A stretch of 64,000 nt of DNA from a virus, in the IMG/VR virus record IMGVR_UViG_3300049489_000400, positions 1-64,000 of that record, one strand, 5' to 3'. Both the position numbers and the translations under genes were made by a program. Shown piece by piece: positions 1-64,000 of the stretch. Below the pieces are notes generated by a model. The model was given only the letters and a program-made list of their open reading frames with translations. It was not told the DNA's origin and did not search any database. Position 1 is the first letter of the stretch; each line of letters opens with the position of its first letter.

Positions 1-259
1 GGTTATTATTGGTTTTAGATAAATCTGATTTCAAATGACCGCTTTCTATCAAACATTGAGCATATACAACTTCTGGAAATCTGATATTAGAACTTTCTAT
101 GAATTCTTTCAAAGATGACTTATCTAATGAATCATGCTTCTTTTCCGAATAATCATTATTTATGAATTTGTAAATTGTAACCTGCTTTTCTTCTCTTGAT
201 AACAAAACAGAACATAACACAATATTCACTAATGATAATAAAATTAACAACTTTTTCAT
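1..259 (-). CDS. Glucosaminidase-type peptidoglycan hydrolase (N-terminal part, runs off window)
   Basis: The first 86 codons are visible; the gene continues past base 1. Residues 4-20 form a hydrophobic leader after MKK, so the protein is probably exported or membrane-anchored. Residues about 61-86 contain FPEVVYAQCLIESGH followed by S-L-x-K-x-NNN, which matches the start of the glucosaminidase (FlgJ/endo-beta-N-acetylglucosaminidase) fold, with the Glu of the IESG segment as the expected catalytic acid. The start overlaps the stop of the preceding gene as ATGA. A lysis or tail-lysin role is inferred. Confidence 0.7.
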   Translation of the reverse strand, partial: MKKLLILLSLVNIVLCSVLLSREEKQVTIYKFINNDYSEKKHDSLDKSSLKEFIESSNIRFPEVVYAQCLIESGHLKSDLSKTNNN

Positions 260-498
260 GGCTTATAGTATTTGTAGATTTTCGCTCCATATTTAGAAAG
301 GAGCAGTTTTTTAGTTAAAGGTTTTAATTCTTGAGTGAATCTTAAATTCACATATTTGCCTCGCCCAGATACGAATATCAAATTGAACTCAGTATCTCCC
401 TGAAGCATGTCTTTCGCTAATTGTTTTAGTTCTTTACTAATACACTTTTGATTTGACGCTTCCTCAATCTGTTTTTCGATTCTTAATCTCCAATTCAT
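256..498 (-). CDS. Small hypothetical protein upstream of lysin
   Basis: An 80-residue, lysine-rich protein I do not recognise. There is no signal peptide or membrane segment. It is the first gene after a strong terminator and carries a class B box 9 bases before its ATG, and its stop overlaps the lysin start by four bases, so the two are probably co-transcribed and translationally coupled. A lysis accessory role is only a guess from position. Confidence 0.7.
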   Translation of the reverse strand: MNWRLRIEKQIEEASNQKCISKELKQLAKDMLQGDTEFNLIFVSGRGKYVNLRFTQELKPLTKKLLLSKYGAKIYKYYKP

Positions 499-505
499 AT
501 AAAAG

Positions 506-516
506 ATAACTTTGTA
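506..516 (-). promoter_or_regulatory. Class B box (ACAAAGTTATC)
   Basis: On the minus strand the box reads TACAAAGTTATC. It lies directly downstream of the T-tract of the terminator at 521-547 and 9 bases before the ATG at 498. Terminator followed at once by this box recurs at 26434 and 45132, which suggests a promoter. Confidence 0.6.
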
Positions 517-520
517 TTAA

Positions 521-547
521 AACAAAAGGAGGATTTTCATCCTCCTT
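521..547 (-). terminator. Intrinsic terminator
   Basis: A perfect 9-bp stem (AAGGAGGAT/ATCCTCCTT on the plus strand) with a 4-base loop, followed on the minus strand by TTTTGTTTT. It sits 8 bases after the stop of the 114-residue gene. Confidence 0.85.
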
Positions 548-554
548 CATTATT

Positions 555-899
555 TTACAAATAAAGTTCTTTTAAAGATACGAAGCACTCGTGGTCTTTG
601 ATATCCTTGAAACGCTTTCTCAGTATATCACCTACTTTGATAGAAGTTTCATAGATTGTCTTCTCATCAAGTTTAGTTCCTGGTTTAATCTCTCTCAATA
701 CGAAGGTCTTAATCAGAGTCTTGTTGTCCAACAAAGCAGTGAATCCACTTTCTACAACACTTAGCGGCAATACTCTAATTCCTATTCTCTCCATATCCAA
801 TTTAACCTTGTCATCTTCTATAGATATAACTGTTGCCATTCTATTGTCACGATTTGAGATTATCGCTTTACTACCGATTAATGTTACTAAATTTTCCAT
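555..899 (-). CDS. Hypothetical protein under a class A promoter
   Basis: A 114-residue protein of unknown function. The first 55 residues look like a small beta-rich fold (repeated hydrophobic/charged strands around VTLIGSKAIIS and KVKLDMERIGIRVL). It forms a single-gene transcription unit between a class A promoter (943-972) and an intrinsic terminator (521-547). That isolation suggests its expression is timed separately from the flanking lysis and structural genes. Confidence 0.75.
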   Translation of the reverse strand: MENLVTLIGSKAIISNRDNRMATVISIEDDKVKLDMERIGIRVLPLSVVESGFTALLDNKTLIKTFVLREIKPGTKLDEKTIYETSIKVGDILRKRFKDIKDHECFVSLKELYL

Positions 900-942
900 C
901 TTTTTAAATTTTTACAAGTTTATAATTAAATTAATTCTGAAA

Positions 943-972
943 CGAAGTTCTATGAAAAGATTTAAACTTCAA
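943..972 (-). promoter_or_regulatory. Class A promoter (TTG-N17-TAGAACTTCG)
   Basis: On the minus strand TTG (970-972) is followed by 17 bases and TAGAACTTCG (943-952). A 24-base block covering 931-954 is identical to the one at 6415-6438, and an AT-rich AAAATAATT stretch lies just upstream. Same spacing in all six class A sites. Confidence 0.75.
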
Positions 973-1026
973 TGAAAAAATTCAATTATTTTGTAAAATA
1001 TTTTTGAAAGTGTACAAATACTAGGA

Positions 1027-1980
1027 TTAATTTACAGTACTAGTCATAGCATAAATTGCCATATCTCTCCAAATTTCTTCGTTTTCTGAATCTGTTCTTA
1101 TTCCTATCACTTTGATAAGAGTACGCATATTCAAATCTCCGCAATGATTTTTGTTCTCTTCTATAAGATTCAAGCATTCTTCTTTTACCTCCATCGGAAC
1201 AATTGTTTTGATTTTAGGTAGGATTGCTCTCATTCGTTGAATCTTAGTGTCTGTATCCATAGAAAGGTCAATTGACATACTTCTACTTAGGATGGCTTGA
1301 TCAACCTTATATTGAGGAAGATTAGAAATAAAGATTATTTGACCCTCGAACTCAAAACTAGATGGCAGGTCATCAGAAAAGGAATTAGTGATCCAACTTA
1401 TTATTCGCTCATCGTAACTGTCCAAAGCACCTTTGAGAATATTTTTCGCAACATCATTCTTCAAAACTTCATCGCAATCATCGAATACGATTAGCTTATC
1501 TGAATTTTCATATAGCGTTCTGTACAAGCCTTTTGCTGTGGAGAAACCCTTAATAGTGATATAATCGGAATTTTCTTCCAACTTTCTCTTTTTGATTTCT
1601 TGCATAACAGTATAAGTCTTACCAAGACCGCCTTCACCTGTTATGACCATAGATACAGCTGTCTTTTTAACAACCATACCTACCATATTCTCTAGGAATT
1701 TGAATTTGTCATTAATATCAAATTGTTTTGGAGGCATCATATGATGAGGCATATTAGTATTTTGAGGTTGTGCAGAACTAGGATGCATATTGCCAGCATG
1801 AAAATCAACATCAGATTCTTTGACTATTTTGATTTTCTCTAATTTTCTGTCGTAAGTTTGACCATCTGATGTTCTGACAGTATGATAACCATTCTTACCT
1901 TCTTTCTCGTATTTTCCGAATACTAACTCACCTGTTCTTAATCTGATTGATACTGGTGTTCCTCTTTCTAATTTATCCAT
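1027..1980 (-). CDS. AAA+ ATPase
   Basis: A 317-residue protein with a P-loop ATPase core. Walker A GEGGLGKT is at residues 115-122, Walker B LIVFDDCDE at 163-171, a sensor-1-like IIFISN at 215-220 and a possible arginine finger near R233. The first 52 residues form a separate small domain ending in DGQTYDRKLEKI, and residues 60-90 are a Pro/Met/His-rich linker. The ATG at 1980 is preferred over a TTG 21 bases upstream. The same DG-x-x-YDR-x-L motif ends the HTH protein at 26693-27559. The function is unknown; remodelling of DNA or a protein complex is plausible. Confidence 0.8.
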   Translation of the reverse strand: MDKLERGTPVSIRLRTGELVFGKYEKEGKNGYHTVRTSDGQTYDRKLEKIKIVKESDVDFHAGNMHPSSAQPQNTNMPHHMMPPKQFDINDKFKFLENMVGMVVKKTAVSMVITGEGGLGKTYTVMQEIKKRKLEENSDYITIKGFSTAKGLYRTLYENSDKLIVFDDCDEVLKNDVAKNILKGALDSYDERIISWITNSFSDDLPSSFEFEGQIIFISNLPQYKVDQAILSRSMSIDLSMDTDTKIQRMRAILPKIKTIVPMEVKEECLNLIEENKNHCGDLNMRTLIKVIGIRTDSENEEIWRDMAIYAMTSTVN

Positions 1981-1990
1981 GACTGATATT

Positions 1991-2042
1991 ATACAAAACA
2001 AAAACTGAATGCTATCTATAACTTTGTAAATAACATTCAGTT
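1991..2042 (-). terminator. Terminator-like hairpin with class B box in its loop
   Basis: Arms AACTGAATG (2003-2011) and CATTCAGTT (2034-2042) enclose exactly 22 bases that hold a class B box (2017-2028, minus strand ACAAAGTTATA). A TTTTTGTTTTG run follows on the minus strand. The hairpin lies between the papain-like hydrolase gene and the AAA+ gene, so it could both end and restart transcription. Confidence 0.65.
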
Positions 2043-2068
2043 TATATAAAAAATGTAATATTTGTAAA

Positions 2069-2581
2069 TCAATAATTTTTCATTATTGTTTTCCAATTAT
2101 TTGCATCGCAATATTCCTTAACCATCTTAGGTGTAAATTTGTAAGATTCAGGTATCATGTGACACCATGTTGCAAATTCGCTACAAACATATTTGTCGTT
2201 TCTTTCAAATTTAGAATTAACATCAGATTTAATTCCAACTTCATCCTTTGCTATTTCTGACGGATGTTCAAGCAATAACAATTTTAAATCGTACTTACTT
2301 CCTGATTTAGACATCGCTCTCATAGCAAAAGGCTTCTCTTCCATACAGAAAGGATTCCTTTGAACCTCAAATTTATATCCATACTCAGCCATCCAAGTTC
2401 CAAAAGGTCTTGGGAATACTCCAGGTTTTTGAGCATCAATTACATATAATTGTCCCCAAATATGAATAGCGACAGCAGTATGTGTTATTTTTGACCCAGT
2501 AAAGAATGAAATTGCTCTAGGTATGAATCCACTCCCTTGACAATGAAGCAAATCTCCTGTTTTTATTACAGATAAATCCAT
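2069..2581 (-). CDS. Permuted papain-like amidase/peptidase (YiiX/NlpC-P60-like)
   Basis: A 170-residue protein with the circularly permuted NlpC/P60 arrangement: KTGDLLHC near the N-terminus, the catalytic His at residue 34 in THTAVAI, and the catalytic Cys at residue 133 in YVCSEFATWC. Family members are amidases, endopeptidases or transacylases acting on cell-wall or acyl substrates. No signal peptide is present. It lies in the lysis/tail-fibre end of the genome, so a cell-wall role is likely but not shown. Confidence 0.75.
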   Translation of the reverse strand: MDLSVIKTGDLLHCQGSGFIPRAISFFTGSKITHTAVAIHIWGQLYVIDAQKPGVFPRPFGTWMAEYGYKFEVQRNPFCMEEKPFAMRAMSKSGSKYDLKLLLLEHPSEIAKDEVGIKSDVNSKFERNDKYVCSEFATWCHMIPESYKFTPKMVKEYCDANNWKTIMKNY

Positions 2582-2591
2582 ATGATTGATT

Positions 2592-2909
2592 TTAGTAGTT
2601 TGCAGCTATGTAGTTTGTAATAGTATTATAAATCCTATCCCAAAGTTCTTGAGTGACATATCCAGCAACAGGTACAAGTTCGCACTTCTCTTTAGCAGTT
2701 ACCCACCATCCTAATTGAATAGAATTTATAACCTCAGCAAATGCTTCTTCAATACTTCTATTAACCTCTCTAGGGTAATTATTTTGTAAAGCATTCAATC
2801 TCAATTCAGCCATCATTAAATTCAGGCTCTGAAGACCATCTCTCTGTCTTTTTTCATATTGTATGAATTCATCAGAAATAGGATTTTTATTATCTAATTG
2901 ATTTTCCAT
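2592..2909 (-). CDS. Hypothetical protein between fibre and hydrolase genes
   Basis: A 105-residue, mainly helical-looking protein with no recognised motif. It follows the collagen-like fibre gene by 5 bases and precedes the papain-like hydrolase by 10, so it belongs to that operon. A virion accessory or chaperone role is possible. Confidence 0.7.
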   Translation of the reverse strand: MENQLDNKNPISDEFIQYEKRQRDGLQSLNLMMAELRLNALQNNYPREVNRSIEEAFAEVINSIQLGWWVTAKEKCELVPVAGYVTQELWDRIYNTITNYIAANY

Positions 2910-2914
2910 GATTA

Positions 2915-3976
2915 TTAATTATGTAGTAAATCCATTCTTGAAAAATGCAACAATTTAGAACCTGTTGTAGTGTTGATTATTTCTGCACAGAAACCTAATC
3001 TTGTTCCAATAGGAATTATTGAAGTCAACTCTACTTCTACTGATCCATTTACAGAAAAATAATACTTATTAGCAGCATAATCTGTTCTTATCTTGAATTT
3101 GTAGATTGTATTAGGTTGTATCGTCCCTATTGCTGCAGTAAGTTGCTGAGTGGTATTATTATCAACTACACCTCTCCAAGATGTATCTCCTGCTGCTGTA
3201 GAATATCTAAATGAAATATTTACACCAGGCTGATTATCAAGATTTTGAAGTGTCTGATTGATCATACCTACCCAAATCCTTTGATTAGTTATATCAGAAC
3301 CAGTCTTTATAACACATTCAAAATCAGGATTTGACGCAATAGGATGCTCTATGAATGATGCTGTCTCAATCCCTGCAAAACTTCCAGCAGAATTTCCTGT
3401 TGTGTAGCCTGTTAAATTAGTAACATCATCGGTAGTATTAGCTGCTGTTCCAAATCCTGTAGTCACCGTTCCCGATGAAACACGACTTCCATTAGTTGCT
3501 CTTACAAAATAGTAAGATTTAACAGTCGCTCTTCTTACATCTACAGAATCCCCAGGGTCACCCTTTGGTCCTTGAATACCTTGATCTCCTTGTAATCCTT
3601 GCAAACCTTGAATACCTTGATCACCAGTATCTCCTTTGTCGCCTTTGTCACCCTTATCCCCCTTTATTCCTTGTATACCTTGGATTCCTTGTATACCCTG
3701 AATACCTTGGATTCCTTGTTCACCCTTTTCACCATTAGTTACTTGAAAAGTTCCTAATATCAATGTTTCAGATGAATCTCCATAAACAGTATATGTATCT
3801 GTAAAGCCTTGCTCTCCAGAAGTTCCTCCAGGATTAGTAGTAGAAGTAAATTCTATATGATCAATACCTTGACCGTCAGCACCATCTCTTCCTGGTTCTC
3901 CCTGTGGTCCAGGTGCTCCTCCCCCAGAATCCTTCTTTCTGAGTTTACCTAAAATTGCATCGAATGTAATAGCCAT
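2915..3976 (-). CDS. Collagen-like tail fibre protein
   Basis: A 353-residue protein with a short N-terminal segment, a first Gly-X-Y stretch (GAPGPQGEPGRDGADG) at about residues 22-38, a beta-rich insert, and a long second stretch of G-I-Q, G-D-K and G-L-Q triplets at about 82-142. The remaining 210 residues look like a beta-sandwich lectin-type domain. Such fibres trimerise through the collagen repeat and bind receptors with the C-terminal domain. The ATG at 3976 overlaps the upstream stop as TAATG and is preferred over one 36 bases upstream. Confidence 0.8.
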   Translation of the reverse strand: MAITFDAILGKLRKKDSGGGAPGPQGEPGRDGADGQGIDHIEFTSTTNPGGTSGEQGFTDTYTVYGDSSETLILGTFQVTNGEKGEQGIQGIQGIQGIQGIQGIKGDKGDKGDKGDTGDQGIQGLQGLQGDQGIQGPKGDPGDSVDVRRATVKSYYFVRATNGSRVSSGTVTTGFGTAANTTDDVTNLTGYTTGNSAGSFAGIETASFIEHPIASNPDFECVIKTGSDITNQRIWVGMINQTLQNLDNQPGVNISFRYSTAAGDTSWRGVVDNNTTQQLTAAIGTIQPNTIYKFKIRTDYAANKYYFSVNGSVEVELTSIIPIGTRLGFCAEIINTTTGSKLLHFSRMDLLHN

Positions 3977-4227
3977 TATCTTGAGTATGATAGTGTCGCT
4001 CTTTCTGACCACTTGTTTTTAAACTCCGTAGAACCAGATGCATATTCTGGAGTTGTCAAACCTCCTGCCTCTGTTATTCGGATTATAAGCCATTCTGGTT
4101 TATCAAATCCTGTTCCTAATCTCTTACAATATCCGATATATGTGACACCACCTACAACTTCTGTCATAGGTAGTGGAACACTTTGGTCGAAATTTAAAAA
4201 AGTCGGTGCTAATTTACTTCCAAACAT
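3976..4227 (-). CDS. Small virion-associated protein
   Basis: An 83-residue protein with the pattern TYIGYCKRLGTG...KPEWLIIRIT...FKNKWSERATLSYS. I know this pattern from small phage proteins encoded beside tail-fibre genes, usually annotated only as structural or hypothetical. Its stop overlaps the start of the collagen-like fibre gene, which supports a structural role. Confidence 0.7.
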   Translation of the reverse strand: MFGSKLAPTFLNFDQSVPLPMTEVVGGVTYIGYCKRLGTGFDKPEWLIIRITEAGGLTTPEYASGSTEFKNKWSERATLSYSR

Positions 4228-4238
4228 ATCTCTAATTA

Positions 4239-5084
4239 TTAAAATTTCAACGCAATCATTTGTCTTGCTGTTAATTCATATTCTTTCTTATCATCAAGAT
4301 GATTAGCATACAAATCAATCATTTTCAATTCAGCACAAGAATCAATCCATTTGTAAACAAGATTGTTGTACTTACTGTTAGCTTCTGCTTCTTCAGGTGT
4401 GTTACAGGCACGACAACTTTCGTCAGAATCAGAAACATCATGCATAGAATTGTTAGTGTTATAATAAGTTTGATTCCAATTAAACACTTTGTAAGGCACA
4501 ACAATTGATTCTCTATTACCCCATAAATTAGGTTTTTCTGAAGGGGTCATAGTGCATTTTTCTAATGCTTCTTCAATCTCCTCAGCAATCTTATCGTTTT
4601 CTGCTTGTTCGGCCACTCTCGCTGCTGCGAATTGAGCCTTGATATCTTTACCAGATTTCTTAAAAACGATTTTGTCTGAGTACTCAAAAGCATCTAAATG
4701 AGATTTTTCCAACTCATCCCCTTCTTTCCCTTTTTGAAGTTCCTCAACATTCTTAGATTTCTCCATCACATAAACATAACGCTCCATACCTGGGCCATCA
4801 TTAATGAAGATTCTTTCTAATTTTTGCATGTCGCTTTTTGCTTTCTCTAAGATAGCATTTACTTCTGGAGTATCATTGAAACCTCCCTTGATGATTTCCC
4901 CTCCGACAGCTTCAGAGACATTTTTCACGAAACTATCAATACCAGCCTTTTCAAGAACAATGAATTTGTCTTTCGGAAATGACATATTGAATTCTTCAGT
5001 TGAATAAGATTTTTCGATGTTGGTGAAACCGCTCATATTAAGTCTATGAGAGAATTTATTAGAATCTAAGAATAAATTTTCCAT
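4239..5084 (-). CDS. Hypothetical protein, 281 residues
   Basis: No family is recognised. The middle part (residues about 100-175) is highly charged with Lys/Glu helices. A C-x-x-C pair (CRAC) occurs near residue 225 within an acidic, Asn-rich stretch. It is the first gene downstream of the terminator at 5130-5160 and lies ahead of the fibre genes. It could be a virion protein or a fibre assembly factor. Confidence 0.7.
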   Translation of the reverse strand: MENLFLDSNKFSHRLNMSGFTNIEKSYSTEEFNMSFPKDKFIVLEKAGIDSFVKNVSEAVGGEIIKGGFNDTPEVNAILEKAKSDMQKLERIFINDGPGMERYVYVMEKSKNVEELQKGKEGDELEKSHLDAFEYSDKIVFKKSGKDIKAQFAAARVAEQAENDKIAEEIEEALEKCTMTPSEKPNLWGNRESIVVPYKVFNWNQTYYNTNNSMHDVSDSDESCRACNTPEEAEANSKYNNLVYKWIDSCAELKMIDLYANHLDDKKEYELTARQMIALKF

Positions 5085-5129
5085 TTTTTATCGTTTTACT
5101 CCAATAATATCTGTATGACCAGATAACAT

Positions 5130-5160
5130 AAAAATTGACGATATACTTAAACATCGTCAA
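5130..5160 (-). terminator. Intrinsic terminator
   Basis: The stem TTGACGAT/ATCGTCAA (5135-5142 with 5153-5160) has a 10-base loop and is followed by TTTTTATG on the minus strand. It lies 28 bases after the stop of the DUF2786-like gene. Confidence 0.75.
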
Positions 5161-5187
5161 CTTCTAAGAATTAATTTATTGTAAAAC

Positions 5188-5988
5188 TCAACCTATCATT
5201 TTTCTTTGTATAGGCTTGGAAGTACCAACTCCCTTATTGATTTGAACATTACGTCCAGTCTCAACCCCTTTAGAATAAGCACCTCCAGCGTGACTCATCT
5301 TAGTTCCTCTAGCTTTTCCAGACCTCCCCCATTTCTTATCGACAAAGCTAGTCAAAGCAGCTTCATTATTTTTTACGATAACTAAGGCAGAACAACCAAT
5401 CTCAGCAATCGCTTCTTCAGTACTGTTCTCTTTAACGAATTTCTCCATTTCAGCACGAAGTTTATCATCAAGTCCGTCAGCACATCCCTTTATGAAAGTT
5501 CTCATATAGGTATCTAATCCTACTGCTGGTTCGATGTTTAAACCATCTGCTTTCATTTGATTCCATTCTGGAATGTACTCTTCTTTGTATTTCTTCTTTC
5601 CTACTTTAAGGAATATTGGAGTAACAACTGAATGTATGTATTTGCAGATTTCGATATTTTCTGGAGTACCTACAATAATCATTTGATTATCCTTACCTTT
5701 TCCGATTATGTAAGCCTTACACCAGTTGTTTCTAGCAATAGCGTTAAATATCCAGAAATTAGTTCTACTTCCAATACTAGGTATTTTTAAAGCGAAACTG
5801 CTTTCTGTTATTTCATCCTCTCTCTTTTCGATACTTATATCTCCAATTGAAAGATTGTATTTGTTAAGTAAATTTTGAATCTTCGTAGCAAACGCTTCTG
5901 CCTCTTCTACAGAACCCATCTCAAGTGCTGACTGCTGGTGAGCCATCAACTTCTTGATTTTTTCCATTATTTCTTTAGACTTTTCCAT
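5188..5988 (-). CDS. DUF2786-family protein
   Basis: A 266-residue protein. Residues about 7-47 (EKIKKLMAHQQSA... then EEAEAFATKIQNLLNKYNL) match the helical N-terminal DUF2786 domain found in many phage and bacterial proteins of unknown function. The rest resembles the longer phage versions, with a basic Gly-rich tail. A clear Shine-Dalgarno sequence AGGAGG lies 7 bases before the ATG, unusual for this genome. Confidence 0.75.
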   Translation of the reverse strand: MEKSKEIMEKIKKLMAHQQSALEMGSVEEAEAFATKIQNLLNKYNLSIGDISIEKREDEITESSFALKIPSIGSRTNFWIFNAIARNNWCKAYIIGKGKDNQMIIVGTPENIEICKYIHSVVTPIFLKVGKKKYKEEYIPEWNQMKADGLNIEPAVGLDTYMRTFIKGCADGLDDKLRAEMEKFVKENSTEEAIAEIGCSALVIVKNNEAALTSFVDKKWGRSGKARGTKMSHAGGAYSKGVETGRNVQINKGVGTSKPIQRKMIG

Positions 5989-5990
5989 GA

Positions 5991-6116
5991 TTAACCTCCT
6001 ATTAAGATTAGAAAATAATACATTCCGAATATCATACTCAAATATACCACGCTAAGTATCAATTCTTTAGGCTCATTCTTAGCCGCACTGTACAAAACTT
6101 TAAACATTGTTTTCAT
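5991..6116 (-). CDS. Small single-pass membrane protein
   Basis: A 41-residue ORF starting MKTMFKVLYSAAKNEP, then a hydrophobic helix (about residues 19-41) ending LILIGG. Its last codons contain the Shine-Dalgarno sequence of the next gene, so the two are coupled. A class B box lies 2 bases before the ATG; the internal Met at residue 4 would leave more room for a ribosome site. Confidence 0.6.
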   Translation of the reverse strand: MKTMFKVLYSAAKNEPKELILSVVYLSMIFGMYYFLILIGG

Positions 6117-6118
6117 AG

Positions 6119-6129
6119 TAACTTTGTTA
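6119..6129 (-). promoter_or_regulatory. Class B box (TAACAAAGTTA)
   Basis: The full palindromic form, immediately before the small membrane-protein gene and just after the stop of the 88-residue gene. No terminator lies between the two. Confidence 0.5.
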
Positions 6130-6131
6130 GA

Positions 6132-6398
6132 TTAATCTTGTAAAAAATTTCCAATATATAATTTACCTTCTACGAAAGTAGGTTCATACTCCTTATGATC
6201 AGCTGTCATATCATCTAACTCGTAGAATTCAGTAGTACAAGCTAGTTTTAATTCGTTACATACAGCAATTACTGGATACTCATCTCCCTTAAATGGGTGC
6301 TCAACAAAGATGATTTCTTGACCTAGACTATTAATCATTCTACCGTACTCAGTAGGATTATTAGACATCAATTTTTCGTAGTTTAACATATTATTCAT
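6132..6398 (-). CDS. Hypothetical protein under a class A promoter
   Basis: An 88-residue acidic protein with no recognised motif. It is the first gene after the class A promoter at 6427-6458. The leader between promoter and ATG resembles the leader of the gene at 555-899 (shared TTTTTACAAGTT on the plus strand), so both probably belong to the same expression class. Confidence 0.7.
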   Translation of the reverse strand: MNNMLNYEKLMSNNPTEYGRMINSLGQEIIFVEHPFKGDEYPVIAVCNELKLACTTEFYELDDMTADHKEYEPTFVEGKLYIGNFLQD

Positions 6399-6426
6399 TT
6401 TTTACAAGTTTTAATTAATTCTGAAA

Positions 6427-6458
6427 CGAAGTTCTATGTTATTTTACAAACTACAAAA
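6427..6458 (-). promoter_or_regulatory. Class A promoter (TTG-N17-TAGAACTTCG)
   Basis: The minus strand reads TTTTG, 17 bases, TAGAACTTCG (6427-6436). The downstream 24 bases match the promoter at 943-972 exactly. AAAATAATTGTAAAAAAA lies upstream. Confidence 0.75.
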
Positions 6459-6486
6459 TTTTTTTACAATTATTTTGTAAAATATT

Positions 6487-6876
6487 TTATATTTTGTCGT
6501 AAACGCTAACTAATCTATCGTTGCTATCAAAGAATAAATCTTCAATAGAATCAAGATTTTCAGGATTTACCCACTTATAATCTTCATGTTCGTCACTAAT
6601 CGAAACATTTGAATTCTTATCTAAATCAACAGAAAAATAGCTTGATATTGTCTCGTCTTCATTTTTAATAGAAGTTACATACATAACTCTATCAACAACT
6701 ATGCCAGTTTCTTCAAACAGTTCTCTTATCGCTGCCTCTTGAATATTTTCACCCTTATCTACCTTACCTCCAGGCAAAGACCATTTCAAAGGTTCAAGGT
6801 CATCCTCTGAACTCCTTCTTAACAATAATATATCACCGTTGTTGTTATGAACAAATATGTCTGAATATAATCTCAT
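6487..6876 (-). CDS. Nudix hydrolase
   Basis: A 129-residue protein with a complete Nudix box at residues 37-59: G-x5-E-x7-REL-x-EE-x-GI, seen as GGKVDKGENIQEAAIRELFE followed by ETGI. Family members hydrolyse nucleoside diphosphates linked to other groups, for example oxidised dNTPs, dinucleoside polyphosphates, NAD-type cofactors or capped RNA ends. The substrate cannot be told from sequence. It sits 1 base after the upstream gene, in the same unit as terminase. Confidence 0.9.
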   Translation of the reverse strand: MRLYSDIFVHNNNGDILLLRRSSEDDLEPLKWSLPGGKVDKGENIQEAAIRELFEETGIVVDRVMYVTSIKNEDETISSYFSVDLDKNSNVSISDEHEDYKWVNPENLDSIEDLFFDSNDRLVSVYDKI

Positions 6877-6877
6877 C

Positions 6878-7444
6878 TTAGTCGTTATTATAGTCTGGAT
6901 GCTCTCTGTTGTACATTATAAAATCACTCCATTCGTAAAGAGTTTCTGGCTCTACGATTTCTTCATATTCTTTCTTCCTGATTTTCAGTTCAAGTTTCTC
7001 CATTAATTCAGGAAGTTTTTCATAACGTTTTCTCATCTCTTTAATCTTCCAAGATGGAGCATCTAATCTCTGATCATACAAATCACCATGTTCAGCTTCA
7101 AAGAATTCATCTAATTTGCCTTGTTCACGATATAGTTCTATGTATTTTTTAGCAGCATTTTCAGAAGCAATATTTCTTTTAGTAGATTCTTTAGTTTCAA
7201 CAAATTTAGAATCTGATTCTTTTTTAGGCTGTCTTCTCCAATCGAATTTCCCATTAGGTAATTTTGTCCAAACTCTGGTTATCCCATCCTTACCAACTTT
7301 TGTTTCACCAACATTTCTTGCCTTTTCTAAAAGTTGATTCGATGTAGAATCTTTGATTCTCACATCATCTTTATTGACGATACCTTTAAGAATATTCACC
7401 TTACGCTCTTCTATTCTGTTTTGTATAGACTTTTCGATTTCCAT
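6878..7444 (-). CDS. Hypothetical charged protein after terminase
   Basis: A 188-residue protein rich in Lys, Glu and Arg with long predicted helices. It contains KVGKDGITRVWTKLPNGKFDW at about 49-70, a short beta-type motif that I associate with phage portal-adjacent or capsid-maturation proteins but cannot name. It follows the terminase gene by 28 bases. DNA or portal contact is possible. Confidence 0.65.
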   Translation of the reverse strand: MEIEKSIQNRIEERKVNILKGIVNKDDVRIKDSTSNQLLEKARNVGETKVGKDGITRVWTKLPNGKFDWRRQPKKESDSKFVETKESTKRNIASENAAKKYIELYREQGKLDEFFEAEHGDLYDQRLDAPSWKIKEMRKRYEKLPELMEKLELKIRKKEYEEIVEPETLYEWSDFIMYNREHPDYNND

Positions 7445-7471
7445 ATTGCAAACTTTTAAAGATTATAGTTG

Positions 7472-9154
7472 TTACAAGAATCTGAAATTAAATCCTTCAC
7501 TTATCTTCTTAGCTGCTACAGATGTTAACCATAAAGACATAGCCTGGTCATCATGTTCGCCCACTCCTTCAAGTCCTTTGTCAGTCCAAGTGACTGAAGA
7601 AAGTTCTAAAGCAAGAGAATCGCTTATGTCCTTTGACTCTTGATTTCCTCTTGGAGTTCTTATCTTTCCTCGCTCGTAAAGTATTGCTAGTCCTGGCAAA
7701 CCAGCTTTCAAATCGTATTTATTCTTACCAGTCGTATGACCTTGAACTGGTAGTCCAGCCTTTTCTGATTCTTGAACGAATATTTGCTGGAATACGTTAT
7801 CCTCCATAACCATTATATCAGGCTGAAATGACTGATTTATCCCTTTAAGAACCGCTAACTGCTCAGCAAATGTTTTTCCTTTAAATCTAGTGATATTCAT
7901 CAACCACATATTGTCGTTCTCATCTATACCAGCTGTTATGATAACCGTATAATCGGCTCCAACCGAACTAGATATTGAAAAGTCAATCCCACAAACAACT
8001 CTATCGAATGTTCTTTTGTAAGCACTTCTACTTCTTACGAAAGTATAATCTTCCATTCTAACATAAGACAATTCTATGATATGTTGCGGGAAAATAGATG
8101 ACTCGTTGGTAACTGGTCTACATAAATTCTCTCTTGAGAAAATCATATTGCCTTGAGTTTCTCTTTTGTCCATCAATCCTTCAAATCCCCAACGCTCACG
8201 CCAAAGGATTCTACCATCTGGGAAGATAGCAGGATATTCACGAACATGCCAGTTAGCTTTTGTTTTTAAATCTCCATAAAGGTCATTAGCATGGAATGGT
8301 GTTCCTACAACTCCTACTTGACCATCAGGAACAATCATGTTCATAATTACCGCATGGAAATAGTCTATTGACTTCTTTCTCTGAACAGATGAATAGATAA
8401 CGTTATCTTTCAGACCGTCATCAATCATAATGTAACCAGGGTGAGCACCACGAACCGATGATCCAAAACCTTTCGTTGTTACTCTGGCTCCATTCTTGGC
8501 TACAATATCCGTTTTCGCCCATCCGTCACCACGACCTGGAAATAGTTTCTCCCTTAATTCATCATTTTCTTCAATAGTCGATTTCAGAATATCTAAAAGG
8601 TCAACCGCCTGTTGTTGAGAGAATGAGAACAAGAAACCTCTTTTGGACAATGCTAAATCCTTTCTAGGTCTTCCAAATCCTACAACAGGCTGATAACGGT
8701 ACATTTTCCAAGCAAAGTAAGCATTACTCCAGTAGTAAGATTTACCGTGGTCACGAGCAGCAATTATGTTAAACTTGTTATACCTCTGCGCAATGTCTCC
8801 CCATTCTAAGTGATGCCAATTCAAATCGAATTGAGGCATTTTAGAAAGTATGAAATATGTTAAATTCTCAATACATAAAGTTTCTTCGATTGTTGAAGTC
8901 AAGTGGTCCATATAACCTAACTTAGCATCAATAGCATTCTTTCTTCCATAAAGAACACCATATGTCTCTTCGATTATGATTTTGTAAATTTCATCTACAT
9001 CACTTTCATAACCTCCCATCAACTCCTTCAACCCTGTTTCGTCAAGATTGACTATGACCTCATCGAGAATACGATATGCCTCATCCATCTTTTCAATAGA
9101 CAAGGCATTACCGAACTTCCCTAGAATCGAATAATCTTCATCCTCTAAGAACAT
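7472..9154 (-). CDS. terL: Terminase large subunit
   Basis: A 560-residue DNA-packaging motor. The ATPase has a Walker A-like AARDHGKS at residues 132-139 and Walker B YIMIDD at 241-246. The RNase H-like nuclease follows, with Asp391 in VVCGIDFS, the acidic pair E451-D452 in VMEDN and D536-D537 in EHDDQAM as probable metal ligands. Length and order agree with T4-like terminases. The start at 9154 is 5 bases after the previous stop. It cuts concatemeric DNA and pumps it into the prohead. Confidence 0.93.
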   Translation of the reverse strand: MFLEDEDYSILGKFGNALSIEKMDEAYRILDEVIVNLDETGLKELMGGYESDVDEIYKIIIEETYGVLYGRKNAIDAKLGYMDHLTSTIEETLCIENLTYFILSKMPQFDLNWHHLEWGDIAQRYNKFNIIAARDHGKSYYWSNAYFAWKMYRYQPVVGFGRPRKDLALSKRGFLFSFSQQQAVDLLDILKSTIEENDELREKLFPGRGDGWAKTDIVAKNGARVTTKGFGSSVRGAHPGYIMIDDGLKDNVIYSSVQRKKSIDYFHAVIMNMIVPDGQVGVVGTPFHANDLYGDLKTKANWHVREYPAIFPDGRILWRERWGFEGLMDKRETQGNMIFSRENLCRPVTNESSIFPQHIIELSYVRMEDYTFVRSRSAYKRTFDRVVCGIDFSISSSVGADYTVIITAGIDENDNMWLMNITRFKGKTFAEQLAVLKGINQSFQPDIMVMEDNVFQQIFVQESEKAGLPVQGHTTGKNKYDLKAGLPGLAILYERGKIRTPRGNQESKDISDSLALELSSVTWTDKGLEGVGEHDDQAMSLWLTSVAAKKISEGFNFRFL

Positions 9155-9158
9155 ATGA

Positions 9159-9776
9159 CTAGAATTTTACTTTCAAACTCTTTTTTAAGGCTTCAATTTT
9201 CTTTGAATCAACTTTACCTTCTGCGCTCTTCTGAAGTGAAATCAACTGACCTACAGCAAAATCAAGTGTTCTTTGAATCTCCATCTTTCTGTTATCGATG
9301 ATACTTTGTTCATCAACGATAATTTTTAATCGGTCTTTGTTACCATCAGATGGCCAAGCTACAAAACCGAACATATCCAAAGTACCAATAACCTCATCGA
9401 ACTGCTTCCAAGACCATTTAGTAGCTTTCTTGATTGAAGATTTATAAACAAAACCTTTATCAAATGCTTCTCCAAATCTAGTTACAAATTCCAAAGCTAA
9501 AGAATGAGCACGTTGTTTATGTCGGTCATCATCTAAGAATGACTCAACTTCTTTCTGACGTTGTTCGCCTACACGATTAGCAACGATTAAATCCATCTCA
9601 TCTTTAGATAGGATAATTAATGAGCAATCCTTCTGAGATTTCATATACTTCGTGATTCGGTCAACTTCTTCTGTTTGACCTAGAAACAGAAATTTTTGCT
9701 TAACCTCTTTTACAATTGGAGCATTATCCTCCTGAGATGTTTCCATCGTTGTCTCTTCGACATCTGAACCTTTCAT
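9159..9776 (-). CDS. Hypothetical protein upstream of terL, possible small terminase
   Basis: A 205-residue helical protein. Residues about 105-150 (SSIKKATKWSWKQFDEVIGTLDMFGFV) look like a winged-helix segment. The C-terminus (about 165-205) is a basic coiled-coil-like tail ending LKVKF. Position directly before terL and a DNA-binding look make a small-terminase role possible, but the sequence gives no family match I recognise. Confidence 0.55.
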   Translation of the reverse strand: MKGSDVEETTMETSQEDNAPIVKEVKQKFLFLGQTEEVDRITKYMKSQKDCSLIILSKDEMDLIVANRVGEQRQKEVESFLDDDRHKQRAHSLALEFVTRFGEAFDKGFVYKSSIKKATKWSWKQFDEVIGTLDMFGFVAWPSDGNKDRLKIIVDEQSIIDNRKMEIQRTLDFAVGQLISLQKSAEGKVDSKKIEALKKSLKVKF

Positions 9777-9781
9777 ACAAT

Positions 9782-10408
9782 TTAGAATTGAAATTTTAAA
9801 CGTGATTTTTTGTTTTCGATATTAACTTTGGAAGTTCCTCCAGAACTTCTTAGCTTGCTTGTAAAATACCTGAATAGTTCAGTCGTGGCTATAACATCAT
9901 TCATAGCCTTGTGAGCATCATTTAATTTGATACCAGCTTGCTCGCAGACCTTCTCTAATTTCAAGGAATCAGTATCTGGAAAGCACATCTTAGCTTGAAC
10001 CATAGTACATAATGATGAATCACTTACGAATGAAAATAAATCCTTTTTACAAGACTCAAATAAATAGAATATGAACCCTATATCGAATTGAACATTATGA
10101 CCTACAAGAACAGGTCTGTTCTCTCTTCTATTATTGACTACGTTCTTTTTGAAATACTTCATCAAAACATCGACAGCTTCTTTCTTATCTAAGCCTTTCT
10201 GAATATCAGACATTTTCAATCCAGTAATATTCAATGCATCTTTAGTGATAACTAAATCATCATAAGGCTTTATGTAAGTTTCAAATCTGTCTTTTTCTTC
10301 TAAAGTTTTACCGTCAATTGTAAGAAGTGCTATTTGAGTTATAGGATTTTTTTCATAATCGAAACCTCCTGTCTCACAGTCAAAGATTATAAAATCTGCT
10401 TGCTTCAT
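9782..10408 (-). CDS. DnaQ-like 3'-5' exonuclease (DEDDh)
   Basis: A 208-residue protein with all exonuclease motifs: ExoI FDCETGG with D10 and E12, ExoII GHNVQFD with D109, ExoIII HKAMNDV with H166 and D171. The ExoIII His marks the DEDDh subtype, as in the Pol III epsilon subunit and RNase T. It could proofread for the phage DnaE-type polymerase, although it lies 30 kb away, beside terminase. The start overlaps the upstream stop by 4 bases. Confidence 0.88.
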   Translation of the reverse strand: MKQADFIIFDCETGGFDYEKNPITQIALLTIDGKTLEEKDRFETYIKPYDDLVITKDALNITGLKMSDIQKGLDKKEAVDVLMKYFKKNVVNNRRENRPVLVGHNVQFDIGFIFYLFESCKKDLFSFVSDSSLCTMVQAKMCFPDTDSLKLEKVCEQAGIKLNDAHKAMNDVIATTELFRYFTSKLRSSGGTSKVNIENKKSRLKFQF

Positions 10409-10647
10409 GCTCTACCTTTACTTTTAATAAGTTTGATCAACTCAACCTTATCTTTTGGAGAATACTTCTTGAAATTCTTTCTTGAAAAAGAACTAATATT
10501 TTGACCTCCGTTGTGATGAACTCTTACGTATTGAGTTCCATCGTATTTTTCGTCTTGTATTTCCATTACGATTTCACCTATCACTAAAGGATTAGGTAAA
10601 TACTTATTCGCACTGTCTACACTAATAACTTCAAGAAATTTAGCCAT
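10405..10647 (-). CDS. Hypothetical small protein
   Basis: An 80-residue protein with a beta-rich core (VIGEIVMEI, YVRVHHNGGQNISSF) and a basic C-terminus. The pattern resembles short SH3-like proteins, but no family is recognised. The upstream gene ends in TAG 15 bases before and in the same frame. It overlaps the exonuclease start by 4 bases. Confidence 0.65.
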   Translation of the reverse strand: MAKFLEVISVDSANKYLPNPLVIGEIVMEIQDEKYDGTQYVRVHHNGGQNISSFSRKNFKKYSPKDKVELIKLIKSKGRA

Positions 10648-10662
10648 TTTATTTTTAGATAA

Positions 10663-11172
10663 CTATGATAACTCCTGACGAAGCATAATTACATACTTGC
10701 CTTTGGTAGCAATATTAGCCAAACTATCAACAGATTTTCTGTAGAATCTGTCGTTTAATTTCAATATTCCTAGTTCATAATGTTGCCATTTAGAATCCGA
10801 AATTTGATGAATGTAAGTATCTGCTAATTTCTGAGTAGAAAGAACTCCACTTTCGACAAATCTTTTATGAACAGAATATCTATATCCTGGCTTATCATCA
10901 GGCTTTATTTCATAATAAGGATAACCAGCAACAGACGATATTTCACCATCTTCCCACTTCTGATCCATATAATACCTTACTCTTGACCCGATAACCACTT
11001 CTCCAGTCTGTTTCATCATGTCTGCGGTACTTCCTGAGAAAAGAACTTCACGAACTCCAGCCTCATTTATTAAAGTAAGCTGTTTTTGGTATTTCTTTTT
11101 ATCATCAAAAAGCAATACAGAATACAAAAATCCGTCCTTTTTATTTGTCTCGATGTAGTTCAAATTGTTCAT
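10663..11172 (-). CDS. Hypothetical protein, 169 residues
   Basis: No recognised family. Residues about 55-100 (VIGSRVRYYMDQKWEDGEISSVAGYPYY) have the look of a Tudor/SH3-like beta barrel in which a 'W-x-D-G-x-I' segment follows a YY turn. It ends in TAG, one of the few amber stops here. The ATG is 1 base after the stop of the 68-residue gene, so translation is probably coupled. Confidence 0.65.
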   Translation of the reverse strand: MNNLNYIETNKKDGFLYSVLLFDDKKKYQKQLTLINEAGVREVLFSGSTADMMKQTGEVVIGSRVRYYMDQKWEDGEISSVAGYPYYEIKPDDKPGYRYSVHKRFVESGVLSTQKLADTYIHQISDSKWQHYELGILKLNDRFYRKSVDSLANIATKGKYVIMLRQELS

Positions 11173-11173
11173 A

Positions 11174-11380
11174 TTAATCTATTTTTAAGATACAAGAAGG
11201 GTGTAGCAATAAGCAAGTCCCATCTTCTTTCTTTATTAAATAGTTGTCATTTGATATTACATCACCATTATGAACAATACTGACTAAAACTTTATCCACA
11301 ACTTCACCTTTAGCTTCTTTCGATTGCTCATTTGAACCGTCAGATTCTACAAATCTAACTAACACATTTCTTCCTATCAT
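11174..11380 (-). CDS. Hypothetical small beta-rich protein
   Basis: A 68-residue protein beginning MIGRNVLVRF and containing GEVVDKVLVSIVHNG and DNYLIKKEDGTCLLLHPS. It resembles a small SH3/KOW-like barrel, without a confident family. It is the first gene after the terminator at 11399-11429 and leads a closely packed run down to terminase. Confidence 0.65.
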   Translation of the reverse strand: MIGRNVLVRFVESDGSNEQSKEAKGEVVDKVLVSIVHNGDVISNDNYLIKKEDGTCLLLHPSCILKID

Positions 11381-11398
11381 AACAATAATTTTTGAAAA

Positions 11399-11429
11399 TA
11401 AAAAACCCTCTACTTTTTAGCAGAGGGTC
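11399..11429 (-). terminator. Intrinsic terminator
   Basis: The stem ACCCTCT/AGAGGGT (11405-11411 with 11422-11428) is followed by a T-run on the minus strand. It lies between the 65-residue gene and the 68-residue gene. Confidence 0.85.
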
Positions 11430-11451
11430 TCCAACCTATGAACAACCAGAA

Positions 11452-11649
11452 TTACTCCCAACCAGTTCCTTTTTTCGCATCTTTGTTTTTCAATGCTTCT
11501 TTCACTTTCGCTTCTCCCATTACAGCAGACATTTTAGTCCCATCTGATCCAGTTCCACTTGCGAAATAACGATTTCCGTTTTTGTTGATAACAACATCTT
11601 TCATCGCTTCTTTTTTCTTCAACTTTACGTTGTAACCTTCGATAGCCAT
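11452..11649 (-). CDS. Small basic protein
   Basis: A 65-residue lysine-rich protein containing NRYFASGTGSDGTKMSAVMG, a short beta-hairpin-like core flanked by basic helices. No family is recognised. It is followed at once by a strong terminator. Confidence 0.65.
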   Translation of the reverse strand: MAIEGYNVKLKKKEAMKDVVINKNGNRYFASGTGSDGTKMSAVMGEAKVKEALKNKDAKKGTGWE

Positions 11650-11699
11650 AACTACTTGTTTTTATTTGATTATTAATAATACGACTTTAATAAACCCTG

Positions 11700-12146
11700 T
11701 TAATGACTAATAGCAGTCATAGCCATATTAGGATTCGACAACTCAAGATTAGCATCTAAGAAGTCATATAAAATTGGAGAATTTTTCTTCAATTCTAACA
11801 TCTCAGCTTCAGCTATTTCCATAGCTTCTGCTCTCTTCTTATTGATTAACTCTTCTTGCTCTTTTTGATTGTTGATAATTAACGCTTCAGACAATAAAGA
11901 TTCAGCACGGTCTAACTTGTAATTCAAAGTGTTCAAAGTATCGTACTGATGAATATCTAGCATAACACTTACTCTTTCATTTACAGCTGGGTCAGTCATA
12001 CGGACTTGAGCACATAATGCAGACTCAATATCACCTTTACCGAAACCATATGATCTAGTTCCTACTTTTTGAACATTCAATCCGTTCACCTTCAGGTCAT
12101 TTATCCTTTTAAGGATAACCTCTTTTGTTAATTCTTGTTTTTCCAT
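11700..12146 (-). CDS. Hypothetical protein, 148 residues
   Basis: Mostly helical. Residues about 75-130 form a Glu/Lys/Ala-rich coiled coil. The N-terminal half contains RSYGFGKGDIESALCAQVRM. Unknown function. Preceded by a class B box at 12168-12178. Confidence 0.65.
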   Translation of the reverse strand: MEKQELTKEVILKRINDLKVNGLNVQKVGTRSYGFGKGDIESALCAQVRMTDPAVNERVSVMLDIHQYDTLNTLNYKLDRAESLLSEALIINNQKEQEELINKKRAEAMEIAEAEMLELKKNSPILYDFLDANLELSNPNMAMTAISH

Positions 12147-12167
12147 CTTAGATTTTTATAAAGATAG

Positions 12168-12178
12168 TAACTATGTTA
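12168..12178 (-). promoter_or_regulatory. Class B box (TAACATAGTTA)
   Basis: A palindromic variant 21 bases before the ATG at 12146, overlapping the dUTPase stop codon. Confidence 0.5.
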
Positions 12179-12640
12179 TTTACCAGTAGAACCGAATCCA
12201 CCTTCACCTCTTGAAGTGTCAGACAACTCTTCTGCTTCTACTGGGTTAGGCAATGCAATAGGAACGATCAACAATTGAGCAACCTTTTCTCCTACAGAAT
12301 AATGATAGTGTTTTTCTTCCTTATCAGCACACATGAATCTTGCTCTGATTTCCCCACGATAGCCTGAGTCAATTACTCCTACCGAATTTTTCAACATCAT
12401 CTGCTTATTAGTTACAGAACTTCTAGGGAAAAGCAATCCTACATATCCTTCAGGAATTTCAACCGCTAATCCTGTTCCGTATTCGATAAATGAAACATCT
12501 CTACTATGCTCTGTTCCATCTTCATTTTTACACATTTCAGCCTTCTGACTAGTGGCAATTAAATCCAAACCAGCATCGGTAGGATTTGCTCTTTGAGGAA
12601 TTACAGCCTCAGGAACTAATTTTTTGAACTTTATCTCCAT
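12176..12640 (-). CDS. dut: dUTPase
   Basis: A 154-residue trimeric-type dUTP pyrophosphatase with all five motifs: I ANPTDAGLD (18-26), II PRSS (72-75), III GVIDSGYRGEI (88-98) holding the catalytic Asp and the uracil-reading Tyr, IV GEKVAQLLI (117-125), V RGEGGFGSTG (144-153). It converts dUTP to dUMP, which feeds the phage thymidylate synthase and keeps uracil out of DNA. A roughly 15-residue insert lies between motifs I and II. Confidence 0.95.
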   Translation of the reverse strand: MEIKFKKLVPEAVIPQRANPTDAGLDLIATSQKAEMCKNEDGTEHSRDVSFIEYGTGLAVEIPEGYVGLLFPRSSVTNKQMMLKNSVGVIDSGYRGEIRARFMCADKEEKHYHYSVGEKVAQLLIVPIALPNPVEAEELSDTSRGEGGFGSTGK

Positions 12641-12651
12641 TTTTAAAATAA

Positions 12652-12903
12652 TTACAAAAGTGTTATATGTTCGATGTCTTCCAATCTTATCAGCAACTCT
12701 TCAAATCTATCATTTCGATATTGTTCATCGAAATATGTAAATTTGTAAGTTTTGAGATATTGTAAATCATCAAGATTCTTATTAAAATAGATACGATATA
12801 CTAATTTTTGTAAATCGTCATCCCATTCGTCAATCTTCTCAATATCCCCTATTTTGAATACATCAATTACTTTACCTTCAAACTCCAAAAGTGTCTTTGC
12901 CAT
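12652..12903 (-). CDS. Hypothetical acidic protein
   Basis: An 83-residue Asp/Glu- and aromatic-rich protein with no recognised motif. Its start overlaps the end of the 53-residue gene at 12878-13039 in another frame, so the two are coupled. Confidence 0.65.
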   Translation of the reverse strand: MAKTLLEFEGKVIDVFKIGDIEKIDEWDDDLQKLVYRIYFNKNLDDLQYLKTYKFTYFDEQYRNDRFEELLIRLEDIEHITLL

Positions 12904-13039
12904 GATTTCCGTTGTGTTTAATTTCTTCTACCTTTTTACCTGAGAAGTCGTTATCATGATTCTTGTTGAACTTTTCTTGTTCTTTTTTAGCCTTTTCATT
13001 CTTAACGATTTTGCTAGCACCTTTCTTTTCGTAAGCCAT
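12878..13039 (-). CDS. Small lysine-rich protein (53 residues)
   Basis: An ORF from ATG 13039 to TGA 12878-12880. It starts MAYEKKGASKIVKNEKAKK and is rich in Lys, Glu and Asn, probably disordered or helical. It fills the only gap between its neighbours, has a 5-base distance to the upstream stop and overlaps the next start by 26 bases, which supports a real gene. Confidence 0.6.
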   Translation of the reverse strand: MAYEKKGASKIVKNEKAKKEQEKFNKNHDNDFSGKKVEEIKHNGNHGKDTFGV

Positions 13040-13044
13040 AATAT

Positions 13045-13689
13045 TTACCAATTAGTTTTTATCTTCACTACCGATGGTTCTTCAGGTTGACTCTTTGCCC
13101 ACTCTGACTCATACTCAAATTTATAACCATTGCAAGATTTCTTTGAACCGCTTAAACATTGAAGAATATCAGGTATATCGCATTCCAACACTGATGAAGC
13201 AACTTCTAAACAAGAAAATGAATATACAAATCCACTATCACTTCTCATGCTAGGTATTTCTGATATCAACCTTTTGTAACTTTCATCTTGCTCTGGGGTA
13301 CGCTCTTTATTCAGCGTCAAATTAGTAAGCTGAATCTCCAGACCTTCTAATTCAAGCAAATCTCTATACGCTACGATATTTTCTTTTTTATTGTAGAAAT
13401 TTTTGATTATGCTGAATGTCTGTTTTATGTATTCAAATTCACACAAAACCTTATCTTGTTTTTCGGATTTCAATTCATGAAAATCCTCTGATGAAATGAA
13501 CCTAAGCAACTTAAACATGTAAGATTCTATGTAACGAATATCAGGAATTGTACCTTGATTTGTTACTAGATCAAGATTCTTCTTTTCTAGTTCTTGAATC
13601 CTACATTCTAATTCGTAATTTTTATTTTCAAGAAAACCCTTTTCTATTTCTAGTTCCTCGATTTTTTGTTTGTATTTTCCGCCAAACAT
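13045..13689 (-). CDS. Coiled-coil protein with NUMOD1-like C-terminal motif
   Basis: A 214-residue protein. Residues about 7-45 form a heptad-type coiled coil. Residues about 153-192 read VYSFSCLEVASSVLECDIPD followed by LQCLSGSKKSCNGYKFEY, close to the NUMOD1 DNA-binding repeat (F-S-x-x-E-A-A...I...L-x-G-x-x-K-x-x-G-Y-x-F) seen in homing endonucleases. No nuclease domain is present. A DNA-binding role is inferred. Confidence 0.65.
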   Translation of the reverse strand: MFGGKYKQKIEELEIEKGFLENKNYELECRIQELEKKNLDLVTNQGTIPDIRYIESYMFKLLRFISSEDFHELKSEKQDKVLCEFEYIKQTFSIIKNFYNKKENIVAYRDLLELEGLEIQLTNLTLNKERTPEQDESYKRLISEIPSMRSDSGFVYSFSCLEVASSVLECDIPDILQCLSGSKKSCNGYKFEYESEWAKSQPEEPSVVKIKTNW

Positions 13690-13898
13690 TATTCTACAAT
13701 TAAATTGTAACGATTCTCAACGCAAGATTCTTCAAGTTTTTTGAGTTCATCCGAACCTTTTACAGTGAAGCAGAAAAATTTACCACCTTCTTTTGTTTTG
13801 GAAGTCGATACATTTTTTAAGTCAAACTGTTTTAGGAAATTCTTATGCTCTGCTGACTGCGTGAATGAAGTCTCAAGTTTCGCTCTAATCTTGCTCAT
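13689..13898 (-). CDS. Hypothetical small protein
   Basis: A 69-residue basic protein with GGKFFCFTVKGSDELKKLEE in the centre, an alpha/beta look, no recognised family. It overlaps the macro-domain gene by 14 bases and the next gene by one base. Confidence 0.65.
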   Translation of the reverse strand: MSKIRAKLETSFTQSAEHKNFLKQFDLKNVSTSKTKEGGKFFCFTVKGSDELKKLEESCVENRYNLIVE

Positions 13899-14346
13899 AA
13901 ATTACTACGGTTATATTTAAATCGTTAAACTCTGAAATAAGCATATGTTCTACTTCATCCCAATCTCCACCTCCTATTCCGCAACCAATCAAAGGTATGC
14001 CGATTCTTAGGTCAGAAAATTTCTCTCTTACTCTTAGAAGTACAGATTGTAAGTGAACAAGCTTGAAGTCTGGACCAGGCTTAAACTGAGTATAGGCATT
14101 CATCACCTTTAAATTTGTGTCTGCTTTTGTCTTAACATCTACAACAGTGTAAGAACCTAGTTTATTACAGTCACCTCTTTTTGTCAAGGCATCGATTTTC
14201 TTTGCCTCTGGCCATCTTCGTCCGATTGGATAGGCTATTCCAGCAGCCATAGTCGCAAAGCAATTACAACCGTGGATTATCATATCGAACTCACCATCGT
14301 CTGCTAACTTTATCAAGTCGCCTTTGACGTAATTTAAACTTTCCAT
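13885..14346 (-). CDS. Macro-domain protein (ADP-ribose binding)
   Basis: A 153-residue single macro domain. Residues 9-48 carry GDLIKLADDGEFDMIIHGCN and then GIAYPIGRRWPEA, the adenine- and ribose-contacting region; IPLIGCGIGGGDW (about 116-128) is the phosphate-binding loop. Related phage and yeast Poa1-type proteins bind ADP-ribose or remove ADP-ribose-1''-phosphate. It could reverse ADP-ribosylation used by hosts in defence or recycle nucleotides. Confidence 0.88.
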   Translation of the reverse strand: MESLNYVKGDLIKLADDGEFDMIIHGCNCFATMAAGIAYPIGRRWPEAKKIDALTKRGDCNKLGSYTVVDVKTKADTNLKVMNAYTQFKPGPDFKLVHLQSVLLRVREKFSDLRIGIPLIGCGIGGGDWDEVEHMLISEFNDLNITVVIYEQD

Positions 14347-14360
14347 CTTAAAAATTTTTG

Positions 14361-14437
14361 TAGTCTTGAGTGGAATCGAACCACCGACCTTTTATGCTAC
14401 CAACATAAACGCTCTAACCAACTGAGCTTCCAAGACC
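14361..14437 (-). tRNA. tRNA-Thr(GGU), structurally unusual
   Basis: The acceptor arms GGTCTTG/CAAGACT, D-stem GCTC/GAGC, T-arm GGTGG-TTCGATT-CCACT and anticodon loop TTGGTAG (anticodon GGT at 14399-14401, plus strand ACC) are clear. Odd points: three bases (GAA) instead of two join acceptor and D-stem, U8 is absent, and the anticodon stem is 6 bp (TTTATG/CATAAA). No CCA is encoded. It stands between the macro-domain and lipoprotein genes. Confidence 0.8.
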
Positions 14438-14460
14438 GCCAGAACTAAAGTCGAAAACCT

Positions 14461-14859
14461 TTAGTTCAATCTTTTACCTAAAACATAATAATAGTTATCC
14501 CCATCTGAGGCATTAGGATTCTGCACCCAGATGTATCTGCTATATGTAGTGTCGTTTGCAGAAGACATTTCCCATTCGTCTAAGGAATAATTAACATTAT
14601 TTACAGTAACAATAGCACCTACAGATTCATAGTCAGCACTTGTAACATTCGCTACTTCCAGAGCATTCACCCCATCCCATTCGTAGTTAGCCACAGTTGT
14701 GTCTCCCTGAGAAGAAATACTGATAGTTCCTTTCTCCAGAACGTCCCAATTGCCGTTCAACTCTGTTACCGATTTCGGTGTAGGATTTACATCCTCTTTT
14801 TTACATGACGTAACGAACAACAGTCCGATAATCGCCAACAATCCAAATAACTTTTTCAT
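14461..14859 (-). CDS. Exported lipoprotein
   Basis: A 132-residue protein with an N-terminal hydrophobic stretch and lipobox FVTSC; Cys19 is followed by KKED, matching the Bacteroidota lipoprotein export signal that sends lipoproteins to the cell surface. The mature part (ELNGNWDVLEKGTISISSQG onward) resembles the small lipocalin-like proteins common in that phylum. A phage-encoded surface lipoprotein could alter receptor access or exclude superinfecting phages. A class B box lies 16 bases before the ATG. Confidence 0.8.
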   Translation of the reverse strand: MKKLFGLLAIIGLLFVTSCKKEDVNPTPKSVTELNGNWDVLEKGTISISSQGDTTVANYEWDGVNALEVANVTSADYESVGAIVTVNNVNYSLDEWEMSSANDTTYSRYIWVQNPNASDGDNYYYVLGKRLN

Positions 14860-14875
14860 CTTTTGTTTTTTAAGT

Positions 14876-14886
14876 TAACTTTGTTA
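14876..14886 (-). promoter_or_regulatory. Class B box (TAACAAAGTTA)
   Basis: The perfect TTAAC-AAA-GTTAA form, overlapping the stop codon of the secreted-protein gene and 16 bases before the lipoprotein ATG. Confidence 0.55.
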
Positions 14887-15270
14887 ATAATTTACTGAAC
14901 AGACCTCCGTATAAAAAGTCTTACTATTGGTCTTATTAATAATTGTAGTGCAAGAATTTGAGAAGTCCCAATCCATAACTCCTACACTTTTTCCGTTATA
15001 CCAAACCGATGCGAAATACGTTCCTTCACCAGTATACAAACCGTAAACTTGATTAACTACACCATTTACGATTAACTCTCCAGTTACTTTATTTCCTGAC
15101 TGTCGGTACCAGAATACCACCCCTTCTGTTTCGAACTTCTTAACAGGAAGTTTAGTATCAGTTACGATATACTGTTTGTAAGTATCAATCATATCTTGTT
15201 CTATTTCGTCATATTGAGAATAAGATACAAAACTTACAGACAAACAGATTAAAAATAACAACTTTTTCAT
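14884..15270 (-). CDS. Secreted protein with Bacteroidota-type signal peptide
   Basis: A 128-residue protein starting MKKLLFLICLSVSFVSYSQ, a signal peptide with probable cleavage after SYS or SYSQ. The mature part has a run of beta-type segments (VVFWYRQSGNKVTGELIVNG) and two Cys (residues about 107 and 124) that could pair in the periplasm. No family is recognised. It is the first gene after the class A promoter at 15293-15324 and precedes the lipoprotein gene. Confidence 0.78.
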   Translation of the reverse strand: MKKLLFLICLSVSFVSYSQYDEIEQDMIDTYKQYIVTDTKLPVKKFETEGVVFWYRQSGNKVTGELIVNGVVNQVYGLYTGEGTYFASVWYNGKSVGVMDWDFSNSCTTIINKTNSKTFYTEVCSVNY

Positions 15271-15292
15271 GACTTATCGTTTAATTATGATA

Positions 15293-15324
15293 CTAAGTAA
15301 TAACGAATTTTTTGAATAACAAAA
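15293..15324 (-). promoter_or_regulatory. Class A promoter (TTG-N17-TATTACTTAG)
   Basis: The minus strand reads TTTTG, 17 bases, TATTACTTAG (15293-15302). The upstream AAAATAATTTGTAAAAAA block is conserved with the other class A sites. It drives the secreted protein and perhaps the lipoprotein. Confidence 0.7.
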
Positions 15325-15350
15325 TTTTTTACAAATTATTTTGTGTCGAC

Positions 15351-15665
15351 TCAAAAGGAACTATCTTTATATACTTGTATTCCAGAAGACTTAGGATGGA
15401 TTTGTGAGTGTAATATTCCTCCATTTTGCTGTAAGGAATTATTTTGACCCTTTGCGAACCATAAACATGGTCTGAGAATCTCGATGTTGTTCTGCTGAGA
15501 ATATTCAATCTTAGGTTTGTTAAGATAAATTTCCATCATAGATTCTAGGAAAACTCTTCTCAAGCTAGGAAACTCATTTCTAAACTTATTCAGATTCCAT
15601 CTCTTCATGTAATTTTTAGCATGCTTGTCTAGAATCTTTTCAAACACTTCTACTTCTTTCTTCAT
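15351..15665 (-). CDS. Hypothetical protein, 104 residues
   Basis: A basic protein with no recognised family: a helical N-terminal half and a Gln/Asn-rich C-terminal half. The ATG at 15665 overlaps the upstream stop as ATGA and is preferred over one 6 bases further upstream. It ends just upstream of the class A promoter. Confidence 0.65.
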   Translation of the reverse strand: MKKEVEVFEKILDKHAKNYMKRWNLNKFRNEFPSLRRVFLESMMEIYLNKPKIEYSQQNNIEILRPCLWFAKGQNNSLQQNGGILHSQIHPKSSGIQVYKDSSF

Positions 15666-16120
15666 AACCAATCAGGTTTATCACGTTTTGTCCAATTTGA
15701 TATAGGCATCTTTTCACCCAAATAATATGCTCGATATGATTCTACAGCTGAGCCTAATTTGTATTGATCAGGCATAGCTAAAGCAAAATCCGTCATTTCT
15801 TTCTTCTCAAAATTAGGCATGTTCTTCAAACAGTATTCGATAACCGCCTTGCTTTTATGTACTTTGTTGTATCTGAAAGTATATTCCTTACATAGAAACA
15901 AACCTAACTTAACAAGCCATAAATAATTCGCTTTACTTTCTCTTGCCCATATTGCGCTAGGGTGATTAACATGAGTACATTTGTACGGTGCTTCACCTCC
16001 GTTAACGATAATTGAAGTACATAACAATTGAGCAGTTTCAAGAATCATCTTTACAACGTGCTTATCGTTGTGCATTTGAGCAGCAATCTTAGGGTTGTTA
16101 TGTAAAACAAATATGTTCAT
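15662..16120 (-). CDS. Conserved phage protein, unknown function
   Basis: A 152-residue protein with the conserved pattern HNDKHVVKMILETAQLLCT, then YKCTHVNHPSAIWARESKAN and a MPDQYK...ESYRAYY segment. I recognise this as a widespread phage family (T4-like and other large phages) without an assigned function. The invariant HVVKM, HP-x-x-W and R residues suggest an enzyme. A class B box lies 8 bases before the ATG. Confidence 0.8.
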   Translation of the reverse strand: MNIFVLHNNPKIAAQMHNDKHVVKMILETAQLLCTSIIVNGGEAPYKCTHVNHPSAIWARESKANYLWLVKLGLFLCKEYTFRYNKVHKSKAVIEYCLKNMPNFEKKEMTDFALAMPDQYKLGSAVESYRAYYLGEKMPISNWTKRDKPDWL

Positions 16121-16128
16121 ACCTTATA

Positions 16129-16139
16129 TAACTTTGTTA
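16129..16139 (-). promoter_or_regulatory. Class B box (TAACAAAGTTATA)
   Basis: The palindromic form flanked by A/T, 8 bases before the ATG at 16120 and touching the stop of the preceding gene. Confidence 0.55.
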
Positions 16140-16397
16140 TTTTACAAGATGATCATACCCCATACGTTTGTAAATCTCCATATTGGCGTCAAATGCTCCT
16201 TTGCATCTGTTATTCGCTTTTCTATTCTCACCTTCTGTTCCATGACAGATTTGATGAGCCTTGAATAATGTTCTTTGTTGAACTTCTGCGGCTAAAGTAG
16301 GATTCAACTGACGTCCGTTCTCGTCAGGCTTGAAAGGACAAGTCTTACAGTAATTCTTCATTACTGGTAACTCGTGAGCAGGTACTTTAGTCTTCAT
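16137..16397 (-). CDS. Small four-cysteine phage protein
   Basis: An 86-residue protein with C17-x-x-C20 in NYCKTCPFKP, C51-H in HQICHG and C65 in NRCKGAFD. This spacing recurs in a family of small phage proteins and would fit a Zn or Fe-S site. The function is unknown. It overlaps the J-domain gene end by 11 bases. Confidence 0.7.
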   Translation of the reverse strand: MKTKVPAHELPVMKNYCKTCPFKPDENGRQLNPTLAAEVQQRTLFKAHQICHGTEGENRKANNRCKGAFDANMEIYKRMGYDHLVK

Positions 16398-17070
16398 CCT
16401 CTTCAGATTCCTTTTCTTCTTTCGGTTGTTGTTTGTCTAAAAATCCTTTCCAATCGAACTGACCCGACATGACTTGTTCTACATCGATAGCAACCCATCC
16501 TTTTCTTTTAGACACTTCTGTAAAGTCGTAATCAAAATTGTCTATTTCAACAAGACATTTTTCGATGAACTTTAACTCGGTCTCAACTTGAATTTTTACA
16601 TTACCAATATGCTCTAATTTAGATTGTAGAATCTTAGCCATGATATTCTCTTTACCATTCTTCGATTTACAACGCTCAATAGCATGTTCATAATGAGCTT
16701 TCTTCTCAAGCAACTCGTGTATGTTTTTCTTGCCGATTCTGATCAAACCTCTGATATGCTCTTTCGCTTCTTTCATCAAATCGAAATTCAAATCTTTAGC
16801 GTTTTCAATCAAAGGAATAATTTGACTAGCAACAAATCCAAAGAATTGTTCTTCAAATCCTCGTTCTTTTTCCGTCTCACCAGTTGAGTCGTATTTCGCT
16901 CTCCTTTCGGTATCTGATAGGACGTCATAAGCCATCTGTATTCTGCTGAACTCTTCTTTGCTACCGCCTTTATCTGGGTGGTGAATCTTAGCCAGATTTC
17001 GGTATGCTGCTTTGATTTCCTCTGGAGTACTGTTTTTATGAACTCCTAATATGTCGTACAAATTATTCAT
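16387..17070 (-). CDS. J-domain (DnaJ-like) protein
   Basis: A 227-residue protein. Residues 3-62 form a complete J domain: YDILGVHKNSTPEEIKAAYR, the HPD tripeptide at 31-33 and FSRIQMAYDVLSDTERRAKYD. The rest is helical and ends in an acidic Glu/Lys tail; it lacks the Gly/Phe and zinc regions of full DnaJ. The J domain stimulates the ATPase of host DnaK, so the phage probably recruits Hsp70 for virion assembly or replication. Confidence 0.88.
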   Translation of the reverse strand: MNNLYDILGVHKNSTPEEIKAAYRNLAKIHHPDKGGSKEEFSRIQMAYDVLSDTERRAKYDSTGETEKERGFEEQFFGFVASQIIPLIENAKDLNFDLMKEAKEHIRGLIRIGKKNIHELLEKKAHYEHAIERCKSKNGKENIMAKILQSKLEHIGNVKIQVETELKFIEKCLVEIDNFDYDFTEVSKRKGWVAIDVEQVMSGQFDWKGFLDKQQPKEEKESEEDED

Positions 17071-17180
17071 CTTCTTTTTCTTATTGCGTCACCGATTTCG
17101 TTTATGATGATTATCGACATTATGAATAGACAAAATGTAGTTCCAGGATAATCATATATCGCTTGTAAAATATTTCTCAT
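17067..17180 (-). CDS. Small membrane protein (37 residues)
   Basis: A 37-residue ORF with one hydrophobic helix (FCLFIMSIIII) and a basic end. Its TGA overlaps the ATG of the J-domain gene (ATGA), and a class B box lies 8 bases before its own ATG, so it appears to be the leading gene of that operon. Confidence 0.6.
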   Translation of the reverse strand: MRNILQAIYDYPGTTFCLFIMSIIIINEIGDAIRKRR

Positions 17181-17186
17181 AAGTCC

Positions 17187-17197
17187 TATAACTTTGG
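17187..17197 (-). promoter_or_regulatory. Class B box (CCAAAGTTATA)
   Basis: A half-palindrome variant with the conserved CAAAGTTATA, 8 bases before the ATG at 17180. Confidence 0.5.
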
Positions 17198-17596
17198 TTA
17201 TTCGTTTTGTCTGAGTTTATATTCTCTGTATCTTTTACAAGATTCAACAACTTCATTTATTGTATCTTGTAAGTCTAAATATTGCAATCTTTTAACATGA
17301 GCGAAAAATTCAAACGGTGTTCTTAAATATGCCAAATTTGTAACTAGGTCTTTTCGACTTCCAAAGCACCCTCCGTTCTTACTGAATCTATCTTTAGATG
17401 CGTAATGACCTTGAGGAAATTTATGCAAATCAAAATTATTTTCAAGAACCTCTAAACACTTATTCCCTTCTGCATTTGCTTCTTCCAAAGTATCAAAAAC
17501 TCCTATTGTTATTGTTTTAGAAATATAGTCAGAGTCATCTTTATTAGGCTTCTTATCACGATACCTAAATTCTATGTCTACAAGAAATTTCTCCAT
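17198..17596 (-). CDS. Hypothetical protein, 132 residues
   Basis: No recognised family. A beta-strand-like N-terminus (FLVDIEFRYRDK, TITIGVFDTLEEANAEGNKC) resembles a ferredoxin-like fold, with a basic helical C-terminus. It follows the next upstream gene by 2 bases. Confidence 0.65.
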   Translation of the reverse strand: MEKFLVDIEFRYRDKKPNKDDSDYISKTITIGVFDTLEEANAEGNKCLEVLENNFDLHKFPQGHYASKDRFSKNGGCFGSRKDLVTNLAYLRTPFEFFAHVKRLQYLDLQDTINEVVESCKRYREYKLRQNE

Positions 17597-17598
17597 AA

Positions 17599-17955
17599 CT
17601 ATTTAAATTTTAGGAATTGAGATGCTCTTGGAGAAGCATCAACCTTTATGTTATGATTCCTTTCAAATCTTCTCAAGAACTGCGCAATCTCATGAATACT
17701 GCTGTCTCCTAATTCAATGAACTTTATGAAATCAGCTTTCCTACCTTGTAAAGATATTACAGCCCAACTAGGTGAATACTTACTATATTCATGAACATCT
17801 ACAGAAACATCGATGTTGCCTAGAACCTCTCTGATCTGAGAAAGATGTATTTTAGCATCTTCGATTCTCTTATCAAGTTCCTTTTCCTTTAGATTCAATC
17901 TGTCGATTTCTTCTTTTAAAGCAAATCTGAATATCTTGCGAATTAACTTTTTCAT
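17599..17955 (-). CDS. Hypothetical coiled-coil protein
   Basis: A 118-residue protein. Residues 14-46 are a charged coiled coil (EEIDRLNLKEKELDKRIEDA). The second half is alpha/beta (SWAVISLQGRKADFIKFIEL). Unknown function; it starts 1 base after the previous stop. Confidence 0.65.
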   Translation of the reverse strand: MKKLIRKIFRFALKEEIDRLNLKEKELDKRIEDAKIHLSQIREVLGNIDVSVDVHEYSKYSPSWAVISLQGRKADFIKFIELGDSSIHEIAQFLRRFERNHNIKVDASPRASQFLKFK

Positions 17956-17956
17956 A

Positions 17957-18349
17957 CTAAATGTATTGTTTAAGAACTTCTAATGCATCATCTGGCGTAT
18001 CGTACTGGCCCAGATAAATTCTTTTACCTAACCTTGTAATCTGAACTCGGAATAGTAAACGCTCTTTATCAAAATATACACCCTTCAAACCCTTACAAAT
18101 TTGAGTGCATTTAGTTATGTAAAGAGGCAGATTTCTGTAACGAAGATGCTTGATTTTTTCGTAGGTACTTTTACGCTCGAAAAATTTATGATAACGAATT
18201 GCTGCTTGTAACTTATCAGCATAATATTTCGCTTTGGCTTCGTAAACCTTGTCGCCAGTTTGTTTGTAAACTGTTTCGCATAAATGCTTGTCGTTCTGAA
18301 GTGAGTGAATCGTCTCTTCAATACTTTCGGTGATGATCAAGAATGCCAT
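17957..18349 (-). CDS. AP2-like DNA-binding protein
   Basis: A 130-residue protein. Residues about 89-128 read GVYFDKERLLFRVQITRLGK then RIYLGQYDTPDDALEVLKQY, the three-strand-plus-helix AP2 pattern used for DNA binding in plant regulators, phage HNH endonucleases and integrases. No nuclease motif is present. The N-terminal half is helical. It may be a phage regulator or a remnant of a homing endonuclease. Confidence 0.7.
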   Translation of the reverse strand: MAFLIITESIEETIHSLQNDKHLCETVYKQTGDKVYEAKAKYYADKLQAAIRYHKFFERKSTYEKIKHLRYRNLPLYITKCTQICKGLKGVYFDKERLLFRVQITRLGKRIYLGQYDTPDDALEVLKQYI

Positions 18350-18351
18350 GC

Positions 18352-18510
18352 TTATCGGTTTAAAAAGTCCTTAATTTGTTTTACAGACAGTCCGTTGACT
18401 TTCTCTTCTAAAGATTCTCTTGAACCCTTAAATTCCATTCCGTAGAATTGTAAAATGTCTTCTACTTTCTTTCGACTCCCTAGATGGGTCTTGATTAGAT
18501 TTTGTTTCAT
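18352..18510 (-). CDS. Small protein (52 residues)
   Basis: An ORF starting MKQNLIKTHLGSRKKVEDIL and ending in a charged helix with FLNR. It fills an otherwise empty gap, follows the 99-residue gene by 4 bases and precedes the AP2-like gene by 2, which supports translation. No family is recognised. Confidence 0.6.
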   Translation of the reverse strand: MKQNLIKTHLGSRKKVEDILQFYGMEFKGSRESLEEKVNGLSVKQIKDFLNR

Positions 18511-18514
18511 CTTA

Positions 18515-18814
18515 TTATTTGTTTATGGTTTTACATTTTTCAAAATGACTTCCGCAAGGCTCACAATCGGGAAACTTATCGCAACGCTTAATGCAGATTC
18601 CTTTCTCATCCTTTTTAAAGGTCTGTAACGCTTCGTACAGTTCACCTTCTAGCATTCGGACTACCATCGGTCTTGAACCTGGGTCTGCGTCTTGCTCTAG
18701 CCAGTGTTCGATAAATAGGTCAATCTGGTCTTCCTGAAGTGCATACTTTGCAGCTGGAGTCCATACTCCAAACTTTCCTTCTGCTATTATCTGAGTGAAT
18801 TCCTTCTTAGTCAT
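18515..18814 (-). CDS. Hypothetical protein with Cys-rich C-terminus
   Basis: A 99-residue protein. The N-terminal two thirds are helical, and the C-terminus carries CIKRCDKFPDCEPCG...C, five Cys that could bind Zn. Unknown function. A class B box overlaps the stop of the upstream HTH gene. Confidence 0.65.
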   Translation of the reverse strand: MTKKEFTQIIAEGKFGVWTPAAKYALQEDQIDLFIEHWLEQDADPGSRPMVVRMLEGELYEALQTFKKDEKGICIKRCDKFPDCEPCGSHFEKCKTINK

Positions 18815-18823
18815 CTTGTAAGA

Positions 18824-18834
18824 TTTAACTTTGT
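18824..18834 (-). promoter_or_regulatory. Class B box (ACAAAGTTAAA)
   Basis: Eleven bases before the ATG at 18814, overlapping the TAA of the HTH gene. Confidence 0.5.
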
Positions 18835-19448
18835 TTTGTTTTCTCTAATGAAATTTGAGAATTTAGAAACATGCTTTTCAGCAACTTATTTTCCTCCTCT
18901 AGCTCAGCATTCCTGTTTTCAAGTTCTATTACTTTCAACGATAATGAATTCAAAGTGTCAACGATTTCTCTTTTGTAATTAATTTCGTCTTTCTTTTCAT
19001 TTATTTCTTGCTTTGTTTCTTTAACTACTTCGTCAGGCTCTATTTCTACAAGTTCACCCAATTCACCTCTTCTATACTGGTCAGCCCAAGAATAAATAGC
19101 ACCTGTCGATGCACCGAACTTTTCAGAAGCAATATGTATGCCGTATTTCTGATATGTCTTTACTGCTCTTATCTTGGTTTCTGTAAGGAATCTTTTAACT
19201 CCTTTAGTTTTTTCAAAACTTTGGACATGCGTTTCTGAATCCACATCCTTCAACTTTTTATAAAATCCATGCTTGACTCTTTCTACATACCCTTCACTAA
19301 TCAAAAAATCTACATAATTTTCTGCTGTTTTGTAAGGCATTTCTAAAAGTTCAGCCAAAGCTATCAAATCCTGTTTAGTAAAATCTTCTGATAAATTCTT
19401 TAAAAGACCCATCGCTGATTTTCTCCTGATTGAATTTCTATTTTTCAT
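18825..19448 (-). CDS. DNA-binding protein with two HTH segments and coiled coil
   Basis: A 207-residue protein. Residues about 10-65 look like a winged helix (DLIALAELLEMPYKTAENYV). Residues about 90-130 look like a transposase/IS3-type HTH (IRAVKTYQKYGIHIASEKFG then GAIYSWADQYR). Residues 150-200 are a coiled coil. The combination suggests a dimeric regulator of phage or host transcription. It follows the small class A gene by 5 bases. Confidence 0.7.
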   Translation of the reverse strand: MKNRNSIRRKSAMGLLKNLSEDFTKQDLIALAELLEMPYKTAENYVDFLISEGYVERVKHGFYKKLKDVDSETHVQSFEKTKGVKRFLTETKIRAVKTYQKYGIHIASEKFGASTGAIYSWADQYRRGELGELVEIEPDEVVKETKQEINEKKDEINYKREIVDTLNSLSLKVIELENRNAELEEENKLLKSMFLNSQISLEKTKQS

Positions 19449-19453
19449 AATCC

Positions 19454-19606
19454 TTAGTTTTCTTCATTAGTTACTCGTTTTACTCCAGCGTCATCGATAG
19501 CTTGCTTTAAATCGCTTGCTAATTTGATGCCTTGATTGAAAGTTAGTCCTGAAATATCATATCCTAACTTTTCTAATGCTTCGAAAATTATTACTAAATC
19601 TTTCAT
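19454..19606 (-). CDS. Small protein under class A promoter (50 residues)
   Basis: Starts MKDLVIIFEALEKLGYDISG. A longer reading frame extends upstream to 19666, but it would run through the class A promoter at 19637-19666, so the ATG at 19606 is preferred. Function unknown; it leads the operon with the two-HTH protein. Confidence 0.65.
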   Translation of the reverse strand: MKDLVIIFEALEKLGYDISGLTFNQGIKLASDLKQAIDDAGVKRVTNEEN

Positions 19607-19636
19607 CTTATTTCGTTTTACAATTAATTCTGAATA

Positions 19637-19666
19637 CGAAGGTCTATGTTTATTTTTATATAGCAA
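19637..19666 (-). promoter_or_regulatory. Class A promoter (TTG-N17-TAGACCTTCG)
   Basis: The minus strand has TTG at 19664-19666, 17 bases and TAGACCTTCG at 19637-19646. It follows directly on the terminator at 19721-19755. Confidence 0.75.
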
Positions 19667-19720
19667 TGAAAAAATTCAAATATTTTACAAAATAATTTAC
19701 AAAGTCCTATTTTTGTACAA

Positions 19721-19755
19721 TAAAAAAGGACACCTCGCATATGTGATGTCCTTTC
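19721..19755 (-). terminator. Intrinsic terminator
   Basis: The stem AAAGGACA/TGTCCTTT (19725-19732 with 19747-19754) is followed by TTTTTTA on the minus strand, 46 bases after the stop of the secreted-protein gene at 19801. Confidence 0.85.
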
Positions 19756-19800
19756 CTTTTTATCCATGCTATTGTATGTCGGTCAACTTTTCTTATCAGC

Positions 19801-20175
19801 TTATTCCTTACATGAGTACGTATATACAATTGACCTCGCCTTGGGCTGACCTTCCCATAGAGACATTCGACTTTTGTTCCAACTGGTCGAAGTCTTTTTA
19901 TTGTCGATAATCATGGGAGGATTCTCGCAACAGTTATCAGCTGGGTTAAAAATATGTGCTTTTGTTTCGTTGATAAAGATGAGAGCACTAGAATCTAATT
20001 TGCCGAAACATAATCTTTTTCGGCTCGGAAAATCCGTGTTAAAATGCAGAGGAACAGCCAAGGCAGCATCTTCAAATCGCCAAGGGTGTTTATCTCCGTC
20101 AGGAAGCACTTGAGCATGCGTAACGGTCGCAGCAAAAGCAATAAACACGGAACATATGACTCTAGTTACTCTCAT
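19801..20175 (-). CDS. Secreted cysteine-containing protein
   Basis: A 124-residue protein with a signal peptide (MRVTRVICSVFIAFAATVTHA, probable cleavage after HA). The mature part has four Cys (residues about 56, 82, 83 and 122), suggesting disulphides outside the cytoplasm. No family is recognised. It is bounded by a class B box and a terminator and its base composition is less AT-rich than its neighbours, which hints at later acquisition. Confidence 0.7.
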   Translation of the reverse strand: MRVTRVICSVFIAFAATVTHAQVLPDGDKHPWRFEDAALAVPLHFNTDFPSRKRLCFGKLDSSALIFINETKAHIFNPADNCCENPPMIIDNKKTSTSWNKSRMSLWEGQPKARSIVYTYSCKE

Positions 20176-20197
20176 CCTTTTCTAGCTAGACTTTTTC

Positions 20198-20208
20198 TAA
20201 CTTTGTTA
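20198..20208 (-). promoter_or_regulatory. Class B box (TAACAAAGTTA)
   Basis: The palindromic form, 22 bases before the ATG at 20175, next to the stop of the 136-residue gene. Confidence 0.55.
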
Positions 20209-20616
20209 ATTGTTTTTAAATTGTTCAATATCTATTTTCATTTTGTCGATACTGATGCCTAGATTTCTTTGTCGCAGAACTTCTTGACCTAATCTCTTAA
20301 AATCATATTCACCCTTGATGTCTTCATCATATTCAGGAACATCGATTTCACCTAATAAGTCTTCAATATATTTTTTAGGAACCCAAATAGGAAATAAGTA
20401 ATGCTGTATCATATATCCATCGAAACATTCATTACCAACGCCTTCTGAAAATGCTTCTTCATGACTGGCAATTTTCATCACAAATGCTGCAACTGCATCG
20501 ACTCTAAAAATCTTACCTTCTTTCAATTTCTCTGAATACAAGTCAACCCTAAATTCTTTCATCTTCTCTTTATCATTCAATAATTCTCTTATTGAAGATA
20601 TTGTCAATTTTTCCAT
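20206..20616 (-). CDS. Hypothetical protein, 136 residues
   Basis: An acidic protein with no recognised motif. Residues about 63-85 (CFDGYMIQHYLFPIWVPKKY) are unusually aromatic. Gene spacing (12 bases) places it in the same operon as the small membrane protein at 20628-20795. Confidence 0.65.
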   Translation of the reverse strand: MEKLTISSIRELLNDKEKMKEFRVDLYSEKLKEGKIFRVDAVAAFVMKIASHEEAFSEGVGNECFDGYMIQHYLFPIWVPKKYIEDLLGEIDVPEYDEDIKGEYDFKRLGQEVLRQRNLGISIDKMKIDIEQFKNN

Positions 20617-20627
20617 ATTATTTGATT

Positions 20628-20795
20628 TTAAAATTTACTCTTGTATTCGACAGCGTACACGAACAATATCGTTGCAAATATGTCTCCATTTGACGGCTCA
20701 ACTTGATTCCATAGGTACTCGTAACCTACCTTTCCAACAAATACTGTAAACATTAACAGCACGATAATTTTCCAAACTAATACGATATTACTCAT
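20628..20795 (-). CDS. Small membrane protein (55 residues)
   Basis: Starts MSNIVLVWKIIVLLMFTVFV, a membrane helix, with a second hydrophobic segment (DIFATILFVYAV) near the C-terminus. The ATG at 20795 overlaps the end of the upstream gene by 8 bases and is preferred to a much longer overlap from an upstream start. Confidence 0.65.
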   Translation of the reverse strand: MSNIVLVWKIIVLLMFTVFVGKVGYEYLWNQVEPSNGDIFATILFVYAVEYKSKF

Positions 20796-21198
20796 GACCT
20801 TCGATTTCTTTACGTAACTCTGATAGAATGTTAGGCAGCATAAGTTTTTCATTGAACGACATTTCGTCATATTCTCTTCTTGACTTCATCGCTGCTTCGT
20901 AAACTCTAGTGATATCCATATTGGCATTATTGTGTTTTCGCCTGATTTCCTCCACTTCCTCGTCTGACTTACCTTCTTTTATCGCTTGGATTATTTCTTT
21001 GTGTCCTACTCCGTAAATCTGACCTGTCGCATTCTCAAGATGCACGACAAGACCTTTCACGTGAGATTTAAGATTCTGTTTGAATAATCCTTCTTGCTCA
21101 AGTGATTCTAAATCTTCAAATAAGGCTTGAGCATTAATCATTACATTACATAACCTACTTACTTGGTCTTTGTAAATGAAGTTCTTTTTATCTAGCAT
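20788..21198 (-). CDS. Hypothetical helical protein
   Basis: A 136-residue helical protein starting MLDKKNFIYKDQVSRL, rich in Glu and Lys, with no recognised domain. This start gives an 11-base overlap with the upstream gene, against 68 for the longer frame. Confidence 0.65.
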   Translation of the reverse strand: MLDKKNFIYKDQVSRLCNVMINAQALFEDLESLEQEGLFKQNLKSHVKGLVVHLENATGQIYGVGHKEIIQAIKEGKSDEEVEEIRRKHNNANMDITRVYEAAMKSRREYDEMSFNEKLMLPNILSELRKEIEGHE

Positions 21199-21739
21199 TC
21201 TGTTGGGTATTAACAGGACAAAATCCGTAACTTTTAATGAATCTGATTTGAGCATTTAAACCGAACATATCATCAATCTTTTTGTCGATGACTTGTTTAG
21301 CTTCAGCGAATGCATTATCTAATCCTTCATCCGTAACTCCGTGAATGAAATGTATTCTGTATCTGTCCTCTTCATCAATAGCATATCGGTACTGGTACTC
21401 CTTTTGATCACGTACAATTTCGGTATCTATTTGATGAGTGTCTTTGTAAAGGTAAATGTTGATACCCTTCGACATTACTTTCTGAAGATGGTTCTGTATC
21501 ATCACTATGAAAGAGTTCATGATGTAATCGTCATACCCTTCTTTCATTTCTAACATCTCAAGCGGTGTTCGGTAGTGATATCTTTTATCGAGCAACTTGA
21601 TAATTTTTGTTTCGACAACGCTCATATCTACAGATGAACCTCCTTCAGCCATTAATGAAACTGAATTCATAGCAGCTTGAGTTATTATCTTTATTTCGGG
21701 AACTCCTTGCGGAACTCTTCTCATTTCACCCCTTTTCAT
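21188..21739 (-). CDS. Hypothetical protein, 183 residues
   Basis: An alpha/beta protein with no recognised family. Residues about 110-150 (YRYAIDEEDRYRIHFIHGVT) alternate charged and aromatic residues in beta fashion. The start may instead be the ATG at 21724, which has a GGGGTGA stretch just before it. Confidence 0.6.
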   Translation of the reverse strand: MKRGEMRRVPQGVPEIKIITQAAMNSVSLMAEGGSSVDMSVVETKIIKLLDKRYHYRTPLEMLEMKEGYDDYIMNSFIVMIQNHLQKVMSKGINIYLYKDTHQIDTEIVRDQKEYQYRYAIDEEDRYRIHFIHGVTDEGLDNAFAEAKQVIDKKIDDMFGLNAQIRFIKSYGFCPVNTQQNAR

Positions 21740-22016
21740 ACTCTCTGATTATTTCTTCCAACTCTTCGATTTCTTTCTTGATAGCTTCTATAATCTTGCG
21801 ATTGATTCCTCTCATAGCGTATTTGTGCTTCATTTGTAATGTAGCAAAACCTTTATTGTCTTCAAAACGCTTATGCTGGTAGCTTAAAGATATTTTTACA
21901 AGTTCACGCTTGTGATTTACATCGTCTGCGAATTTGAGGAACTGTTTTAATTCATTCAGTTCCTCCCTTTTGTAATTCGCCATGTATTCATTGTGAGTAG
22001 TTTGATTTTCAGACAT
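21726..22016 (-). CDS. Hypothetical coiled-coil protein
   Basis: A 96-residue Lys/Glu-rich helical protein ending KKEIEELEEIIREYEKG. Its ATG is one base after the TAG of the two-helix membrane protein. Confidence 0.65.
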   Translation of the reverse strand: MSENQTTHNEYMANYKREELNELKQFLKFADDVNHKRELVKISLSYQHKRFEDNKGFATLQMKHKYAMRGINRKIIEAIKKEIEELEEIIREYEKG

Positions 22017-22017
22017 A

Positions 22018-22248
22018 CTATCTTTCTAAATACATAAACCAAAGAATGATTCTAGCCACTCCTACTGAAGCAAAGAACCCTAGAATCAAGAATGCTAAAA
22101 GAACCTTGAATCCACCCTCTCTTCTGTTCGCTTCCCAGCGTGTCTCATCGTGATAGATTCTTGACGGCTTAATCATCTTCATTAGAATCACCCATAAGAT
22201 GAAAACTAACAAAGTGATAACGATAAATGTGATAGTCCAAGTTCTCAT
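22018..22248 (-). CDS. Two-helix membrane protein
   Basis: A 76-residue protein with membrane helices at about 4-23 and 47-73 and a charged loop of about 23 residues (KPSRIYHDETRWEANRREGG). It ends in TAG. It lies 3 bases after the acyl carrier protein gene, so the two are probably co-expressed. Confidence 0.7.
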   Translation of the reverse strand: MRTWTITFIVITLLVFILWVILMKMIKPSRIYHDETRWEANRREGGFKVLLAFLILGFFASVGVARIILWFMYLER

Positions 22249-22251
22249 AGC

Positions 22252-22506
22252 TTATCCGATTGATGCAACTTGTTCGGCAATCTGTCTGATTGTCATTTGA
22301 TTCCAATCCTCAGCCATCGTGTCTGGGATACCAATATTGAACTCCTTTTCGACTTCCATACAAACCTCAACGCAGTCAAGACTATCTAAACCGTAGTCAT
22401 CATGCATCTTTTTGTTCTCTACATCGATTTCTTCTGAACCGATTCCGAATTTTTCGTCAAACATTCTAATCAAGAACAACTCGACATTCTCTTTCGTATT
22501 TTTCAT
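22252..22506 (-). CDS. Acyl carrier protein
   Basis: An 84-residue protein with the ACP signature YGLDSLDCVEVCMEVEKEFN; Ser42 in the DSLD motif is the expected 4'-phosphopantetheine site. Length, acidic character and the IPD motif before helix III fit type II ACPs. The host holo-ACP synthase would have to load it. ACPs in phages are uncommon; here neighbours are small membrane proteins, with no fatty-acid enzyme nearby. It could act in lipid A or membrane changes, in acyl-modification of a protein, or as a decoy for host ACP partners. Confidence 0.9.
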   Translation of the reverse strand: MKNTKENVELFLIRMFDEKFGIGSEEIDVENKKMHDDYGLDSLDCVEVCMEVEKEFNIGIPDTMAEDWNQMTIRQIAEQVASIG

Positions 22507-22527
22507 TTATGTTGATTTGATAATTAA

Positions 22528-22767
22528 TTACATTTTATCTACATCGATGCTTCTGATTATTCTCAGTCTGATTCCGTAGAAATTGTAAGTCAGATTTGTT
22601 TTAGGCTCTGACGAAAGTACGTGACCAGTAGTCATTACCTTGTTGAACTCTTCAATGATTTCTGTCCACTCGTCATGCGTAACTACCAGTAAACCTTCTG
22701 TCGTGTAATTTCGACAATCATTCTTTGTCTCAGCAATCAGGTTATTTATCGTATCTAAAATATTCAT
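22528..22767 (-). CDS. Hypothetical small protein
   Basis: A 79-residue acidic protein with an alpha/beta look (EGLLVVTHDEWTEIIEEFNK, then YNFYGIRLRIIRS). No family is recognised. It shares one base with the next upstream gene and precedes the ACP gene by 21. Confidence 0.65.
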   Translation of the reverse strand: MNILDTINNLIAETKNDCRNYTTEGLLVVTHDEWTEIIEEFNKVMTTGHVLSSEPKTNLTYNFYGIRLRIIRSIDVDKM

Positions 22768-23912
22768 TACTTTTTAGATTTGTATTTGTAGTTATCCTTA
22801 ACTTTGTCCTTTTCCTCTACTGCTGCTTTATTATTGACCGCTGCTTTCATCCCCATCGCTTTCTCCTTTTTCCTAGCTATTTTTTCAAGCATCTCTTGTT
22901 TGATTCTTTCGGCTCTGGAAAGGTCTTTCTCATCCTTGTTCTCTTCAACAATGATAGCATCTTCGATTTCTTCATCACGCTTCTGCGCTTCACGTTTGAT
23001 TCTTTCAAAGTCGTAATTCATCTGACTAGGATAAACCACCTCAGTAGAATTAGCGGCATCCTCATCGAAAGTTCCTAGCACATTGGAAAACTTATTGTAA
23101 AATGAGTTATTTAATGAGTAGATTAACTTTACTGGGCTAATCCCCATTCTGGCTGCAACACGACCTAAAATTATCTCTTTTAGATTTAAAGATTTGTAAA
23201 CCTCTTCACGCAAATGCATATGTACATTCGCTTCGTAACTTACATCTACTTTACCATTAATCGTCAACCTGTCTCCTTCTGCTTCTTTTCGGATATGGTC
23301 CAGAGTTGATAATAACAGCTTGTAATCTTCACGTGCGTTCGTGTCGATGTATTTGTCTTTCTGACGTCCGTACAAATAAACTAACTCTTCAAGCCTGCTT
23401 CGTTTTACACCTAGTCGAATGTCTGAATACGATGCCTTGAAGATTTCGATTCTCTTCTCAATCTCTTCTCTGTTGTCTGTCCTGAAACGCTTAACAGTAT
23501 CTTTAGAAACAGGTATGCCCCATTCCTTGTTAACTATCTTTAGGATTTCGTCTACATTAAACATGCGTCCGAATAACTCTACAAGTTCCGTACGTCTGTC
23601 TGATAGCAAGCTGTTAGTTCCTTTTGCGTTAGCACCTCCTTGAGGCTTACCAAATGCCTTTCTTTTGACGGCAGTCAGCTTATTCTGAAGCTTGTAATAG
23701 ATTTGCTTTTTCGTCAAAATGCTATTCTGTTCTTCGACAGGCAAGTGCTCGACTAACTTAGTTATTAAGTGCGGGAATAATGCTAAATTAACCTCTGTTC
23801 CGTCTGAGGCTATCATTATCTTTTTGCTATTTAATATAGGGTTGACAGATAATTTCAAATACTCTTTGTACGCTTCTTTATCAACCACTCCTTCTGGGAC
23901 ATTCTCTTCCAT
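22767..23912 (-). CDS. HTH protein, small-terminase-like architecture
   Basis: A 381-residue protein. Residues about 112-150 (VELFGRMFNVDEILKIVNKE then SKDTVKRFRTDN) form an HTH of the terminase-small/transposase type. Residues about 165-215 (RLEELVYLYGRQKDKYIDTN and following LDHIRKEAEG) resemble the helical segment of phage small-terminase-like proteins. The C-terminus is a long Lys/Glu tail. It is far from terL, so a regulatory or DNA-segregation role is also possible. Confidence 0.6.
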   Translation of the reverse strand: MEENVPEGVVDKEAYKEYLKLSVNPILNSKKIMIASDGTEVNLALFPHLITKLVEHLPVEEQNSILTKKQIYYKLQNKLTAVKRKAFGKPQGGANAKGTNSLLSDRRTELVELFGRMFNVDEILKIVNKEWGIPVSKDTVKRFRTDNREEIEKRIEIFKASYSDIRLGVKRSRLEELVYLYGRQKDKYIDTNAREDYKLLLSTLDHIRKEAEGDRLTINGKVDVSYEANVHMHLREEVYKSLNLKEIILGRVAARMGISPVKLIYSLNNSFYNKFSNVLGTFDEDAANSTEVVYPSQMNYDFERIKREAQKRDEEIEDAIIVEENKDEKDLSRAERIKQEMLEKIARKKEKAMGMKAAVNNKAAVEEKDKVKDNYKYKSKK

Positions 23913-24012
23913 AATTAACTACTTCACAAACATAATTGGACTTGTTGATAATAATACTTGTTGCTTATGAACCTATCATAGGAACGGATATGAAATTATT
24001 GCTATGTTGCTT
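23913..24012. other. Gene-free 100-base gap
   Basis: Contains a short perfect inverted repeat CCTATCATAGG near 23976 and no class A or class B box. No ORF is convincing. Confidence 0.4.
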
Positions 24013-24363
24013 CTACTTTAAAATCAACAGATAAACAGACAATACAAATAATATTCCTAATCCTATCATAATTAAGACAAATGTTCTAAACAGCTTATCT
24101 CTTTTAAATTCAATCGGCTCGTCTAAGTCGAATTCAAAACTATCTTCTTCCAACGCTTCTAATTTCTTTTCGTTATTTACAGCGTCTCTGATTCTGTCTC
24201 CCATTACAGATTGGAATCCATTTCTACAACAGAAAGGTCTTTTAGGATCAAATTTACATTTAGATTCACAATTTTCATCCTCTTCATTATTCTTGCAACC
24301 TCCGTAAACTCCGAACCAATCTGCTAATTGTTCGACAAGGTCATCTACAGTTTCTATTTCCAT
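24013..24363 (-). CDS. C-terminally anchored Cys-rich protein
   Basis: A 116-residue protein. Residues about 22-50 hold seven Cys (C-x7-C-x3-C, then PFCC), possibly a metal or disulphide cluster. Residues about 92-114 form a membrane helix at the C-terminus, as in tail-anchored proteins. Function unknown. Confidence 0.7.
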   Translation of the reverse strand: MEIETVDDLVEQLADWFGVYGGCKNNEEDENCESKCKFDPKRPFCCRNGFQSVMGDRIRDAVNNEKKLEALEEDSFEFDLDEPIEFKRDKLFRTFVLIMIGLGILFVLSVYLLILK

Positions 24364-24366
24364 TCG

Positions 24367-24651
24367 CTATCTCTTTTTACGTTTAGAAATTATTTGAGTT
24401 ATGGCAATCTTTCCTATCTCTACTTGTTCGTATTTTGGAGTATAAATAAAGTCTTGTATGAAATAGTTAAATGTCGACCTAATATTTTTACAAGGTCTCA
24501 CCTGGAACATATACTCACCTGACACTACCTTAATTATTTCTCCAAGTCCTTGACGTTCTCCTAAACTATCAATCAAAGGTATTTTGTAAGATGTAATCAT
24601 ACTTTCTTTTACTTCTCCTTCAATTTCTAAAATAAACAAATCATTACTCAT
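24367..24651 (-). CDS. Hypothetical protein, 94 residues
   Basis: A beta-rich N-terminal region (LFILEIEGEVKE, YMFQVRPCKN) and a very basic end (ISKRKKR). Unknown function. Three-base spacing on both sides. Confidence 0.65.
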   Translation of the reverse strand: MSNDLFILEIEGEVKESMITSYKIPLIDSLGERQGLGEIIKVVSGEYMFQVRPCKNIRSTFNYFIQDFIYTPKYEQVEIGKIAITQIISKRKKR

Positions 24652-24654
24652 ATT

Positions 24655-24987
24655 TTAGCTTCTTGGGTAAGTAATGTCGTTAATCATATCATCGTCTCCA
24701 AGTCCGTTCTCTTCCATGAATTTGATTTTATTCAAATCATCTTGTAACCATTCCTTAACAACTTCTGGAACGTCTTCTCTTGGGATTAATCGGTTGTAAT
24801 AACCTCTTATTAACAATCCTCTGCTTTCAACCGCTTTACCTTCATAGTGTTGCTTTTGTCTCTCAAGGATTACATTAACATCTTTGATACTGATCAGCGT
24901 ATCTTCTGCTCCTTTTCTACCTTTAACTTCAGCGTGTAATGCTTCGTTATTGTCAAGGTATTCTTGTAGAAATTTATTTGTTTCCAT
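24655..24987 (-). CDS. Hypothetical protein, 110 residues
   Basis: The start METNKFLQEYLDNNE at 24987 is chosen: it has AAAGGA 5-6 bases upstream and only a 14-base overlap with the previous gene, whereas a longer frame would overlap by 80. The protein is acidic and helical with no recognised family. Confidence 0.65.
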   Translation of the reverse strand: METNKFLQEYLDNNEALHAEVKGRKGAEDTLISIKDVNVILERQKQHYEGKAVESRGLLIRGYYNRLIPREDVPEVVKEWLQDDLNKIKFMEENGLGDDDMINDITYPRS

Positions 24988-25528
24988 ACTTATCCTTTCT
25001 TTCTTTTGCTCTTCTTTCTCTTCTGTTTGATTTTCCGTCATTTGTCTTCCCATAACCGTTTGAATGAATAAGAACAGTATTAGGATTTGGGTCTGGCAGA
25101 CTCGCTTTAATTCCTTGTTCTTTTATTTCTTCAGGGTCACCTACAATCAGGATTTTCTTTCCATGATCTTTCATCATAGCAATAATAGCTTCTTTTGTTG
25201 AACAAGTTGTTCCATGTCCTACGTGACCTATTATTCTTATTTTTGGCCCAAGAGTTTGTCTGTTCAGGTTGTCTTCGTATTCTCTCATTCGCTGATTAAT
25301 CGCTTCAGCAACCCATCTTCCTAATTCGTCTTGAAATAAAGCAGCTTTGTCTAGGTCTAATGATCCATCTTCTTTTTTGTAAAGATATTGTATTGAACCC
25401 CATCCTCTCATGTCGAGAATCATCTGGTCGCCTTCTTTCTCGTTTCTTGCGAATACAGAACCGCATCCCTCATCGTACCAAACTTCTTTTCCTAAGAATC
25501 TGACGATGTCGATTTCATCAATCTTCAT
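24974..25528 (-). CDS. Hypothetical protein with degenerate P-loop-like motif
   Basis: A 184-residue protein. Residues 95-112 read PKIRIIGHVGHGTTCSTKE, close to the GTPase P-loop GHVDHGKTT but without the Lys, and ILIVGDPEEIKEQG follows as in Rossmann-like folds. The C-terminus is strongly basic (NRRERRAKERK). It might bind a nucleotide or a phosphorylated ligand. No family is recognised. Confidence 0.65.
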   Translation of the reverse strand: MKIDEIDIVRFLGKEVWYDEGCGSVFARNEKEGDQMILDMRGWGSIQYLYKKEDGSLDLDKAALFQDELGRWVAEAINQRMREYEDNLNRQTLGPKIRIIGHVGHGTTCSTKEAIIAMMKDHGKKILIVGDPEEIKEQGIKASLPDPNPNTVLIHSNGYGKTNDGKSNRRERRAKERKDKYGNK

Positions 25529-25901
25529 TATTTATAATTTTTAGATTGTTTTTAAGATTCTCAAATTCTTCAAGCCATTCTTTCATCGGCTCTACTCCTG
25601 CATTTTTGTATCTTTCAATACATTCTCCTAATTCCTTGAATCTCTGTTCGTCTGCTAGCCATTTCGGTTTAATTCCGATAGGTGGTCTCATAGTATGATT
25701 GTCGAACAATCCTTTCTCTACAAGTTTTTCTTCAGTAACATTACTAGCATACGCTGTAGATAGTCCTGAACAACTAGTCACCTTAAATTTCTTTCTGTTT
25801 GTTTTCAGATTCTTTTTACCTTGTAAAAGGTAATTTTTATATCCGAATGTAAAGACAAGAATATCTTCCCATCTAGTCCAATTACTGCTGAATATTCTCA
25901 T
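25518..25901 (-). CDS. Hypothetical protein, 127 residues
   Basis: A basic N-terminal half (NYLLQGKKNLKTNRKKFK) and acidic helical C-terminal half. No family is recognised. It overlaps both neighbours by 11-20 bases. Confidence 0.65.
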   Translation of the reverse strand: MRIFSSNWTRWEDILVFTFGYKNYLLQGKKNLKTNRKKFKVTSCSGLSTAYASNVTEEKLVEKGLFDNHTMRPPIGIKPKWLADEQRFKELGECIERYKNAGVEPMKEWLEEFENLKNNLKIINNED

Positions 25902-26415
25902 TTTCCTTTATTTCTTGTTTGTAACCTTTAGCATAAACACCTCCTGATAAACCAAGCTGTCTCTTCATCCTGTCGTATCTAGTCCAATAAACAACTTCAA
26001 AACCTCCTTTGTAGTAATTATTCAAGAACCTGATCAACTTATCAGCATCGTCAGATTTGAATTTCATTGGACCAGTATAATCTCCAGAATCGTGATAATC
26101 TTCTATACTAAAGAACTTGTTTGAATTTCCGTATTGTATTAAGAACCACCCCTGTCTTATTCTAACCTTTTTCCATTTAAAATTAGAATCAAAATATTGT
26201 TTAACTTTCGGGTGTCTTTCTCTTTTCTTTTCCTCCATATACCGTTTGAAGTCTTTTCTGTAGAATCCGTACTCAAACATAATCCAAAGCGTCACGAAAT
26301 GCTTTGAAAGAAAATCCATAATCTTGCCGAATATGTAAAACGATAGTATTAACATTCCGACAACAAGACATAAGTAGAAAACTGTTATTCCTACATACTG
26401 GTAAATCATCTCCAT
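25882..26415 (-). CDS. Membrane-anchored protein
   Basis: A 177-residue protein. Starting at MEMIYQYV, a hydrophobic segment (about residues 8-32) is followed by a basic region (KRYMEEKKRERHPKVKQYF) and a soluble domain. A longer frame would reach into the terminator at 26443-26474, so the ATG at 26415 (or 26409) is preferred. The soluble domain (VRIRQGWFLIQYGNSNKFF) is not recognised. Confidence 0.7.
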   Translation of the reverse strand: MEMIYQYVGITVFYLCLVVGMLILSFYIFGKIMDFLSKHFVTLWIMFEYGFYRKDFKRYMEEKKRERHPKVKQYFDSNFKWKKVRIRQGWFLIQYGNSNKFFSIEDYHDSGDYTGPMKFKSDDADKLIRFLNNYYKGGFEVVYWTRYDRMKRQLGLSGGVYAKGYKQEIKENENIQQ

Positions 26416-26433
26416 TTTTATCTTTTTAGATAG

Positions 26434-26443
26434 TAACGTTGTA
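26434..26443 (-). promoter_or_regulatory. Class B box (TACAACGTTA)
   Basis: A variant with CG in the centre, starting directly at the end of the terminator T-run and 18 bases before the ATG at 26415. Confidence 0.55.
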
Positions 26444-26474
26444 TAAAAAAGAAACACCCCTACCAGAGGGGTGT
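26443..26474 (-). terminator. Intrinsic terminator
   Basis: The stem ACACCCC/GGGGTGT (26454-26460 with 26468-26474) is followed by TTCTTTTTTA on the minus strand. It lies 42 bases after the final TAA of the amber-interrupted ORF. Confidence 0.88.
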
Positions 26475-26515
26475 CACCAACCATAAACTTCAATAATGTA
26501 AAAAGAGAAACAAAA

Positions 26516-26686
26516 TTAGACTTTAATTAACTTTGTAGATTTTATGTATCCAAGTTTTCTCGCTTTCTTTTTTGCTCTTTTCAGACTTTTAGCCTAAACG
26601 TAACCTTTTCCGAATCCGTATGGTCTCAGACCTTTCTCAAATTTAATACGAATTAGCTCACGAGACTCAGTTTCACTCCAATCCAT
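26516..26686 (-). pseudogene. Small basic ORF interrupted by in-frame TAG
   Basis: From ATG 26686 the frame gives 30 residues ending PYGFGKGYV, then TAG at 26594-26596, then 25 more in-frame residues (AKSLKRAKKKARKLGYIKST...) to TAA at 26516. Protein-like composition continues across the stop. It fills a gap that otherwise holds no gene. A one-base change from CAG (Gln) would explain it; amber read-through is the alternative. Other genes here end in TAG, so general recoding is unlikely. Confidence 0.6.
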
Positions 26687-26692
26687 AGCACT

Positions 26693-27559
26693 TTAATTAG
26701 ATGATTTAATAATCTGGTCTAATCTTCTATCGTACAAAGAACCATCCTCTTCAATCGTTACAGTTTTACAAGTATGAACTTCACCTTTATAAGATTCACG
26801 ACCAGGAATATTCATAGCTACAATTACACCATCTACATGAGTTCCTAGAACATTTCTAAACTTAACTTTATCACCTACTGTTACTGTTAATCTATTCGCT
26901 GGATTATTAGCTTCTACACGATAAACAAGGCTATCATTAGTCTTTCTACCAGTTTGTAAATGTCGCTTAGTTACAGCTTGTTTCTTTTCTTTTGTCTTTT
27001 CCTCTTTTTTAGAGGGAAATGGTTCTCTCCATTCCTTTAATCCATACAAATACTTTCCTCTACTGCCTTTCTTGTTATTAGGATTCAGGAATTTAGATAT
27101 ATGCTTTTGAATATTGTTGATTTGAACAGACAAATTAGAATCTGTTCCACAGAAACCGATAGCATCCTTTATTTCGCCAGAAGTCATCGAATGACCCTTT
27201 TCTGAGATGGCTTCAATGACCTTTTCTCTAAATGTTTTAGCTTTTGAAACAGGCTTTAAAGATTCAAAATTAGCTTCTATAATTTTAGATTCCTTTCCGT
27301 TACTTACAAATACCTGTTCTACTTTCTTTTCCTCAACAGAAACTACAGAAACAGCAGTAACATCTTCACCTTTAGCTTCGTCCAATCCGCCAGTAATCAG
27401 TTCTAATGTTTCAGGAGCATTCTCTACTTCTAAAATCATCTTAACTAATTGCGCTGTAACTTCTGCTCTTCTGAAATCAACCTCTTTATCAGAATTTTGT
27501 ACTATTGTTTGTTGATTCAATAATTTGTTTATCAAATCGTCTTTTACTTCTCTTTTCAT
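26693..27559 (-). CDS. Winged-helix protein with C-terminal SH3-like domain
   Basis: A 288-residue protein. Residues about 108-175 (TFREKVIEAISEKGHSMTSG then EIKDAIGF) look like a winged-helix domain of the type in which a Thr/Ser-Gly-Glu-Ile helix contacts DNA. Residues about 222-286 form a beta domain (TVTVGDKVKFRNV...) ending DGSLYDRRLDQI, similar to the N-terminal domain of the AAA+ ATPase at 1027-1980. A DNA-binding regulatory or structural role is inferred. Confidence 0.65.
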   Translation of the reverse strand: MKREVKDDLINKLLNQQTIVQNSDKEVDFRRAEVTAQLVKMILEVENAPETLELITGGLDEAKGEDVTAVSVVSVEEKKVEQVFVSNGKESKIIEANFESLKPVSKAKTFREKVIEAISEKGHSMTSGEIKDAIGFCGTDSNLSVQINNIQKHISKFLNPNNKKGSRGKYLYGLKEWREPFPSKKEEKTKEKKQAVTKRHLQTGRKTNDSLVYRVEANNPANRLTVTVGDKVKFRNVLGTHVDGVIVAMNIPGRESYKGEVHTCKTVTIEEDGSLYDRRLDQIIKSSN

Positions 27560-27783
27560 GCCTCCGTAGTTGGTTTTGGAATATCAATAACAGGATAAAT
27601 TTTAAATCTACATTTATTGATTATAAATGTCGTATCAAGTTCAGAGTCTTTTTCCATATCCGCAAACATGGTTATTAGCCTATATTGGTCTTCATTGATC
27701 AACATAACCATTTTAGGTTTTTTAACATTATTCTGCATATCCAGAACTTCACCTATTTCTAATCTGTAAACTTGCTGACTCAT
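27556..27783 (-). CDS. Hypothetical small protein
   Basis: A 75-residue beta-rich protein (VYRLEIGEVLDMQ, KMVMLINEDQYRLITMF). No family is recognised. It overlaps the zinc-ribbon gene and the winged-helix gene by four bases each. Confidence 0.65.
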   Translation of the reverse strand: MSQQVYRLEIGEVLDMQNNVKKPKMVMLINEDQYRLITMFADMEKDSELDTTFIINKCRFKIYPVIDIPKPTTEA

Positions 27784-27938
27784 CGCTTCGATTTTTCACT
27801 ACTAACTTTGCTCTTTTTCACTAGACCGCAATTAGCGCATTTCTTAATTATTATCCCACCTTCTATTCTAATTCCAGACCTGCCATAATCATGATATTTG
27901 GAAACTGGACAAGGGGAATCATTAAATTTCCCCTTCAT
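27780..27938 (-). CDS. Small zinc-ribbon-like protein (52 residues)
   Basis: An ORF with CP-x-S-K-Y-H near residue 9 and KKCANCGLVKK near residue 34, together a plausible Zn site (Cys, His, Cys-x-x-Cys). The C-terminus is basic. Overlaps of 17 bases upstream and 4 downstream with its neighbours support translation. Possibly a nucleic-acid-binding or transcription-modulating protein. Confidence 0.65.
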   Translation of the reverse strand: MKGKFNDSPCPVSKYHDYGRSGIRIEGGIIIKKCANCGLVKKSKVSSEKSKR

Positions 27939-28215
27939 AGTCTTCGTATTTGTACGTTATCAAACCTTTACATTCTTCTGGTATAATCTCAACCTCCAGA
28001 ATTAACTTTTTTAAATCTGTATCGACAAATAATTCCTTACCTCCTTCAAGGTCAATTCTTTTCACCCTATTCATAGTGATGCCGAATGTTTTCATTTGAT
28101 CTTCTAGCATGTTGCTAGTCCTACATCTAACATCTTTTATGAAGTCAGAATATGGACTAACAACAGGAACTTCCACACTTCTTGGGAATCCTAGAGAATT
28201 TAATAATGCTTCCAT
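27922..28215 (-). CDS. Hypothetical protein, 97 residues
   Basis: An alpha/beta protein with no recognised family. Its start overlaps the stop of a tiny upstream ORF as TAATG. Confidence 0.65.
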   Translation of the reverse strand: MEALLNSLGFPRSVEVPVVSPYSDFIKDVRCRTSNMLEDQMKTFGITMNRVKRIDLEGGKELFVDTDLKKLILEVEIIPEECKGLITYKYEDYEGEI

Positions 28216-28286
28216 TACAATTCTTTTACGATTGGATCAACTTCATCCCCTCCATCGCTCACGATGATAATAATTCTACCTTCCAT
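28215..28286 (-). CDS. Tiny ORF (23 residues)
   Basis: MEGRIIIIVSDGGDEVDPIV plus three residues, ending at a TAA that overlaps the next ATG. It overlaps the RmlC stop by 11 bases. It may be a short translated gene or a coupling leader; evidence is limited to position and frame. Confidence 0.35.
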   Translation of the reverse strand: MEGRIIIIVSDGGDEVDPIVKEL

Positions 28287-28821
28287 AATTAAAAAATTTG
28301 TCTTTACAAGAATTAAAACTCTGTCCTTTCATATCTCTATCACTGAGATTTACATCTGAAAAATCTACACCCCAATCAATATTCAATTCCTCATCAAAAG
28401 CAAATATTGATCTTTCAAATTCAGGAGCATACTGAAAATCTACTGCATAATTAACAACAGTATCATCTTCTAAACATAAGAATCCATGAGCAAAACCTTT
28501 AGGAATCAATATAGTTTTCCTGTCTTTGTCGTCCAAAACAACTTTAAAATTCTGACCGAATGTTTCAGAATCAGGTCTCAAATCTACAACAACATCTAAA
28601 ATAGAACCTTTTGAGCACCAAACTATCTTAGACTGTTCAAAAGGCTTTTCTTGGAAATGTAAACCTCTCAAAACACCTCTTTTAGACAAGGACTGATTTA
28701 GCTGAACCATATTGAAATTAAATTCTTTATGATAAAAAACTACGTTAAAAGTTCCTCTTTTGTCTTTAAATAAATCTGGCTGTAGTACGAATAAGCCATT
28801 TGCTAACTCCAATGATTCCAT
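28276..28821 (-). CDS. rfbC: dTDP-4-dehydrorhamnose 3,5-epimerase-like (RmlC/RfbC)
   Basis: A 181-residue cupin with RmlC hallmarks: RGVLRGLHFQ (48-57) with His55 as the expected catalytic base, VDLRPDSETFG (79-89), IPKGFAHGFLCLEDD (106-120) and NIDW...LSDRD (147-163). It epimerises dTDP-4-keto-6-deoxyglucose on the way to dTDP-rhamnose or related sugars. RmlA, B and D are not visible in the window, so it must draw on host intermediates; remodelling host surface sugar or glycosylating phage parts are possible roles. Confidence 0.88.
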   Translation of the reverse strand: MESLELANGLFVLQPDLFKDKRGTFNVVFYHKEFNFNMVQLNQSLSKRGVLRGLHFQEKPFEQSKIVWCSKGSILDVVVDLRPDSETFGQNFKVVLDDKDRKTILIPKGFAHGFLCLEDDTVVNYAVDFQYAPEFERSIFAFDEELNIDWGVDFSDVNLSDRDMKGQSFNSCKDKFFNYGR

Positions 28822-28822
28822 A

Positions 28823-29038
28823 TTAATGATTGAATTTTTTGTAAGCAGAAAACCAACGAACTTTAGGATATTTTTTCCTCATTATTGCCTTCCACTTTTT
28901 ATATTCTTTACTAGTGTAGAACTCGTAATTATTAACCAATATGCAATACATTCCGTCATTCATATCAGTTTCTTCTAAATCCCAATCATATTGTGGGAAT
29001 TTATCTGCTAAACCAAATACTACGTTTTCAATTGACAT
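28823..29038 (-). CDS. Hypothetical small protein
   Basis: A 71-residue protein rich in aromatic and basic residues (YTSKEYKKWKAIMRKKYPKV). No recognised family. It overlaps the RNase H end by 19 bases. Confidence 0.65.
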   Translation of the reverse strand: MSIENVVFGLADKFPQYDWDLEETDMNDGMYCILVNNYEFYTSKEYKKWKAIMRKKYPKVRWFSAYKKFNH

Positions 29039-29478
29039 ATTAGATATTTTCTTGCTTCTCCAGCTAAAAAATCTACTCTTTCATTATTTTCAATTCCAGA
29101 GTGTCCTTTAACCTTTACGAATTTGATTTTTAATAACCTTGTATAGTGGAGCATTTCTTCCCATTTGTCTCTGTTTTTGATATCATCCCAGTCCATTTCA
29201 ATCCAACGGATGTACCATTTTTCAAGAAAGCAATTGACTACATAGGCACTATCAGAATGTATATTGATACGCTCATTAATTTTATTTTTATGAGCATACT
29301 TTAAGGCTTGTATTACAGCTTCCATCTCCATTCTTGTAGAAGTGGTCGACTCTTCATACCCAAGGTCTTCAAATAGAGTTTCGCCATCCTTAATTACGGA
29401 AAAAGCCCAACCACCAATTCCGCAATTCTCATGCTTCTTGTTATTATTACAAGAACCATCAGTCCAAATATCAATCAT
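29020..29478 (-). CDS. rnhA: Ribonuclease HI
   Basis: A 152-residue type 1 RNase H. The four acidic residues are present: D7 in WTDGSC, E51 in STRMEMEAV, D76 in HSDSAYV and D136 in NNERVDFLA, plus His126 in KGHSG. It degrades RNA in RNA-DNA hybrids, removing primers during phage replication. It ends in TAG. Confidence 0.93.
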   Translation of the reverse strand: MIDIWTDGSCNNNKKHENCGIGGWAFSVIKDGETLFEDLGYEESTTSTRMEMEAVIQALKYAHKNKINERINIHSDSAYVVNCFLEKWYIRWIEMDWDDIKNRDKWEEMLHYTRLLKIKFVKVKGHSGIENNERVDFLAGEARKYLICQLKT

Positions 29479-29741
29479 CGTCCAAGAACCTCTACAGATT
29501 CATTCTCTTTCTTATAAACACCTGGACCACCAAATTCAGGGTCTTGCATGACTCTTAAACCTTTATATTTTCTCAATACGAACCCTTCATTACTAATGTG
29601 GATTTGTAACTCTTTAGCGCCATCTTTCAAAGTAGAATAAGATAGATGTCCAAGCACTAGTACTAATGGCTCTATTCCTTTGCTTCTAAGCTGCTTTAAT
29701 TGTTGCTCGATTTCTTGATCAATCTGTTCGAATTTTTTCAT
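29475..29741 (-). CDS. Hypothetical protein, 88 residues
   Basis: Four-base overlaps with RNase H and the helicase gene. An N-terminal charged helix, then VLVLGHLSYSTLKDGAKELQ and a Gly-rich end (DPEFGGPGVYKK). No family is recognised. It may be a small virion or regulatory protein. Confidence 0.65.
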   Translation of the reverse strand: MKKFEQIDQEIEQQLKQLRSKGIEPLVLVLGHLSYSTLKDGAKELQIHISNEGFVLRKYKGLRVMQDPEFGGPGVYKKENESVEVLGR

Positions 29742-31225
29742 AACTCTTTTCTGTTTTGCAATATAGCTTTTTGATTCTCAATAACCTCCTCATAATCAGA
29801 CAAGAAAACTAATTTCTTCTTCGCTCTTGTAATCGCTACATATAACAAATTATCTTCCTGTTTCAACTGCCATTCCTGAACTGCGAATCTGCTAGGTATT
29901 AACTCTGGACAGAGAATAAATACATTGTCGTTTTCAAGACCTTTAGATTTATGTATTGTAGAAAGACATATACCTTCACCTTGTTCTTTAAAAATCTGCT
30001 TAATGTTTTCCTTCAAATCCTTAGTGTAAGAAACACCTTCTGATAGAACAGATAGTATATCGAATTTCTGATTCATTCCGTCAATTTTCTCAGAATTATC
30101 AGGATTCTTCATCCCAAGTTTGATCAGCTTTAGTCTTTCTTTTTGTATAGTTTGTCGATATTTAACTAACATGCTCTTAGTTGTTTCACACCCTATTTTA
30201 TTCACTAAAGCAATAAGTCCTACTCCAATATCCTTACCCTTAACATATGATTTTATACCCATAGATAAGAAATAAAGATTAGACAAAACAAGTGGTTTTA
30301 AATTCCTACAAAGAACCCAATCCCCACTTCGTATTTCATCTATGAACCCCTCTCTAACTATCCCTGGTTTATTCCCACTGAAAGGTTCAATCTGAGGATT
30401 AATCTTTTTAGCAGCTTCTACTATTCTTGTTCCACAACGATAATTTACCGATAAAGGCAGTTCAATTGTGTTATCGAATAAAGTTTTTAATCTCGAATAA
30501 CTATCAATGTCTGCGCCAGCAAAACCATATATAGCCTGATTAGGGTCTCCAACAGCAACTAATCTCCCACCTCTCTTTAAAATCTTAGTTATAATACTTT
30601 GTTGACATCTAGACAAATCTTGACTTTCATCTACAAATACATAATCGAATTTAGCTACTTTTAAGTCCTCTGAAACGACACGATAAATCATATCCGTAAA
30701 ATCGAACAGATGATCATCCTTATCCATTAATTTTAGAACTTCAATCGCCATTTGAGCTTCCTCATCATTTATGTTCAAATCATGATGAGATGCTAATTCT
30801 ACTACTTTTTCTACATCGAATGTTAGAGTCATTCTCATCAAATCTACAATAGTAGAAAGAACATATTGGTAGTAAGCAGTTTTCTTAATGTCGATTTTAT
30901 TTTTCAATAAGACCTTTTTGATATGTTCTAAGGATTTATTAGGCTTTAATTCAGCCTTATAACCTCTGTTCTTCATTATTGAACGCCAACAAAAAGAGTG
31001 CATTGTAGTAACAAGGACATCTTTTCTTTTTATCCTTGTTTTTAATTCGTCTACAATTGAATTATTGAATGCTAAAAATGCTATATCCTTACCTTTAGGA
31101 ACTAAATCTAAACAACCCATTAGGGTGGTTGTTTTGCCAGACCCAGCTACAGCACCGATGATAATATTTGTATTAGAATCTCTAATTTCATTATAGATTC
31201 TTGTCTGATATTTTGAATCTTCCAT
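29738..31225 (-). CDS. UvrD/PcrA-type superfamily 1 helicase
   Basis: A 495-residue 3'-5' type helicase with Walker A GAVAGSGKTTT (24-34), motif Ia AFLAFNNS, motif II VFVDESQD (196-203), motif III VGDPNQAIYGFAGAD (225-239), motif V STIHKSKGLEND and motif VI YVAITRAKKKL. It is shorter than UvrD because the 1B and 2B inserts are reduced. Roles in replication restart or recombination are likely. Confidence 0.93.
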   Translation of the reverse strand: MEDSKYQTRIYNEIRDSNTNIIIGAVAGSGKTTTLMGCLDLVPKGKDIAFLAFNNSIVDELKTRIKRKDVLVTTMHSFCWRSIMKNRGYKAELKPNKSLEHIKKVLLKNKIDIKKTAYYQYVLSTIVDLMRMTLTFDVEKVVELASHHDLNINDEEAQMAIEVLKLMDKDDHLFDFTDMIYRVVSEDLKVAKFDYVFVDESQDLSRCQQSIITKILKRGGRLVAVGDPNQAIYGFAGADIDSYSRLKTLFDNTIELPLSVNYRCGTRIVEAAKKINPQIEPFSGNKPGIVREGFIDEIRSGDWVLCRNLKPLVLSNLYFLSMGIKSYVKGKDIGVGLIALVNKIGCETTKSMLVKYRQTIQKERLKLIKLGMKNPDNSEKIDGMNQKFDILSVLSEGVSYTKDLKENIKQIFKEQGEGICLSTIHKSKGLENDNVFILCPELIPSRFAVQEWQLKQEDNLLYVAITRAKKKLVFLSDYEEVIENQKAILQNRKEL

Positions 31226-31226
31226 C

Positions 31227-31553
31227 TTAATTAGTATAGAATCTCCACTGATGATTTTCGCTTAATTTGAACTTCAATTTGCTTTTAATTGCATATTTTT
31301 GATCAAATACAGAATTAAATCCAGCTACATCCCCCTGATTGAATATCGAATTACAAAGAAATTCGTTTATCAGTACACCTTCAAACTGAAGATATGGAGC
31401 TGTATGAACAGTTCCTCCTACTGGAGGCTCAAAAGAACTTACAAGAAAGAAATTTATATTTCCGTCCATATTAACTTCTAGGATATCATGTCCATTTTCC
31501 GTCAACGCATTAACCTCGTTAAACAACTCTGAGTATGATTTACTGTTCTTCAT
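31227..31553 (-). CDS. Hypothetical protein, 108 residues
   Basis: No recognised motif; moderately hydrophobic with beta-type segments (GNINFFLVSSFEPPVGGTVH). It lies between the sigma-like gene (14-base overlap) and the helicase gene (1-base gap). Confidence 0.65.
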   Translation of the reverse strand: MKNSKSYSELFNEVNALTENGHDILEVNMDGNINFFLVSSFEPPVGGTVHTAPYLQFEGVLINEFLCNSIFNQGDVAGFNSVFDQKYAIKSKLKFKLSENHQWRFYTN

Positions 31554-32163
31554 CTTCGTTAAAAATTACAATTTGCTTTTTGATTTTCTTGATAGAATTT
31601 TGGTATTGAGATGATGTTATTCTCTTTTTTCTATCAAGGAACTCATCTTTCTTTTCGTTTAATAACTTTGACCGTAGAACCATCTTATCTACTTTATCCA
31701 AATCTAGGAATGATATTAAAAAGTCAATATCATATTGAGAAGAGTTTTGTATAACAGGTCTGAATATCTCATGCTTCTGAAAATCTTGAAACTTTTCGCT
31801 GTTTCTAACTTCTTTCTGAAACATTCTGAATAGACTCCTGGTTAACGACTTATTGTAGTAAAAATAGAAACAGCTTTTAGAATGCACCTTGTAGTTACTC
31901 ACACACTTATCCAGCACTATGTAACATTCTGTTTCTATTTCATCTTTCTCAAGGCACTCGTGAGTAACACTTGAATTTCTAAACAACATCTGATAGTTTG
32001 TAACGTTCTTAATGACTATTTTCTTCATCATCTTAAACAGTTCAAACTTTAATTCAGACACTAATCTTTCATTAGTGCTTTTTTGTATCTTTAGAATATA
32101 GCCATTAACTTTCTTTCTGTTGAACTCTGGCTCTGCTATTTTGAATAAAGTAAAATGCATCAT
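31540..32163 (-). CDS. Sigma-factor-like protein (probable gp55-type)
   Basis: A 207-residue protein. Residues about 40-122 fit sigma-70 region 2: ETECYIVLDKCVSNYK, CFYFYYNKSLTRSLFRMFQK. Residues about 150-198 could hold a region 4-like HTH (DLDKVDKMVLRSKLLNEKKD onward). In T4-like phages the late sigma gp55 gene lies next to the 46/47 genes, and here the gene lies close to SbcC/SbcD. It probably directs host RNA polymerase to one of the phage promoter classes. Confidence 0.65.
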   Translation of the reverse strand: MMHFTLFKIAEPEFNRKKVNGYILKIQKSTNERLVSELKFELFKMMKKIVIKNVTNYQMLFRNSSVTHECLEKDEIETECYIVLDKCVSNYKVHSKSCFYFYYNKSLTRSLFRMFQKEVRNSEKFQDFQKHEIFRPVIQNSSQYDIDFLISFLDLDKVDKMVLRSKLLNEKKDEFLDRKKRITSSQYQNSIKKIKKQIVIFNEDEEQ

Positions 32164-32468
32164 CCTTTAAATTTTTCGATTAACTCTTTGTTTTTAACGT
32201 ATTTTTGCTCCTTGATATCTTTCTTATAATGCTCTCTGGAACGCTTCGTTAAAACGGCTTGTTTTTGGTCAGGGGTCATGGAATTAAATTTGTTGACCCC
32301 CCAAGAAGGAATATAACCTAAACATTTAAGAACCTTAGATTCATCATTAGGACATTTTACATCATTTTCTTCTTTTTCCTGTTCCGTCATTTCTATGACG
32401 AAATTATTTCTATTGTTACCGCATGAGCAATCTAAACAACAGAAATTGAATTTCTTAGTACTATCCAT
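32160..32468 (-). CDS. Zinc-ribbon-like protein
   Basis: A 102-residue protein. N-terminal C-C-x-x-C-x-C (FNFCCLDCSCG) and C39/C49 (VKCPNDESKVLKCLG) would bind one or two Zn ions. The rest is basic and helical. It overlaps the sigma-like gene as ATGA. Perhaps a transcription co-factor. Confidence 0.65.
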   Translation of the reverse strand: MDSTKKFNFCCLDCSCGNNRNNFVIEMTEQEKEENDVKCPNDESKVLKCLGYIPSWGVNKFNSMTPDQKQAVLTKRSREHYKKDIKEQKYVKNKELIEKFKG

Positions 32469-33003
32469 TTATCTTAGATTTTAGTAAGTGTAAAATATGA
32501 ATAGCATCTGCTTCATTATCATCAGAACCTTTATAGCCCCATAATTTATCAGCAAATTCAATCATTAAAGGTTTACCAGCATTTCCATTAGAAGTTGCGA
32601 ATTTCTTTATCTCTGAAGCAGAAAATTCAATGTACTCAATTTCTAATTCCGTACTCAATTTTTCAATTATACAAATTAACTTACTAGAATGTATGATTGG
32701 ATTGATGTTACGTCCTGATGGTAATTCATAAGCAATGACGTTAATCTTATTCTTAACAAGAAAATCTCTTAATCTTGATTCGAATCTAATCCACTTCATA
32801 CCTTGACTTTCTTTACTCTTTATGGATAAGTCCCATAATTCGTAATTATAATCAGAACCTACTAATTGCCAAGCAATTCCACATTTAGTAGCCTGGTCGA
32901 TAGCCATAAGATTCATAGAAACAGGCTTGAGAGCAGTTTTTATTTTCCTTGCTCTTCCTACTTTGTCATCTATCGCTTTTTGTTTCGATTTCGTTTTAGC
33001 CAT
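32461..33003 (-). CDS. RuvC-like Holliday junction resolvase
   Basis: A 180-residue RNase H-fold nuclease. D36 in LMAIDQATKCGIA, E93 in IAYELPSG, and D161-D162/D166 in GSDDNEADAIHI make up the RuvC acidic set; NAGKPLMIEFA is the usual helix before the last motif. It would cut branched DNA during recombination and before packaging, like T4 gp49 in role but RuvC-like in fold. It lies next to the SbcC gene. Confidence 0.85.
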   Translation of the reverse strand: MAKTKSKQKAIDDKVGRARKIKTALKPVSMNLMAIDQATKCGIAWQLVGSDYNYELWDLSIKSKESQGMKWIRFESRLRDFLVKNKINVIAYELPSGRNINPIIHSSKLICIIEKLSTELEIEYIEFSASEIKKFATSNGNAGKPLMIEFADKLWGYKGSDDNEADAIHILHLLKSKING

Positions 33004-33004
33004 C

Positions 33005-34870
33005 TTAGTTTAATATTCGACTGACACCGTCAATCTTTTTAATGTATAATTCGTTTTCTGCTCCTATTGGATCATTTCTATGAGATACGACCATAGTAGT
33101 AACACCTATGTGTTCTAATATGTTTACAACATCTCTTTGTCCAGTCGCATCAAGACCATCGAAAACTTCATCTAGTATCAACAAATTAAGTCCACCTGTT
33201 GGAGCAGACATATTCATCAATTTCTGAAGACCCACGATATTAGCAAGATTTATACGACCTTTCTCACCTCCAGAATATCTCTTAAAACTACCTAAATTAT
33301 TACCATTTCTCAAAATTGAAACGCTAATTTTCTCAGATAGTTCACCGTTTTTTAACTCTGTAAATCCATCAATCTGAACTTGCAAATCTGAGTTGAATTT
33401 CTTCAGATAACTATTTGTCATTCCTTCGATAATCTTCACACTCTTATTACTTAAATAGGTGCTAAAGCCTTTTTTACCAAAATGGTAAATCCAGAAGTCT
33501 ATATCGGAAATTTCTTTTGAAATTGAATCTAATTCTTCTGTTTTAGCATGCTTATGCTTTTCTGTTTCAGCAAGCTTCAATCTGACTTCTTTTATTTTTT
33601 CTTTGTTGTCAGAGACCTTAGAAAGTTTTTCGATAGAATCTTTTAATTTTGAAATACTTCTATCATTGACAGATATTTCGTCATTTGTTCCTCTTATCTT
33701 ATTTTCAAGTCGATTTATTTTCTGTTCTATTTCTTGCTTTTTGTCGGTCTGCTGCTTGATAGTCTTAATGTCTGATTCCTTTACTTCTATTTTCTTTTGT
33801 ATTCTTTTAACATTAGATTTAGCAATTGTTAACTCTTCTGTAGAATACTCAATCAGTTCATCAACCTCAGAAACATCTATATCAGATGAAGGATTGAATT
33901 CATGATTACATTCTGGACAAGTTATCGCTCCATCTTTTATAGTGCTAAGGTGGTCGATAGTAGATTCAATATTTCTTACTTTAGTTTTTGTTTTCTTTAA
34001 TTTTTCCTCCAGTAACTCAATTGATTTCTTAACCTCTTTTATATGGTTAGAATCTACCTTTATTAGGTCATTTTCAGCCTTTAACTGCTCTATTTTTTCC
34101 TTGCATTCTAATTTGTAAATCTCTAGTCCTTTTGACTCTGATTCTAATTCTTTTATATCAGATTCGATTTCTTTTATCTTGTCATCATTTGAATTAGTTT
34201 TAGATTTTTTCAAATCTTCAATTTCTTGTTCATAAACTTCTATTTTAGACTCAAGTGAATTTATTGAATCCTCTACTTTTCTTAGTTTAGTAGATTCAAG
34301 TTCCTTTTTTTCAGCTTTCAAATTTTCTATTATCTTGCTGATTTTATCGGTATTAGAAAGTCTTGATATGATGTTTTTCTTTTCTGTATCATTTACAGTC
34401 AAGAATGAGAAATTGGTATCTTGTCCAATTATGAAAAAATGTAGTAAATCCTCTCTGGATAAGCCTATTAATTCATATACTCTCTGGTTAGCTTCATTAA
34501 CAGATGTTATTTCTTTATTCAGCTCATTATTTTCCCATATTTCAACCTTTGCTGATTTCTTTCTATGGAACCATCTTTTTATTGTGAGATCATTTACATC
34601 TCCTAACTTGTTCTCAAGAGTAAATTCTACATAAGCAGAATTTTCACCATCCTGAATGAAGTCTTCTTTATTTACATCTCTACAAGTCAATCCAGTAGTA
34701 GCTAGTGATATGGCTTCTATCAGAGTAGATTTTCCAGAACCGTTACTATCTGCACCAGGGTCTGATTCATTAACCCCGAATATCATAGTACAACTATTTC
34801 TTGAGAACTCGTACTCTGTTTCTGAGTGCGTCATCAAGGCTGTCATCTTTATTGACTTTGCTTGCCACAT
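33005..34870 (-). CDS. SbcC/gp46-like recombination ATPase
   Basis: A 621-residue SMC-type ATPase. Walker A lies at 40-49 (ADSNGSGKST), a long coiled coil at about 180-460 with a zinc hook C318-P-E-C321, the ABC signature SGGEKGR at 533-539, Walker B LNLLILDEVFD at 561-571 and the H-loop His597. With the SbcD-like nuclease it forms the Rad50/Mre11-type complex that resects DNA ends for recombination-dependent replication. It is shorter than bacterial SbcC and similar to T4 gp46. Confidence 0.93.
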   Translation of the reverse strand: MWQAKSIKMTALMTHSETEYEFSRNSCTMIFGVNESDPGADSNGSGKSTLIEAISLATTGLTCRDVNKEDFIQDGENSAYVEFTLENKLGDVNDLTIKRWFHRKKSAKVEIWENNELNKEITSVNEANQRVYELIGLSREDLLHFFIIGQDTNFSFLTVNDTEKKNIISRLSNTDKISKIIENLKAEKKELESTKLRKVEDSINSLESKIEVYEQEIEDLKKSKTNSNDDKIKEIESDIKELESESKGLEIYKLECKEKIEQLKAENDLIKVDSNHIKEVKKSIELLEEKLKKTKTKVRNIESTIDHLSTIKDGAITCPECNHEFNPSSDIDVSEVDELIEYSTEELTIAKSNVKRIQKKIEVKESDIKTIKQQTDKKQEIEQKINRLENKIRGTNDEISVNDRSISKLKDSIEKLSKVSDNKEKIKEVRLKLAETEKHKHAKTEELDSISKEISDIDFWIYHFGKKGFSTYLSNKSVKIIEGMTNSYLKKFNSDLQVQIDGFTELKNGELSEKISVSILRNGNNLGSFKRYSGGEKGRINLANIVGLQKLMNMSAPTGGLNLLILDEVFDGLDATGQRDVVNILEHIGVTTMVVSHRNDPIGAENELYIKKIDGVSRILN

Positions 34871-35228
34871 ACTTTACTTTATTTGGATTTTGTACAAATT
34901 TAAAATTAGGTGGTAAATAAATATCACCTACCTTTTTATGAATCGCTTTCACTAAATCTAACTTTGATTTAGAAGACATTACGTCATTTGCTGATTTAAT
35001 CGCTTTTGATAATTTGGTAAAGTAAGGTGTCAATCTTGCTCCAGTAACCGCTTCTGTTACACACCAAACAATTAATTTACCCTTTAATTTCTTATAAAGG
35101 AAAAAATCAAAATTTTCAAACTCTTTGATTTTCAAAGGTTTTCCGTCAACCTTCTTGAAATAATTGCCACATCTTATATAGCAATCTTCAGAATGTCTCT
35201 TATACTTTCTTGCTATGACTTTATTCAT
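34794..35228 (-). CDS. Hypothetical protein between SbcC and SbcD
   Basis: A 144-residue basic protein with no recognised family. It overlaps SbcC by 77 bases and the SbcD-like gene by four, so it is part of the same translational unit. Residues about 36-70 (EFENFDFFLYKKLKGKLIVW) look beta-rich. A DNA-binding accessory to the complex is possible. Confidence 0.65.
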   Translation of the reverse strand: MNKVIARKYKRHSEDCYIRCGNYFKKVDGKPLKIKEFENFDFFLYKKLKGKLIVWCVTEAVTGARLTPYFTKLSKAIKSANDVMSSKSKLDLVKAIHKKVGDIYLPPNFKFVQNPNKVKYVASKVNKDDSLDDALRNRVRVLKK

Positions 35229-36256
35229 AACTTCAGATATTTCAGACCTTGTTTTCTATTATCTGAGCTGATTCCTTGAATCTTGCAATATTCTAAGAAA
35301 TGTTTTGTTATTTTCTTAGAATCCATCTGCTCAAAATCCCCCTCCTCAACCTTCAATATTTCACCGTTGATTTCTTCAGACTCAAATTTACAATCAATAC
35401 CCTCATCGGTAAATTTTGACAAATTTATCTTTTCGATATCAGTTTTAGTTCCTTGGAAAATGAATCTGACATTATCATCAGTTCCTTTATGAAATTCTAA
35501 TTCATTTTCTATTGAAGAAATATCAGATGCATCAAGTTTTACCTTTATGTATTTTTTGAACTTACTAGGAACAAATTCCAAACTACCATCCGATTTTATA
35601 AGGGTGAATCCCTTATCAGAAATATCCTCTCCATAGTTTGCTTGATAAGCAGAACCTACATAGTGTATGTTTTTACCTATTATAGAAGAGTCGTGATAAT
35701 GTCCTACAAGTACTTTATCCCAATATTTCATTCTTTTAGTAGGAATACCATCTTCAACGATGCTACCGTCATTATTCCTAACTCCATTAAATGATTTATG
35801 AGTTATTAGTATATTTACAGCTTTGTCCTTGCTCCTAGATATTTTTTCTAATTCATCTAGTCTTTTTGAGTAAGAACTGGTAAAATACGGTAGAAAACCG
35901 ATAAATACATCTCCCTTGATTACAAATCCCTTATCTCTTATTAGATTAAAGGATTTGTAATCAGAGAAAACATCTAAATAACTAGATTCGCTGTCTTGGT
36001 CTGTCTTATCGTGATTGCCAGGAATCCCTACAATTTCTAAACCATACGAATCAACAATATTGAAAATTTTCTTCATTCTTAATAAAGTCTGAAGATTCTG
36101 ACCTATCCTGTTTGTAAACCAATCACCAGCGTGAGTAATAGTTTTACAATTTTCTTCTACACACAGCTCACAAGCCTGAACAAAAATATCCTCAACTAAA
36201 TCAAGATTATCCTTTTTCAAATGTGTGTCAGTAAGTAGAACGGAAACTGTTTTCAT
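35225..36256 (-). CDS. SbcD/gp47-like nuclease
   Basis: A 343-residue metallophosphoesterase with all five metal motifs: D10-x-H12 in LTDTHLK, D45 in HAGDWF, N81-H82-D in GNHDK, H153 in ITHKS and H186/H188 in GHYHD. It is the nuclease partner of the SbcC-like ATPase. The class B box at 36274-36284 lies 19 bases before the ATG and may start the recombination operon that runs down to RNase H. Confidence 0.93.
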   Translation of the reverse strand: MKTVSVLLTDTHLKKDNLDLVEDIFVQACELCVEENCKTITHAGDWFTNRIGQNLQTLLRMKKIFNIVDSYGLEIVGIPGNHDKTDQDSESSYLDVFSDYKSFNLIRDKGFVIKGDVFIGFLPYFTSSYSKRLDELEKISRSKDKAVNILITHKSFNGVRNNDGSIVEDGIPTKRMKYWDKVLVGHYHDSSIIGKNIHYVGSAYQANYGEDISDKGFTLIKSDGSLEFVPSKFKKYIKVKLDASDISSIENELEFHKGTDDNVRFIFQGTKTDIEKINLSKFTDEGIDCKFESEEINGEILKVEEGDFEQMDSKKITKHFLEYCKIQGISSDNRKQGLKYLKL

Positions 36257-36272
36257 ATAACGACTTTTATTT

Positions 36273-37361
36273 CTATAACTTTGGATATCTCTCCTCCATT
36301 ACATCGTCATGTCTAGCTTCTGTTATTTTTTTAGTTAAAACGTCTAACAACTTGTTTCTTTCATAATACAAATCAAAGAATGTTCTTTTGCTCTTCCATT
36401 GCATTTTACCCATGAAGTCAAAAACAGTTGCAGATTTCTTTTTCACTATACCTTTTTCTACAGCATACTGTATATCTTCATCAGATAAAATGATACCATA
36501 TCCTAACAATATAGTTATCTTAGTTTTTCTGCGGCTTCCAAAGTCATTTTTCACTGTCTTAATTTCAGTATATTGAGCAACCTCAACATCATCTATTTTC
36601 TCATGACCTATCAAAGTTGTTCTCAATCTAATTGTAGGAAAAAACTGTATCCATTCTCCACCTCCAGATTTTTTCTCCTTAGACATACCTCCAATCTGAT
36701 CATGTACGTGATTCAATATTACAAAATGAACAATAGAATCGTACATCTCACCAGTTAGATATTTAGCGAACATCTTGGCAGATTTTGCAAATGAAGCCAT
36801 TTGAGCATGCTTCAGTTCAGACATATCCTTACCTTTTTCCAATGCTTTCTCCATTGTTTTAGTATTATCGTCTAAAGTATCCAATTCTGCCTTAGATAGC
36901 GTAGCGCCAAGAGAATCCCACATGAAATAGAACTTAGGTGTCTCACCAATCTCTTCTTCAATGAATATTTTCTTTGAGTCTTCAATCAGTTTCTTAACTT
37001 TCATGAACATCTCTTCTACATATCTAATTTTAATGATAAGCACTTTGTCTGGATCAATACCTATCTTTATGGCGTAATCTTTATTATCCCTGTTCTCTGA
37101 GGATAGGATGACAGCAATTCCATTCTTTTGTTTCTTCAAGAAATGTTTCATTCCTTGTAAAGCAAGAGTTGTCTTACCTGACCTGGATAGACCAGCTATT
37201 TCTATCATACCAGTAGGGAAACCTAATATTCCAAGGTTATAATCTAGTTCAGGACTTCCTGTTGGAACCCAGCTTTTATTATCCTTGAAATTATCTTTGT
37301 CGGTAAATTTCACAACATCTTCACTGTTAAATCTCTTAACAAGTTTATCTACTATGCTCAT
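36273..37361 (-). CDS. RecA/UvsX-like recombinase
   Basis: A 362-residue RecA-fold ATPase: Walker A GLSRSGKTT at 57-65, Walker B FYFMWDSLGA at about 145-154, and an L2-region SGGGEW. It would form filaments on ssDNA and catalyse strand exchange. It is surrounded by its functional partners: the ssDNA-binding protein and UvsY-like gene upstream, SbcD and SbcC downstream. It ends in TAG, and a class B box begins within two bases of that codon. Confidence 0.9.
   Translation of the reverse strand: MSIVDKLVKRFNSEDVVKFTDKDNFKDNKSWVPTGSPELDYNLGILGFPTGMIEIAGLSRSGKTTLALQGMKHFLKKQKNGIAVILSSENRDNKDYAIKIGIDPDKVLIIKIRYVEEMFMKVKKLIEDSKKIFIEEEIGETPKFYFMWDSLGATLSKAELDTLDDNTKTMEKALEKGKDMSELKHAQMASFAKSAKMFAKYLTGEMYDSIVHFVILNHVHDQIGGMSKEKKSGGGEWIQFFPTIRLRTTLIGHEKIDDVEVAQYTEIKTVKNDFGSRRKTKITILLGYGIILSDEDIQYAVEKGIVKKKSATVFDFMGKMQWKSKRTFFDLYYERNKLLDVLTKKITEARHDDVMEERYPKL
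36274..36284 (-). promoter_or_regulatory. Class B box (CCAAAGTTATA)
   Basis: Overlaps the last codons and TAG of the RecA-like gene, 19 bases before the SbcD-like ATG. Confidence 0.55.
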
Positions 37362-37373
37362 AATTTATTGTAT

Positions 37374-37399
37374 TAAAAAAGGGGCACTATGACCCCTTT
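37374..37399 (-). terminator. Intrinsic terminator
   Basis: The stem AAAGGGG/CCCCTTT (37378-37384 with 37393-37399), loop of 8, followed by TTTTTTAA on the minus strand, 20 bases after the stop of the ssDNA-binding protein gene. It separates that highly expressed gene from the RecA-like gene. Confidence 0.88.
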
Positions 37400-37418
37400 C
37401 TATGTTAAATGAAAATTA

Positions 37419-38585
37419 TTATTTCTTTCCTTTTTTGAGTCTAGCACGAATATCATCCATACTCATTTTACCTTTCTTCTTGGCAGGCTTTTCTTCCTCC
37501 TCATCGTCGTCATCGGAATCATCTTCATCGTCGTCTGAGTCTTCGTCCTCATCTTCCTCATCTTCCTCAACTACTTTTTTCTTAGAAGATGATTTTTTCT
37601 TTGGAGTTTCTTCCTCTTCTTCATCGTCATCGTCTGAATCGTCTTCATCCTCGTCCTCATCTTCCTCTTCAACTACTTTTTTAGCAGCTTTCTTTTTAGG
37701 TTCAGGTTTTTTAGATGATTTCTTTTTAGGTTTTTCATCCTCTTCTTCATCGTCATCATCGTCAGAATCCTCATATTGAGATTTAACTTTTTCTACGATT
37801 TCCAACCAATCTTCATCTTCAAAGAAGTCGATTTCATTTTCAGTATCAAAAAATCTCAAACCTTCTAATGCTAGTTCAAAATCCTTCAATCCGTAAACAT
37901 TCAAATAAAGTTCTTGTAAAGATTTAGCCTTGTCGAATTTCTCAAGATTTTCATCTGAGATTGGAGTAGCTTTCTTACCAACAGACACTTCGTAATAATC
38001 TTCACCTTTCTTCTTGTTAGGCTTTGAATTATACTTGATCAATAATGGTAAACCGTCATCTGGGTCAGTGAATGGGTCAACTTCGATAGGCTCATCATCA
38101 TCCTCTACAAAAGTAGCTTTGTTGATAGCATCACGAACAGTCTTTTTGAATGAGATCAATCCAAATTCTCTTTCTTCTTTTGAAATCTTCTCAGCGTAAG
38201 CAATCCAAGAATGTTCAGCACCTAAACCGCCTTTCCAATCAGTAACTTTAGAAAGTTTTTCCTTATCAGACAGATTCTTTTGACAAAAAGAAACATATTC
38301 TTCAATAATATCCTTTTTAGTTCCTCCGTGCTGTCTTGAATTCAAAACTGTTCTTTTTACAGGGTCTCCATTTTCACCCTCAATTGTAAGCCAGTGTCTT
38401 TTTCTTAATACGAAAAAATCTACTCCTTCATGAGCAGGGAAAAGTCTAAATTTGTTAGTTTTTCCTTCCTCAATTTCAAGAAATTCGCTTCTGGAGTGAG
38501 CTCCAATAAGTTCATTCTCTTTGTCTACTTTTTGTTTAAGTAAATCGACCTTGGCTGGCTTATACTTACTTCTTAAATTTGCCAT
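37419..38585 (-). CDS. gp32-like single-stranded DNA-binding protein with long acidic tail
   Basis: A 388-residue protein. The N-terminal 270 residues fit the T4 gp32 layout: a basic N-terminus, an OB-like core with NKFRLFPAHEGVDFFVLRKR and a Cys/His region around VSFCQKN. Residues about 275-370 are repeated blocks of Asp/Glu runs separated by Lys-rich PKKKSS segments, and the end is KGKMSMDDIRARLKKGKK. Acidic tails of SSBs recruit replication proteins; this one is far longer than usual. A class B box lies upstream, a terminator downstream. Confidence 0.78.
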   Translation of the reverse strand: MANLRSKYKPAKVDLLKQKVDKENELIGAHSRSEFLEIEEGKTNKFRLFPAHEGVDFFVLRKRHWLTIEGENGDPVKRTVLNSRQHGGTKKDIIEEYVSFCQKNLSDKEKLSKVTDWKGGLGAEHSWIAYAEKISKEEREFGLISFKKTVRDAINKATFVEDDDEPIEVDPFTDPDDGLPLLIKYNSKPNKKKGEDYYEVSVGKKATPISDENLEKFDKAKSLQELYLNVYGLKDFELALEGLRFFDTENEIDFFEDEDWLEIVEKVKSQYEDSDDDDDEEEDEKPKKKSSKKPEPKKKAAKKVVEEEDEDEDEDDSDDDDEEEEETPKKKSSSKKKVVEEDEEDEDEDSDDDEDDSDDDDEEEEKPAKKKGKMSMDDIRARLKKGKK

Positions 38586-38608
38586 TAGATTTCTTTTTTA
38601 TTTTTAAT

Positions 38609-38619
38609 TAACGTTGTTA
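38609..38619 (-). promoter_or_regulatory. Class B box (TAACAACGTTA)
   Basis: A palindromic variant 23 bases before the ATG of the ssDNA-binding protein and touching the stop of the upstream gene. Confidence 0.55.
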
Positions 38620-39150
38620 CTTAATCCTACCTTCTTTTATCTTAAAATAGATATTGTTCATTTGTTTTTGAATTATATCTAAATCAACATCTCCAGGTCT
38701 AAGCGTCATGCTCAATTTATCTAGCTTAGTTGACTTGTCTCTAGCAGCCTGATAAATAGAATACATATATTCTTTTTCTTTTTGTATTCTATGCATTTTA
38801 GTCCTTTTGACCTTCCAAATCTTGTCGCACAAAAGTGCACTTTCTACTTCATCGACAGTGGCTCTTTTAACTTTACCCTTCTCATCTGAAGTTTCTAATT
38901 CCTCTCTTAACTGATTTTTTCGTTTTGCCTCATAAATAGACAAATCTAATTTTGCCTGCTGAAACTCATTATCCATATCAGCTGCTAACAAACCTAGTTT
39001 ATTTACAACTACTGGGAAGGTTATCAATTCAGCCATAAGATTAGAATAATCAATCTTCAAGATTTTGTCGATGTCTATGTCATTAAAGTCACCAACTTCA
39101 AATTTGACTACCTTTTCGCCAATATTGAATATTAATTCTCTTTGTTTCAT
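38617..39150 (-). CDS. Helical protein, possible UvsY-like recombination mediator
   Basis: A 177-residue all-helical protein. Its pattern (AELITFPVVVNKLGLLAADM, a Tyr/Lys/Arg-rich helix, then KVKRATVDEVESALL and a final KLDKLSMTLRP) resembles phage UvsY-like mediators, which load UvsX on gp32-coated DNA. Position beside both partners supports this; sequence evidence alone is weak. Confidence 0.5.
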   Translation of the reverse strand: MKQRELIFNIGEKVVKFEVGDFNDIDIDKILKIDYSNLMAELITFPVVVNKLGLLAADMDNEFQQAKLDLSIYEAKRKNQLREELETSDEKGKVKRATVDEVESALLCDKIWKVKRTKMHRIQKEKEYMYSIYQAARDKSTKLDKLSMTLRPGDVDLDIIQKQMNNIYFKIKEGRIK

Positions 39151-39413
39151 TCTATGACTTCTTTCTTGTTAGTATTAAGATTTTCATGAACTTCAATCAT
39201 TCTATTCAAATAATCTCTAGCTTTCAATAAATCTGTTAAATTCTTAGCTTTTGTAGAACCAGGTCTTGTAAACCTGTCTAAATATCGCTTTACATTTTCT
39301 GAAGCCCAGATGTCTCCATAATCAGTACCTTTTCTGTAGTTCAGGGAAATTTGATCAAATTCCTTATCTCCATACTTGGCTCTGTTAGATTTCTCTAATT
39401 CATTTACGTCCAT
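39147..39413 (-). CDS. Small DUF3310-like protein
   Basis: An 88-residue protein. NVKRYLDRFTRPGSTKAKNL followed by TDLLKARDYLNRMI fits the small phage family in which a 'I-x-Y-x-x-R...K...DL-x-KA-x-x-YL-x-R' motif recurs (T7 gp1.7-related, nucleotide metabolism). It overlaps both neighbours by 4-10 bases. Confidence 0.55.
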   Translation of the reverse strand: MDVNELEKSNRAKYGDKEFDQISLNYRKGTDYGDIWASENVKRYLDRFTRPGSTKAKNLTDLLKARDYLNRMIEVHENLNTNKKEVIE

Positions 39414-40000
39414 AACTCTTTATCTATTATTTCTTGTAAAATCGAAGTGTCCTTACCTTCTAAATAAGGAATCAATTCTTTACAAGAAAGTTTAACTTTC
39501 TCTACACAATAAAATTGTTGATTCAATAATGATGTATTGCCAAGATTTAATTCCTTCTTTAGGTAAAATAACATAGACAACCAGTCAGCCACCTTAACTA
39601 TTTTCTTAACTAGGAATGGGACTGAAGTCATTATGTCAGATAACAATTTTTCAGATTCTCTGTCCTTATTGAATTTAGCATTAACCTTATCTTTTATAAT
39701 TAAGTCAAGCAAATTTCTCATTTCTTCACCGTAAGCATTTCCGTATTTCACTCCATGAACTATGTCTCCTGTGAACATCTCATCAAAATCGTGAAATATA
39801 GCATAAGTTGTTATTTGAAGCTTCAAATTTATGTCATCTTCATTCAGGATTTCCTCAGCAAGTAATCTGCTTACCATAGCCACAAAGAATGAATGATGAG
39901 CAACAGTTTCGTCTTTGATTCTATTCAAACCATTCCATCTGACCATATTGTTAAGTTGGTCAAAATCTGGATCATGAAAAATCTTATCAATTATATTCAT
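39404..40000 (-). CDS. HD-domain 5'-deoxynucleotidase (YfbR-like)
   Basis: A 198-residue HD hydrolase: VRWNGLNRIKDETVAHHSFF at 20-39 gives the R-x-x-R and His residues, H70-D71 the HD pair, E74 and D79 in DEMFTGDIV, and VADWLSM the last metal Asp. YfbR-type enzymes dephosphorylate deoxynucleoside monophosphates, shaping the nucleotide pool for synthesis. It lies between the polymerase and recombination genes. Confidence 0.85.
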   Translation of the reverse strand: MNIIDKIFHDPDFDQLNNMVRWNGLNRIKDETVAHHSFFVAMVSRLLAEEILNEDDINLKLQITTYAIFHDFDEMFTGDIVHGVKYGNAYGEEMRNLLDLIIKDKVNAKFNKDRESEKLLSDIMTSVPFLVKKIVKVADWLSMLFYLKKELNLGNTSLLNQQFYCVEKVKLSCKELIPYLEGKDTSILQEIIDKELWT

Positions 40001-40316
40001 TTGCTAAAATTTCTTGTTCAATTATACTTAACTCTGCTTCATTAAATTCCTCTAATTCAGCTTCTTGTCTTTTTTCAAATCTCCAAGTAGCAAAAGCTGG
40101 TTCTTGCTTTCTGCCTATCAATTTTATGAATACAATTGGATTTGAAATTTCTTCCAACAATATACCGACTACAATATCATCGTTATGTAATATTTCTCTG
40201 ATTGTGTAAATTCTGCCCTTCTTAACCCAATTTACATACATATTGATAACTGGGAATAGCATCTCCACCTTTATAGAATCATCTACACATAAAACCTTAT
40301 CACCTACTTCTAACAT
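39987..40316 (-). CDS. Hypothetical protein, 109 residues
   Basis: A beta-rich N-terminal part (VGDKVLCVDDS, GRIYTIREILHNDDIVVGIL) resembles SH3-like small phage proteins; the C-terminus is acidic. It follows the polymerase gene by four bases. Confidence 0.65.
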   Translation of the reverse strand: MLEVGDKVLCVDDSIKVEMLFPVINMYVNWVKKGRIYTIREILHNDDIVVGILLEEISNPIVFIKLIGRKQEPAFATWRFEKRQEAELEEFNEAELSIIEQEILANEYN

Positions 40317-40320
40317 AGAA

Positions 40321-43300
40321 TCAATTTATAACTAAGAACTCTGTCCTATTCCTAGTAGAACCTCTTCTTTCACTAATGCTATTCAAAGATTTTCCATATT
40401 CCTTTTGATAATTTATCTCACAATTAACTGCTATCAAAGATTTTTTAGCTTCAAGTTTTTCCATCTTTTCTAAAACACGCTCGTAGCAATCATTCCAAAC
40501 AGTCAAAATCATAACTACATTGTTAGATTCTATAGAAACTCTAGCATAGGGTAATTTGGATTGTTTGTACTTCAAGTGTTTGATATACATTATTCTCCCC
40601 ACTATTGTAGCTTCTTTAGGTGATTTTAATTCCTTATAAGATTTCTTATCATATTCCTCAGCAGAAACATAATTCTTGACAAGATTTTTAATCTTGCTTT
40701 TCTTTTCATATTTCTGTAAAAGTGACAGAAAGTTTATATCTCCAAATCCCGTCAATGCCTTTTGTTCTGTTACCCAATACCAGTTTGAATTACTATTCTC
40801 GTTTAAAACTTCTGGATATGGCTCCGATTTGGTTAAATTAGCATGAAATTCTAAAAGTGATTTTCTCACTTTCTCTTCATCGATTTTTAGACCATATTGT
40901 CCTCCTATATTATCAAAAGCACCAGCTATAATCAAAGCCTTTACAACTCTTTTGTTTACTTTGTTTTTAGGAACTCTATTTATAAAATCTTCCAAGTCAG
41001 AAAAGTCACCATTCTGATTTCTTTCGTTCAGTATCACTCTGGCTGCGACATCGCCTACATTTTTGATTTTAGTAAGAGACCAATAAATGCTATTGTCGTC
41101 AGGGAAACCAACGAAAAATAGGTCAGATTTATTGACACAAGGTGGCTTAATCTGAATATCCGAACCAATCTTTCTTATCTCAGAAATTCTGTTAGGTACT
41201 TCCTCTTCATAGTTTGCAAAATTCAAACTTGCTGTCCAGAACTCTAAAGGATATTTCACCTTCAAATATTGACACCAATATCCCATTAGAGCATAAGCGG
41301 CAGCATGAGACCTGTTGAACCCGTAGCTAGAAAACGCATTCATCTTATCCCATATTTTTACAGCATCTTCCTCTTTATCCCCACCTAGTAAATTATTGTA
41401 ATATTCAACAAATCTGCTCTTAAATAAATTAAGATTTTCCTTGTCGAATTTTTTCATATAAGTCCTTACTTGATCAGATTCTGCAAGTGACAAACCTCCA
41501 GCGACCACCATCGCCTGCATAATCTGTTCTTGATAAACATAAAGACCAAATGTATTCTTAGTAACTTCTTTTAAGAATGGATCATAAACAGGCTTTTTCT
41601 TTCCATGTTTAATTTCAGCAAAATCCTTATGTGCATTGGAATCCATTGGGCCAGGTCTAAATAAGGCATTCATTGAAATTAAATCTTCAACACCATCAGG
41701 TTTCACTTGTTTAGAATACGTTTTCAATCCTGACGTTCCGAACTGAAAAACATCTTCATTCCATCCGTTTTTGAAAAATTCCATCACGCTTGGAATATCA
41801 ATTTTTATCTTGTTTAGATTTACCTTTTTGCCTCTATTTTTCTTTATCAAATCTAATGTGTTCCTGAACTTATCCAGCTGAGCAATTCCTAATATATCAG
41901 CCTTCAAAAATCCAGCAGCATCGATGAACTTACCTTCCCATTCAGAAACTAATTGGTCATCTATCTTTTTAACAGGCATCCAATCATATATAGTCATAGG
42001 ATTCCCTGATTTATCCTGCTTAGGAACAATCAGTACCGCAGACGCATGTATGGAAGATGTTTTAGGTTGATTGATAGAAATTCTAACTAAATCACAAACT
42101 TCAGCATTATTCTGAACGAACTTTTTCAGCACAGGTTTTTCAACTGCATTTTCAAATATATCACCCCAAGAACTTTTACCGATAACATCAGGTATTTCCT
42201 TAGTGGCAAAATTTGCATCTTGAAAAGAAACTCCAGAAACCCTAGAAAAATCTTTCAAAGCTGACTTGACTTTCATTCTAGCATAAGTACCAATAGAACA
42301 AACATTGTTATAAGTATATTTTTCTTCAATATATCTTTTAACATCACCTCTTCTCAACCCTTCAAAATCTATATCAATATCAGGCAATGCATCCGCTGAC
42401 TTAGCACGCTCTCCTGAAACCCTCGTCTTGTTCAAAAAACGCTCAAATAGTAGATTGTATTGAATAGGGTCTATTTCTATAATCCCCAGAAGATAGGCTA
42501 CCAAAGAACCTCCTGCCGAACCCCTACCAGGACCAACTAGAATATCTTTTGTTTTGCACCATTCAACAATATCCCATAATATCAAGAAATAATCAACGAA
42601 TCCCGCACCTACAATTACACTATTTTCTTCTTCAAGTCTTTCGTAATATTGTATTATTTTATCCTCATCATCTGGGAACTTGTCAATGACCTTTCTTTGA
42701 AAACCTTTTTCTAATAATTCATGATATAAAGACTCTGAATCTGGATGTTCAAACTTAGGCAATTTATGATTACCAGTATCTATCATATAGTCGCACTTTT
42801 CGGCAATTTCTACAGTATTTGAAACAGATTCTAGTATTAAATCAAACTTATCAGGATTCTTTGAAAAATGAGGCATTAATTTATCTAAAGTCTCATCTAT
42901 TGTTTTGTAATATTGATCACTAGATGACAATTGAGTTTTCTTATCTACCTTATTAAGAACAGATTTGATTTTGTAATCAGATTTTTCGATGTAATAAGAA
43001 TCGTTAATCAAAACAGGCTTCAATACATCACTATAATTATCCATATAGTATCTGATATTTCTAAGATTTTGTATATCAACAGAATCGTCATCGAACTCAA
43101 CAGAATCTATCTGATAATACAAATCTCCTTTAAAAATCTTTTTGTATTTTTTAATCATTTTTCTACCAATGTCATTTTTGATATTGGAATTAAAATAACT
43201 ATCTGTAGGTATGACACATATCAATCCTTCAGAATGATTCAAGAAGTCCTCTTCAGAAACAAATTTGTCATTGTCTACATTTATGAATTTACCAATTCTT

Positions 43301-43920
43301 AATAGGTTTTTCCAACCTATTTCATTTTTTACAAATAGCTTTATATCGAATAAAGAATGGTGTTCATCATCCTGATTATATTCGTAAGCTACTGATATTG
43401 TTTCTCCAAGGATAGATTTTACACCCTTCTTTTTACAAGCTAATTGAAAAGGTAAAGTTGCAGCTAATGTATTTTTATCAGACAGACCTAAAATCTTCTG
43501 ACCTAAGAAAACTGTTTTAGCTACCCACTGTTCTGGTTCTGCTGAGCCGTTTAATAACTCGTATCCAGTATGGACTCCTAAGTGGATAAAATCTATTTCC
43601 AAATCTGAATCGTACGAACCAACATTTATGAATTCTTTGAACTCTGGGATAAAAATATCTTCATTGTATTCATCCTTCTTTGTCTTTTTAGAAGAATAAT
43701 AGAACTTGTCTCCCCACTTAAATAATATGTGAGTAATATCTTCCTCATAGATTCTGTAGAACTCTTCTTCAGTAAGAATGAAGGAAAAATCATTCGATAT
43801 GACCTTTCCTTCTTTCTCTTCTACAAAAACTAATTTCCCAAGTCCTTCTATTTCTACAATATTCCCTTCAATATTGCATTTTATAGATTTTTGTTCAATC
43901 CAGTTTTTTAATTCTTTCAT
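40321..43920 (-). CDS. dnaE: DNA polymerase III alpha-type (DnaE-like) replicative polymerase
   Basis: A 1199-residue C-family polymerase. The first 105 residues are an unrecognised extension. The PHP domain starts with FIHLGVHTGYELLNG (H113, H117), but the usual TDH motif is LSDKN, so PHP activity may be lost. GPGRGSAGGSLVAYLLG lies near 465, the catalytic PDIDIDFE near 512, and FLKADILGI near 672 carries the third Asp. ISRSHAA-like FNRSHAAAYALM follows, and a C-terminal OB-type segment (IVGRIMYIKHLKY) ends the protein. Phages of this size often use a family A or B enzyme instead. Confidence 0.93.
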   Translation of the reverse strand: MKELKNWIEQKSIKCNIEGNIVEIEGLGKLVFVEEKEGKVISNDFSFILTEEEFYRIYEEDITHILFKWGDKFYYSSKKTKKDEYNEDIFIPEFKEFINVGSYDSDLEIDFIHLGVHTGYELLNGSAEPEQWVAKTVFLGQKILGLSDKNTLAATLPFQLACKKKGVKSILGETISVAYEYNQDDEHHSLFDIKLFVKNEIGWKNLLRIGKFINVDNDKFVSEEDFLNHSEGLICVIPTDSYFNSNIKNDIGRKMIKKYKKIFKGDLYYQIDSVEFDDDSVDIQNLRNIRYYMDNYSDVLKPVLINDSYYIEKSDYKIKSVLNKVDKKTQLSSSDQYYKTIDETLDKLMPHFSKNPDKFDLILESVSNTVEIAEKCDYMIDTGNHKLPKFEHPDSESLYHELLEKGFQRKVIDKFPDDEDKIIQYYERLEEENSVIVGAGFVDYFLILWDIVEWCKTKDILVGPGRGSAGGSLVAYLLGIIEIDPIQYNLLFERFLNKTRVSGERAKSADALPDIDIDFEGLRRGDVKRYIEEKYTYNNVCSIGTYARMKVKSALKDFSRVSGVSFQDANFATKEIPDVIGKSSWGDIFENAVEKPVLKKFVQNNAEVCDLVRISINQPKTSSIHASAVLIVPKQDKSGNPMTIYDWMPVKKIDDQLVSEWEGKFIDAAGFLKADILGIAQLDKFRNTLDLIKKNRGKKVNLNKIKIDIPSVMEFFKNGWNEDVFQFGTSGLKTYSKQVKPDGVEDLISMNALFRPGPMDSNAHKDFAEIKHGKKKPVYDPFLKEVTKNTFGLYVYQEQIMQAMVVAGGLSLAESDQVRTYMKKFDKENLNLFKSRFVEYYNNLLGGDKEEDAVKIWDKMNAFSSYGFNRSHAAAYALMGYWCQYLKVKYPLEFWTASLNFANYEEEVPNRISEIRKIGSDIQIKPPCVNKSDLFFVGFPDDNSIYWSLTKIKNVGDVAARVILNERNQNGDFSDLEDFINRVPKNKVNKRVVKALIIAGAFDNIGGQYGLKIDEEKVRKSLLEFHANLTKSEPYPEVLNENSNSNWYWVTEQKALTGFGDINFLSLLQKYEKKSKIKNLVKNYVSAEEYDKKSYKELKSPKEATIVGRIMYIKHLKYKQSKLPYARVSIESNNVVMILTVWNDCYERVLEKMEKLEAKKSLIAVNCEINYQKEYGKSLNSISERRGSTRNRTEFLVIN

Positions 43921-45110
43921 TACATTTTTCCAATTGGAGAAGTCAAATTAACAGAAACTATCTCTTTGTCTTTAACCTTAGAAGCAAAGAAATTAACAGC
44001 TAATGCTATTATATCTAACGATGGGTAAAAGTTAGAAAGATTAGATATTTTGTCAATCGTTTTCCACTTGTCTGAGTCAGTTCTCGAAGTCGATTTGTAT
44101 TCTACATACATCATCAAAAGATCATAAACCAAATGAAGATATTTTGAGAAATGCATCAATGTTTGCTCTTCTGTTTCTGTTATTCTTTTTCCAGACTTTA
44201 TTGAGTCTATGATCATGCTAAGGAAATAATCTACCTCTGCTAATCTAGGTTCAATTGATTCTGAATCGAAATTCATATCCATTCTTGCTGGAACAAATAC
44301 ATCGTACAAATCTTCAAACTGACCATTACTCAACTGAACCTCATCATACATTTTCCAAGCAATAGGATTATCATTATATATATGAAGACTTTGAGAATTG
44401 TGAGTTTGAGTGCCTAACTCAATACCTAAAATGTTAGCCATAATTTCAGTCAAGAAACTGAATTGGAAAACATTAGTGGGTAAACCCCAATGTAAATCAT
44501 TACTTCTGTTAGAAATAGTCGTTCTCAATTTTCCATTTCTGATTTTCAAGAATACCATATCGTTACAAGGCAAATCCTTAGATTTAGTTCCTAAGTCCAA
44601 ATCTGCATTCCAAATCTGCATAACTGCTCTTCTGGTTTCAGAATCTTTATGAAGGTCTTTTAGGGTCTGAAGAATCTGATCAACACCTTTATTCATTTGC
44701 TCTACTGCGTGACCATTATTCTCTGGTGAGGTAGGTAAAGTCCTATCGAAAGAGGAAACACCATGTTTTCTCAGTCTAAACCCATATGGAGCATGGAAAT
44801 TAACCCCATCGTCAGAATAATTCTTCATATTAGAATTGAAGATATCAAGAAATGCTACATCTTTCTCTCCTTTGAAAATCCAAATAGCTTCAGCAAGAAG
44901 GAAAAATATGTTTATATCTCTACCATTGTTTCCTACACAACGTCTGTACGGATTAGTGATTGTTGTCTTGAAGTCTATAATTTCTTTAGTATCCCCATTT
45001 CTGCTCTCTACAGAATCTCCATTCTCAATAACGTACTTGTTTATGAAAGGATAAGTTGAAGAGAAATTACTTGTCACAACAGAATCATTAATAATATTTT
45101 TCAAAGTCAT
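43920..45110 (-). CDS. thyA: Thymidylate synthase (ThyA-type)
   Basis: A 396-residue protein. The catalytic Cys182 is in DLPCNDMVFLKI, the phosphate-binding pair in SETRRAVMQIWN (158-169), and RSNDLHWGLPTNVFQFSF (202-219) carries the base-reading Asn213, which favours dUMP over dCMP (hydroxymethylases have Asp). It is about 100 residues longer than bacterial ThyA, mainly at the C-terminus. The usual LPCH is LPCN. It methylates dUMP made by the phage dUTPase. Confidence 0.88.
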   Translation of the reverse strand: MTLKNIINDSVVTSNFSSTYPFINKYVIENGDSVESRNGDTKEIIDFKTTITNPYRRCVGNNGRDINIFFLLAEAIWIFKGEKDVAFLDIFNSNMKNYSDDGVNFHAPYGFRLRKHGVSSFDRTLPTSPENNGHAVEQMNKGVDQILQTLKDLHKDSETRRAVMQIWNADLDLGTKSKDLPCNDMVFLKIRNGKLRTTISNRSNDLHWGLPTNVFQFSFLTEIMANILGIELGTQTHNSQSLHIYNDNPIAWKMYDEVQLSNGQFEDLYDVFVPARMDMNFDSESIEPRLAEVDYFLSMIIDSIKSGKRITETEEQTLMHFSKYLHLVYDLLMMYVEYKSTSRTDSDKWKTIDKISNLSNFYPSLDIIALAVNFFASKVKDKEIVSVNLTSPIGKM

Positions 45111-45131
45111 AATAAAGATTTTTATTTTTAG

Positions 45132-45140
45132 TAACTATGC
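45132..45140 (-). promoter_or_regulatory. Class B box (GCATAGTTA)
   Basis: Directly follows the T-run of the terminator at 45141-45168 and lies 21 bases before the thymidylate synthase ATG. Confidence 0.5.
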
Positions 45141-45168
45141 GAAAAAGGCACCCAATCGAGTGCCTTTT
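45141..45168 (-). terminator. Intrinsic terminator
   Basis: A 9-bp stem (AAAAGGCAC/GTGCCTTTT, 45143-45151 with 45160-45168), loop of 8, T-run on the minus strand. It ends the acidic-repeat gene at 45188. Confidence 0.9.
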
Positions 45169-45187
45169 ACAAATCTTAAAAGTATTA

Positions 45188-46201
45188 TTACTTCTTAGCT
45201 TTCTTTTTCGCAGGAGCAGCTGGCGCTTCTTCTTTCTTTGAAGATTTAACTTTCTCAGCTTTTTTCGCATTTGAAGATTTCAAATCTTTCTCCATCTTCT
45301 CACGATTTTTCCCAAGCTTGTCATCTTTCTTAGAAAGGTTAGCTACAACTTCATCGAAACCATCTTTGTTTTCTTTGATACATTCTACCAACTCATCTAA
45401 TGAGATTCCCATCACAAGCATGTTACCAGACCATGATTTTTTGATTTCAAAATCTTCTCCGAACAAATCACGTAAAACATTCTCGTCACGTACTGAAGAC
45501 ATGTAAACACGTCCGATGATTTCTCCATCTTTCGTAACTTTAGGTGAATCGAAAGACATGAATACTTTCTTGTTATTCTTACCTAAGAATTTAACAGAAA
45601 CACCTCCGTTAGCAATAAAGTTGTATTCAAAATCTTTTCCTAATGCTTTCTTCAACGCATCGAATTTTTTCGCATCCTCTTCTGACTGTAAAGGATTCAA
45701 ACGCTTAGAAACTTTCGGCTCAGCTTTTGCTTTCTCCTTTTTTGTAGTTTCTTTTTTAGCTTTCTTATCAGCTGATTTTTGAACTTTGTCGTTCTTTTTC
45801 TCAACTTCTACACTTTTCTTAGAAGATGATTTTTTCTTTGGAGCAGGCTCTTCATCTTCCTCTTCTTCATCCTCGTCCTCATCTTCCTCTTCTTCATCCT
45901 CGTCGTCTGAATCATCCTCATCCTCATCCTCGTCATCAGAATCTTCGTCTTCATCTTCTGAATCCTCGTCCTCAACTTCGTCAGCTAAATCGTCATTAGC
46001 TTGTTCGCTATCTTCATACATAGCATCTACCATTTCGAACAAATCTTCATACGAATCATCGTCCACGTCTTCGATATCATTCTCATTCAAGAATTCAATC
46101 ATTTGCTTTCTCGCTTCTTCAACGGTACTAACACCTTTGATTCCTACGCCAGCAAGTTCCTTAACTTGTTCCTTGCTCAACTTTACTTCTTTCTTTGCCA
46201 T
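45188..46201 (-). CDS. Acidic/basic low-complexity protein
   Basis: A 337-residue protein. Residues about 40-120 are almost all Asp, Glu and Ser; 120-170 are Lys-rich (APKKKSSSKKSVEVEKK); 175-275 form a folded-looking alpha/beta domain (YNFIANGGVSVKFLG, VYMSSVRDENVLRDLFG); the end is KKEEAPAAPAKKKAKK. A 30-base DNA segment is shared exactly with the tail of the ssDNA-binding protein gene. A replication-associated or DNA-mimic role is possible. Both a class A and a class B site precede it. Confidence 0.7.
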   Translation of the reverse strand: MAKKEVKLSKEQVKELAGVGIKGVSTVEEARKQMIEFLNENDIEDVDDDSYEDLFEMVDAMYEDSEQANDDLADEVEDEDSEDEDEDSDDEDEDEDDSDDEDEEEEDEDEDEEEEDEEPAPKKKSSSKKSVEVEKKNDKVQKSADKKAKKETTKKEKAKAEPKVSKRLNPLQSEEDAKKFDALKKALGKDFEYNFIANGGVSVKFLGKNNKKVFMSFDSPKVTKDGEIIGRVYMSSVRDENVLRDLFGEDFEIKKSWSGNMLVMGISLDELVECIKENKDGFDEVVANLSKKDDKLGKNREKMEKDLKSSNAKKAEKVKSSKKEEAPAAPAKKKAKK

Positions 46202-46252
46202 AGCACTTTACAATTTAAAAATTAAAAATTATTCCTTGTTATTTGTTCTATT

Positions 46253-46263
46253 TAACTTTGTTA
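46253..46263 (-). promoter_or_regulatory. Class B box (TAACAAAGTTA)
   Basis: The palindromic form 51 bases before the ATG at 46201 and 16 bases downstream of the class A -7 box, so the two systems overlap at this gene. Confidence 0.55.
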
Positions 46264-46278
46264 GAAACAATTATACAG

Positions 46279-46310
46279 CTAAATTAGAAACTATTTTTTA
46301 CTCTACAAAA
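46279..46310 (-). promoter_or_regulatory. Class A promoter (TTG-N17-TCTAATTTAG)
   Basis: The minus strand reads TTTTG, 17 bases, TCTAATTTAG (46279-46288), the weakest -7 match. The block from the upstream AAATAATTTGGAAAAAA through the spacer (AAAAAATAGTT) is nearly identical to that at 47220-47251. Confidence 0.65.
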
Positions 46311-46337
46311 TTTTTTCCAAATTATTTTTGAAAAATT

Positions 46338-46922
46338 TTAATCTTCTTGATAACTTACTGAAAACTCTCTAACTTCTGTATTGTTATTCAGTAAATAATC
46401 TTTAAGTATTTTCAAATTTATTTTATTCGTTTCAGTTGGGTCTAATTTACTATTTTTGAAAATCTTCTCAATCTTAGTTTTATCAGCACCCTTTAGATGG
46501 AATTTTATCATCTTTCTTTCTTGACCTTTAAATAGGCTCAATACATCGAAACCGTCAATTACAAATTCCATATTTTCCGCATCAAGAATTTCTTTATGCT
46601 CTCTTCCATAATCAAAGTTAATTTGAGACATAGGAATCATTTTAACTTTATTTATGTCTTTGATGAAGTCTCTTGATTTATTCAATAATGCGCTTCTAAG
46701 ATAGGCTTCCATCGGAACTGGCTTACAACGTCCTGTTTTCTTGTACTCTGCCCATTTCTTAGCGTACATCTTAATAGAAGTGAACAATTTCTCCTTTAAT
46801 TCTTGAACAATATCTTGTTTCTCCATTCCGATATTGTTTTCAGACCAAATCTTGTCTGCATAATACTTCGCTAAATGCTCGAACTTGAAGTAGTATCTTT
46901 CTGTTAAAGTCATCTTATTCAT
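46338..46922 (-). CDS. Sigma-factor-like protein
   Basis: A 194-residue protein. Residues about 15-92 fit sigma region 2: FEHLAKYYADKIW, a MEKQDIVQELKEKLF helix, and MEAYLRSALLNKSRDFIKDI, the core-binding and -10-reading helices. Residues about 130-170 (KGQERKMIKFHLKGADKTKI) may be region 4. Together with the gene at 31540-32163 it gives the phage two candidate sigma factors. It lies between two class A promoters and overlaps the upstream gene by four bases. Confidence 0.65.
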   Translation of the reverse strand: MNKMTLTERYYFKFEHLAKYYADKIWSENNIGMEKQDIVQELKEKLFTSIKMYAKKWAEYKKTGRCKPVPMEAYLRSALLNKSRDFIKDINKVKMIPMSQINFDYGREHKEILDAENMEFVIDGFDVLSLFKGQERKMIKFHLKGADKTKIEKIFKNSKLDPTETNKINLKILKDYLLNNNTEVREFSVSYQED

Positions 46923-47179
46923 GCTTCGAATGTTTCAGCGTTATCAAATAATTCCATTAACAATTCTCTCAAATCATCAATCTTCATCCAACCCACTAAA
47001 TCATCGTTAACATAAATATCCCCTGATACAGGATTAGCATCGTCTTCATTCCATTTATAGAAATTGACTTTAATTTCATCACCCTCTTTTATTTGAATAG
47101 CGTTACCATCGATAATGGTTTGGGTGTTTCTTTCTGACTTTCTCGTTCTGATGAACTCAGTCGTACCAACTTTTGACAT
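46919..47179 (-). CDS. Hypothetical small protein under class A promoter
   Basis: An 86-residue protein with a beta-rich centre (IQIKEGDEIKVNFYKW, GDIYVNDDLVGWMKID) and acidic C-terminus. No family is recognised. It is the first gene after the class A promoter at 47220-47251 and is coupled to the sigma-like gene. Confidence 0.65.
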   Translation of the reverse strand: MSKVGTTEFIRTRKSERNTQTIIDGNAIQIKEGDEIKVNFYKWNEDDANPVSGDIYVNDDLVGWMKIDDLRELLMELFDNAETFEA

Positions 47180-47219
47180 AATTTACAGTTTAATAGTTTA
47201 CAATAATAAAATTCTAAAG

Positions 47220-47251
47220 CGAATTTCTAAACTATTTTTTAATAGGCAAAA
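47220..47251 (-). promoter_or_regulatory. Class A promoter (TTG-N17-TAGAAATTCG)
   Basis: The minus strand reads TTTTG, 17 bases, TAGAAATTCG (47220-47229), preceded by AAATAATTTGGAAAAAA. It would transcribe the small protein and the sigma-like gene. Confidence 0.72.
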
Positions 47252-47268
47252 TTTTTTCCAAATTATTT

Positions 47269-47694
47269 TTAAAAAATTCTACGAATCTGTATTAAACCTA
47301 CAGAAATATTTTCTGAATTTTTTTCTATAATAGCTGTACTATCAAATAAATCGTAACTTATCAATCGACATCCTTGACCGTTATAAGAAAAATCTGACCC
47401 AATAAAGTAGTAGAAGTATTTGTCTCTTTTGTTAAAACCTTCAGGCATATTTTCTGAACCGAAAAGTTGCTCAGTCATATCTCTTTTCAATTCTTCATCA
47501 TCGAAAATAGAAATTAACATATTCTTTTTAGATATGTCATTTATTTTGTCTTTTTTGAATTGTAGAACCTTTTTGAACTTAGCCTTATCATCTGACGATG
47601 GGTAAATCTTTGTTCTTAGTTCATACAATAAATATTCCAATTGCAATCTATTGAAATATTCAAGAATCGAAATATGTCTGTCTTTCGGCTTCAT
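47269..47694 (-). CDS. Hypothetical protein, 141 residues
   Basis: A basic, helical N-terminal half and a beta-rich C-terminal half ending ENISVGLIQIRRIF. No recognised motif. It overlaps the primase end by four bases and so is co-translated with it. Confidence 0.65.
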   Translation of the reverse strand: MKPKDRHISILEYFNRLQLEYLLYELRTKIYPSSDDKAKFKKVLQFKKDKINDISKKNMLISIFDDEELKRDMTEQLFGSENMPEGFNKRDKYFYYFIGSDFSYNGQGCRLISYDLFDSTAIIEKNSENISVGLIQIRRIF

Positions 47695-48668
47695 AACTTG
47701 ATCTTTACAGCTCTTCTATTAAATTTTTCCACTGACATTAATCTATCAAACATATTAATAACATCCTCTTCTGAAGAGTCATTTATATCCTTACCAATAG
47801 TATAAGTCATTTCAACTTGGAAGAAATTTGACAATATGCTACCATACTTTTTCATTTCTGGTATTGCATCATCATCGAAAATCAGAATGATTTTCTTCAA
47901 ATTCTTACTCAACATTTTTAATATCTGAAATTGGCTGATCTTTTTGCCGAATGTAGCACAACATTTTATTTCGTCTTGTTCGTCAAGACACAATATGTTA
48001 TCTAATGTTATCTTATCAATTAGACCTTCTACTAATATCAAAGTATTTGTATTTTCATTGATTTCGTCATAACCAAAAAGAAGATTTGAAAATTTAGCAC
48101 CTTTGTCATTTCTGTATCTCGGCTTCTTGATTCCTGTCTCTTTCTCGTATTTCTTTATCTTTTCCTTGCTCCAATTCAACCTGGCTACATAACCTTTAAC
48201 TTCAGATTCCTCCTTAATAAGGAATATGACATAGTCTTTTAATGAAGGTTTTAAATCTGTATAACCAATATCGAATTTATGGAAATTATCAGAATTTATT
48301 TTTCGATTTTCAAGATATTTATCTGAATAGACTCTCTTGAAACCAACAGGTTTTTTCCTTTCAGGTGTTTCTACATCAATTTCTTCTTCAAATTCTGAAA
48401 TCTCAGTAAGTAAGGTTATTTTGTTTCTATCAATAGATTTGTATTCTCCTAATAGAAATAACTTATTTACAGCTACAAGTAACTTTATTATGTTACCCTC
48501 TTCACCGCATTTTTTACAATCCCAAAGTTGAGTATCTCTTTGAATATAAAAGTGACCATTCTTTCCACATAATGGACAATCTGAAATGTAGTGATTCCTA
48601 GAACCAAGTTTAACCTTACCAAGTATTGATTTTAAATCCTCATCCGATATTTTTGAGTTATTCCTCAT
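47691..48668 (-). CDS. dnaG: DnaG-type DNA primase
   Basis: A 325-residue primase. The zinc ribbon has C31-x2-C34 and C51-x2-C54 (CPLCG, CKKCG), and the Toprim domain has Glu213 in LILVEGLID and D264-D266 in IFDDDA. The start is the ATG at 48668, since the frame upstream only offers TTG. It is about half the size of bacterial DnaG and lacks the C-terminal helicase-binding region. It lays RNA primers for the phage polymerase, next to its helicase. Confidence 0.92.
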   Translation of the reverse strand: MRNNSKISDEDLKSILGKVKLGSRNHYISDCPLCGKNGHFYIQRDTQLWDCKKCGEEGNIIKLLVAVNKLFLLGEYKSIDRNKITLLTEISEFEEEIDVETPERKKPVGFKRVYSDKYLENRKINSDNFHKFDIGYTDLKPSLKDYVIFLIKEESEVKGYVARLNWSKEKIKKYEKETGIKKPRYRNDKGAKFSNLLFGYDEINENTNTLILVEGLIDKITLDNILCLDEQDEIKCCATFGKKISQFQILKMLSKNLKKIILIFDDDAIPEMKKYGSILSNFFQVEMTYTIGKDINDSSEEDVINMFDRLMSVEKFNRRAVKIKL

Positions 48669-50022
48669 CGTCCTCAAAATCTAAGATATATTCGATTGTT
48701 TTCTTTCTGTCGTAGAATCTCGACCTTGAATAATTTGTAATCAATTTAACAGTTTGACCTGAAGCATATTCACGCATCTTATCTATGAATATCCTAACTC
48801 TAGGACAGCTATCTCCATTTTTGTCTACGAATTTCATTTCATCATAAGACTGATTAAGAGTGAAGAAAAAGTCAAATGGTCTAATTTTACCCTTATCTTC
48901 AGACAAATATTCCCTAGTCATAACAAAATTTATATCCTTCTTCAACTCTGAAGGTAGGCTTGATGCTTGTGTTACAGTAGCTACAACTACATCGAACTCC
49001 ATAGCAATCTCTTTTAGATGACGACCTATTTTCTGTTGTCGGTGACGTTCATTCGTTGGCCCATATACTATTCCATCTCCTAACTCAATCAACTCTAAAT
49101 AGTCAATACAAACCAAATCTAACTCATCTCCGTAAATCTTTTTTAAGTCCTTTACGTTTTTACGAATATCATTGATTGTAGCACCTCCGAATTTTTCATA
49201 TGCTTCTACAAAAATTTCACCTCTCATCTTTTTCAAGACAGCTTTTACTTTTTTGTATCGGTCATCTTCAATCTCACCTCTTTTTATATCATGGTATAAT
49301 GCTCCTGTCCAAGCAGCATCTAATCTATTCATGACTTGTTTTTCAGTACCTTCTATTTGAAATAAAGCAACTTTAGAACCTCTTCTTGAAGTTTGAACAG
49401 CATAATGGACAAGGAACTGAGATTTACCCATCCCTGATTCTGCCATTAATAAAACTGTTTCACCTGTCTCTGGACCACCTTTAGAAACATCGTCCATCTG
49501 TTCTATACAGAATGGTACTTTCCTTCTAGGTGATTCATTCAACATCCTTTCAATCTGACGACTTTCAAAATCGCCATATACTTTGTTGAAATACTTCTCT
49601 TTGATTGAAAATTTTGAAAGTTCTTCAGCACCTTTTATAAAAGTAGAATAAGCCTTGCTTTGCTCACCTCTATTGTATAATTCTCCAGAAGATTGAAACA
49701 ACTCTACAAATTTACTTTCTTTTATAAAATCCTGAAATGATTCAATAACAGTATTCTGGTCTACATTGTCAACTACCTTTATCTCATAAATTAAATCCCT
49801 TACCTTTTCATCTTTTCTAAACTCAATTTGAAGAACCCCGAGTGAAGGAATCTTGCCATTTAATGTATAAAGTTGTAAAGCCTTTTTCCACAACTTCTTT
49901 TCGTGCTCGTGAGTGAGATATGAATATTTTAAATGCTCTGTTAAAACCTCGAAAAAATTATTATTTCTAAATGCACAGTTGAATAGCTCAATCACATATT
50001 CATCAGTCAAATTATTCTCCAT
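48658..50022 (-). CDS. DnaB-type replicative helicase
   Basis: A 454-residue RecA-fold hexameric helicase. The N-terminal helical domain (1-150) is followed by Walker A AESGMGKS at 194-201, Walker B LDLVCIDYLEL at 301-311, and a TQASSLPSE motif with the H3-like region. It resembles T4 gp41 and DnaB. It overlaps the primase by 11 bases, consistent with a primosome pair. Confidence 0.9.
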   Translation of the reverse strand: MENNLTDEYVIELFNCAFRNNNFFEVLTEHLKYSYLTHEHEKKLWKKALQLYTLNGKIPSLGVLQIEFRKDEKVRDLIYEIKVVDNVDQNTVIESFQDFIKESKFVELFQSSGELYNRGEQSKAYSTFIKGAEELSKFSIKEKYFNKVYGDFESRQIERMLNESPRRKVPFCIEQMDDVSKGGPETGETVLLMAESGMGKSQFLVHYAVQTSRRGSKVALFQIEGTEKQVMNRLDAAWTGALYHDIKRGEIEDDRYKKVKAVLKKMRGEIFVEAYEKFGGATINDIRKNVKDLKKIYGDELDLVCIDYLELIELGDGIVYGPTNERHRQQKIGRHLKEIAMEFDVVVATVTQASSLPSELKKDINFVMTREYLSEDKGKIRPFDFFFTLNQSYDEMKFVDKNGDSCPRVRIFIDKMREYASGQTVKLITNYSRSRFYDRKKTIEYILDFEDDEE

Positions 50023-50356
50023 GTAATATCTTCTTAATTTCCGTATATCCTAACGGTGTTACGGTTACTTTTTGCACCAAACCTCTAAAACCTTTACGGT
50101 CAACCATCTCACCTCTTTGTATGAACCATTGAAGTCCTAGATACTTTTGAAATGGTAAATATCTACCTTGAACAGATTTTCCAAGAATCTGCTTTGAAGT
50201 TAAAACAGACAAAAATTTCTTATAAGAAACACCGCAATACTTAGCAGCTTGTTGCATGGTTATTTCCTTTAAAACCTTATTATTTATAGGTGTTACGTCT
50301 GGAAATGGAATCTCAGGATGCTTTTCTTTATCGAAATCAAATCTTAATTGACTCAT
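50012..50356 (-). CDS. KilAC/antirepressor-like protein in the primosome operon
   Basis: A 114-residue protein. Residues about 33-112 (ITMQQAAKYCGVSYKKFLSV, LGKSVQGRYLPFQKYLGL, VQKVTVTPLGYTEI) follow the KilAC domain pattern of phage antirepressors: an HTH, a 'y-x-P-x-Q-x-Y' segment and a 'T-x-V-T-P-x-G' end. Here it lies between helicase genes, so it may have been adapted as a helicase loader or origin-binding protein. Confidence 0.7.
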   Translation of the reverse strand: MSQLRFDFDKEKHPEIPFPDVTPINNKVLKEITMQQAAKYCGVSYKKFLSVLTSKQILGKSVQGRYLPFQKYLGLQWFIQRGEMVDRKGFRGLVQKVTVTPLGYTEIKKILHGE

Positions 50357-50361
50357 AAGTT

Positions 50362-50976
50362 TTAATTTTTATAGTAACCTCTAAGTTTGTACACTTTATT
50401 GTAATTTTCTTCTAAATACTTCTTACATTCAGAAGACTTGTTACAAATACTGCAATACTTCGATTTATGATTATATAACGATGTACTTATAAGGCAATAA
50501 CCAAATCCCTTAGAAGTGTTATGAAATCTAGCCTTTTCTTGCTCTTCGTGATCAGATACCTCTAAAAGTATCTTTTTGTATTCATTCGATGATTGATTGT
50601 CTCTCTCTTCAAATTTAACATCCTTCTTCAGATTTTTACGAATGATAAAATCAGTCTTTTTCTTTTGCTTGTCAGTTCTTGAATTCCAACGCTCAATAGC
50701 TTTAGAACCAATAATCCACTCTATCTGGATAGAAGTTCCTTTGCCATATTTAGCGTCATGCTTATACCAATAATTGAATTGATACTCCATGAACTTCTTC
50801 AAGTTATCCTCAGCTACAAAATCAGAATTAGTTATTGATTTGAATAATTCTATGAAATTAAGAATCATAGTATTCCTAGTTGGAGTCATCTTGAATTTAT
50901 AAGATTTATTTTTTGTAATTTGTATAGTGTAATACTTATACAAATCTACCACAAGTCTTAAATCTTTATTCATCAA
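50362..50976 (-). CDS. Hypothetical protein with C-terminal zinc motif
   Basis: A 204-residue basic protein. The C-terminus has YCSICNKSSECKKYLEENYN, three Cys plus a further possible ligand, as in small zinc modules. The N-terminal part is helical. Position in the replication operon suggests a helicase-loading or DNA-binding role, but no family is recognised. Confidence 0.65.
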   Translation of the reverse strand: MMNKDLRLVVDLYKYYTIQITKNKSYKFKMTPTRNTMILNFIELFKSITNSDFVAEDNLKKFMEYQFNYWYKHDAKYGKGTSIQIEWIIGSKAIERWNSRTDKQKKKTDFIIRKNLKKDVKFEERDNQSSNEYKKILLEVSDHEEQEKARFHNTSKGFGYCLISTSLYNHKSKYCSICNKSSECKKYLEENYNKVYKLRGYYKN

Positions 50977-52441
50977 ACCATTCTTTAATTGATTGTTCTA
51001 CATCTAATAAGTCTGTTTCATCATAAACCTCTATTCTATCAGAACCTACACTATCAGAATAAACCTCCAACCTATTCAAGCTATGGTCTGAAAAATAGTC
51101 TTCCTGAATATCCATAATGTCAAGTATCACAGCACGACTTTTGTTTTCCACAGCACCTAATACACGACCTTTCTTTTGCATTATAGAACTTCCTTCCAAA
51201 CCTCCATCAGCAATTATAAGTATCTCCACCTCTGGAAGAGTTATACCCTTCTTGTAGATATTACTAGCTAACAAGACTTTACCACGACCTCTTAGGAATT
51301 TTTCTTTCTCTTCATTTCGCTTTTCTGTTTTATCATCACCACAAATGAATATACATTCTGACAGTTCACTGATTAAATATCCATGTTGTTTTGAATTGAA
51401 AATCATCAAAGTCTTCCACTTATTCTTTTTACACATCTGTATCAGCTGTAATAGAATCATATTTCTGTCTTTGTTTTCATGTATCAGTTTCTTCAAATAT
51501 TGCTGATACTTAGATTCATCTTCAGATACTCTAACTCTTTTTGTATGTTGATGAGATATTAGAATAACTTTATCTGTAGATAACCACCCCTCATCTTGAA
51601 GTCTTTCGATTGGGACTTCATATACAATTCCTCCGAAAAATTCTTTGATTTGCAAGTTACCTATTAAATTGCCCTGTTTGAATGGCGTAGCTGACAAACC
51701 TAGCAAGAAATTAACGTTCTTGCATTTCTTCATAAGTTTCATCCGATTATCAGACATGAACTCTTGAATTTCATCAACTATCAAACAATTCAAATTTCTA
51801 AAATACTTATCAAGTATTTTTGTCTCAGGTTTTTTTCTGCTATATATAGAAGTCACTGTTTGTATCATAGCAACAGTGACTTGCCTTATATTTACTCCGA
51901 AAGAATCTATTGTTCCTATTGATTTTTCCTGTATGTTCAAGAATTTAGCTAGTTCTTCTACAGTTTGACTAAACAAATCCGTAGTATCTACATAAAACAA
52001 AAAATCTGACTTAGGATTGCTAGCAATTATCTGTCTTATTATTTCTCCAGAAACGAATGTTTTCCCACCTCTTGTAGGAATTTTTATTATTCCAATATTT
52101 GCTTTGAAAAATGCATTAACTGCTTCTCCTTGATGTGGTCTGAGCGAATCCTTTAGAACAAAATTATCAACAATCTCATTTCTATAATCGCTTTCTATAA
52201 TTTTGTATGTAACTTTGCTTTTATTTAGAAAATACAATAGTTCATCCAACAAACCGACTTCAAATTCAAGTGCTGGCGTAAAAAATTTTTTATAACCATC
52301 CCATTTTCCTTCTTTGAATAGGTCTGAATATTGACAACCTTCAATCCAAACTTTTAAAGCCTTTTTACATATTGCTAGTTCTCTGGGAATGTTAGAACTG
52401 AATCTGTATTTACGAAAATTAATTCTGGTAATAGTAACCAT
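50966..52441 (-). CDS. UvsW-like superfamily 2 helicase
   Basis: A 491-residue helicase: an N-terminal accessory domain (1-95), Q-like SLRPHQGEAV, Walker A IPTRGGKTF at 121-129, DEIQ box at 223-226, LLGLSATPF (motif III), and C-terminal motifs IV-VI (MIFNSKQHG, LLASNIYKKGITLP, MQKKGRVLG). T4 UvsW unwinds branched DNA and shifts replication from origin- to recombination-dependent mode. It is the first gene of the replication block, preceded by a 17-base palindrome. Confidence 0.88.
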   Translation of the reverse strand: MVTITRINFRKYRFSSNIPRELAICKKALKVWIEGCQYSDLFKEGKWDGYKKFFTPALEFEVGLLDELLYFLNKSKVTYKIIESDYRNEIVDNFVLKDSLRPHQGEAVNAFFKANIGIIKIPTRGGKTFVSGEIIRQIIASNPKSDFLFYVDTTDLFSQTVEELAKFLNIQEKSIGTIDSFGVNIRQVTVAMIQTVTSIYSRKKPETKILDKYFRNLNCLIVDEIQEFMSDNRMKLMKKCKNVNFLLGLSATPFKQGNLIGNLQIKEFFGGIVYEVPIERLQDEGWLSTDKVILISHQHTKRVRVSEDESKYQQYLKKLIHENKDRNMILLQLIQMCKKNKWKTLMIFNSKQHGYLISELSECIFICGDDKTEKRNEEKEKFLRGRGKVLLASNIYKKGITLPEVEILIIADGGLEGSSIMQKKGRVLGAVENKSRAVILDIMDIQEDYFSDHSLNRLEVYSDSVGSDRIEVYDETDLLDVEQSIKEWFDE

Positions 52442-52460
52442 GTCTGTGCGATATTAATAA

Positions 52461-52477
52461 TTTTACTCAGAGTAAAA
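52461..52477. promoter_or_regulatory. Perfect palindrome, likely operator
   Basis: TTTTACTC-A-GAGTAAAA, 8-base arms around one base, ending 20 bases before the UvsW-like ATG. The form suits a dimeric repressor site. Confidence 0.55.
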
Positions 52478-52578
52478 GGTCTCAAAGACAAAACCCCCTT
52501 ACCCCCTTAATGAAAAGTATTTACTCATCATAATTAGGTTGACGCAACTGACAAACCCCGAAAAACAATATGCGTCAT

Positions 52579-52616
52579 TTAACTCAATACCGAATAACTT
52601 TGGCGTAATGAGTTAA
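52579..52616 (-). promoter_or_regulatory. Class B box inside a hairpin with 22-base loop
   Basis: Arms TTAACTCA/TGAGTTAA enclose exactly 22 bases with CCAAAGTTAT (minus strand) at 52595-52603. The same design, also with a 22-base loop, is found at 2003-2042. Confidence 0.55.
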
Positions 52617-52652
52617 TAAATGAAACTTTTTTTAAAAAACATAGGATTTAAG

Positions 52653-52692
52653 CCACTTTCGACCACCCTCACACCCGTAGTCCACTTTCGAC
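52653..52692. repeat. Two direct repeats of CCACTTTCGAC
   Basis: Eleven-base identical repeats at 52653-52663 and 52682-52692, start-to-start 29 bases, in otherwise non-coding DNA. Possibly protein-binding sites. Confidence 0.6.
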
Positions 52693-52732
52693 TTTTCCAA
52701 TTTGGATTTATTGGTCTAAATTCTGTTTACAA

Positions 52733-52760
52733 ATAAAAATGCCCTCAATCGAAGGCATTT
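52733..52760 (-). terminator. Intrinsic terminator of the tail operon
   Basis: The stem AAATGCC/GGCATTT (52737-52743 with 52754-52760) is followed by TTTTTATTTG on the minus strand. A second hairpin (AGGCTGC/GCAAGCCT with one bulged base, 52769-52787) lies right after the last tail gene. Confidence 0.85.
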
Positions 52761-52786
52761 AAAATTGGAGGCTGCTATGGCAAGCC

Positions 52787-53593
52787 TTAATCGTAGGAAA
52801 ATATTACCTCCAATGTCTCTTTGGTATTTGTTTTACAAGAAATATCTTCACATTCCTCATTTTCACAAGAATCATTTTTTATGATTTCTCTTTTTATCCA
52901 AAATGCTATTGCCTTTTTAGGTTTTAATTCCTCTATTATTAAAGTAGTACCATCTTCAAATCCTGACAAATTAGAATCGAATAGTTCAGCTGTTCCTGGC
53001 GTTACCAATTCTACTAATTCATTAGTTTCTTGATTGTCTCTTCTCTGTATCAGAAATGATTCAGTAGAAGTTTTTTCAACAAAGAAATTTTCATTATTCT
53101 TGAAAGCCTTAACTATATCGTCAACCAAACTCTCCTTAGTATTCCCAGATAATTCAAATTCAACATCGAATAGACTAACAGCGTCGCCAATAGAACCACC
53201 TAATTTCACCTTACAATTACTGTATTCTCTAGTCGTTGTAGGTTGGAACCATTCTACATTAAAAGGCTCTTCCTTTCTGCTATTTATTTTTTCTATTTGT
53301 ATAGCATCTCCTTCTGTAGGTGAAACTGCTCCCCAATAGAAGTCGCAATCAGAATTAGTTTGAATGATTTGTTCTAATTTAAGATTTACTATATTCTCAT
53401 TAGTATCGTTATATAAGAAAATAGCCATACATTCTTTAGAACCAACCATCTTTCCGTATATAGAAATATCTCCAAACAAGAAATTCATTCTAGCATTAGG
53501 AACTGGAGTGGAAGACATGAATCCTCCTGTGCTGCTAATAGGTGACTTTTGTTCACCCATAAAAAATGTTGCTCCTGATAAAAGTAGTTTCAT
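52787..53593 (-). CDS. Hypothetical virion protein
   Basis: A 268-residue beta-rich protein. It starts MKLLLSGATFFMGEQKSPIS, has repeated acidic beta segments, and Cys in C-E-N-E-E-C-E-D-I-S-C near the end (possible metal site). It is the last gene of the tail operon, 2 bases after its neighbour. Possibly a fibre tip or adaptor. Confidence 0.65.
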   Translation of the reverse strand: MKLLLSGATFFMGEQKSPISSTGGFMSSTPVPNARMNFLFGDISIYGKMVGSKECMAIFLYNDTNENIVNLKLEQIIQTNSDCDFYWGAVSPTEGDAIQIEKINSRKEEPFNVEWFQPTTTREYSNCKVKLGGSIGDAVSLFDVEFELSGNTKESLVDDIVKAFKNNENFFVEKTSTESFLIQRRDNQETNELVELVTPGTAELFDSNLSGFEDGTTLIIEELKPKKAIAFWIKREIIKNDSCENEECEDISCKTNTKETLEVIFSYD

Positions 53594-53595
53594 GA

Positions 53596-54078
53596 TTAAT
53601 CGTTTACTGCTATTATAATTACTAGAGTTGCCTTAGATTCATCTGGAACTACAATGTTTGATATTCTTATATCCGTAGATAAATTCTTAACATTAGTCAA
53701 AGAAAATTCAGACATATTTCCAAGAGACATCTCAACATCTTCCAAATACACATCAAATCTTATTGGAGTTCTAAAGGAATTTATAGAATTTGATTCATAG
53801 CAGAAAACATGCAAACTAGCTATATTGTCTATAGAATCACATCTAATAACATCTTGTTGTAAAAGAACATCAAATGTATTACCAGGCTTTAATTCATAAA
53901 CGAATTTATTTGCATTTGTTAATTTGAAATCATTGGTTGCTAACCCATCTTCGGAATTATCAATAATTTCTTCTGAGTCACCTATGCAAGTCCAATCAAA
54001 TGAACCTGTATTCCCATCCTTTCTCATGTCTGAGGATGAGTCTTTGAACTCTATTCTATTTGATACTTTGATTATCAT
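53596..54078 (-). CDS. Hypothetical tail-associated protein
   Basis: A 160-residue beta-rich protein with no recognised family (IIKVSNRIEFKDS, VFCYESNSINSFRTPIRFDV). It lies between the tail fibre and the last tail gene. It may form a fibre accessory subunit. Confidence 0.65.
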   Translation of the reverse strand: MIIKVSNRIEFKDSSSDMRKDGNTGSFDWTCIGDSEEIIDNSEDGLATNDFKLTNANKFVYELKPGNTFDVLLQQDVIRCDSIDNIASLHVFCYESNSINSFRTPIRFDVYLEDVEMSLGNMSEFSLTNVKNLSTDIRISNIVVPDESKATLVIIIAVND

Positions 54079-54079
54079 C

Positions 54080-56575
54080 TTAAACCATTTTTTGTATGTA
54101 TAATAAACCTTTATAACTAGGTCTGTTGTCTATTGCATTAGGTGTGGTTACACCACCAGCATTAGAAGTCGTTCCTGAAAAAGTGTGATTGTGAGAACCA
54201 CCACTAAGAACTCCAGATGCTTCACCATTAGGATAATTTACAGTTCCTTGATTAGAATTTCTACCTACAAGACCAGGTATACCAGAAGTACCCCCATCTC
54301 TAACATTCAATTGTAAAGTATGAGTGTGTGCTCCATCTGTCGTAGTCGTGCCTGAAAAGGTGTGATTATGTTCAGGCATTTGTGAAGCACTTAAAGTATA
54401 TGAGTTTTGACCTCCTGAAGAACCAGTTGATGATGGAGTAGCAACTCCCATAGGGAATGAATTTATCATATCTAATGAACCATTTTGCCCATTACATATT
54501 TGCCAACCCCAAACGCCTTTCTTTATTCCTGCTCCTAAAGCATCAAAATATGAGTTAGCAACCCCATGCAACATTCTAACTGTTCCTTTAGGAGTAATGT
54601 CAGATTCAAACTGTACAATCCAATGATTCAATTCATTAAATGTACATCTTATCATTAAGCCACGCTTTTCTGATTGAGTAGCATTATCAATTGTTTGATT
54701 TCTAATGTAGAAAGTCTCATTACTGGTTATTTCAGACAGCAAAGTGAAACTCGTAGGATTGACGTAGTCTTCTACTATTCTCAATCTAAAAGTATCTAAT
54801 GTTATCCATTGTTCTAAGTGAAGTAGGAAAAAGTTACCTTCACGGAAATAAGCACCACTAGCATCAGTTCTTTTAAGATGAATGAACATATCTGCAGAAA
54901 GAACGAAAGAACCTTTATAATGTTGATATTGTTTATCCACCCCAACTTCCAATTCAACTACAGGAATTGAGTTATCTAAAGCAGTAGTATTAACTCCAAT
55001 TAAATCTCCTGTTTGTACTTGCTCTTGGAAATTTTGAAAAGAGTCTGGAGCCTCACATATTTTAATAAATCCAAACTCTGCATGGCCAGTATAAGGAACT
55101 TGAACACGGTCTATCGGATTAGGATTTATGTTACCATAATTATCGAATGACGTTTCATCGAAGTAACCTACTGAATCACTTGGGAAAACCAACCAATCAG
55201 TATATCCAAAGAAAGTCTTGTATCTGAACGTGACATTATATTTATAACATCCATCAAGAGTTTGAATAAGACACTTAGCTACTGGTGTATTTATGTTAAA
55301 CTCGAATTTCTTTTCCAATATAGGATATGGGAAAATTTCTGCGACGTCTGCATCACCATCAACATCACCAGTATCTATCAATAATCCATCTCTTCTGAAT
55401 CTTAACTCGATACCCTCAAATGGAGGAGCAATGAATAAATCATCCGCATTTCCGTACTCATCAATATTTAGAACATCTAATGTTATTACTATTTGAGTTC
55501 CAGATTGTTGAGAATCTATAATATTTTGGTAATTACCATTTTTAGAATACAATCTCCAACCAGTAAAATCTCCAGAACTAAAGAAAGATGTGTCTTTGAA
55601 AACACCGCCTTGACCTATGAGTATAGATATTTTCTTTGAAGAAGTATCAATTGTATAACTTGAAAATCTAAATCCCCAAGCTAAATTAACCTCATTGGAT
55701 TCTCTAGTTGAATTAGGATGAGTATATTTAACTGATTCAACACCAATTAAAGGGTTGAAATGTGAAGTTCTATTTAAATAAGTAACTAGATTTTCTGCCT
55801 GAGTTCTCCACCAATCTTCTCTTTTGTCTTCCAACTGCAAAGTAAGTCCAGTATTTCTTACACGTGCAATATAAAACTCTTCGTCAGCAATTGCAGAAGG
55901 TCTAGTATTAAGTGTTGTTTCTTGTACAAGTGTTATTTCTACAGAATCATACTCAAATATCTTTTGATCAGCAACAGGAACTACATAGCCTGGAGTAAAA
56001 GTACCCACAACAGCAAATTTTAAATTCGATTCTGTTATGAAATCTCCTTGTATAATAGCTTGAGTCTGACCAAGAACTCTTACAACTTCGTAATCGTTTC
56101 CGTTACCAGCAGTTGAATTTAAAAATCTTATTTTTGTTGGGAAATTTGGTTGACCTCTGAATATATTTTCAAATTCTGTTCCTACCCCATTTAAATTTCC
56201 AAAAGTGTCTACTGATACAGTTCCCTCTTCTTCATTTGAAAATGCATGTTTGATTTTTATCCAATACCAAATACCGTCATTAGGTATTTGTATATTTTGA
56301 AAATCTTTATTGAGAATGAAATTTGCATTTATGTCTATTGCTAAACCTGGATACACCTTAACTTCATCAGTTGGTGTTCCAGCTTTTTCTACATAGAATG
56401 AATCTTCTTTATTTATAACTCCAAGGTCTGGAAATGTACAATCTTTAACTATACCAAATTCTCTGGTATTAGCCAATCTTTGTCTTTTATAACCCCAATC
56501 TCCAAGAGTTTGTTTGAGTCTGTTTAACTCAGCAACTTCAAGGAATAAATTTGAACTTATCTTTACATTACTCAT
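54080..56575 (-). CDS. Tail fibre protein with collar domain
   Basis: An 831-residue protein. The long beta-rich shaft has no sequence repeats that I can see. Residues about 670-831 form a phage tail-collar domain: GVWGWQICNGQ, then EHNHTFSGTTTTDGAHTHT and GGSHNHTFSGTT with H-x-H pairs that in T4 gp37-like tips bind iron, ending IDNRPSYKGLLYIQK. It is expected to be a trimeric fibre with a receptor-binding tip. Confidence 0.83.
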   Translation of the reverse strand: MSNVKISSNLFLEVAELNRLKQTLGDWGYKRQRLANTREFGIVKDCTFPDLGVINKEDSFYVEKAGTPTDEVKVYPGLAIDINANFILNKDFQNIQIPNDGIWYWIKIKHAFSNEEEGTVSVDTFGNLNGVGTEFENIFRGQPNFPTKIRFLNSTAGNGNDYEVVRVLGQTQAIIQGDFITESNLKFAVVGTFTPGYVVPVADQKIFEYDSVEITLVQETTLNTRPSAIADEEFYIARVRNTGLTLQLEDKREDWWRTQAENLVTYLNRTSHFNPLIGVESVKYTHPNSTRESNEVNLAWGFRFSSYTIDTSSKKISILIGQGGVFKDTSFFSSGDFTGWRLYSKNGNYQNIIDSQQSGTQIVITLDVLNIDEYGNADDLFIAPPFEGIELRFRRDGLLIDTGDVDGDADVAEIFPYPILEKKFEFNINTPVAKCLIQTLDGCYKYNVTFRYKTFFGYTDWLVFPSDSVGYFDETSFDNYGNINPNPIDRVQVPYTGHAEFGFIKICEAPDSFQNFQEQVQTGDLIGVNTTALDNSIPVVELEVGVDKQYQHYKGSFVLSADMFIHLKRTDASGAYFREGNFFLLHLEQWITLDTFRLRIVEDYVNPTSFTLLSEITSNETFYIRNQTIDNATQSEKRGLMIRCTFNELNHWIVQFESDITPKGTVRMLHGVANSYFDALGAGIKKGVWGWQICNGQNGSLDMINSFPMGVATPSSTGSSGGQNSYTLSASQMPEHNHTFSGTTTTDGAHTHTLQLNVRDGGTSGIPGLVGRNSNQGTVNYPNGEASGVLSGGSHNHTFSGTTSNAGGVTTPNAIDNRPSYKGLLYIQKMV

Positions 56576-56586
56576 GATTAATCGTC

Positions 56587-58314
56587 TTAATTTATATCTA
56601 GTAATACCTGCCTATCATTAATTTTAGGGGTCAAACTGTACTGTGTCAATCTGTTTTGATATGGTATCAAAAAGTCTTCTATGAAATTTTGAATCTCCCA
56701 ATCAGCCATTCCGTTTGAATTATTTCTGAACCAATTTAAAATAAATCCGCTACCTTGTAAAAATTGTGGATTTTTAATATGTGGCTCTAAACCGCTTGTC
56801 AAAGGTCTTGAATTTTTACCTCTTACAAGTGGTCTCATTTTGAAGTCATGAATTTTATAGACATCATTTGAATCATTAGAATCTAAATATAAAGATATTT
56901 TTATTTTTTCGACATCTTCATTAGAATTAAATCTCAAATTTATACCTTGATTTACATTCAATTTTCGCTCTGGTCCAGTTATAGGCTGACTATCAGCAGC
57001 ATATATTATCGCTCTTACAAAATACCATTCATTTTCTATTTTAGTTATAGATTGAGTATTATCTAACAAGAATGTATTTTCTGTAAGTAAGTTGTCTATT
57101 CTTTGGAATGACAAAGGCTTATATATGTTGTTTCTGTTATAACCTGTTACTCCAAATCGGATAGTTCCAGAAGTTCCTATATTCCTTTTTATTAAAAAAG
57201 TTATCTCGTAATCAATTTCTTTGTCTACGATTATTAACTGTTCTGGTAAAGTTATTGTCTCTGGATTATCTAAGTCAAATCCGAATCCTTGCAATCCTGC
57301 TCCACCTATTAACCCAGCTACAAATTTAGTTCCTTCATTAGTTATGAAGACATTATCTTCATTTATCAAATCATATTTAGAAAGATCAACAAAATCTTTT
57401 GTATTCTCTTCTGTTTTATTAATTTGAGTTGAAAAATAAGTCCCATTATACATAGGTGAAGATTGTCCGATACACCAACCGTGTTTATGTTTTTCTACAA
57501 CATCTACAAGAAATTCGTCATAGTGGTTTTTACAAATTAATCTTAACCATTCACCTCTAATCGGAACTTTAGAACCATTCAACAGATTTGAACCTTTCTC
57601 TTTGTAAATCATTTGAGTACCTCTCTTACGAATTTCGTCATAGAAATTGTTAGCTAGGAATTGTAAATCCATGAATGGTATTTGGTCTTCACAAAAAGCA
57701 ATATTTCTCTGCTTCATATACTCTATCAAATATTTCCTTTTGTAAAGTATAGTATCAAATTCATGCATGAATGCAGAAATATAAGCAAGAAAGAAACAAA
57801 CTGCTGACCATAAAGATACGAAATCAGTATCATCCACTCCTTCACCTCTTTCTATGAATTCTGGAAGTATCCCTGATTTGTAAATCTTCTTTAGAAGGTT
57901 ATTTGCAGTCGCTGAAGTTAATGCATCATTACAAACCAAATCCTCAAATATGCTTTCAAGACTTACCGTATTATTGCATATTTGTATGATTATATTACCT
58001 ATGAGTTGTAATCCTTGAAATTCTAGTATCCCAGTACCATCTGAACCTAATCTCTGGTATTTGAATTCAAAGAATATTAAACCAGGAACATTTCCTGTTA
58101 TATTAGATAGATTAGCATTTGTTAGAGACATCCAAGAACTGTAGTTCACCCCGTCAGTTGAGTATCTAAAACTTTTTGTAAAATATCTATTTGGAGTCTC
58201 ACCTTGAATTGTATCTACAAAACTTGTTATAGTTACATTCCCTGCAACTGCTCCTTGGGAGTATATAAATAAAACATCCCCAATTTCCGATACTGTATTT
58301 CCTACAACTGCCAT
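56587..58314 (-). CDS. Baseplate or tail protein, unknown type
   Basis: A 575-residue protein. Residues about 125-260 are helical with DDTDFVSLWSAVCFFLAYIS and DFDTILYKRKYLIEYMKQRN; the rest is beta-rich, including a jelly-roll-like part at about 330-500. Position right after the baseplate J and gp-like genes suggests a baseplate wedge or fibre-attachment protein like T4 gp7/gp10, but no homology is recognised. Confidence 0.65.
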   Translation of the reverse strand: MAVVGNTVSEIGDVLFIYSQGAVAGNVTITSFVDTIQGETPNRYFTKSFRYSTDGVNYSSWMSLTNANLSNITGNVPGLIFFEFKYQRLGSDGTGILEFQGLQLIGNIIIQICNNTVSLESIFEDLVCNDALTSATANNLLKKIYKSGILPEFIERGEGVDDTDFVSLWSAVCFFLAYISAFMHEFDTILYKRKYLIEYMKQRNIAFCEDQIPFMDLQFLANNFYDEIRKRGTQMIYKEKGSNLLNGSKVPIRGEWLRLICKNHYDEFLVDVVEKHKHGWCIGQSSPMYNGTYFSTQINKTEENTKDFVDLSKYDLINEDNVFITNEGTKFVAGLIGGAGLQGFGFDLDNPETITLPEQLIIVDKEIDYEITFLIKRNIGTSGTIRFGVTGYNRNNIYKPLSFQRIDNLLTENTFLLDNTQSITKIENEWYFVRAIIYAADSQPITGPERKLNVNQGINLRFNSNEDVEKIKISLYLDSNDSNDVYKIHDFKMRPLVRGKNSRPLTSGLEPHIKNPQFLQGSGFILNWFRNNSNGMADWEIQNFIEDFLIPYQNRLTQYSLTPKINDRQVLLDIN

Positions 58315-58658
58315 TATTCGTAATTAAAATTCAATTGTGCAATATCATCTATGAAAAATTTCTCTGCTTCTTCATCGCTGACTATCAATTCACCAGTCAC
58401 ATCAACTTCTAGTATTATATCAATATCTTGATTTACAAGTAATTCATTTTCAATACCTTCAGTTCCATTTTTCAATTTTCTTCTTTCTAACAACTCAACT
58501 TCCTCAGTCGGTGCGTCTTTGAAAGTTACTAATTCAGAATCAACATTTACTACCTTATCATCGAAATTAACGGACATGGTGAAGGAACCATTATCGCTAG
58601 ATAAACTGGTAAGATTATCAACCTGACTTTTAGTTCTTGTATTTAATACCTTATCCAT
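58314..58658 (-). CDS. Small baseplate-region protein
   Basis: A 114-residue acidic protein with no recognised motif. It overlaps the next gene by one base and follows baseplate J by one base, so it is fixed in the baseplate operon. Confidence 0.65.
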   Translation of the reverse strand: MDKVLNTRTKSQVDNLTSLSSDNGSFTMSVNFDDKVVNVDSELVTFKDAPTEEVELLERRKLKNGTEGIENELLVNQDIDIILEVDVTGELIVSDEEAEKFFIDDIAQLNFNYE

Positions 58659-58659
58659 A

Positions 58660-59856
58660 TTACAAAGACTTTAAAACTGTAATCTGATAAGCGAAATCAG
58701 ACTCAGCTGGGTAATATACTGGGTTCAGTGTTCCTGAAACATTTTCAAGAATATTGCCATTTATATTCATCATAAGGAAACCTCTGAATCTCGGCAAATA
58801 ACCTCTCGGTATTGTGAAATTAGTATTTGGATAAAAATAGTTATCTAATACAAGATTTACTCCTGGTACAGATTTAACAGCGTTGATTAAATCAATCCAT
58901 TCGATTACAGTATCTTGCTTCCAGAATCTCCAATCAACTACCTTACTTAAAGCTATTTGACACTGTTTTCTTATTTCATCTGTAGAGTACGAATTATCTA
59001 TATCAACTCTACAGCTAACATCTATTACAAAATAAGGAACATTCTTTATTTTTATTCCATAATTTTGAAGACCATCTGGCTTCAATTCACATAAACTCAA
59101 ATATTGTTCTGCTTTAACTAAAAAGTCAGCAAGTTCTGCATTCGTAAAATCCACTCCGTTTACAGAAGCAACTCCTATGCATAAATCACCAACATTGTCC
59201 AAGCCTTGATTAAATACTCTTAAAACATTTGAATTGAATTTTCTGAATATCTGTTCCAAATATGAAATAGTAGTTCTTGCCAGTACATTTATCTCATCTT
59301 TTATTCTCATTCTGAATAAATCGTCGTCTTCAAAATCACGACCTCCAGTCATAGAAAATTCATTTATGACATATTCGTGTCCAGAAGGAACTGGAGTAAC
59401 AGAATTAACAGTGAGAGCATCCACATTTGTACTCACGCCAGTGTTTTGACTAGAAACCTTAACATAAGTATAGCCTTCAGCTGGTATAATTGCTATCTCT
59501 ACTACATCAAATTTTTGACCGCTTCCTGAAAAATAATTCGTTCCTGGAGTATAAGTTGTGCCTGGTGTTCCTACCACTCTAACAAAACCGCTGCTTTTTA
59601 ATGCGCCTTGTCTTGGAGCAACACCTTTAAGTTCTGCGATGGTATCCAAGTATTGACCAGTCGCTGAATCTGGGAATAGATGAGCTTCAATAACAGCTAC
59701 ATCCTTTAGAGTTTTTTGTGCTAATTTTGCTGCTCCGTAAGCAATCCCATTAACAACCGACCCAGGTGATACTTTAGTTATCTTGTCGGTTTGATTGAGT
59801 AATGTTTCAGAAAAAATCTGCTTTAACTCTTCTACCGTTGTTATCTTTGTAATCAT
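58660..59856 (-). CDS. Baseplate J-like wedge protein (gp6-type)
   Basis: A 398-residue protein matching the Baseplate_J family: PGSVVNGIAYGAAKLAQKTL near residue 31, FPDSATGQYLDTIAELKGV near 61, a beta region with FVRVVGTPGTTYTPGT, and MTGGRDFEDDDLFRMRIKDE near 170. Dimers of this protein form the ring of the contractile baseplate (T4 gp6, P2 gpJ). It is good evidence that the phage has a contractile tail. Confidence 0.9.
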   Translation of the reverse strand: MITKITTVEELKQIFSETLLNQTDKITKVSPGSVVNGIAYGAAKLAQKTLKDVAVIEAHLFPDSATGQYLDTIAELKGVAPRQGALKSSGFVRVVGTPGTTYTPGTNYFSGSGQKFDVVEIAIIPAEGYTYVKVSSQNTGVSTNVDALTVNSVTPVPSGHEYVINEFSMTGGRDFEDDDLFRMRIKDEINVLARTTISYLEQIFRKFNSNVLRVFNQGLDNVGDLCIGVASVNGVDFTNAELADFLVKAEQYLSLCELKPDGLQNYGIKIKNVPYFVIDVSCRVDIDNSYSTDEIRKQCQIALSKVVDWRFWKQDTVIEWIDLINAVKSVPGVNLVLDNYFYPNTNFTIPRGYLPRFRGFLMMNINGNILENVSGTLNPVYYPAESDFAYQITVLKSL

Positions 59857-60785
59857 ATAACAGCTGTTTTAATGATCAATAAATTAAATTTTGTATTAAC
59901 TTCAAAGTCCACAAACAGGTCTCCATTATCATGAGACAATGCTGTTACTTTAAAATCTTTAAATAAGTCATCCGAACCAAATGATTTTGTCATTTCTCTA
60001 ACAATAGAAGGGTAATTCAATTGCGAATAATTTGAACCCTTGTAAATAGAACCATTCAATCCAAGACTAGGAAATTCAGGAATATCACCCTTTTCTAATT
60101 GAGACAGTATATCGACACTTTGATATACAGTTTCTTTATAACCAAGTACAACCAAGTCCTCCTCAGTTGTGTCGAAAGTTAAGAGTTTTTTCAAATCCTT
60201 ACCATATATTCTTTCTCCAATAGTATTATCTATCATAGAAGTAACAAGATTGTTTTGGAATGAATCGTTTCTTAACTCCAAATCTGTACCACCGTCAATG
60301 TCCCAATCGACTTCTCTCAAATCATTATCTAATGCTATATTTTGACCTGAATTTTGAAAATTAACATCTTTCAATACATTTCTAGCTACGTCTTCCATAG
60401 TCTCATTTGCAGACATCTGATATTGGAAGACAAAACCTCTACTTGTTTTTCCTTTTACGATGCTTGATCTCAGATATTTAGAAAGTTTCTGAGTTCTTTG
60501 TAATGATGTTTTAAGAACTTCAGCCATATCTAGTAAATCCCAAAAATCAGCTGTAGTCATCAAATTCTTTTTCTCTTTAAAAATAGAAGTCAATCTGATA
60601 GATTCTCTTTCAAGATTGTCTAATCCTACAAAATATTTTTTATCTATAAATTTCAAATCACCATTATAGAATTTTTCAATCTGTGGATACCCTACTTCAA
60701 AAAATCTTTTTGTAGCATAAAAAAAGTTGGTTATATCATAACCACTAATTTTATTAAATTTTTCTATTGTAGCTAAATCTGCCAT
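59853..60785 (-). CDS. Baseplate protein with gp25-like C-terminus
   Basis: A 310-residue protein. The middle part (SANETMEDVARNVLKDVNFQ) resembles a LysM-like repeat. The C-terminus (GDIPEFPSLGLNGSIY, then ALSHDNGDLFVDFEVN) resembles the GPW/gp25 family, which joins sheath and baseplate. It overlaps baseplate J by 4 bases, matching the usual gp25-gpJ order. Confidence 0.65.
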   Translation of the reverse strand: MADLATIEKFNKISGYDITNFFYATKRFFEVGYPQIEKFYNGDLKFIDKKYFVGLDNLERESIRLTSIFKEKKNLMTTADFWDLLDMAEVLKTSLQRTQKLSKYLRSSIVKGKTSRGFVFQYQMSANETMEDVARNVLKDVNFQNSGQNIALDNDLREVDWDIDGGTDLELRNDSFQNNLVTSMIDNTIGERIYGKDLKKLLTFDTTEEDLVVLGYKETVYQSVDILSQLEKGDIPEFPSLGLNGSIYKGSNYSQLNYPSIVREMTKSFGSDDLFKDFKVTALSHDNGDLFVDFEVNTKFNLLIIKTAVI

Positions 60786-60786
60786 A

Positions 60787-61527
60787 TTAAAAAAGAATCA
60801 TATCATTAAGTAATTGCGCCTTAGTTCTGAATACACCGCCAGCAGTCAAATTATCAAAAACTGTATTTGCTTGCTTATTCAACTTAGCATTAGTAAGTAG
60901 ATTTTTAAGTGATTTTTCGCTATCGAATCCTTGCAATTGTCTCACATCTCCTAATGCACGAATATCTAAACTGTAATTCCACATAGTGTTATTTTCCATG
61001 CTCTGATTGAACTGAAAATTCATAACTTCTATAATGAATTGCTGATTAAAAGTAAGATTGTACAAAATCAAGAATTTATGATTGGTAGAACCTTTAGTAT
61101 TTGATTCTGCAACCTCCTGACTTTGTAATATCATATCTTCTAACAGCTTAGTCGTTCCATAACCTGTCTTTACATTTAAATCATAATCTTTCAATCTTTT
61201 GTCACTTTCCTCTTTGTGAATCAAAAGTCTGAACTTCCTCCCGAAAGTTCCTTGAATTGAAAGATTATATGCTTGAAATGCATCTGTGTACTGAGTAAAG
61301 TATGCGTGTCCAGTCTTCTTTATATTCAATGGTGAAGTTCTTGAAATAGCAATAGCTGTAGGCATAACAGGGAAATGCATTATTTTCAGAGTGTTGAATT
61401 GACTATCAACTAACTCTAATGACATAGCATAATATTCAAAATCATTAGGATTTTTTGCATGTAGTGCTACCCTCCCCTCAGTTACGGCAAGTTCAGTCAC
61501 TTTCCTTCTTACAGATTCTACAGACAT
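60787..61527 (-). CDS. Tail tube or baseplate-hub LysM-region protein
   Basis: A 246-residue protein. The segment LKIMHFPVMPTAIAISRTSP with the following G-H-A resembles the 'FPV-x-P-x-x-I-x-x-x-R' N-terminal part of tail/baseplate LysM proteins (T4 gp53-type) of contractile systems. The rest is helical and ends LTAGGVFRTKAQLLNDM. Exact role is uncertain. Confidence 0.6.
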   Translation of the reverse strand: MSVESVRRKVTELAVTEGRVALHAKNPNDFEYYAMSLELVDSQFNTLKIMHFPVMPTAIAISRTSPLNIKKTGHAYFTQYTDAFQAYNLSIQGTFGRKFRLLIHKEESDKRLKDYDLNVKTGYGTTKLLEDMILQSQEVAESNTKGSTNHKFLILYNLTFNQQFIIEVMNFQFNQSMENNTMWNYSLDIRALGDVRQLQGFDSEKSLKNLLTNAKLNKQANTVFDNLTAGGVFRTKAQLLNDMILF

Positions 61528-61528
61528 T

Positions 61529-61987
61529 TTAATTCCAATTAGTTACTATACCACTTGAATTATTAATAGCTGTACCTGTCCTGAACCAAACATCTATAAT
61601 AGAAGATAACAAATCAGCTACTTCCTCGCTAGAACCACCAGATAATCCTAAAGAAAAGGCTGGAGTTAATACTACACTCGATGGTGGAATTACGCCAGTA
61701 AATGTAGGTTGCATTCCTGAAGCAAGCACTGTTGCATAAGATATTAACCCATTAACAAATCCTTGTTCTCCTAAAGTGGGAACGGTATTGAGATGAGCTT
61801 GTAATGATATAGTTGCTGCTTGAGAAGTTGAAGATAATGGAATAACAGAAGATGCATACGAATTTATAGCATTAGCCCATCTAACAGATGCTTCTGATAA
61901 CGAACTAGGGAAACCTTCATGTATTGGACTTTTTGCATCTATAATTTTCGTTATTTCATTTTTTAGATTTTGCTTCAATAACGGCAT
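61529..61987 (-). CDS. Small baseplate-region protein
   Basis: A 152-residue protein rich in Ser, Ala and Gly, containing SEASVRWANAINSYASSVIP and FTGVIPPSSVVLTPAFSLGL. I have seen this composition in small proteins next to spike genes in several large phages, with no known function. One-base spacing to both neighbours. Confidence 0.65.
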   Translation of the reverse strand: MPLLKQNLKNEITKIIDAKSPIHEGFPSSLSEASVRWANAINSYASSVIPLSSTSQAATISLQAHLNTVPTLGEQGFVNGLISYATVLASGMQPTFTGVIPPSSVVLTPAFSLGLSGGSSEEVADLLSSIIDVWFRTGTAINNSSGIVTNWN

Positions 61988-61988
61988 A

Positions 61989-62924
61989 TCAATCTGTATT
62001 AGTTAATTTTGACAAGAAGTTATCAAACTGTTCTTTAACAGCAGTAAATTCACTAATATTTATAGGTGTTCCACTTGGACCAAATGCTGTAGGTACGGTT
62101 AATTTAGAAATAGCATCTACGATAGAATCTAAATGAGATTTCAATGTACTACCTAAAACAACTGGTTCTTTGCCTTCTCCAAATTTTATAACACTGGAAT
62201 CGTCTGCTTTGATTTGTATTTGGGATTTGTTTATCAATATCTTATTATTGAATTCGTCTTCATATAAGAATCTATCAATAGTTTCATCACTATTTCCATT
62301 CAAAACTGTTCTCACTGAAACTGTTCCGTCAGTTTTACAAGCTGCTGTTTCTATGGTTTTATCGGAAATACTAACTATTCTGCCAGAAGCATTAACTAAT
62401 ACATCTCCATTTACTTTCAGTTTAAACTTAGAATTATTGTTCCTTGAGTTTAATATGATTTCAATCTCACCTTGAGTATCTTTATCCAGACCACTAGCAG
62501 TAATGGTAATTTTACCAGACTTACCATCTAAATCTAGGTCAACCATATTACCATTCATCCCTCTAGTAATACGAACTCTTTGCTCACTTAAAGAATGATA
62601 TTCATCTTCATATTTCAAACAAGCTATAATTACTGGTTCGTTATGCTTAGGAATATTAACCCAAACAACTGGCGTACCTTGCTGTCCTGGTCTATCTGGG
62701 AATTTCAATCTCTGCAAAACTTCTCTATCTACAAGTACGTTATGAAAATCTCCATACCCATAACCCCCATTCATAGAAATTCTACCGCTTCTGTAAACGT
62801 CTTCTTTGTATACATCTATATCAACATTTTTAGGTACAATTATATACCCAACCCCTGCTGATAAATTACCACTCGGCAATCCCTTTATTCCTAAATTTTC
62901 TGCTTCTTCCATATCAACATTCAT
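61989..62924 (-). CDS. Baseplate spike protein (gpV/gp5-like)
   Basis: A 311-residue protein. Residues about 45-105 form an OB-like domain (FPDRPGQQGTPVVWVNIPKH, IIACLKYEDEYHS), followed by repeated beta strands (VDLDLDGKSGKITITASG, KFKLKVNGDVLVNASGRI) typical of the triple-stranded beta-helix spike. The C-terminus (LKSHLDSIVDAISKL) is helical. It would pierce the outer membrane on contraction. Confidence 0.78.
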   Translation of the reverse strand: MNVDMEEAENLGIKGLPSGNLSAGVGYIIVPKNVDIDVYKEDVYRSGRISMNGGYGYGDFHNVLVDREVLQRLKFPDRPGQQGTPVVWVNIPKHNEPVIIACLKYEDEYHSLSEQRVRITRGMNGNMVDLDLDGKSGKITITASGLDKDTQGEIEIILNSRNNNSKFKLKVNGDVLVNASGRIVSISDKTIETAACKTDGTVSVRTVLNGNSDETIDRFLYEDEFNNKILINKSQIQIKADDSSVIKFGEGKEPVVLGSTLKSHLDSIVDAISKLTVPTAFGPSGTPINISEFTAVKEQFDNFLSKLTNTD

Positions 62925-64000
62925 TTTGTTGTTTTCTTCTTAAAAAGAATTGAAAAACAGGGTCATTAACTTTCCAACCAATACCTTCTTGCGGAACTGA
63001 TTTTTTCTTAGTAACATTATGTTCCTTAACTACAAATTCAGCGAATCTTTCTAATGCTTTGATTTTTAATTTGTCTTTGTTGTCAGTTCTTGCTATTTCT
63101 TCCTTACTTGGAACTTTCTCATTTGTCATCAAACCATCTGGATCATACTTCGTAAGTTTTGAACCTCTTATAGATATTTTCTTATCCAATTGTTCCCTAG
63201 TAAGAGTATTGAATATTTGTAAATGTCTTTCTATTACAGCTTTCTTTAAAGTTTTGGCTCTGTTTATAGCTAAAATAGGTGTTTTACCTCCTTTGTCAGA
63301 ATCTACGTAACCGACACATTCAAAAGGTGCATTTGGATATTCATTTATCAAAGATGCAGCTTTGTCTATATTTATAACATTAGATTCATACAATTGTTGT
63401 CTAAGACCAGGAAAATCTCTAATCTGTCTCTCCATTTTCTTGTCCATTGTATCTTTAGAAGGTGGCCAAGATTCTTTTGGAATTATCAAGTAGCTTCTAT
63501 CGTTATCGAAATAAACCTGAACTGATTTCTTAGATACTTTTTCTGGGTAATCTACCACTTTCGGTGGCGGGTCAGAATAAAGTATTAGATTCCAATAACT
63601 ATTTGTGCTAGCATCTTCAGGAGCACTCATATATTTCATAACCATCCCTCTACTAACTCTTAGAGTTGTTAGAAAATTTGGACCATTATCAGTCATTTGA
63701 TAAGAATGAGAAACTGAATCTACATAAAATTCTTCACCAGTAGGTAAGTATTGTATTTTCTGACCTCTTCTATGTCTGTAATCGCCTTTTATGGTTATAG
63801 TTCCTTGTCTAGTGAAGGGTAAATAAACATTTGATTCAACCATATACCTTAAATCTTCTATGGCTTTTTCTAACATTATTTTTCCGTCACTTATTTTTAT
63901 GAAATTTAAATAGTTAGAAACTACTGATAAAGGTTTTGAGCCCCAAACTTCGGCATATTCTTCAAAAAATACAGCAGCAACATGTTGAAATATCAAATCT
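62914..64000 (-). CDS. Baseplate hub protein with OmpA-like C-terminal domain (5' partial)
   Basis: The frame is open to base 64000, so the N-terminus is missing (no ATG at the first visible Met). The visible part holds TITIKGDYRHRRGQKIQYLP with FYVDSVSHSYQMT, a gpD/gp27-like hub core, then about residues 158-260 an OmpA-like domain (VQVYFDNDRSYL..., FECVGYVDSDKGGKTP, INRAKTLKKAVIER) of the type that binds peptidoglycan. It overlaps the spike by 11 bases. The fusion could hold the tail tip to the cell wall. Confidence 0.72.
   Translation of the reverse strand, partial: DLIFQHVAAVFFEEYAEVWGSKPLSVVSNYLNFIKISDGKIMLEKAIEDLRYMVESNVYLPFTRQGTITIKGDYRHRRGQKIQYLPTGEEFYVDSVSHSYQMTDNGPNFLTTLRVSRGMVMKYMSAPEDASTNSYWNLILYSDPPPKVVDYPEKVSKKSVQVYFDNDRSYLIIPKESWPPSKDTMDKKMERQIRDFPGLRQQLYESNVINIDKAASLINEYPNAPFECVGYVDSDKGGKTPILAINRAKTLKKAVIERHLQIFNTLTREQLDKKISIRGSKLTKYDPDGLMTNEKVPSKEEIARTDNKDKLKIKALERFAEFVVKEHNVTKKKSVPQEGIGWKVNDPVFQFFLRRKQQNEC

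Follow-up and report, generated by a model that had tools for sequence, protein, structure and literature searches.

Two sigma-like proteins and three classes of promoter-like motif in a phage that probably infects Bacteroidota

Introduction

Among described phages, the strategy closest to the one considered here is that of the Bacillus phage SPO1, in which host sigma serves the early genes and phage sigmas then serve the middle (gp28) and late (gp33/gp34) genes. The gp28 gene has an SbcC-type gene and a resolvase gene nearby, and gp33/gp34 lie downstream of polymerase and SSB genes, an arrangement that the locus described here resembles. In T4, the gp55 gene is about 3 kb from gene 47, and in several other T4-like phages it adjoins gene 47 or is one small ORF away from it. 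The gp55 protein consists only of a counterpart of sigma region 2 and a clamp-binding end, gp33 being a mimic of region 4, and T4 late transcription needs gp55, gp33, and the clamp at promoters that have a -10 element only (PMC2988020). Kayvirus late promoters also keep only a -10 motif, and a sigma like gp34 of phage SPO1 has been proposed for the late genes (PMC9241854). On the host side, Bacteroidota sigma-A promoters carry TTTG at -33 and TAnnTTTG at -7 (PMC7366714, PMC9723704). Our search of the literature, incomplete in its coverage, found no two-sigma programme described for Bacteroidota phages.

Here, we compare with these systems a locus that encodes two sigma-like proteins, A and B. 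An earlier note on this DNA had proposed a cascade from host sigma to a first and then a second phage sigma. Since two sigma-like proteins occur together with three promoter-like sets that precede different gene groups, a stepwise switching order can indeed be proposed. In the scheme that we infer, the motifs would be promoters, A and B would bind polymerase, each would read a particular motif, and B would act before A.

Results

The window and its relatives

The stretch of DNA analysed (the window) is the initial 64 kb of an IMG/VR virus record that is 98,717 bp long, and 128 of the window's 137 ORFs are encoded on the minus strand. Among cultured phages, the nearest relative found was Chryseobacterium phage MA9V-3, with 34% over an 831-aa tail protein and 37% over DnaE, which makes a host in the Bacteroidota probable. 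The two genes of interest were confirmed as minus-strand ORFs with ATG starts:

31540..32163, minus strand: protein A, 207 aa, sigma-like, with region 2 and, towards the C-terminus, a part resembling region 4; proposed virion-class sigma (fold, weak phrog_234 and phrog_1025 matches, hhalign to gp55, synteny)
46338..46922, minus strand: protein B, 194 aa, sigma-like, with region 2 and, towards the C-terminus, a part resembling region 4; proposed as the sigma made early (family PHROG and Pfam matches, fold, synteny)

Relatives were collected via neighbouring genes and then by profile; they are only partly independent of one another, which limits the cross-genome motif statistics given below. Both A and B were present in 13 records, this phage being one and 12 related contigs the others; two of the 13 records are nearly identical, and identity goes down to about 30%. 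Contig G006 (38.5 kb) carries A with no match to B and may end before B, and shorter contigs each hold only one of the two genes. Neither A nor B was detectable in the distant relatives MA9V-3 and G007, and a scan of the MA9V-3 genes for another sigma returned ten candidates, none of them a sigma. We also observed that an HNH endonuclease of MA9V-3 (L006:18165-19046) matches Srd anti-sigma (1.7e-10) and sigma-70 decoy families (4e-6).

Protein B and the host-like promoter class

The earlier note had read a sigma region 2-like helix set into both genes; for B, it is sequence that bears this out. Searched as a single sequence, the B protein of the window gave no Pfam or PHROG match. Two PHROG families, both annotated 'RNA polymerase sigma factor', were matched by other members: phrog_351 by 10 of the 15 B-family proteins (best E 1.4e-6) and phrog_1740 by 9 of the 15 (best E 1.3e-7). 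Furthermore, with 34.3 bits (E 2.1e-8), a syntenic B orthologue (L028:373-957) exceeded the 24-bit Pfam threshold for Sigma70_r2. We therefore count B of the window in the sigma-70 superfamily by family membership, its own copy being below the Sigma70_r2 cut-off. The AlphaFold model of B (pLDDT 80, pTM 0.45) matched mostly sigma factors in the PDB, though with a best E of just 5.7e-3, and region 2 by itself gave a TM of 0.65 relative to a SigE domain. Overall, B is very likely sigma-like as judged from sequence, with support that we grade as strong to good.

The neighbourhood of B is conserved as DnaB-primase-(141 aa)-(86 aa)-B-SSB-like-ThyX-DnaE, not every relative having all of the small genes. 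The 86-aa ORF forms a leader, and host-like promoter sequences lie upstream of both the leader and the SSB-like gene:

46919..47179, minus strand: leader ORF, 86 aa, overlapping B by 4 nt (ORF call, synteny)
47220..47249, minus strand: host-like promoter of the early class, TTG-N17-TAGAAATTCG, ahead of the leader ORF and B (motif, cross-genome control)
46279..46308, minus strand: host-like promoter of the early class, in the variant form TCTAATTTAG, before the SSB-like gene (45188-46201) (motif)

The early class follows the pattern TTG-N17-TAnnAnTTnG or close variants at 972, 6456, 15322, 19666, 46308, and 47249. The string TTTGnAAAAAATTTTG is present in three of these six sites, and four of them have counterparts at orthologous positions in G008, the closest relative. 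The class shares the TTG and TA parts and a matching spacing with Bacteroidota sigma-A promoters (PMC7366714, PMC9723704), but its TTnG part is shifted downstream by two bases (TA-N4-TTnG). With a loose pattern, which was formulated after viewing the B upstream regions, a host-type box was found upstream of B or its leader in 9/13 genomes, where other unit starts would predict 1.8 (p=6e-7); with a stricter, canonical host-type pattern it was found in 4/13 (p=0.002). B is thus placed under host-like promoters here and in most relatives, the boxes being predicted promoters, and the suggestion that B sits just after early-class promoters holds. A first phage sigma under host promoters is also a feature of an SPO1-type cascade. 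A scan for E. coli-type sigma-70 promoters showed no excess (80 found vs 78.9 expected), nor did the canonical pattern TTG-N16-21-TAnnTT[TC]G on the coding strand of whole genomes.

The 'SSB-like' label of 45188-46201 (minus strand) was given by eye, and the protein has long Asp/Glu/Lys-rich low-complexity stretches. Another Asp/Glu/Lys-rich low-complexity protein (37419-38585, minus strand) weakly matches the single-strand DNA binding family phrog_15004 (3.4e-4). Within the replication gene run, 50012-50356 (minus strand) encodes a KilAC/antirepressor-domain protein (Pfam ANT, 2.2e-7).

Two further motif classes precede different gene groups

Two further motifs, CAAAGTTA and CA[AG]nTATTA, were first spotted by eye in this genome and then tested there; an unbiased 8-mer ranking placed both at the top for their shapes. 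The former was over-represented in the window (19 copies vs 4.9 expected; none of 100 shuffles as high), and 12 of its 18 coding-strand copies fall in the 70 nt that precede a gene, a space that makes up 9% of the sequence (p=3e-9). It surpassed all other permutations of its own letters (840) in upstream placement. Some copies are just 2-8 nt from the annotated start. Two copies concern the genes discussed here:

46253..46260, minus strand: CAAAGTTA upstream of the SSB-like gene (motif, conserved before the orthologue)
36276..36283, minus strand: CAAAGTTA, 19 nt upstream of sbcD, with which the gene run containing A opens (motif; not above chance in relatives)

Upstream of the SSB-like gene, CAAAGTTA was found in 5/12 genomes vs 0.7 expected (p=2e-4).

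The second motif was characterised as CAGnTATTA, with 10 of 13 copies in this phage located in the same 70-nt space before genes (p=8e-9) and no copy on the other strand; it likewise exceeded all other permutations of its own letters (1120). The pattern was widened to CA[AG]nTATTA because G003, as was seen afterwards, uses CAAnTATTA as well. As CAGNTATTA shows no excess in raw count (5 in the window vs 3.1 expected), the evidence for it is its location. Copies include the following:

56602..56610, minus strand: virion-class copy CAGGTATTA, 26 nt before the tail fibre gene (54080-56575) (motif)
61564..61572, minus strand: CAGCTATTA (virion class), 36 nt upstream of 60787-61527 (motif)
5105..5113, minus strand: CAGATATTA (virion class), 20 nt upstream of 4239-5084 (motif)
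23952..23960, minus strand: CA[AG]nTATTA copy upstream of 22767-23912, also found before the orthologues in five relatives (motif)

The last of these target genes (22767-23912, minus strand) encodes a 381-aa protein of unassigned family, away from the virion block, which might be a small terminase.

Counted by distinct orthologous gene, CA[AG]nTATTA precedes 14 genes of the virion block (those for tail fibre, head protease, and the major head protein among them) and 5 outside it; CAAAGTTA precedes 3 virion-block genes and 26 others (Fisher p=1e-5). Together with the host-like boxes, there are three promoter-like classes in front of different gene groups, all of them predicted promoters. The earlier note had described two classes; that the classes are distinct stands, and their number is three rather than two.

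We did not observe a conserved -35 column at either CAAAGTTA or CA[AG]nTATTA, and in having a -10 element only the virion class is like the late promoters of T4 (PMC2988020) and of Kayvirus (PMC9241854). The base A was preferred nine positions past the motif at 43 of 56 intergenic CA[AG]nTATTA copies (p=6e-6) and, more modestly, at 21 of 30 intergenic CAAAGTTA copies (p=0.006), as expected if transcripts start at a fixed distance from a -10 box.

Both motifs were enriched, with varying strength, in G001, G002, G003, G005, G008, G009, G016, and G017, and neither was enriched in MA9V-3 or G007, the relatives in which A and B were undetectable. In G013, G014, G015, and G018, which carry A and B, the motifs were weak or unsupported; these are partial contigs, or their motifs have drifted. 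G003 (L050-L054) holds further enriched words, for example ATCGTAAA, with 9 of 11 copies upstream of genes. A reading of CAAAGTTA as a host promoter in antisense (complement TAACTTTG) was rejected, as no -33 partner stood at the proper distance (5/60 vs 9.8 at other offsets).

Order of switching and assignment of the motifs

We consider it close to an even proposition that two phage sigma-like proteins redirect the host core RNA polymerase in turn, B reading CAAAGTTA and A reading the virion class. Host sigma-A would transcribe the early genes, including B, from the host-like promoters. Early-made B would then most likely direct polymerase to the CAAAGTTA class, which lies mostly before non-virion genes such as the SSB-like gene. 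A, encoded in a run of recombination genes, would most likely direct polymerase to CA[AG]nTATTA before head and tail genes. The members of this run upstream of A include:

35225..36256, minus strand: SbcD-like gene (phrog_100, 3.7e-37)
33005..34870, minus strand: SbcC-like gene (phrog_77, 5.9e-72)
32461..33003, minus strand: RuvC-like resolvase gene (phrog_159, 3e-17)

The cascade of the earlier note fits this scheme insofar as B lies under host-like promoters; its B-to-A step did not hold up. The copy of CAAAGTTA before sbcD would put A in the CAAAGTTA class and so close the cascade, and a promoter there driving the operon of A was attractive in this genome. Across relatives, however, the control failed: CAAAGTTA was upstream of sbcD in 2/13 genomes vs 0.7 expected (p=0.15), and before any gene from UvsX to A in 3/13 vs 3.2 expected, that is, at chance. 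We therefore dropped this promoter, and nothing ties the expression of A to that of B. An SPO1-type cascade would have its second phage sigma under the promoters of the first, a feature that the sbcD result (2/13, p=0.15) does not show.

The same lack of a tie between the operon of A and CAAAGTTA lends weight to a different pairing, in which both proteins are sigma factors but the virion class is read by B, or a single protein recognises both motifs and the other has some other role. The two motifs are indeed similar: both begin with CA and end with TTA, and they share the spacing to the preferred downstream A. Moreover, because A and B nearly always co-occur, comparison between genomes cannot separate their roles or assign a motif to either. 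On the other hand, the targets of the two motifs are clearly different and the motifs differ in length by one base, which favours two specificities, and B sits under host-type promoters. We regard such a pairing as unlikely, though it is the strongest competitor to the assignment of CAAAGTTA to B and the virion class to A.

Protein A as a candidate sigma factor

We then asked how far A itself resembles a sigma factor. The alternative to be weighed is that B is the sole true sigma, A being a sigma-like, partly degenerate co-factor or a recombination protein, and CAAAGTTA being read by host polymerase with an activator or being no promoter. In keeping with it, A had no Pfam match, and no A member scanned reached the Sigma70_r2 cut-off; the window protein alone gave no usable family match in single-sequence PHROG and Pfam searches. 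Sigma matches of A members to PHROG families were all weak (E 0.01-0.9). Nevertheless, several members matched sigma families independently: 3 of 10 weakly matched phrog_234, 'late sigma transcription factor' (best E 0.061), and 3 further members matched phrog_1025, 'RNA polymerase sigma factor' (E 0.01-0.025), over a span from region 2 to region 4.

Structure prediction, which the earlier note had proposed as a check, came out on the side of sigma for A. For the AlphaFold model of A (pLDDT 81, pTM 0.54), all 50 PDB matches listed were sigma chains, a result that speaks against B as the only sigma, even though the scores were weak (best E 8.8e-4, the one below 0.001). Whole-chain TM-scores against PDB sigma chains were 0.3-0.4; low whole-chain values for the A and B models are explained by two domains that are freely placed. 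Of the structure matches of the two models, just a few were better than E 0.001. Against a library of viral structures, the best match of A was a phage sigma (E 1.4e-4), and most named viral matches were sigma. From the predicted fold and several individually weak profile matches, we hold with moderate confidence that A is sigma-like.

The gene neighbourhood of A is conserved as UvsX-SbcD-SbcC-RuvC-(102 aa)-A-(108 aa)-UvrD, with some small genes absent in some relatives. A location among recombination genes would suit a recombination protein; gp55, however, is likewise found beside the gp47/gp46 genes. The weaker downstream signal of CAAAGTTA and its copies that nearly touch the start codon would also suit B as the only sigma. 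Taking both sides together, we think this quite unlikely and keep A as the candidate virion-class sigma. In contig G014 (IMGVR_UViG_3300029990_000011, 20509-21129), the A homologue is broken by one in-frame stop; as the homologue is open in the nearly identical contig G013, the stop is a sequencing error or marks a pseudogene.

The location of A near the SbcCD-type pair had been likened to that of T4 gp55. The likeness is a loose one, since A is near the pair but downstream of sbcC, on its opposite side, and the gene order differs from that of T4. At the sequence level, hhalign against nine gp55 proteins aligned A 73-118 with gp55 68-113, the region 2 core in register (P 0.0056, at a probability of just 6.5%), which adds to the weak phrog_234 matches. 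A is nonetheless no plain gp55: helices 146-203 of the AlphaFold model are predicted to form a further, region-4-like C-terminal domain, which gp55 does not have, and the phrog_1025 matches reach region 4. A therefore fails membership of the gp55 family.

Searches for more remote kin of both proteins gave little. In hmmsearch runs among decoys, the A and B families showed no significant match to gp28, gp34, or gp55 (A vs gp34, E 0.14, at decoy level). Single-sequence tblastn with A and B gave nothing usable, two distant family members run by tblastn against cultured phages gave no match, and a PDB sequence search with seed profiles found nothing relevant. The idea that A and B are paralogues was set aside, as profile-profile comparison gave no sign of it.

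Discussion

A reading of the motifs as RNA signals for processing or translation upstream of genes is very improbable: the motifs do lie near start codons, in a phylum described as lacking Shine-Dalgarno sequences (PMC6847099), but promoters agree better with a downstream A at a fixed distance, with target genes that divide by class, and with copies at distances of 50 nt and beyond from the start.

With the motifs taken as candidate promoters, the wider proposal is that this phage belongs to an undescribed clade of Bacteroidota phages with an early, middle, and late programme. Two phage sigmas, with no detectable sequence kinship to gp28 or gp34, would each use a -10-only class of their own (CAAAGTTA and CA[AG]nTATTA) on a host polymerase that has atypical promoters of its own. 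We put this forward tentatively, at somewhat short of an even chance. Compared with SPO1, the host phylum and the motifs are other, and a shallow search identified no gp33-like partner here. Kayvirus differs in motif and host, and one phage sigma is discussed for it (PMC9241854).

If the proposal is true, it would supply an entire clade of uncultured phages with a candidate programme of expression and place an SPO1-like strategy outside Bacillota. The two promoter words could be used to predict the timing of expression in related metagenomic contigs, and the two sigma/promoter pairs might work independently of each other in Bacteroidota.

We also observed three minor features elsewhere in the window, all on the minus strand. 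A tRNA-Thr (ggt) gene lies at 14360-14437. By eye, an 84-aa ORF at 22252-22506 resembles acyl carrier protein, with a DSLDCVEV motif, and an ORF at 28276-28821 resembles an RmlC-type sugar-nucleotide epimerase.
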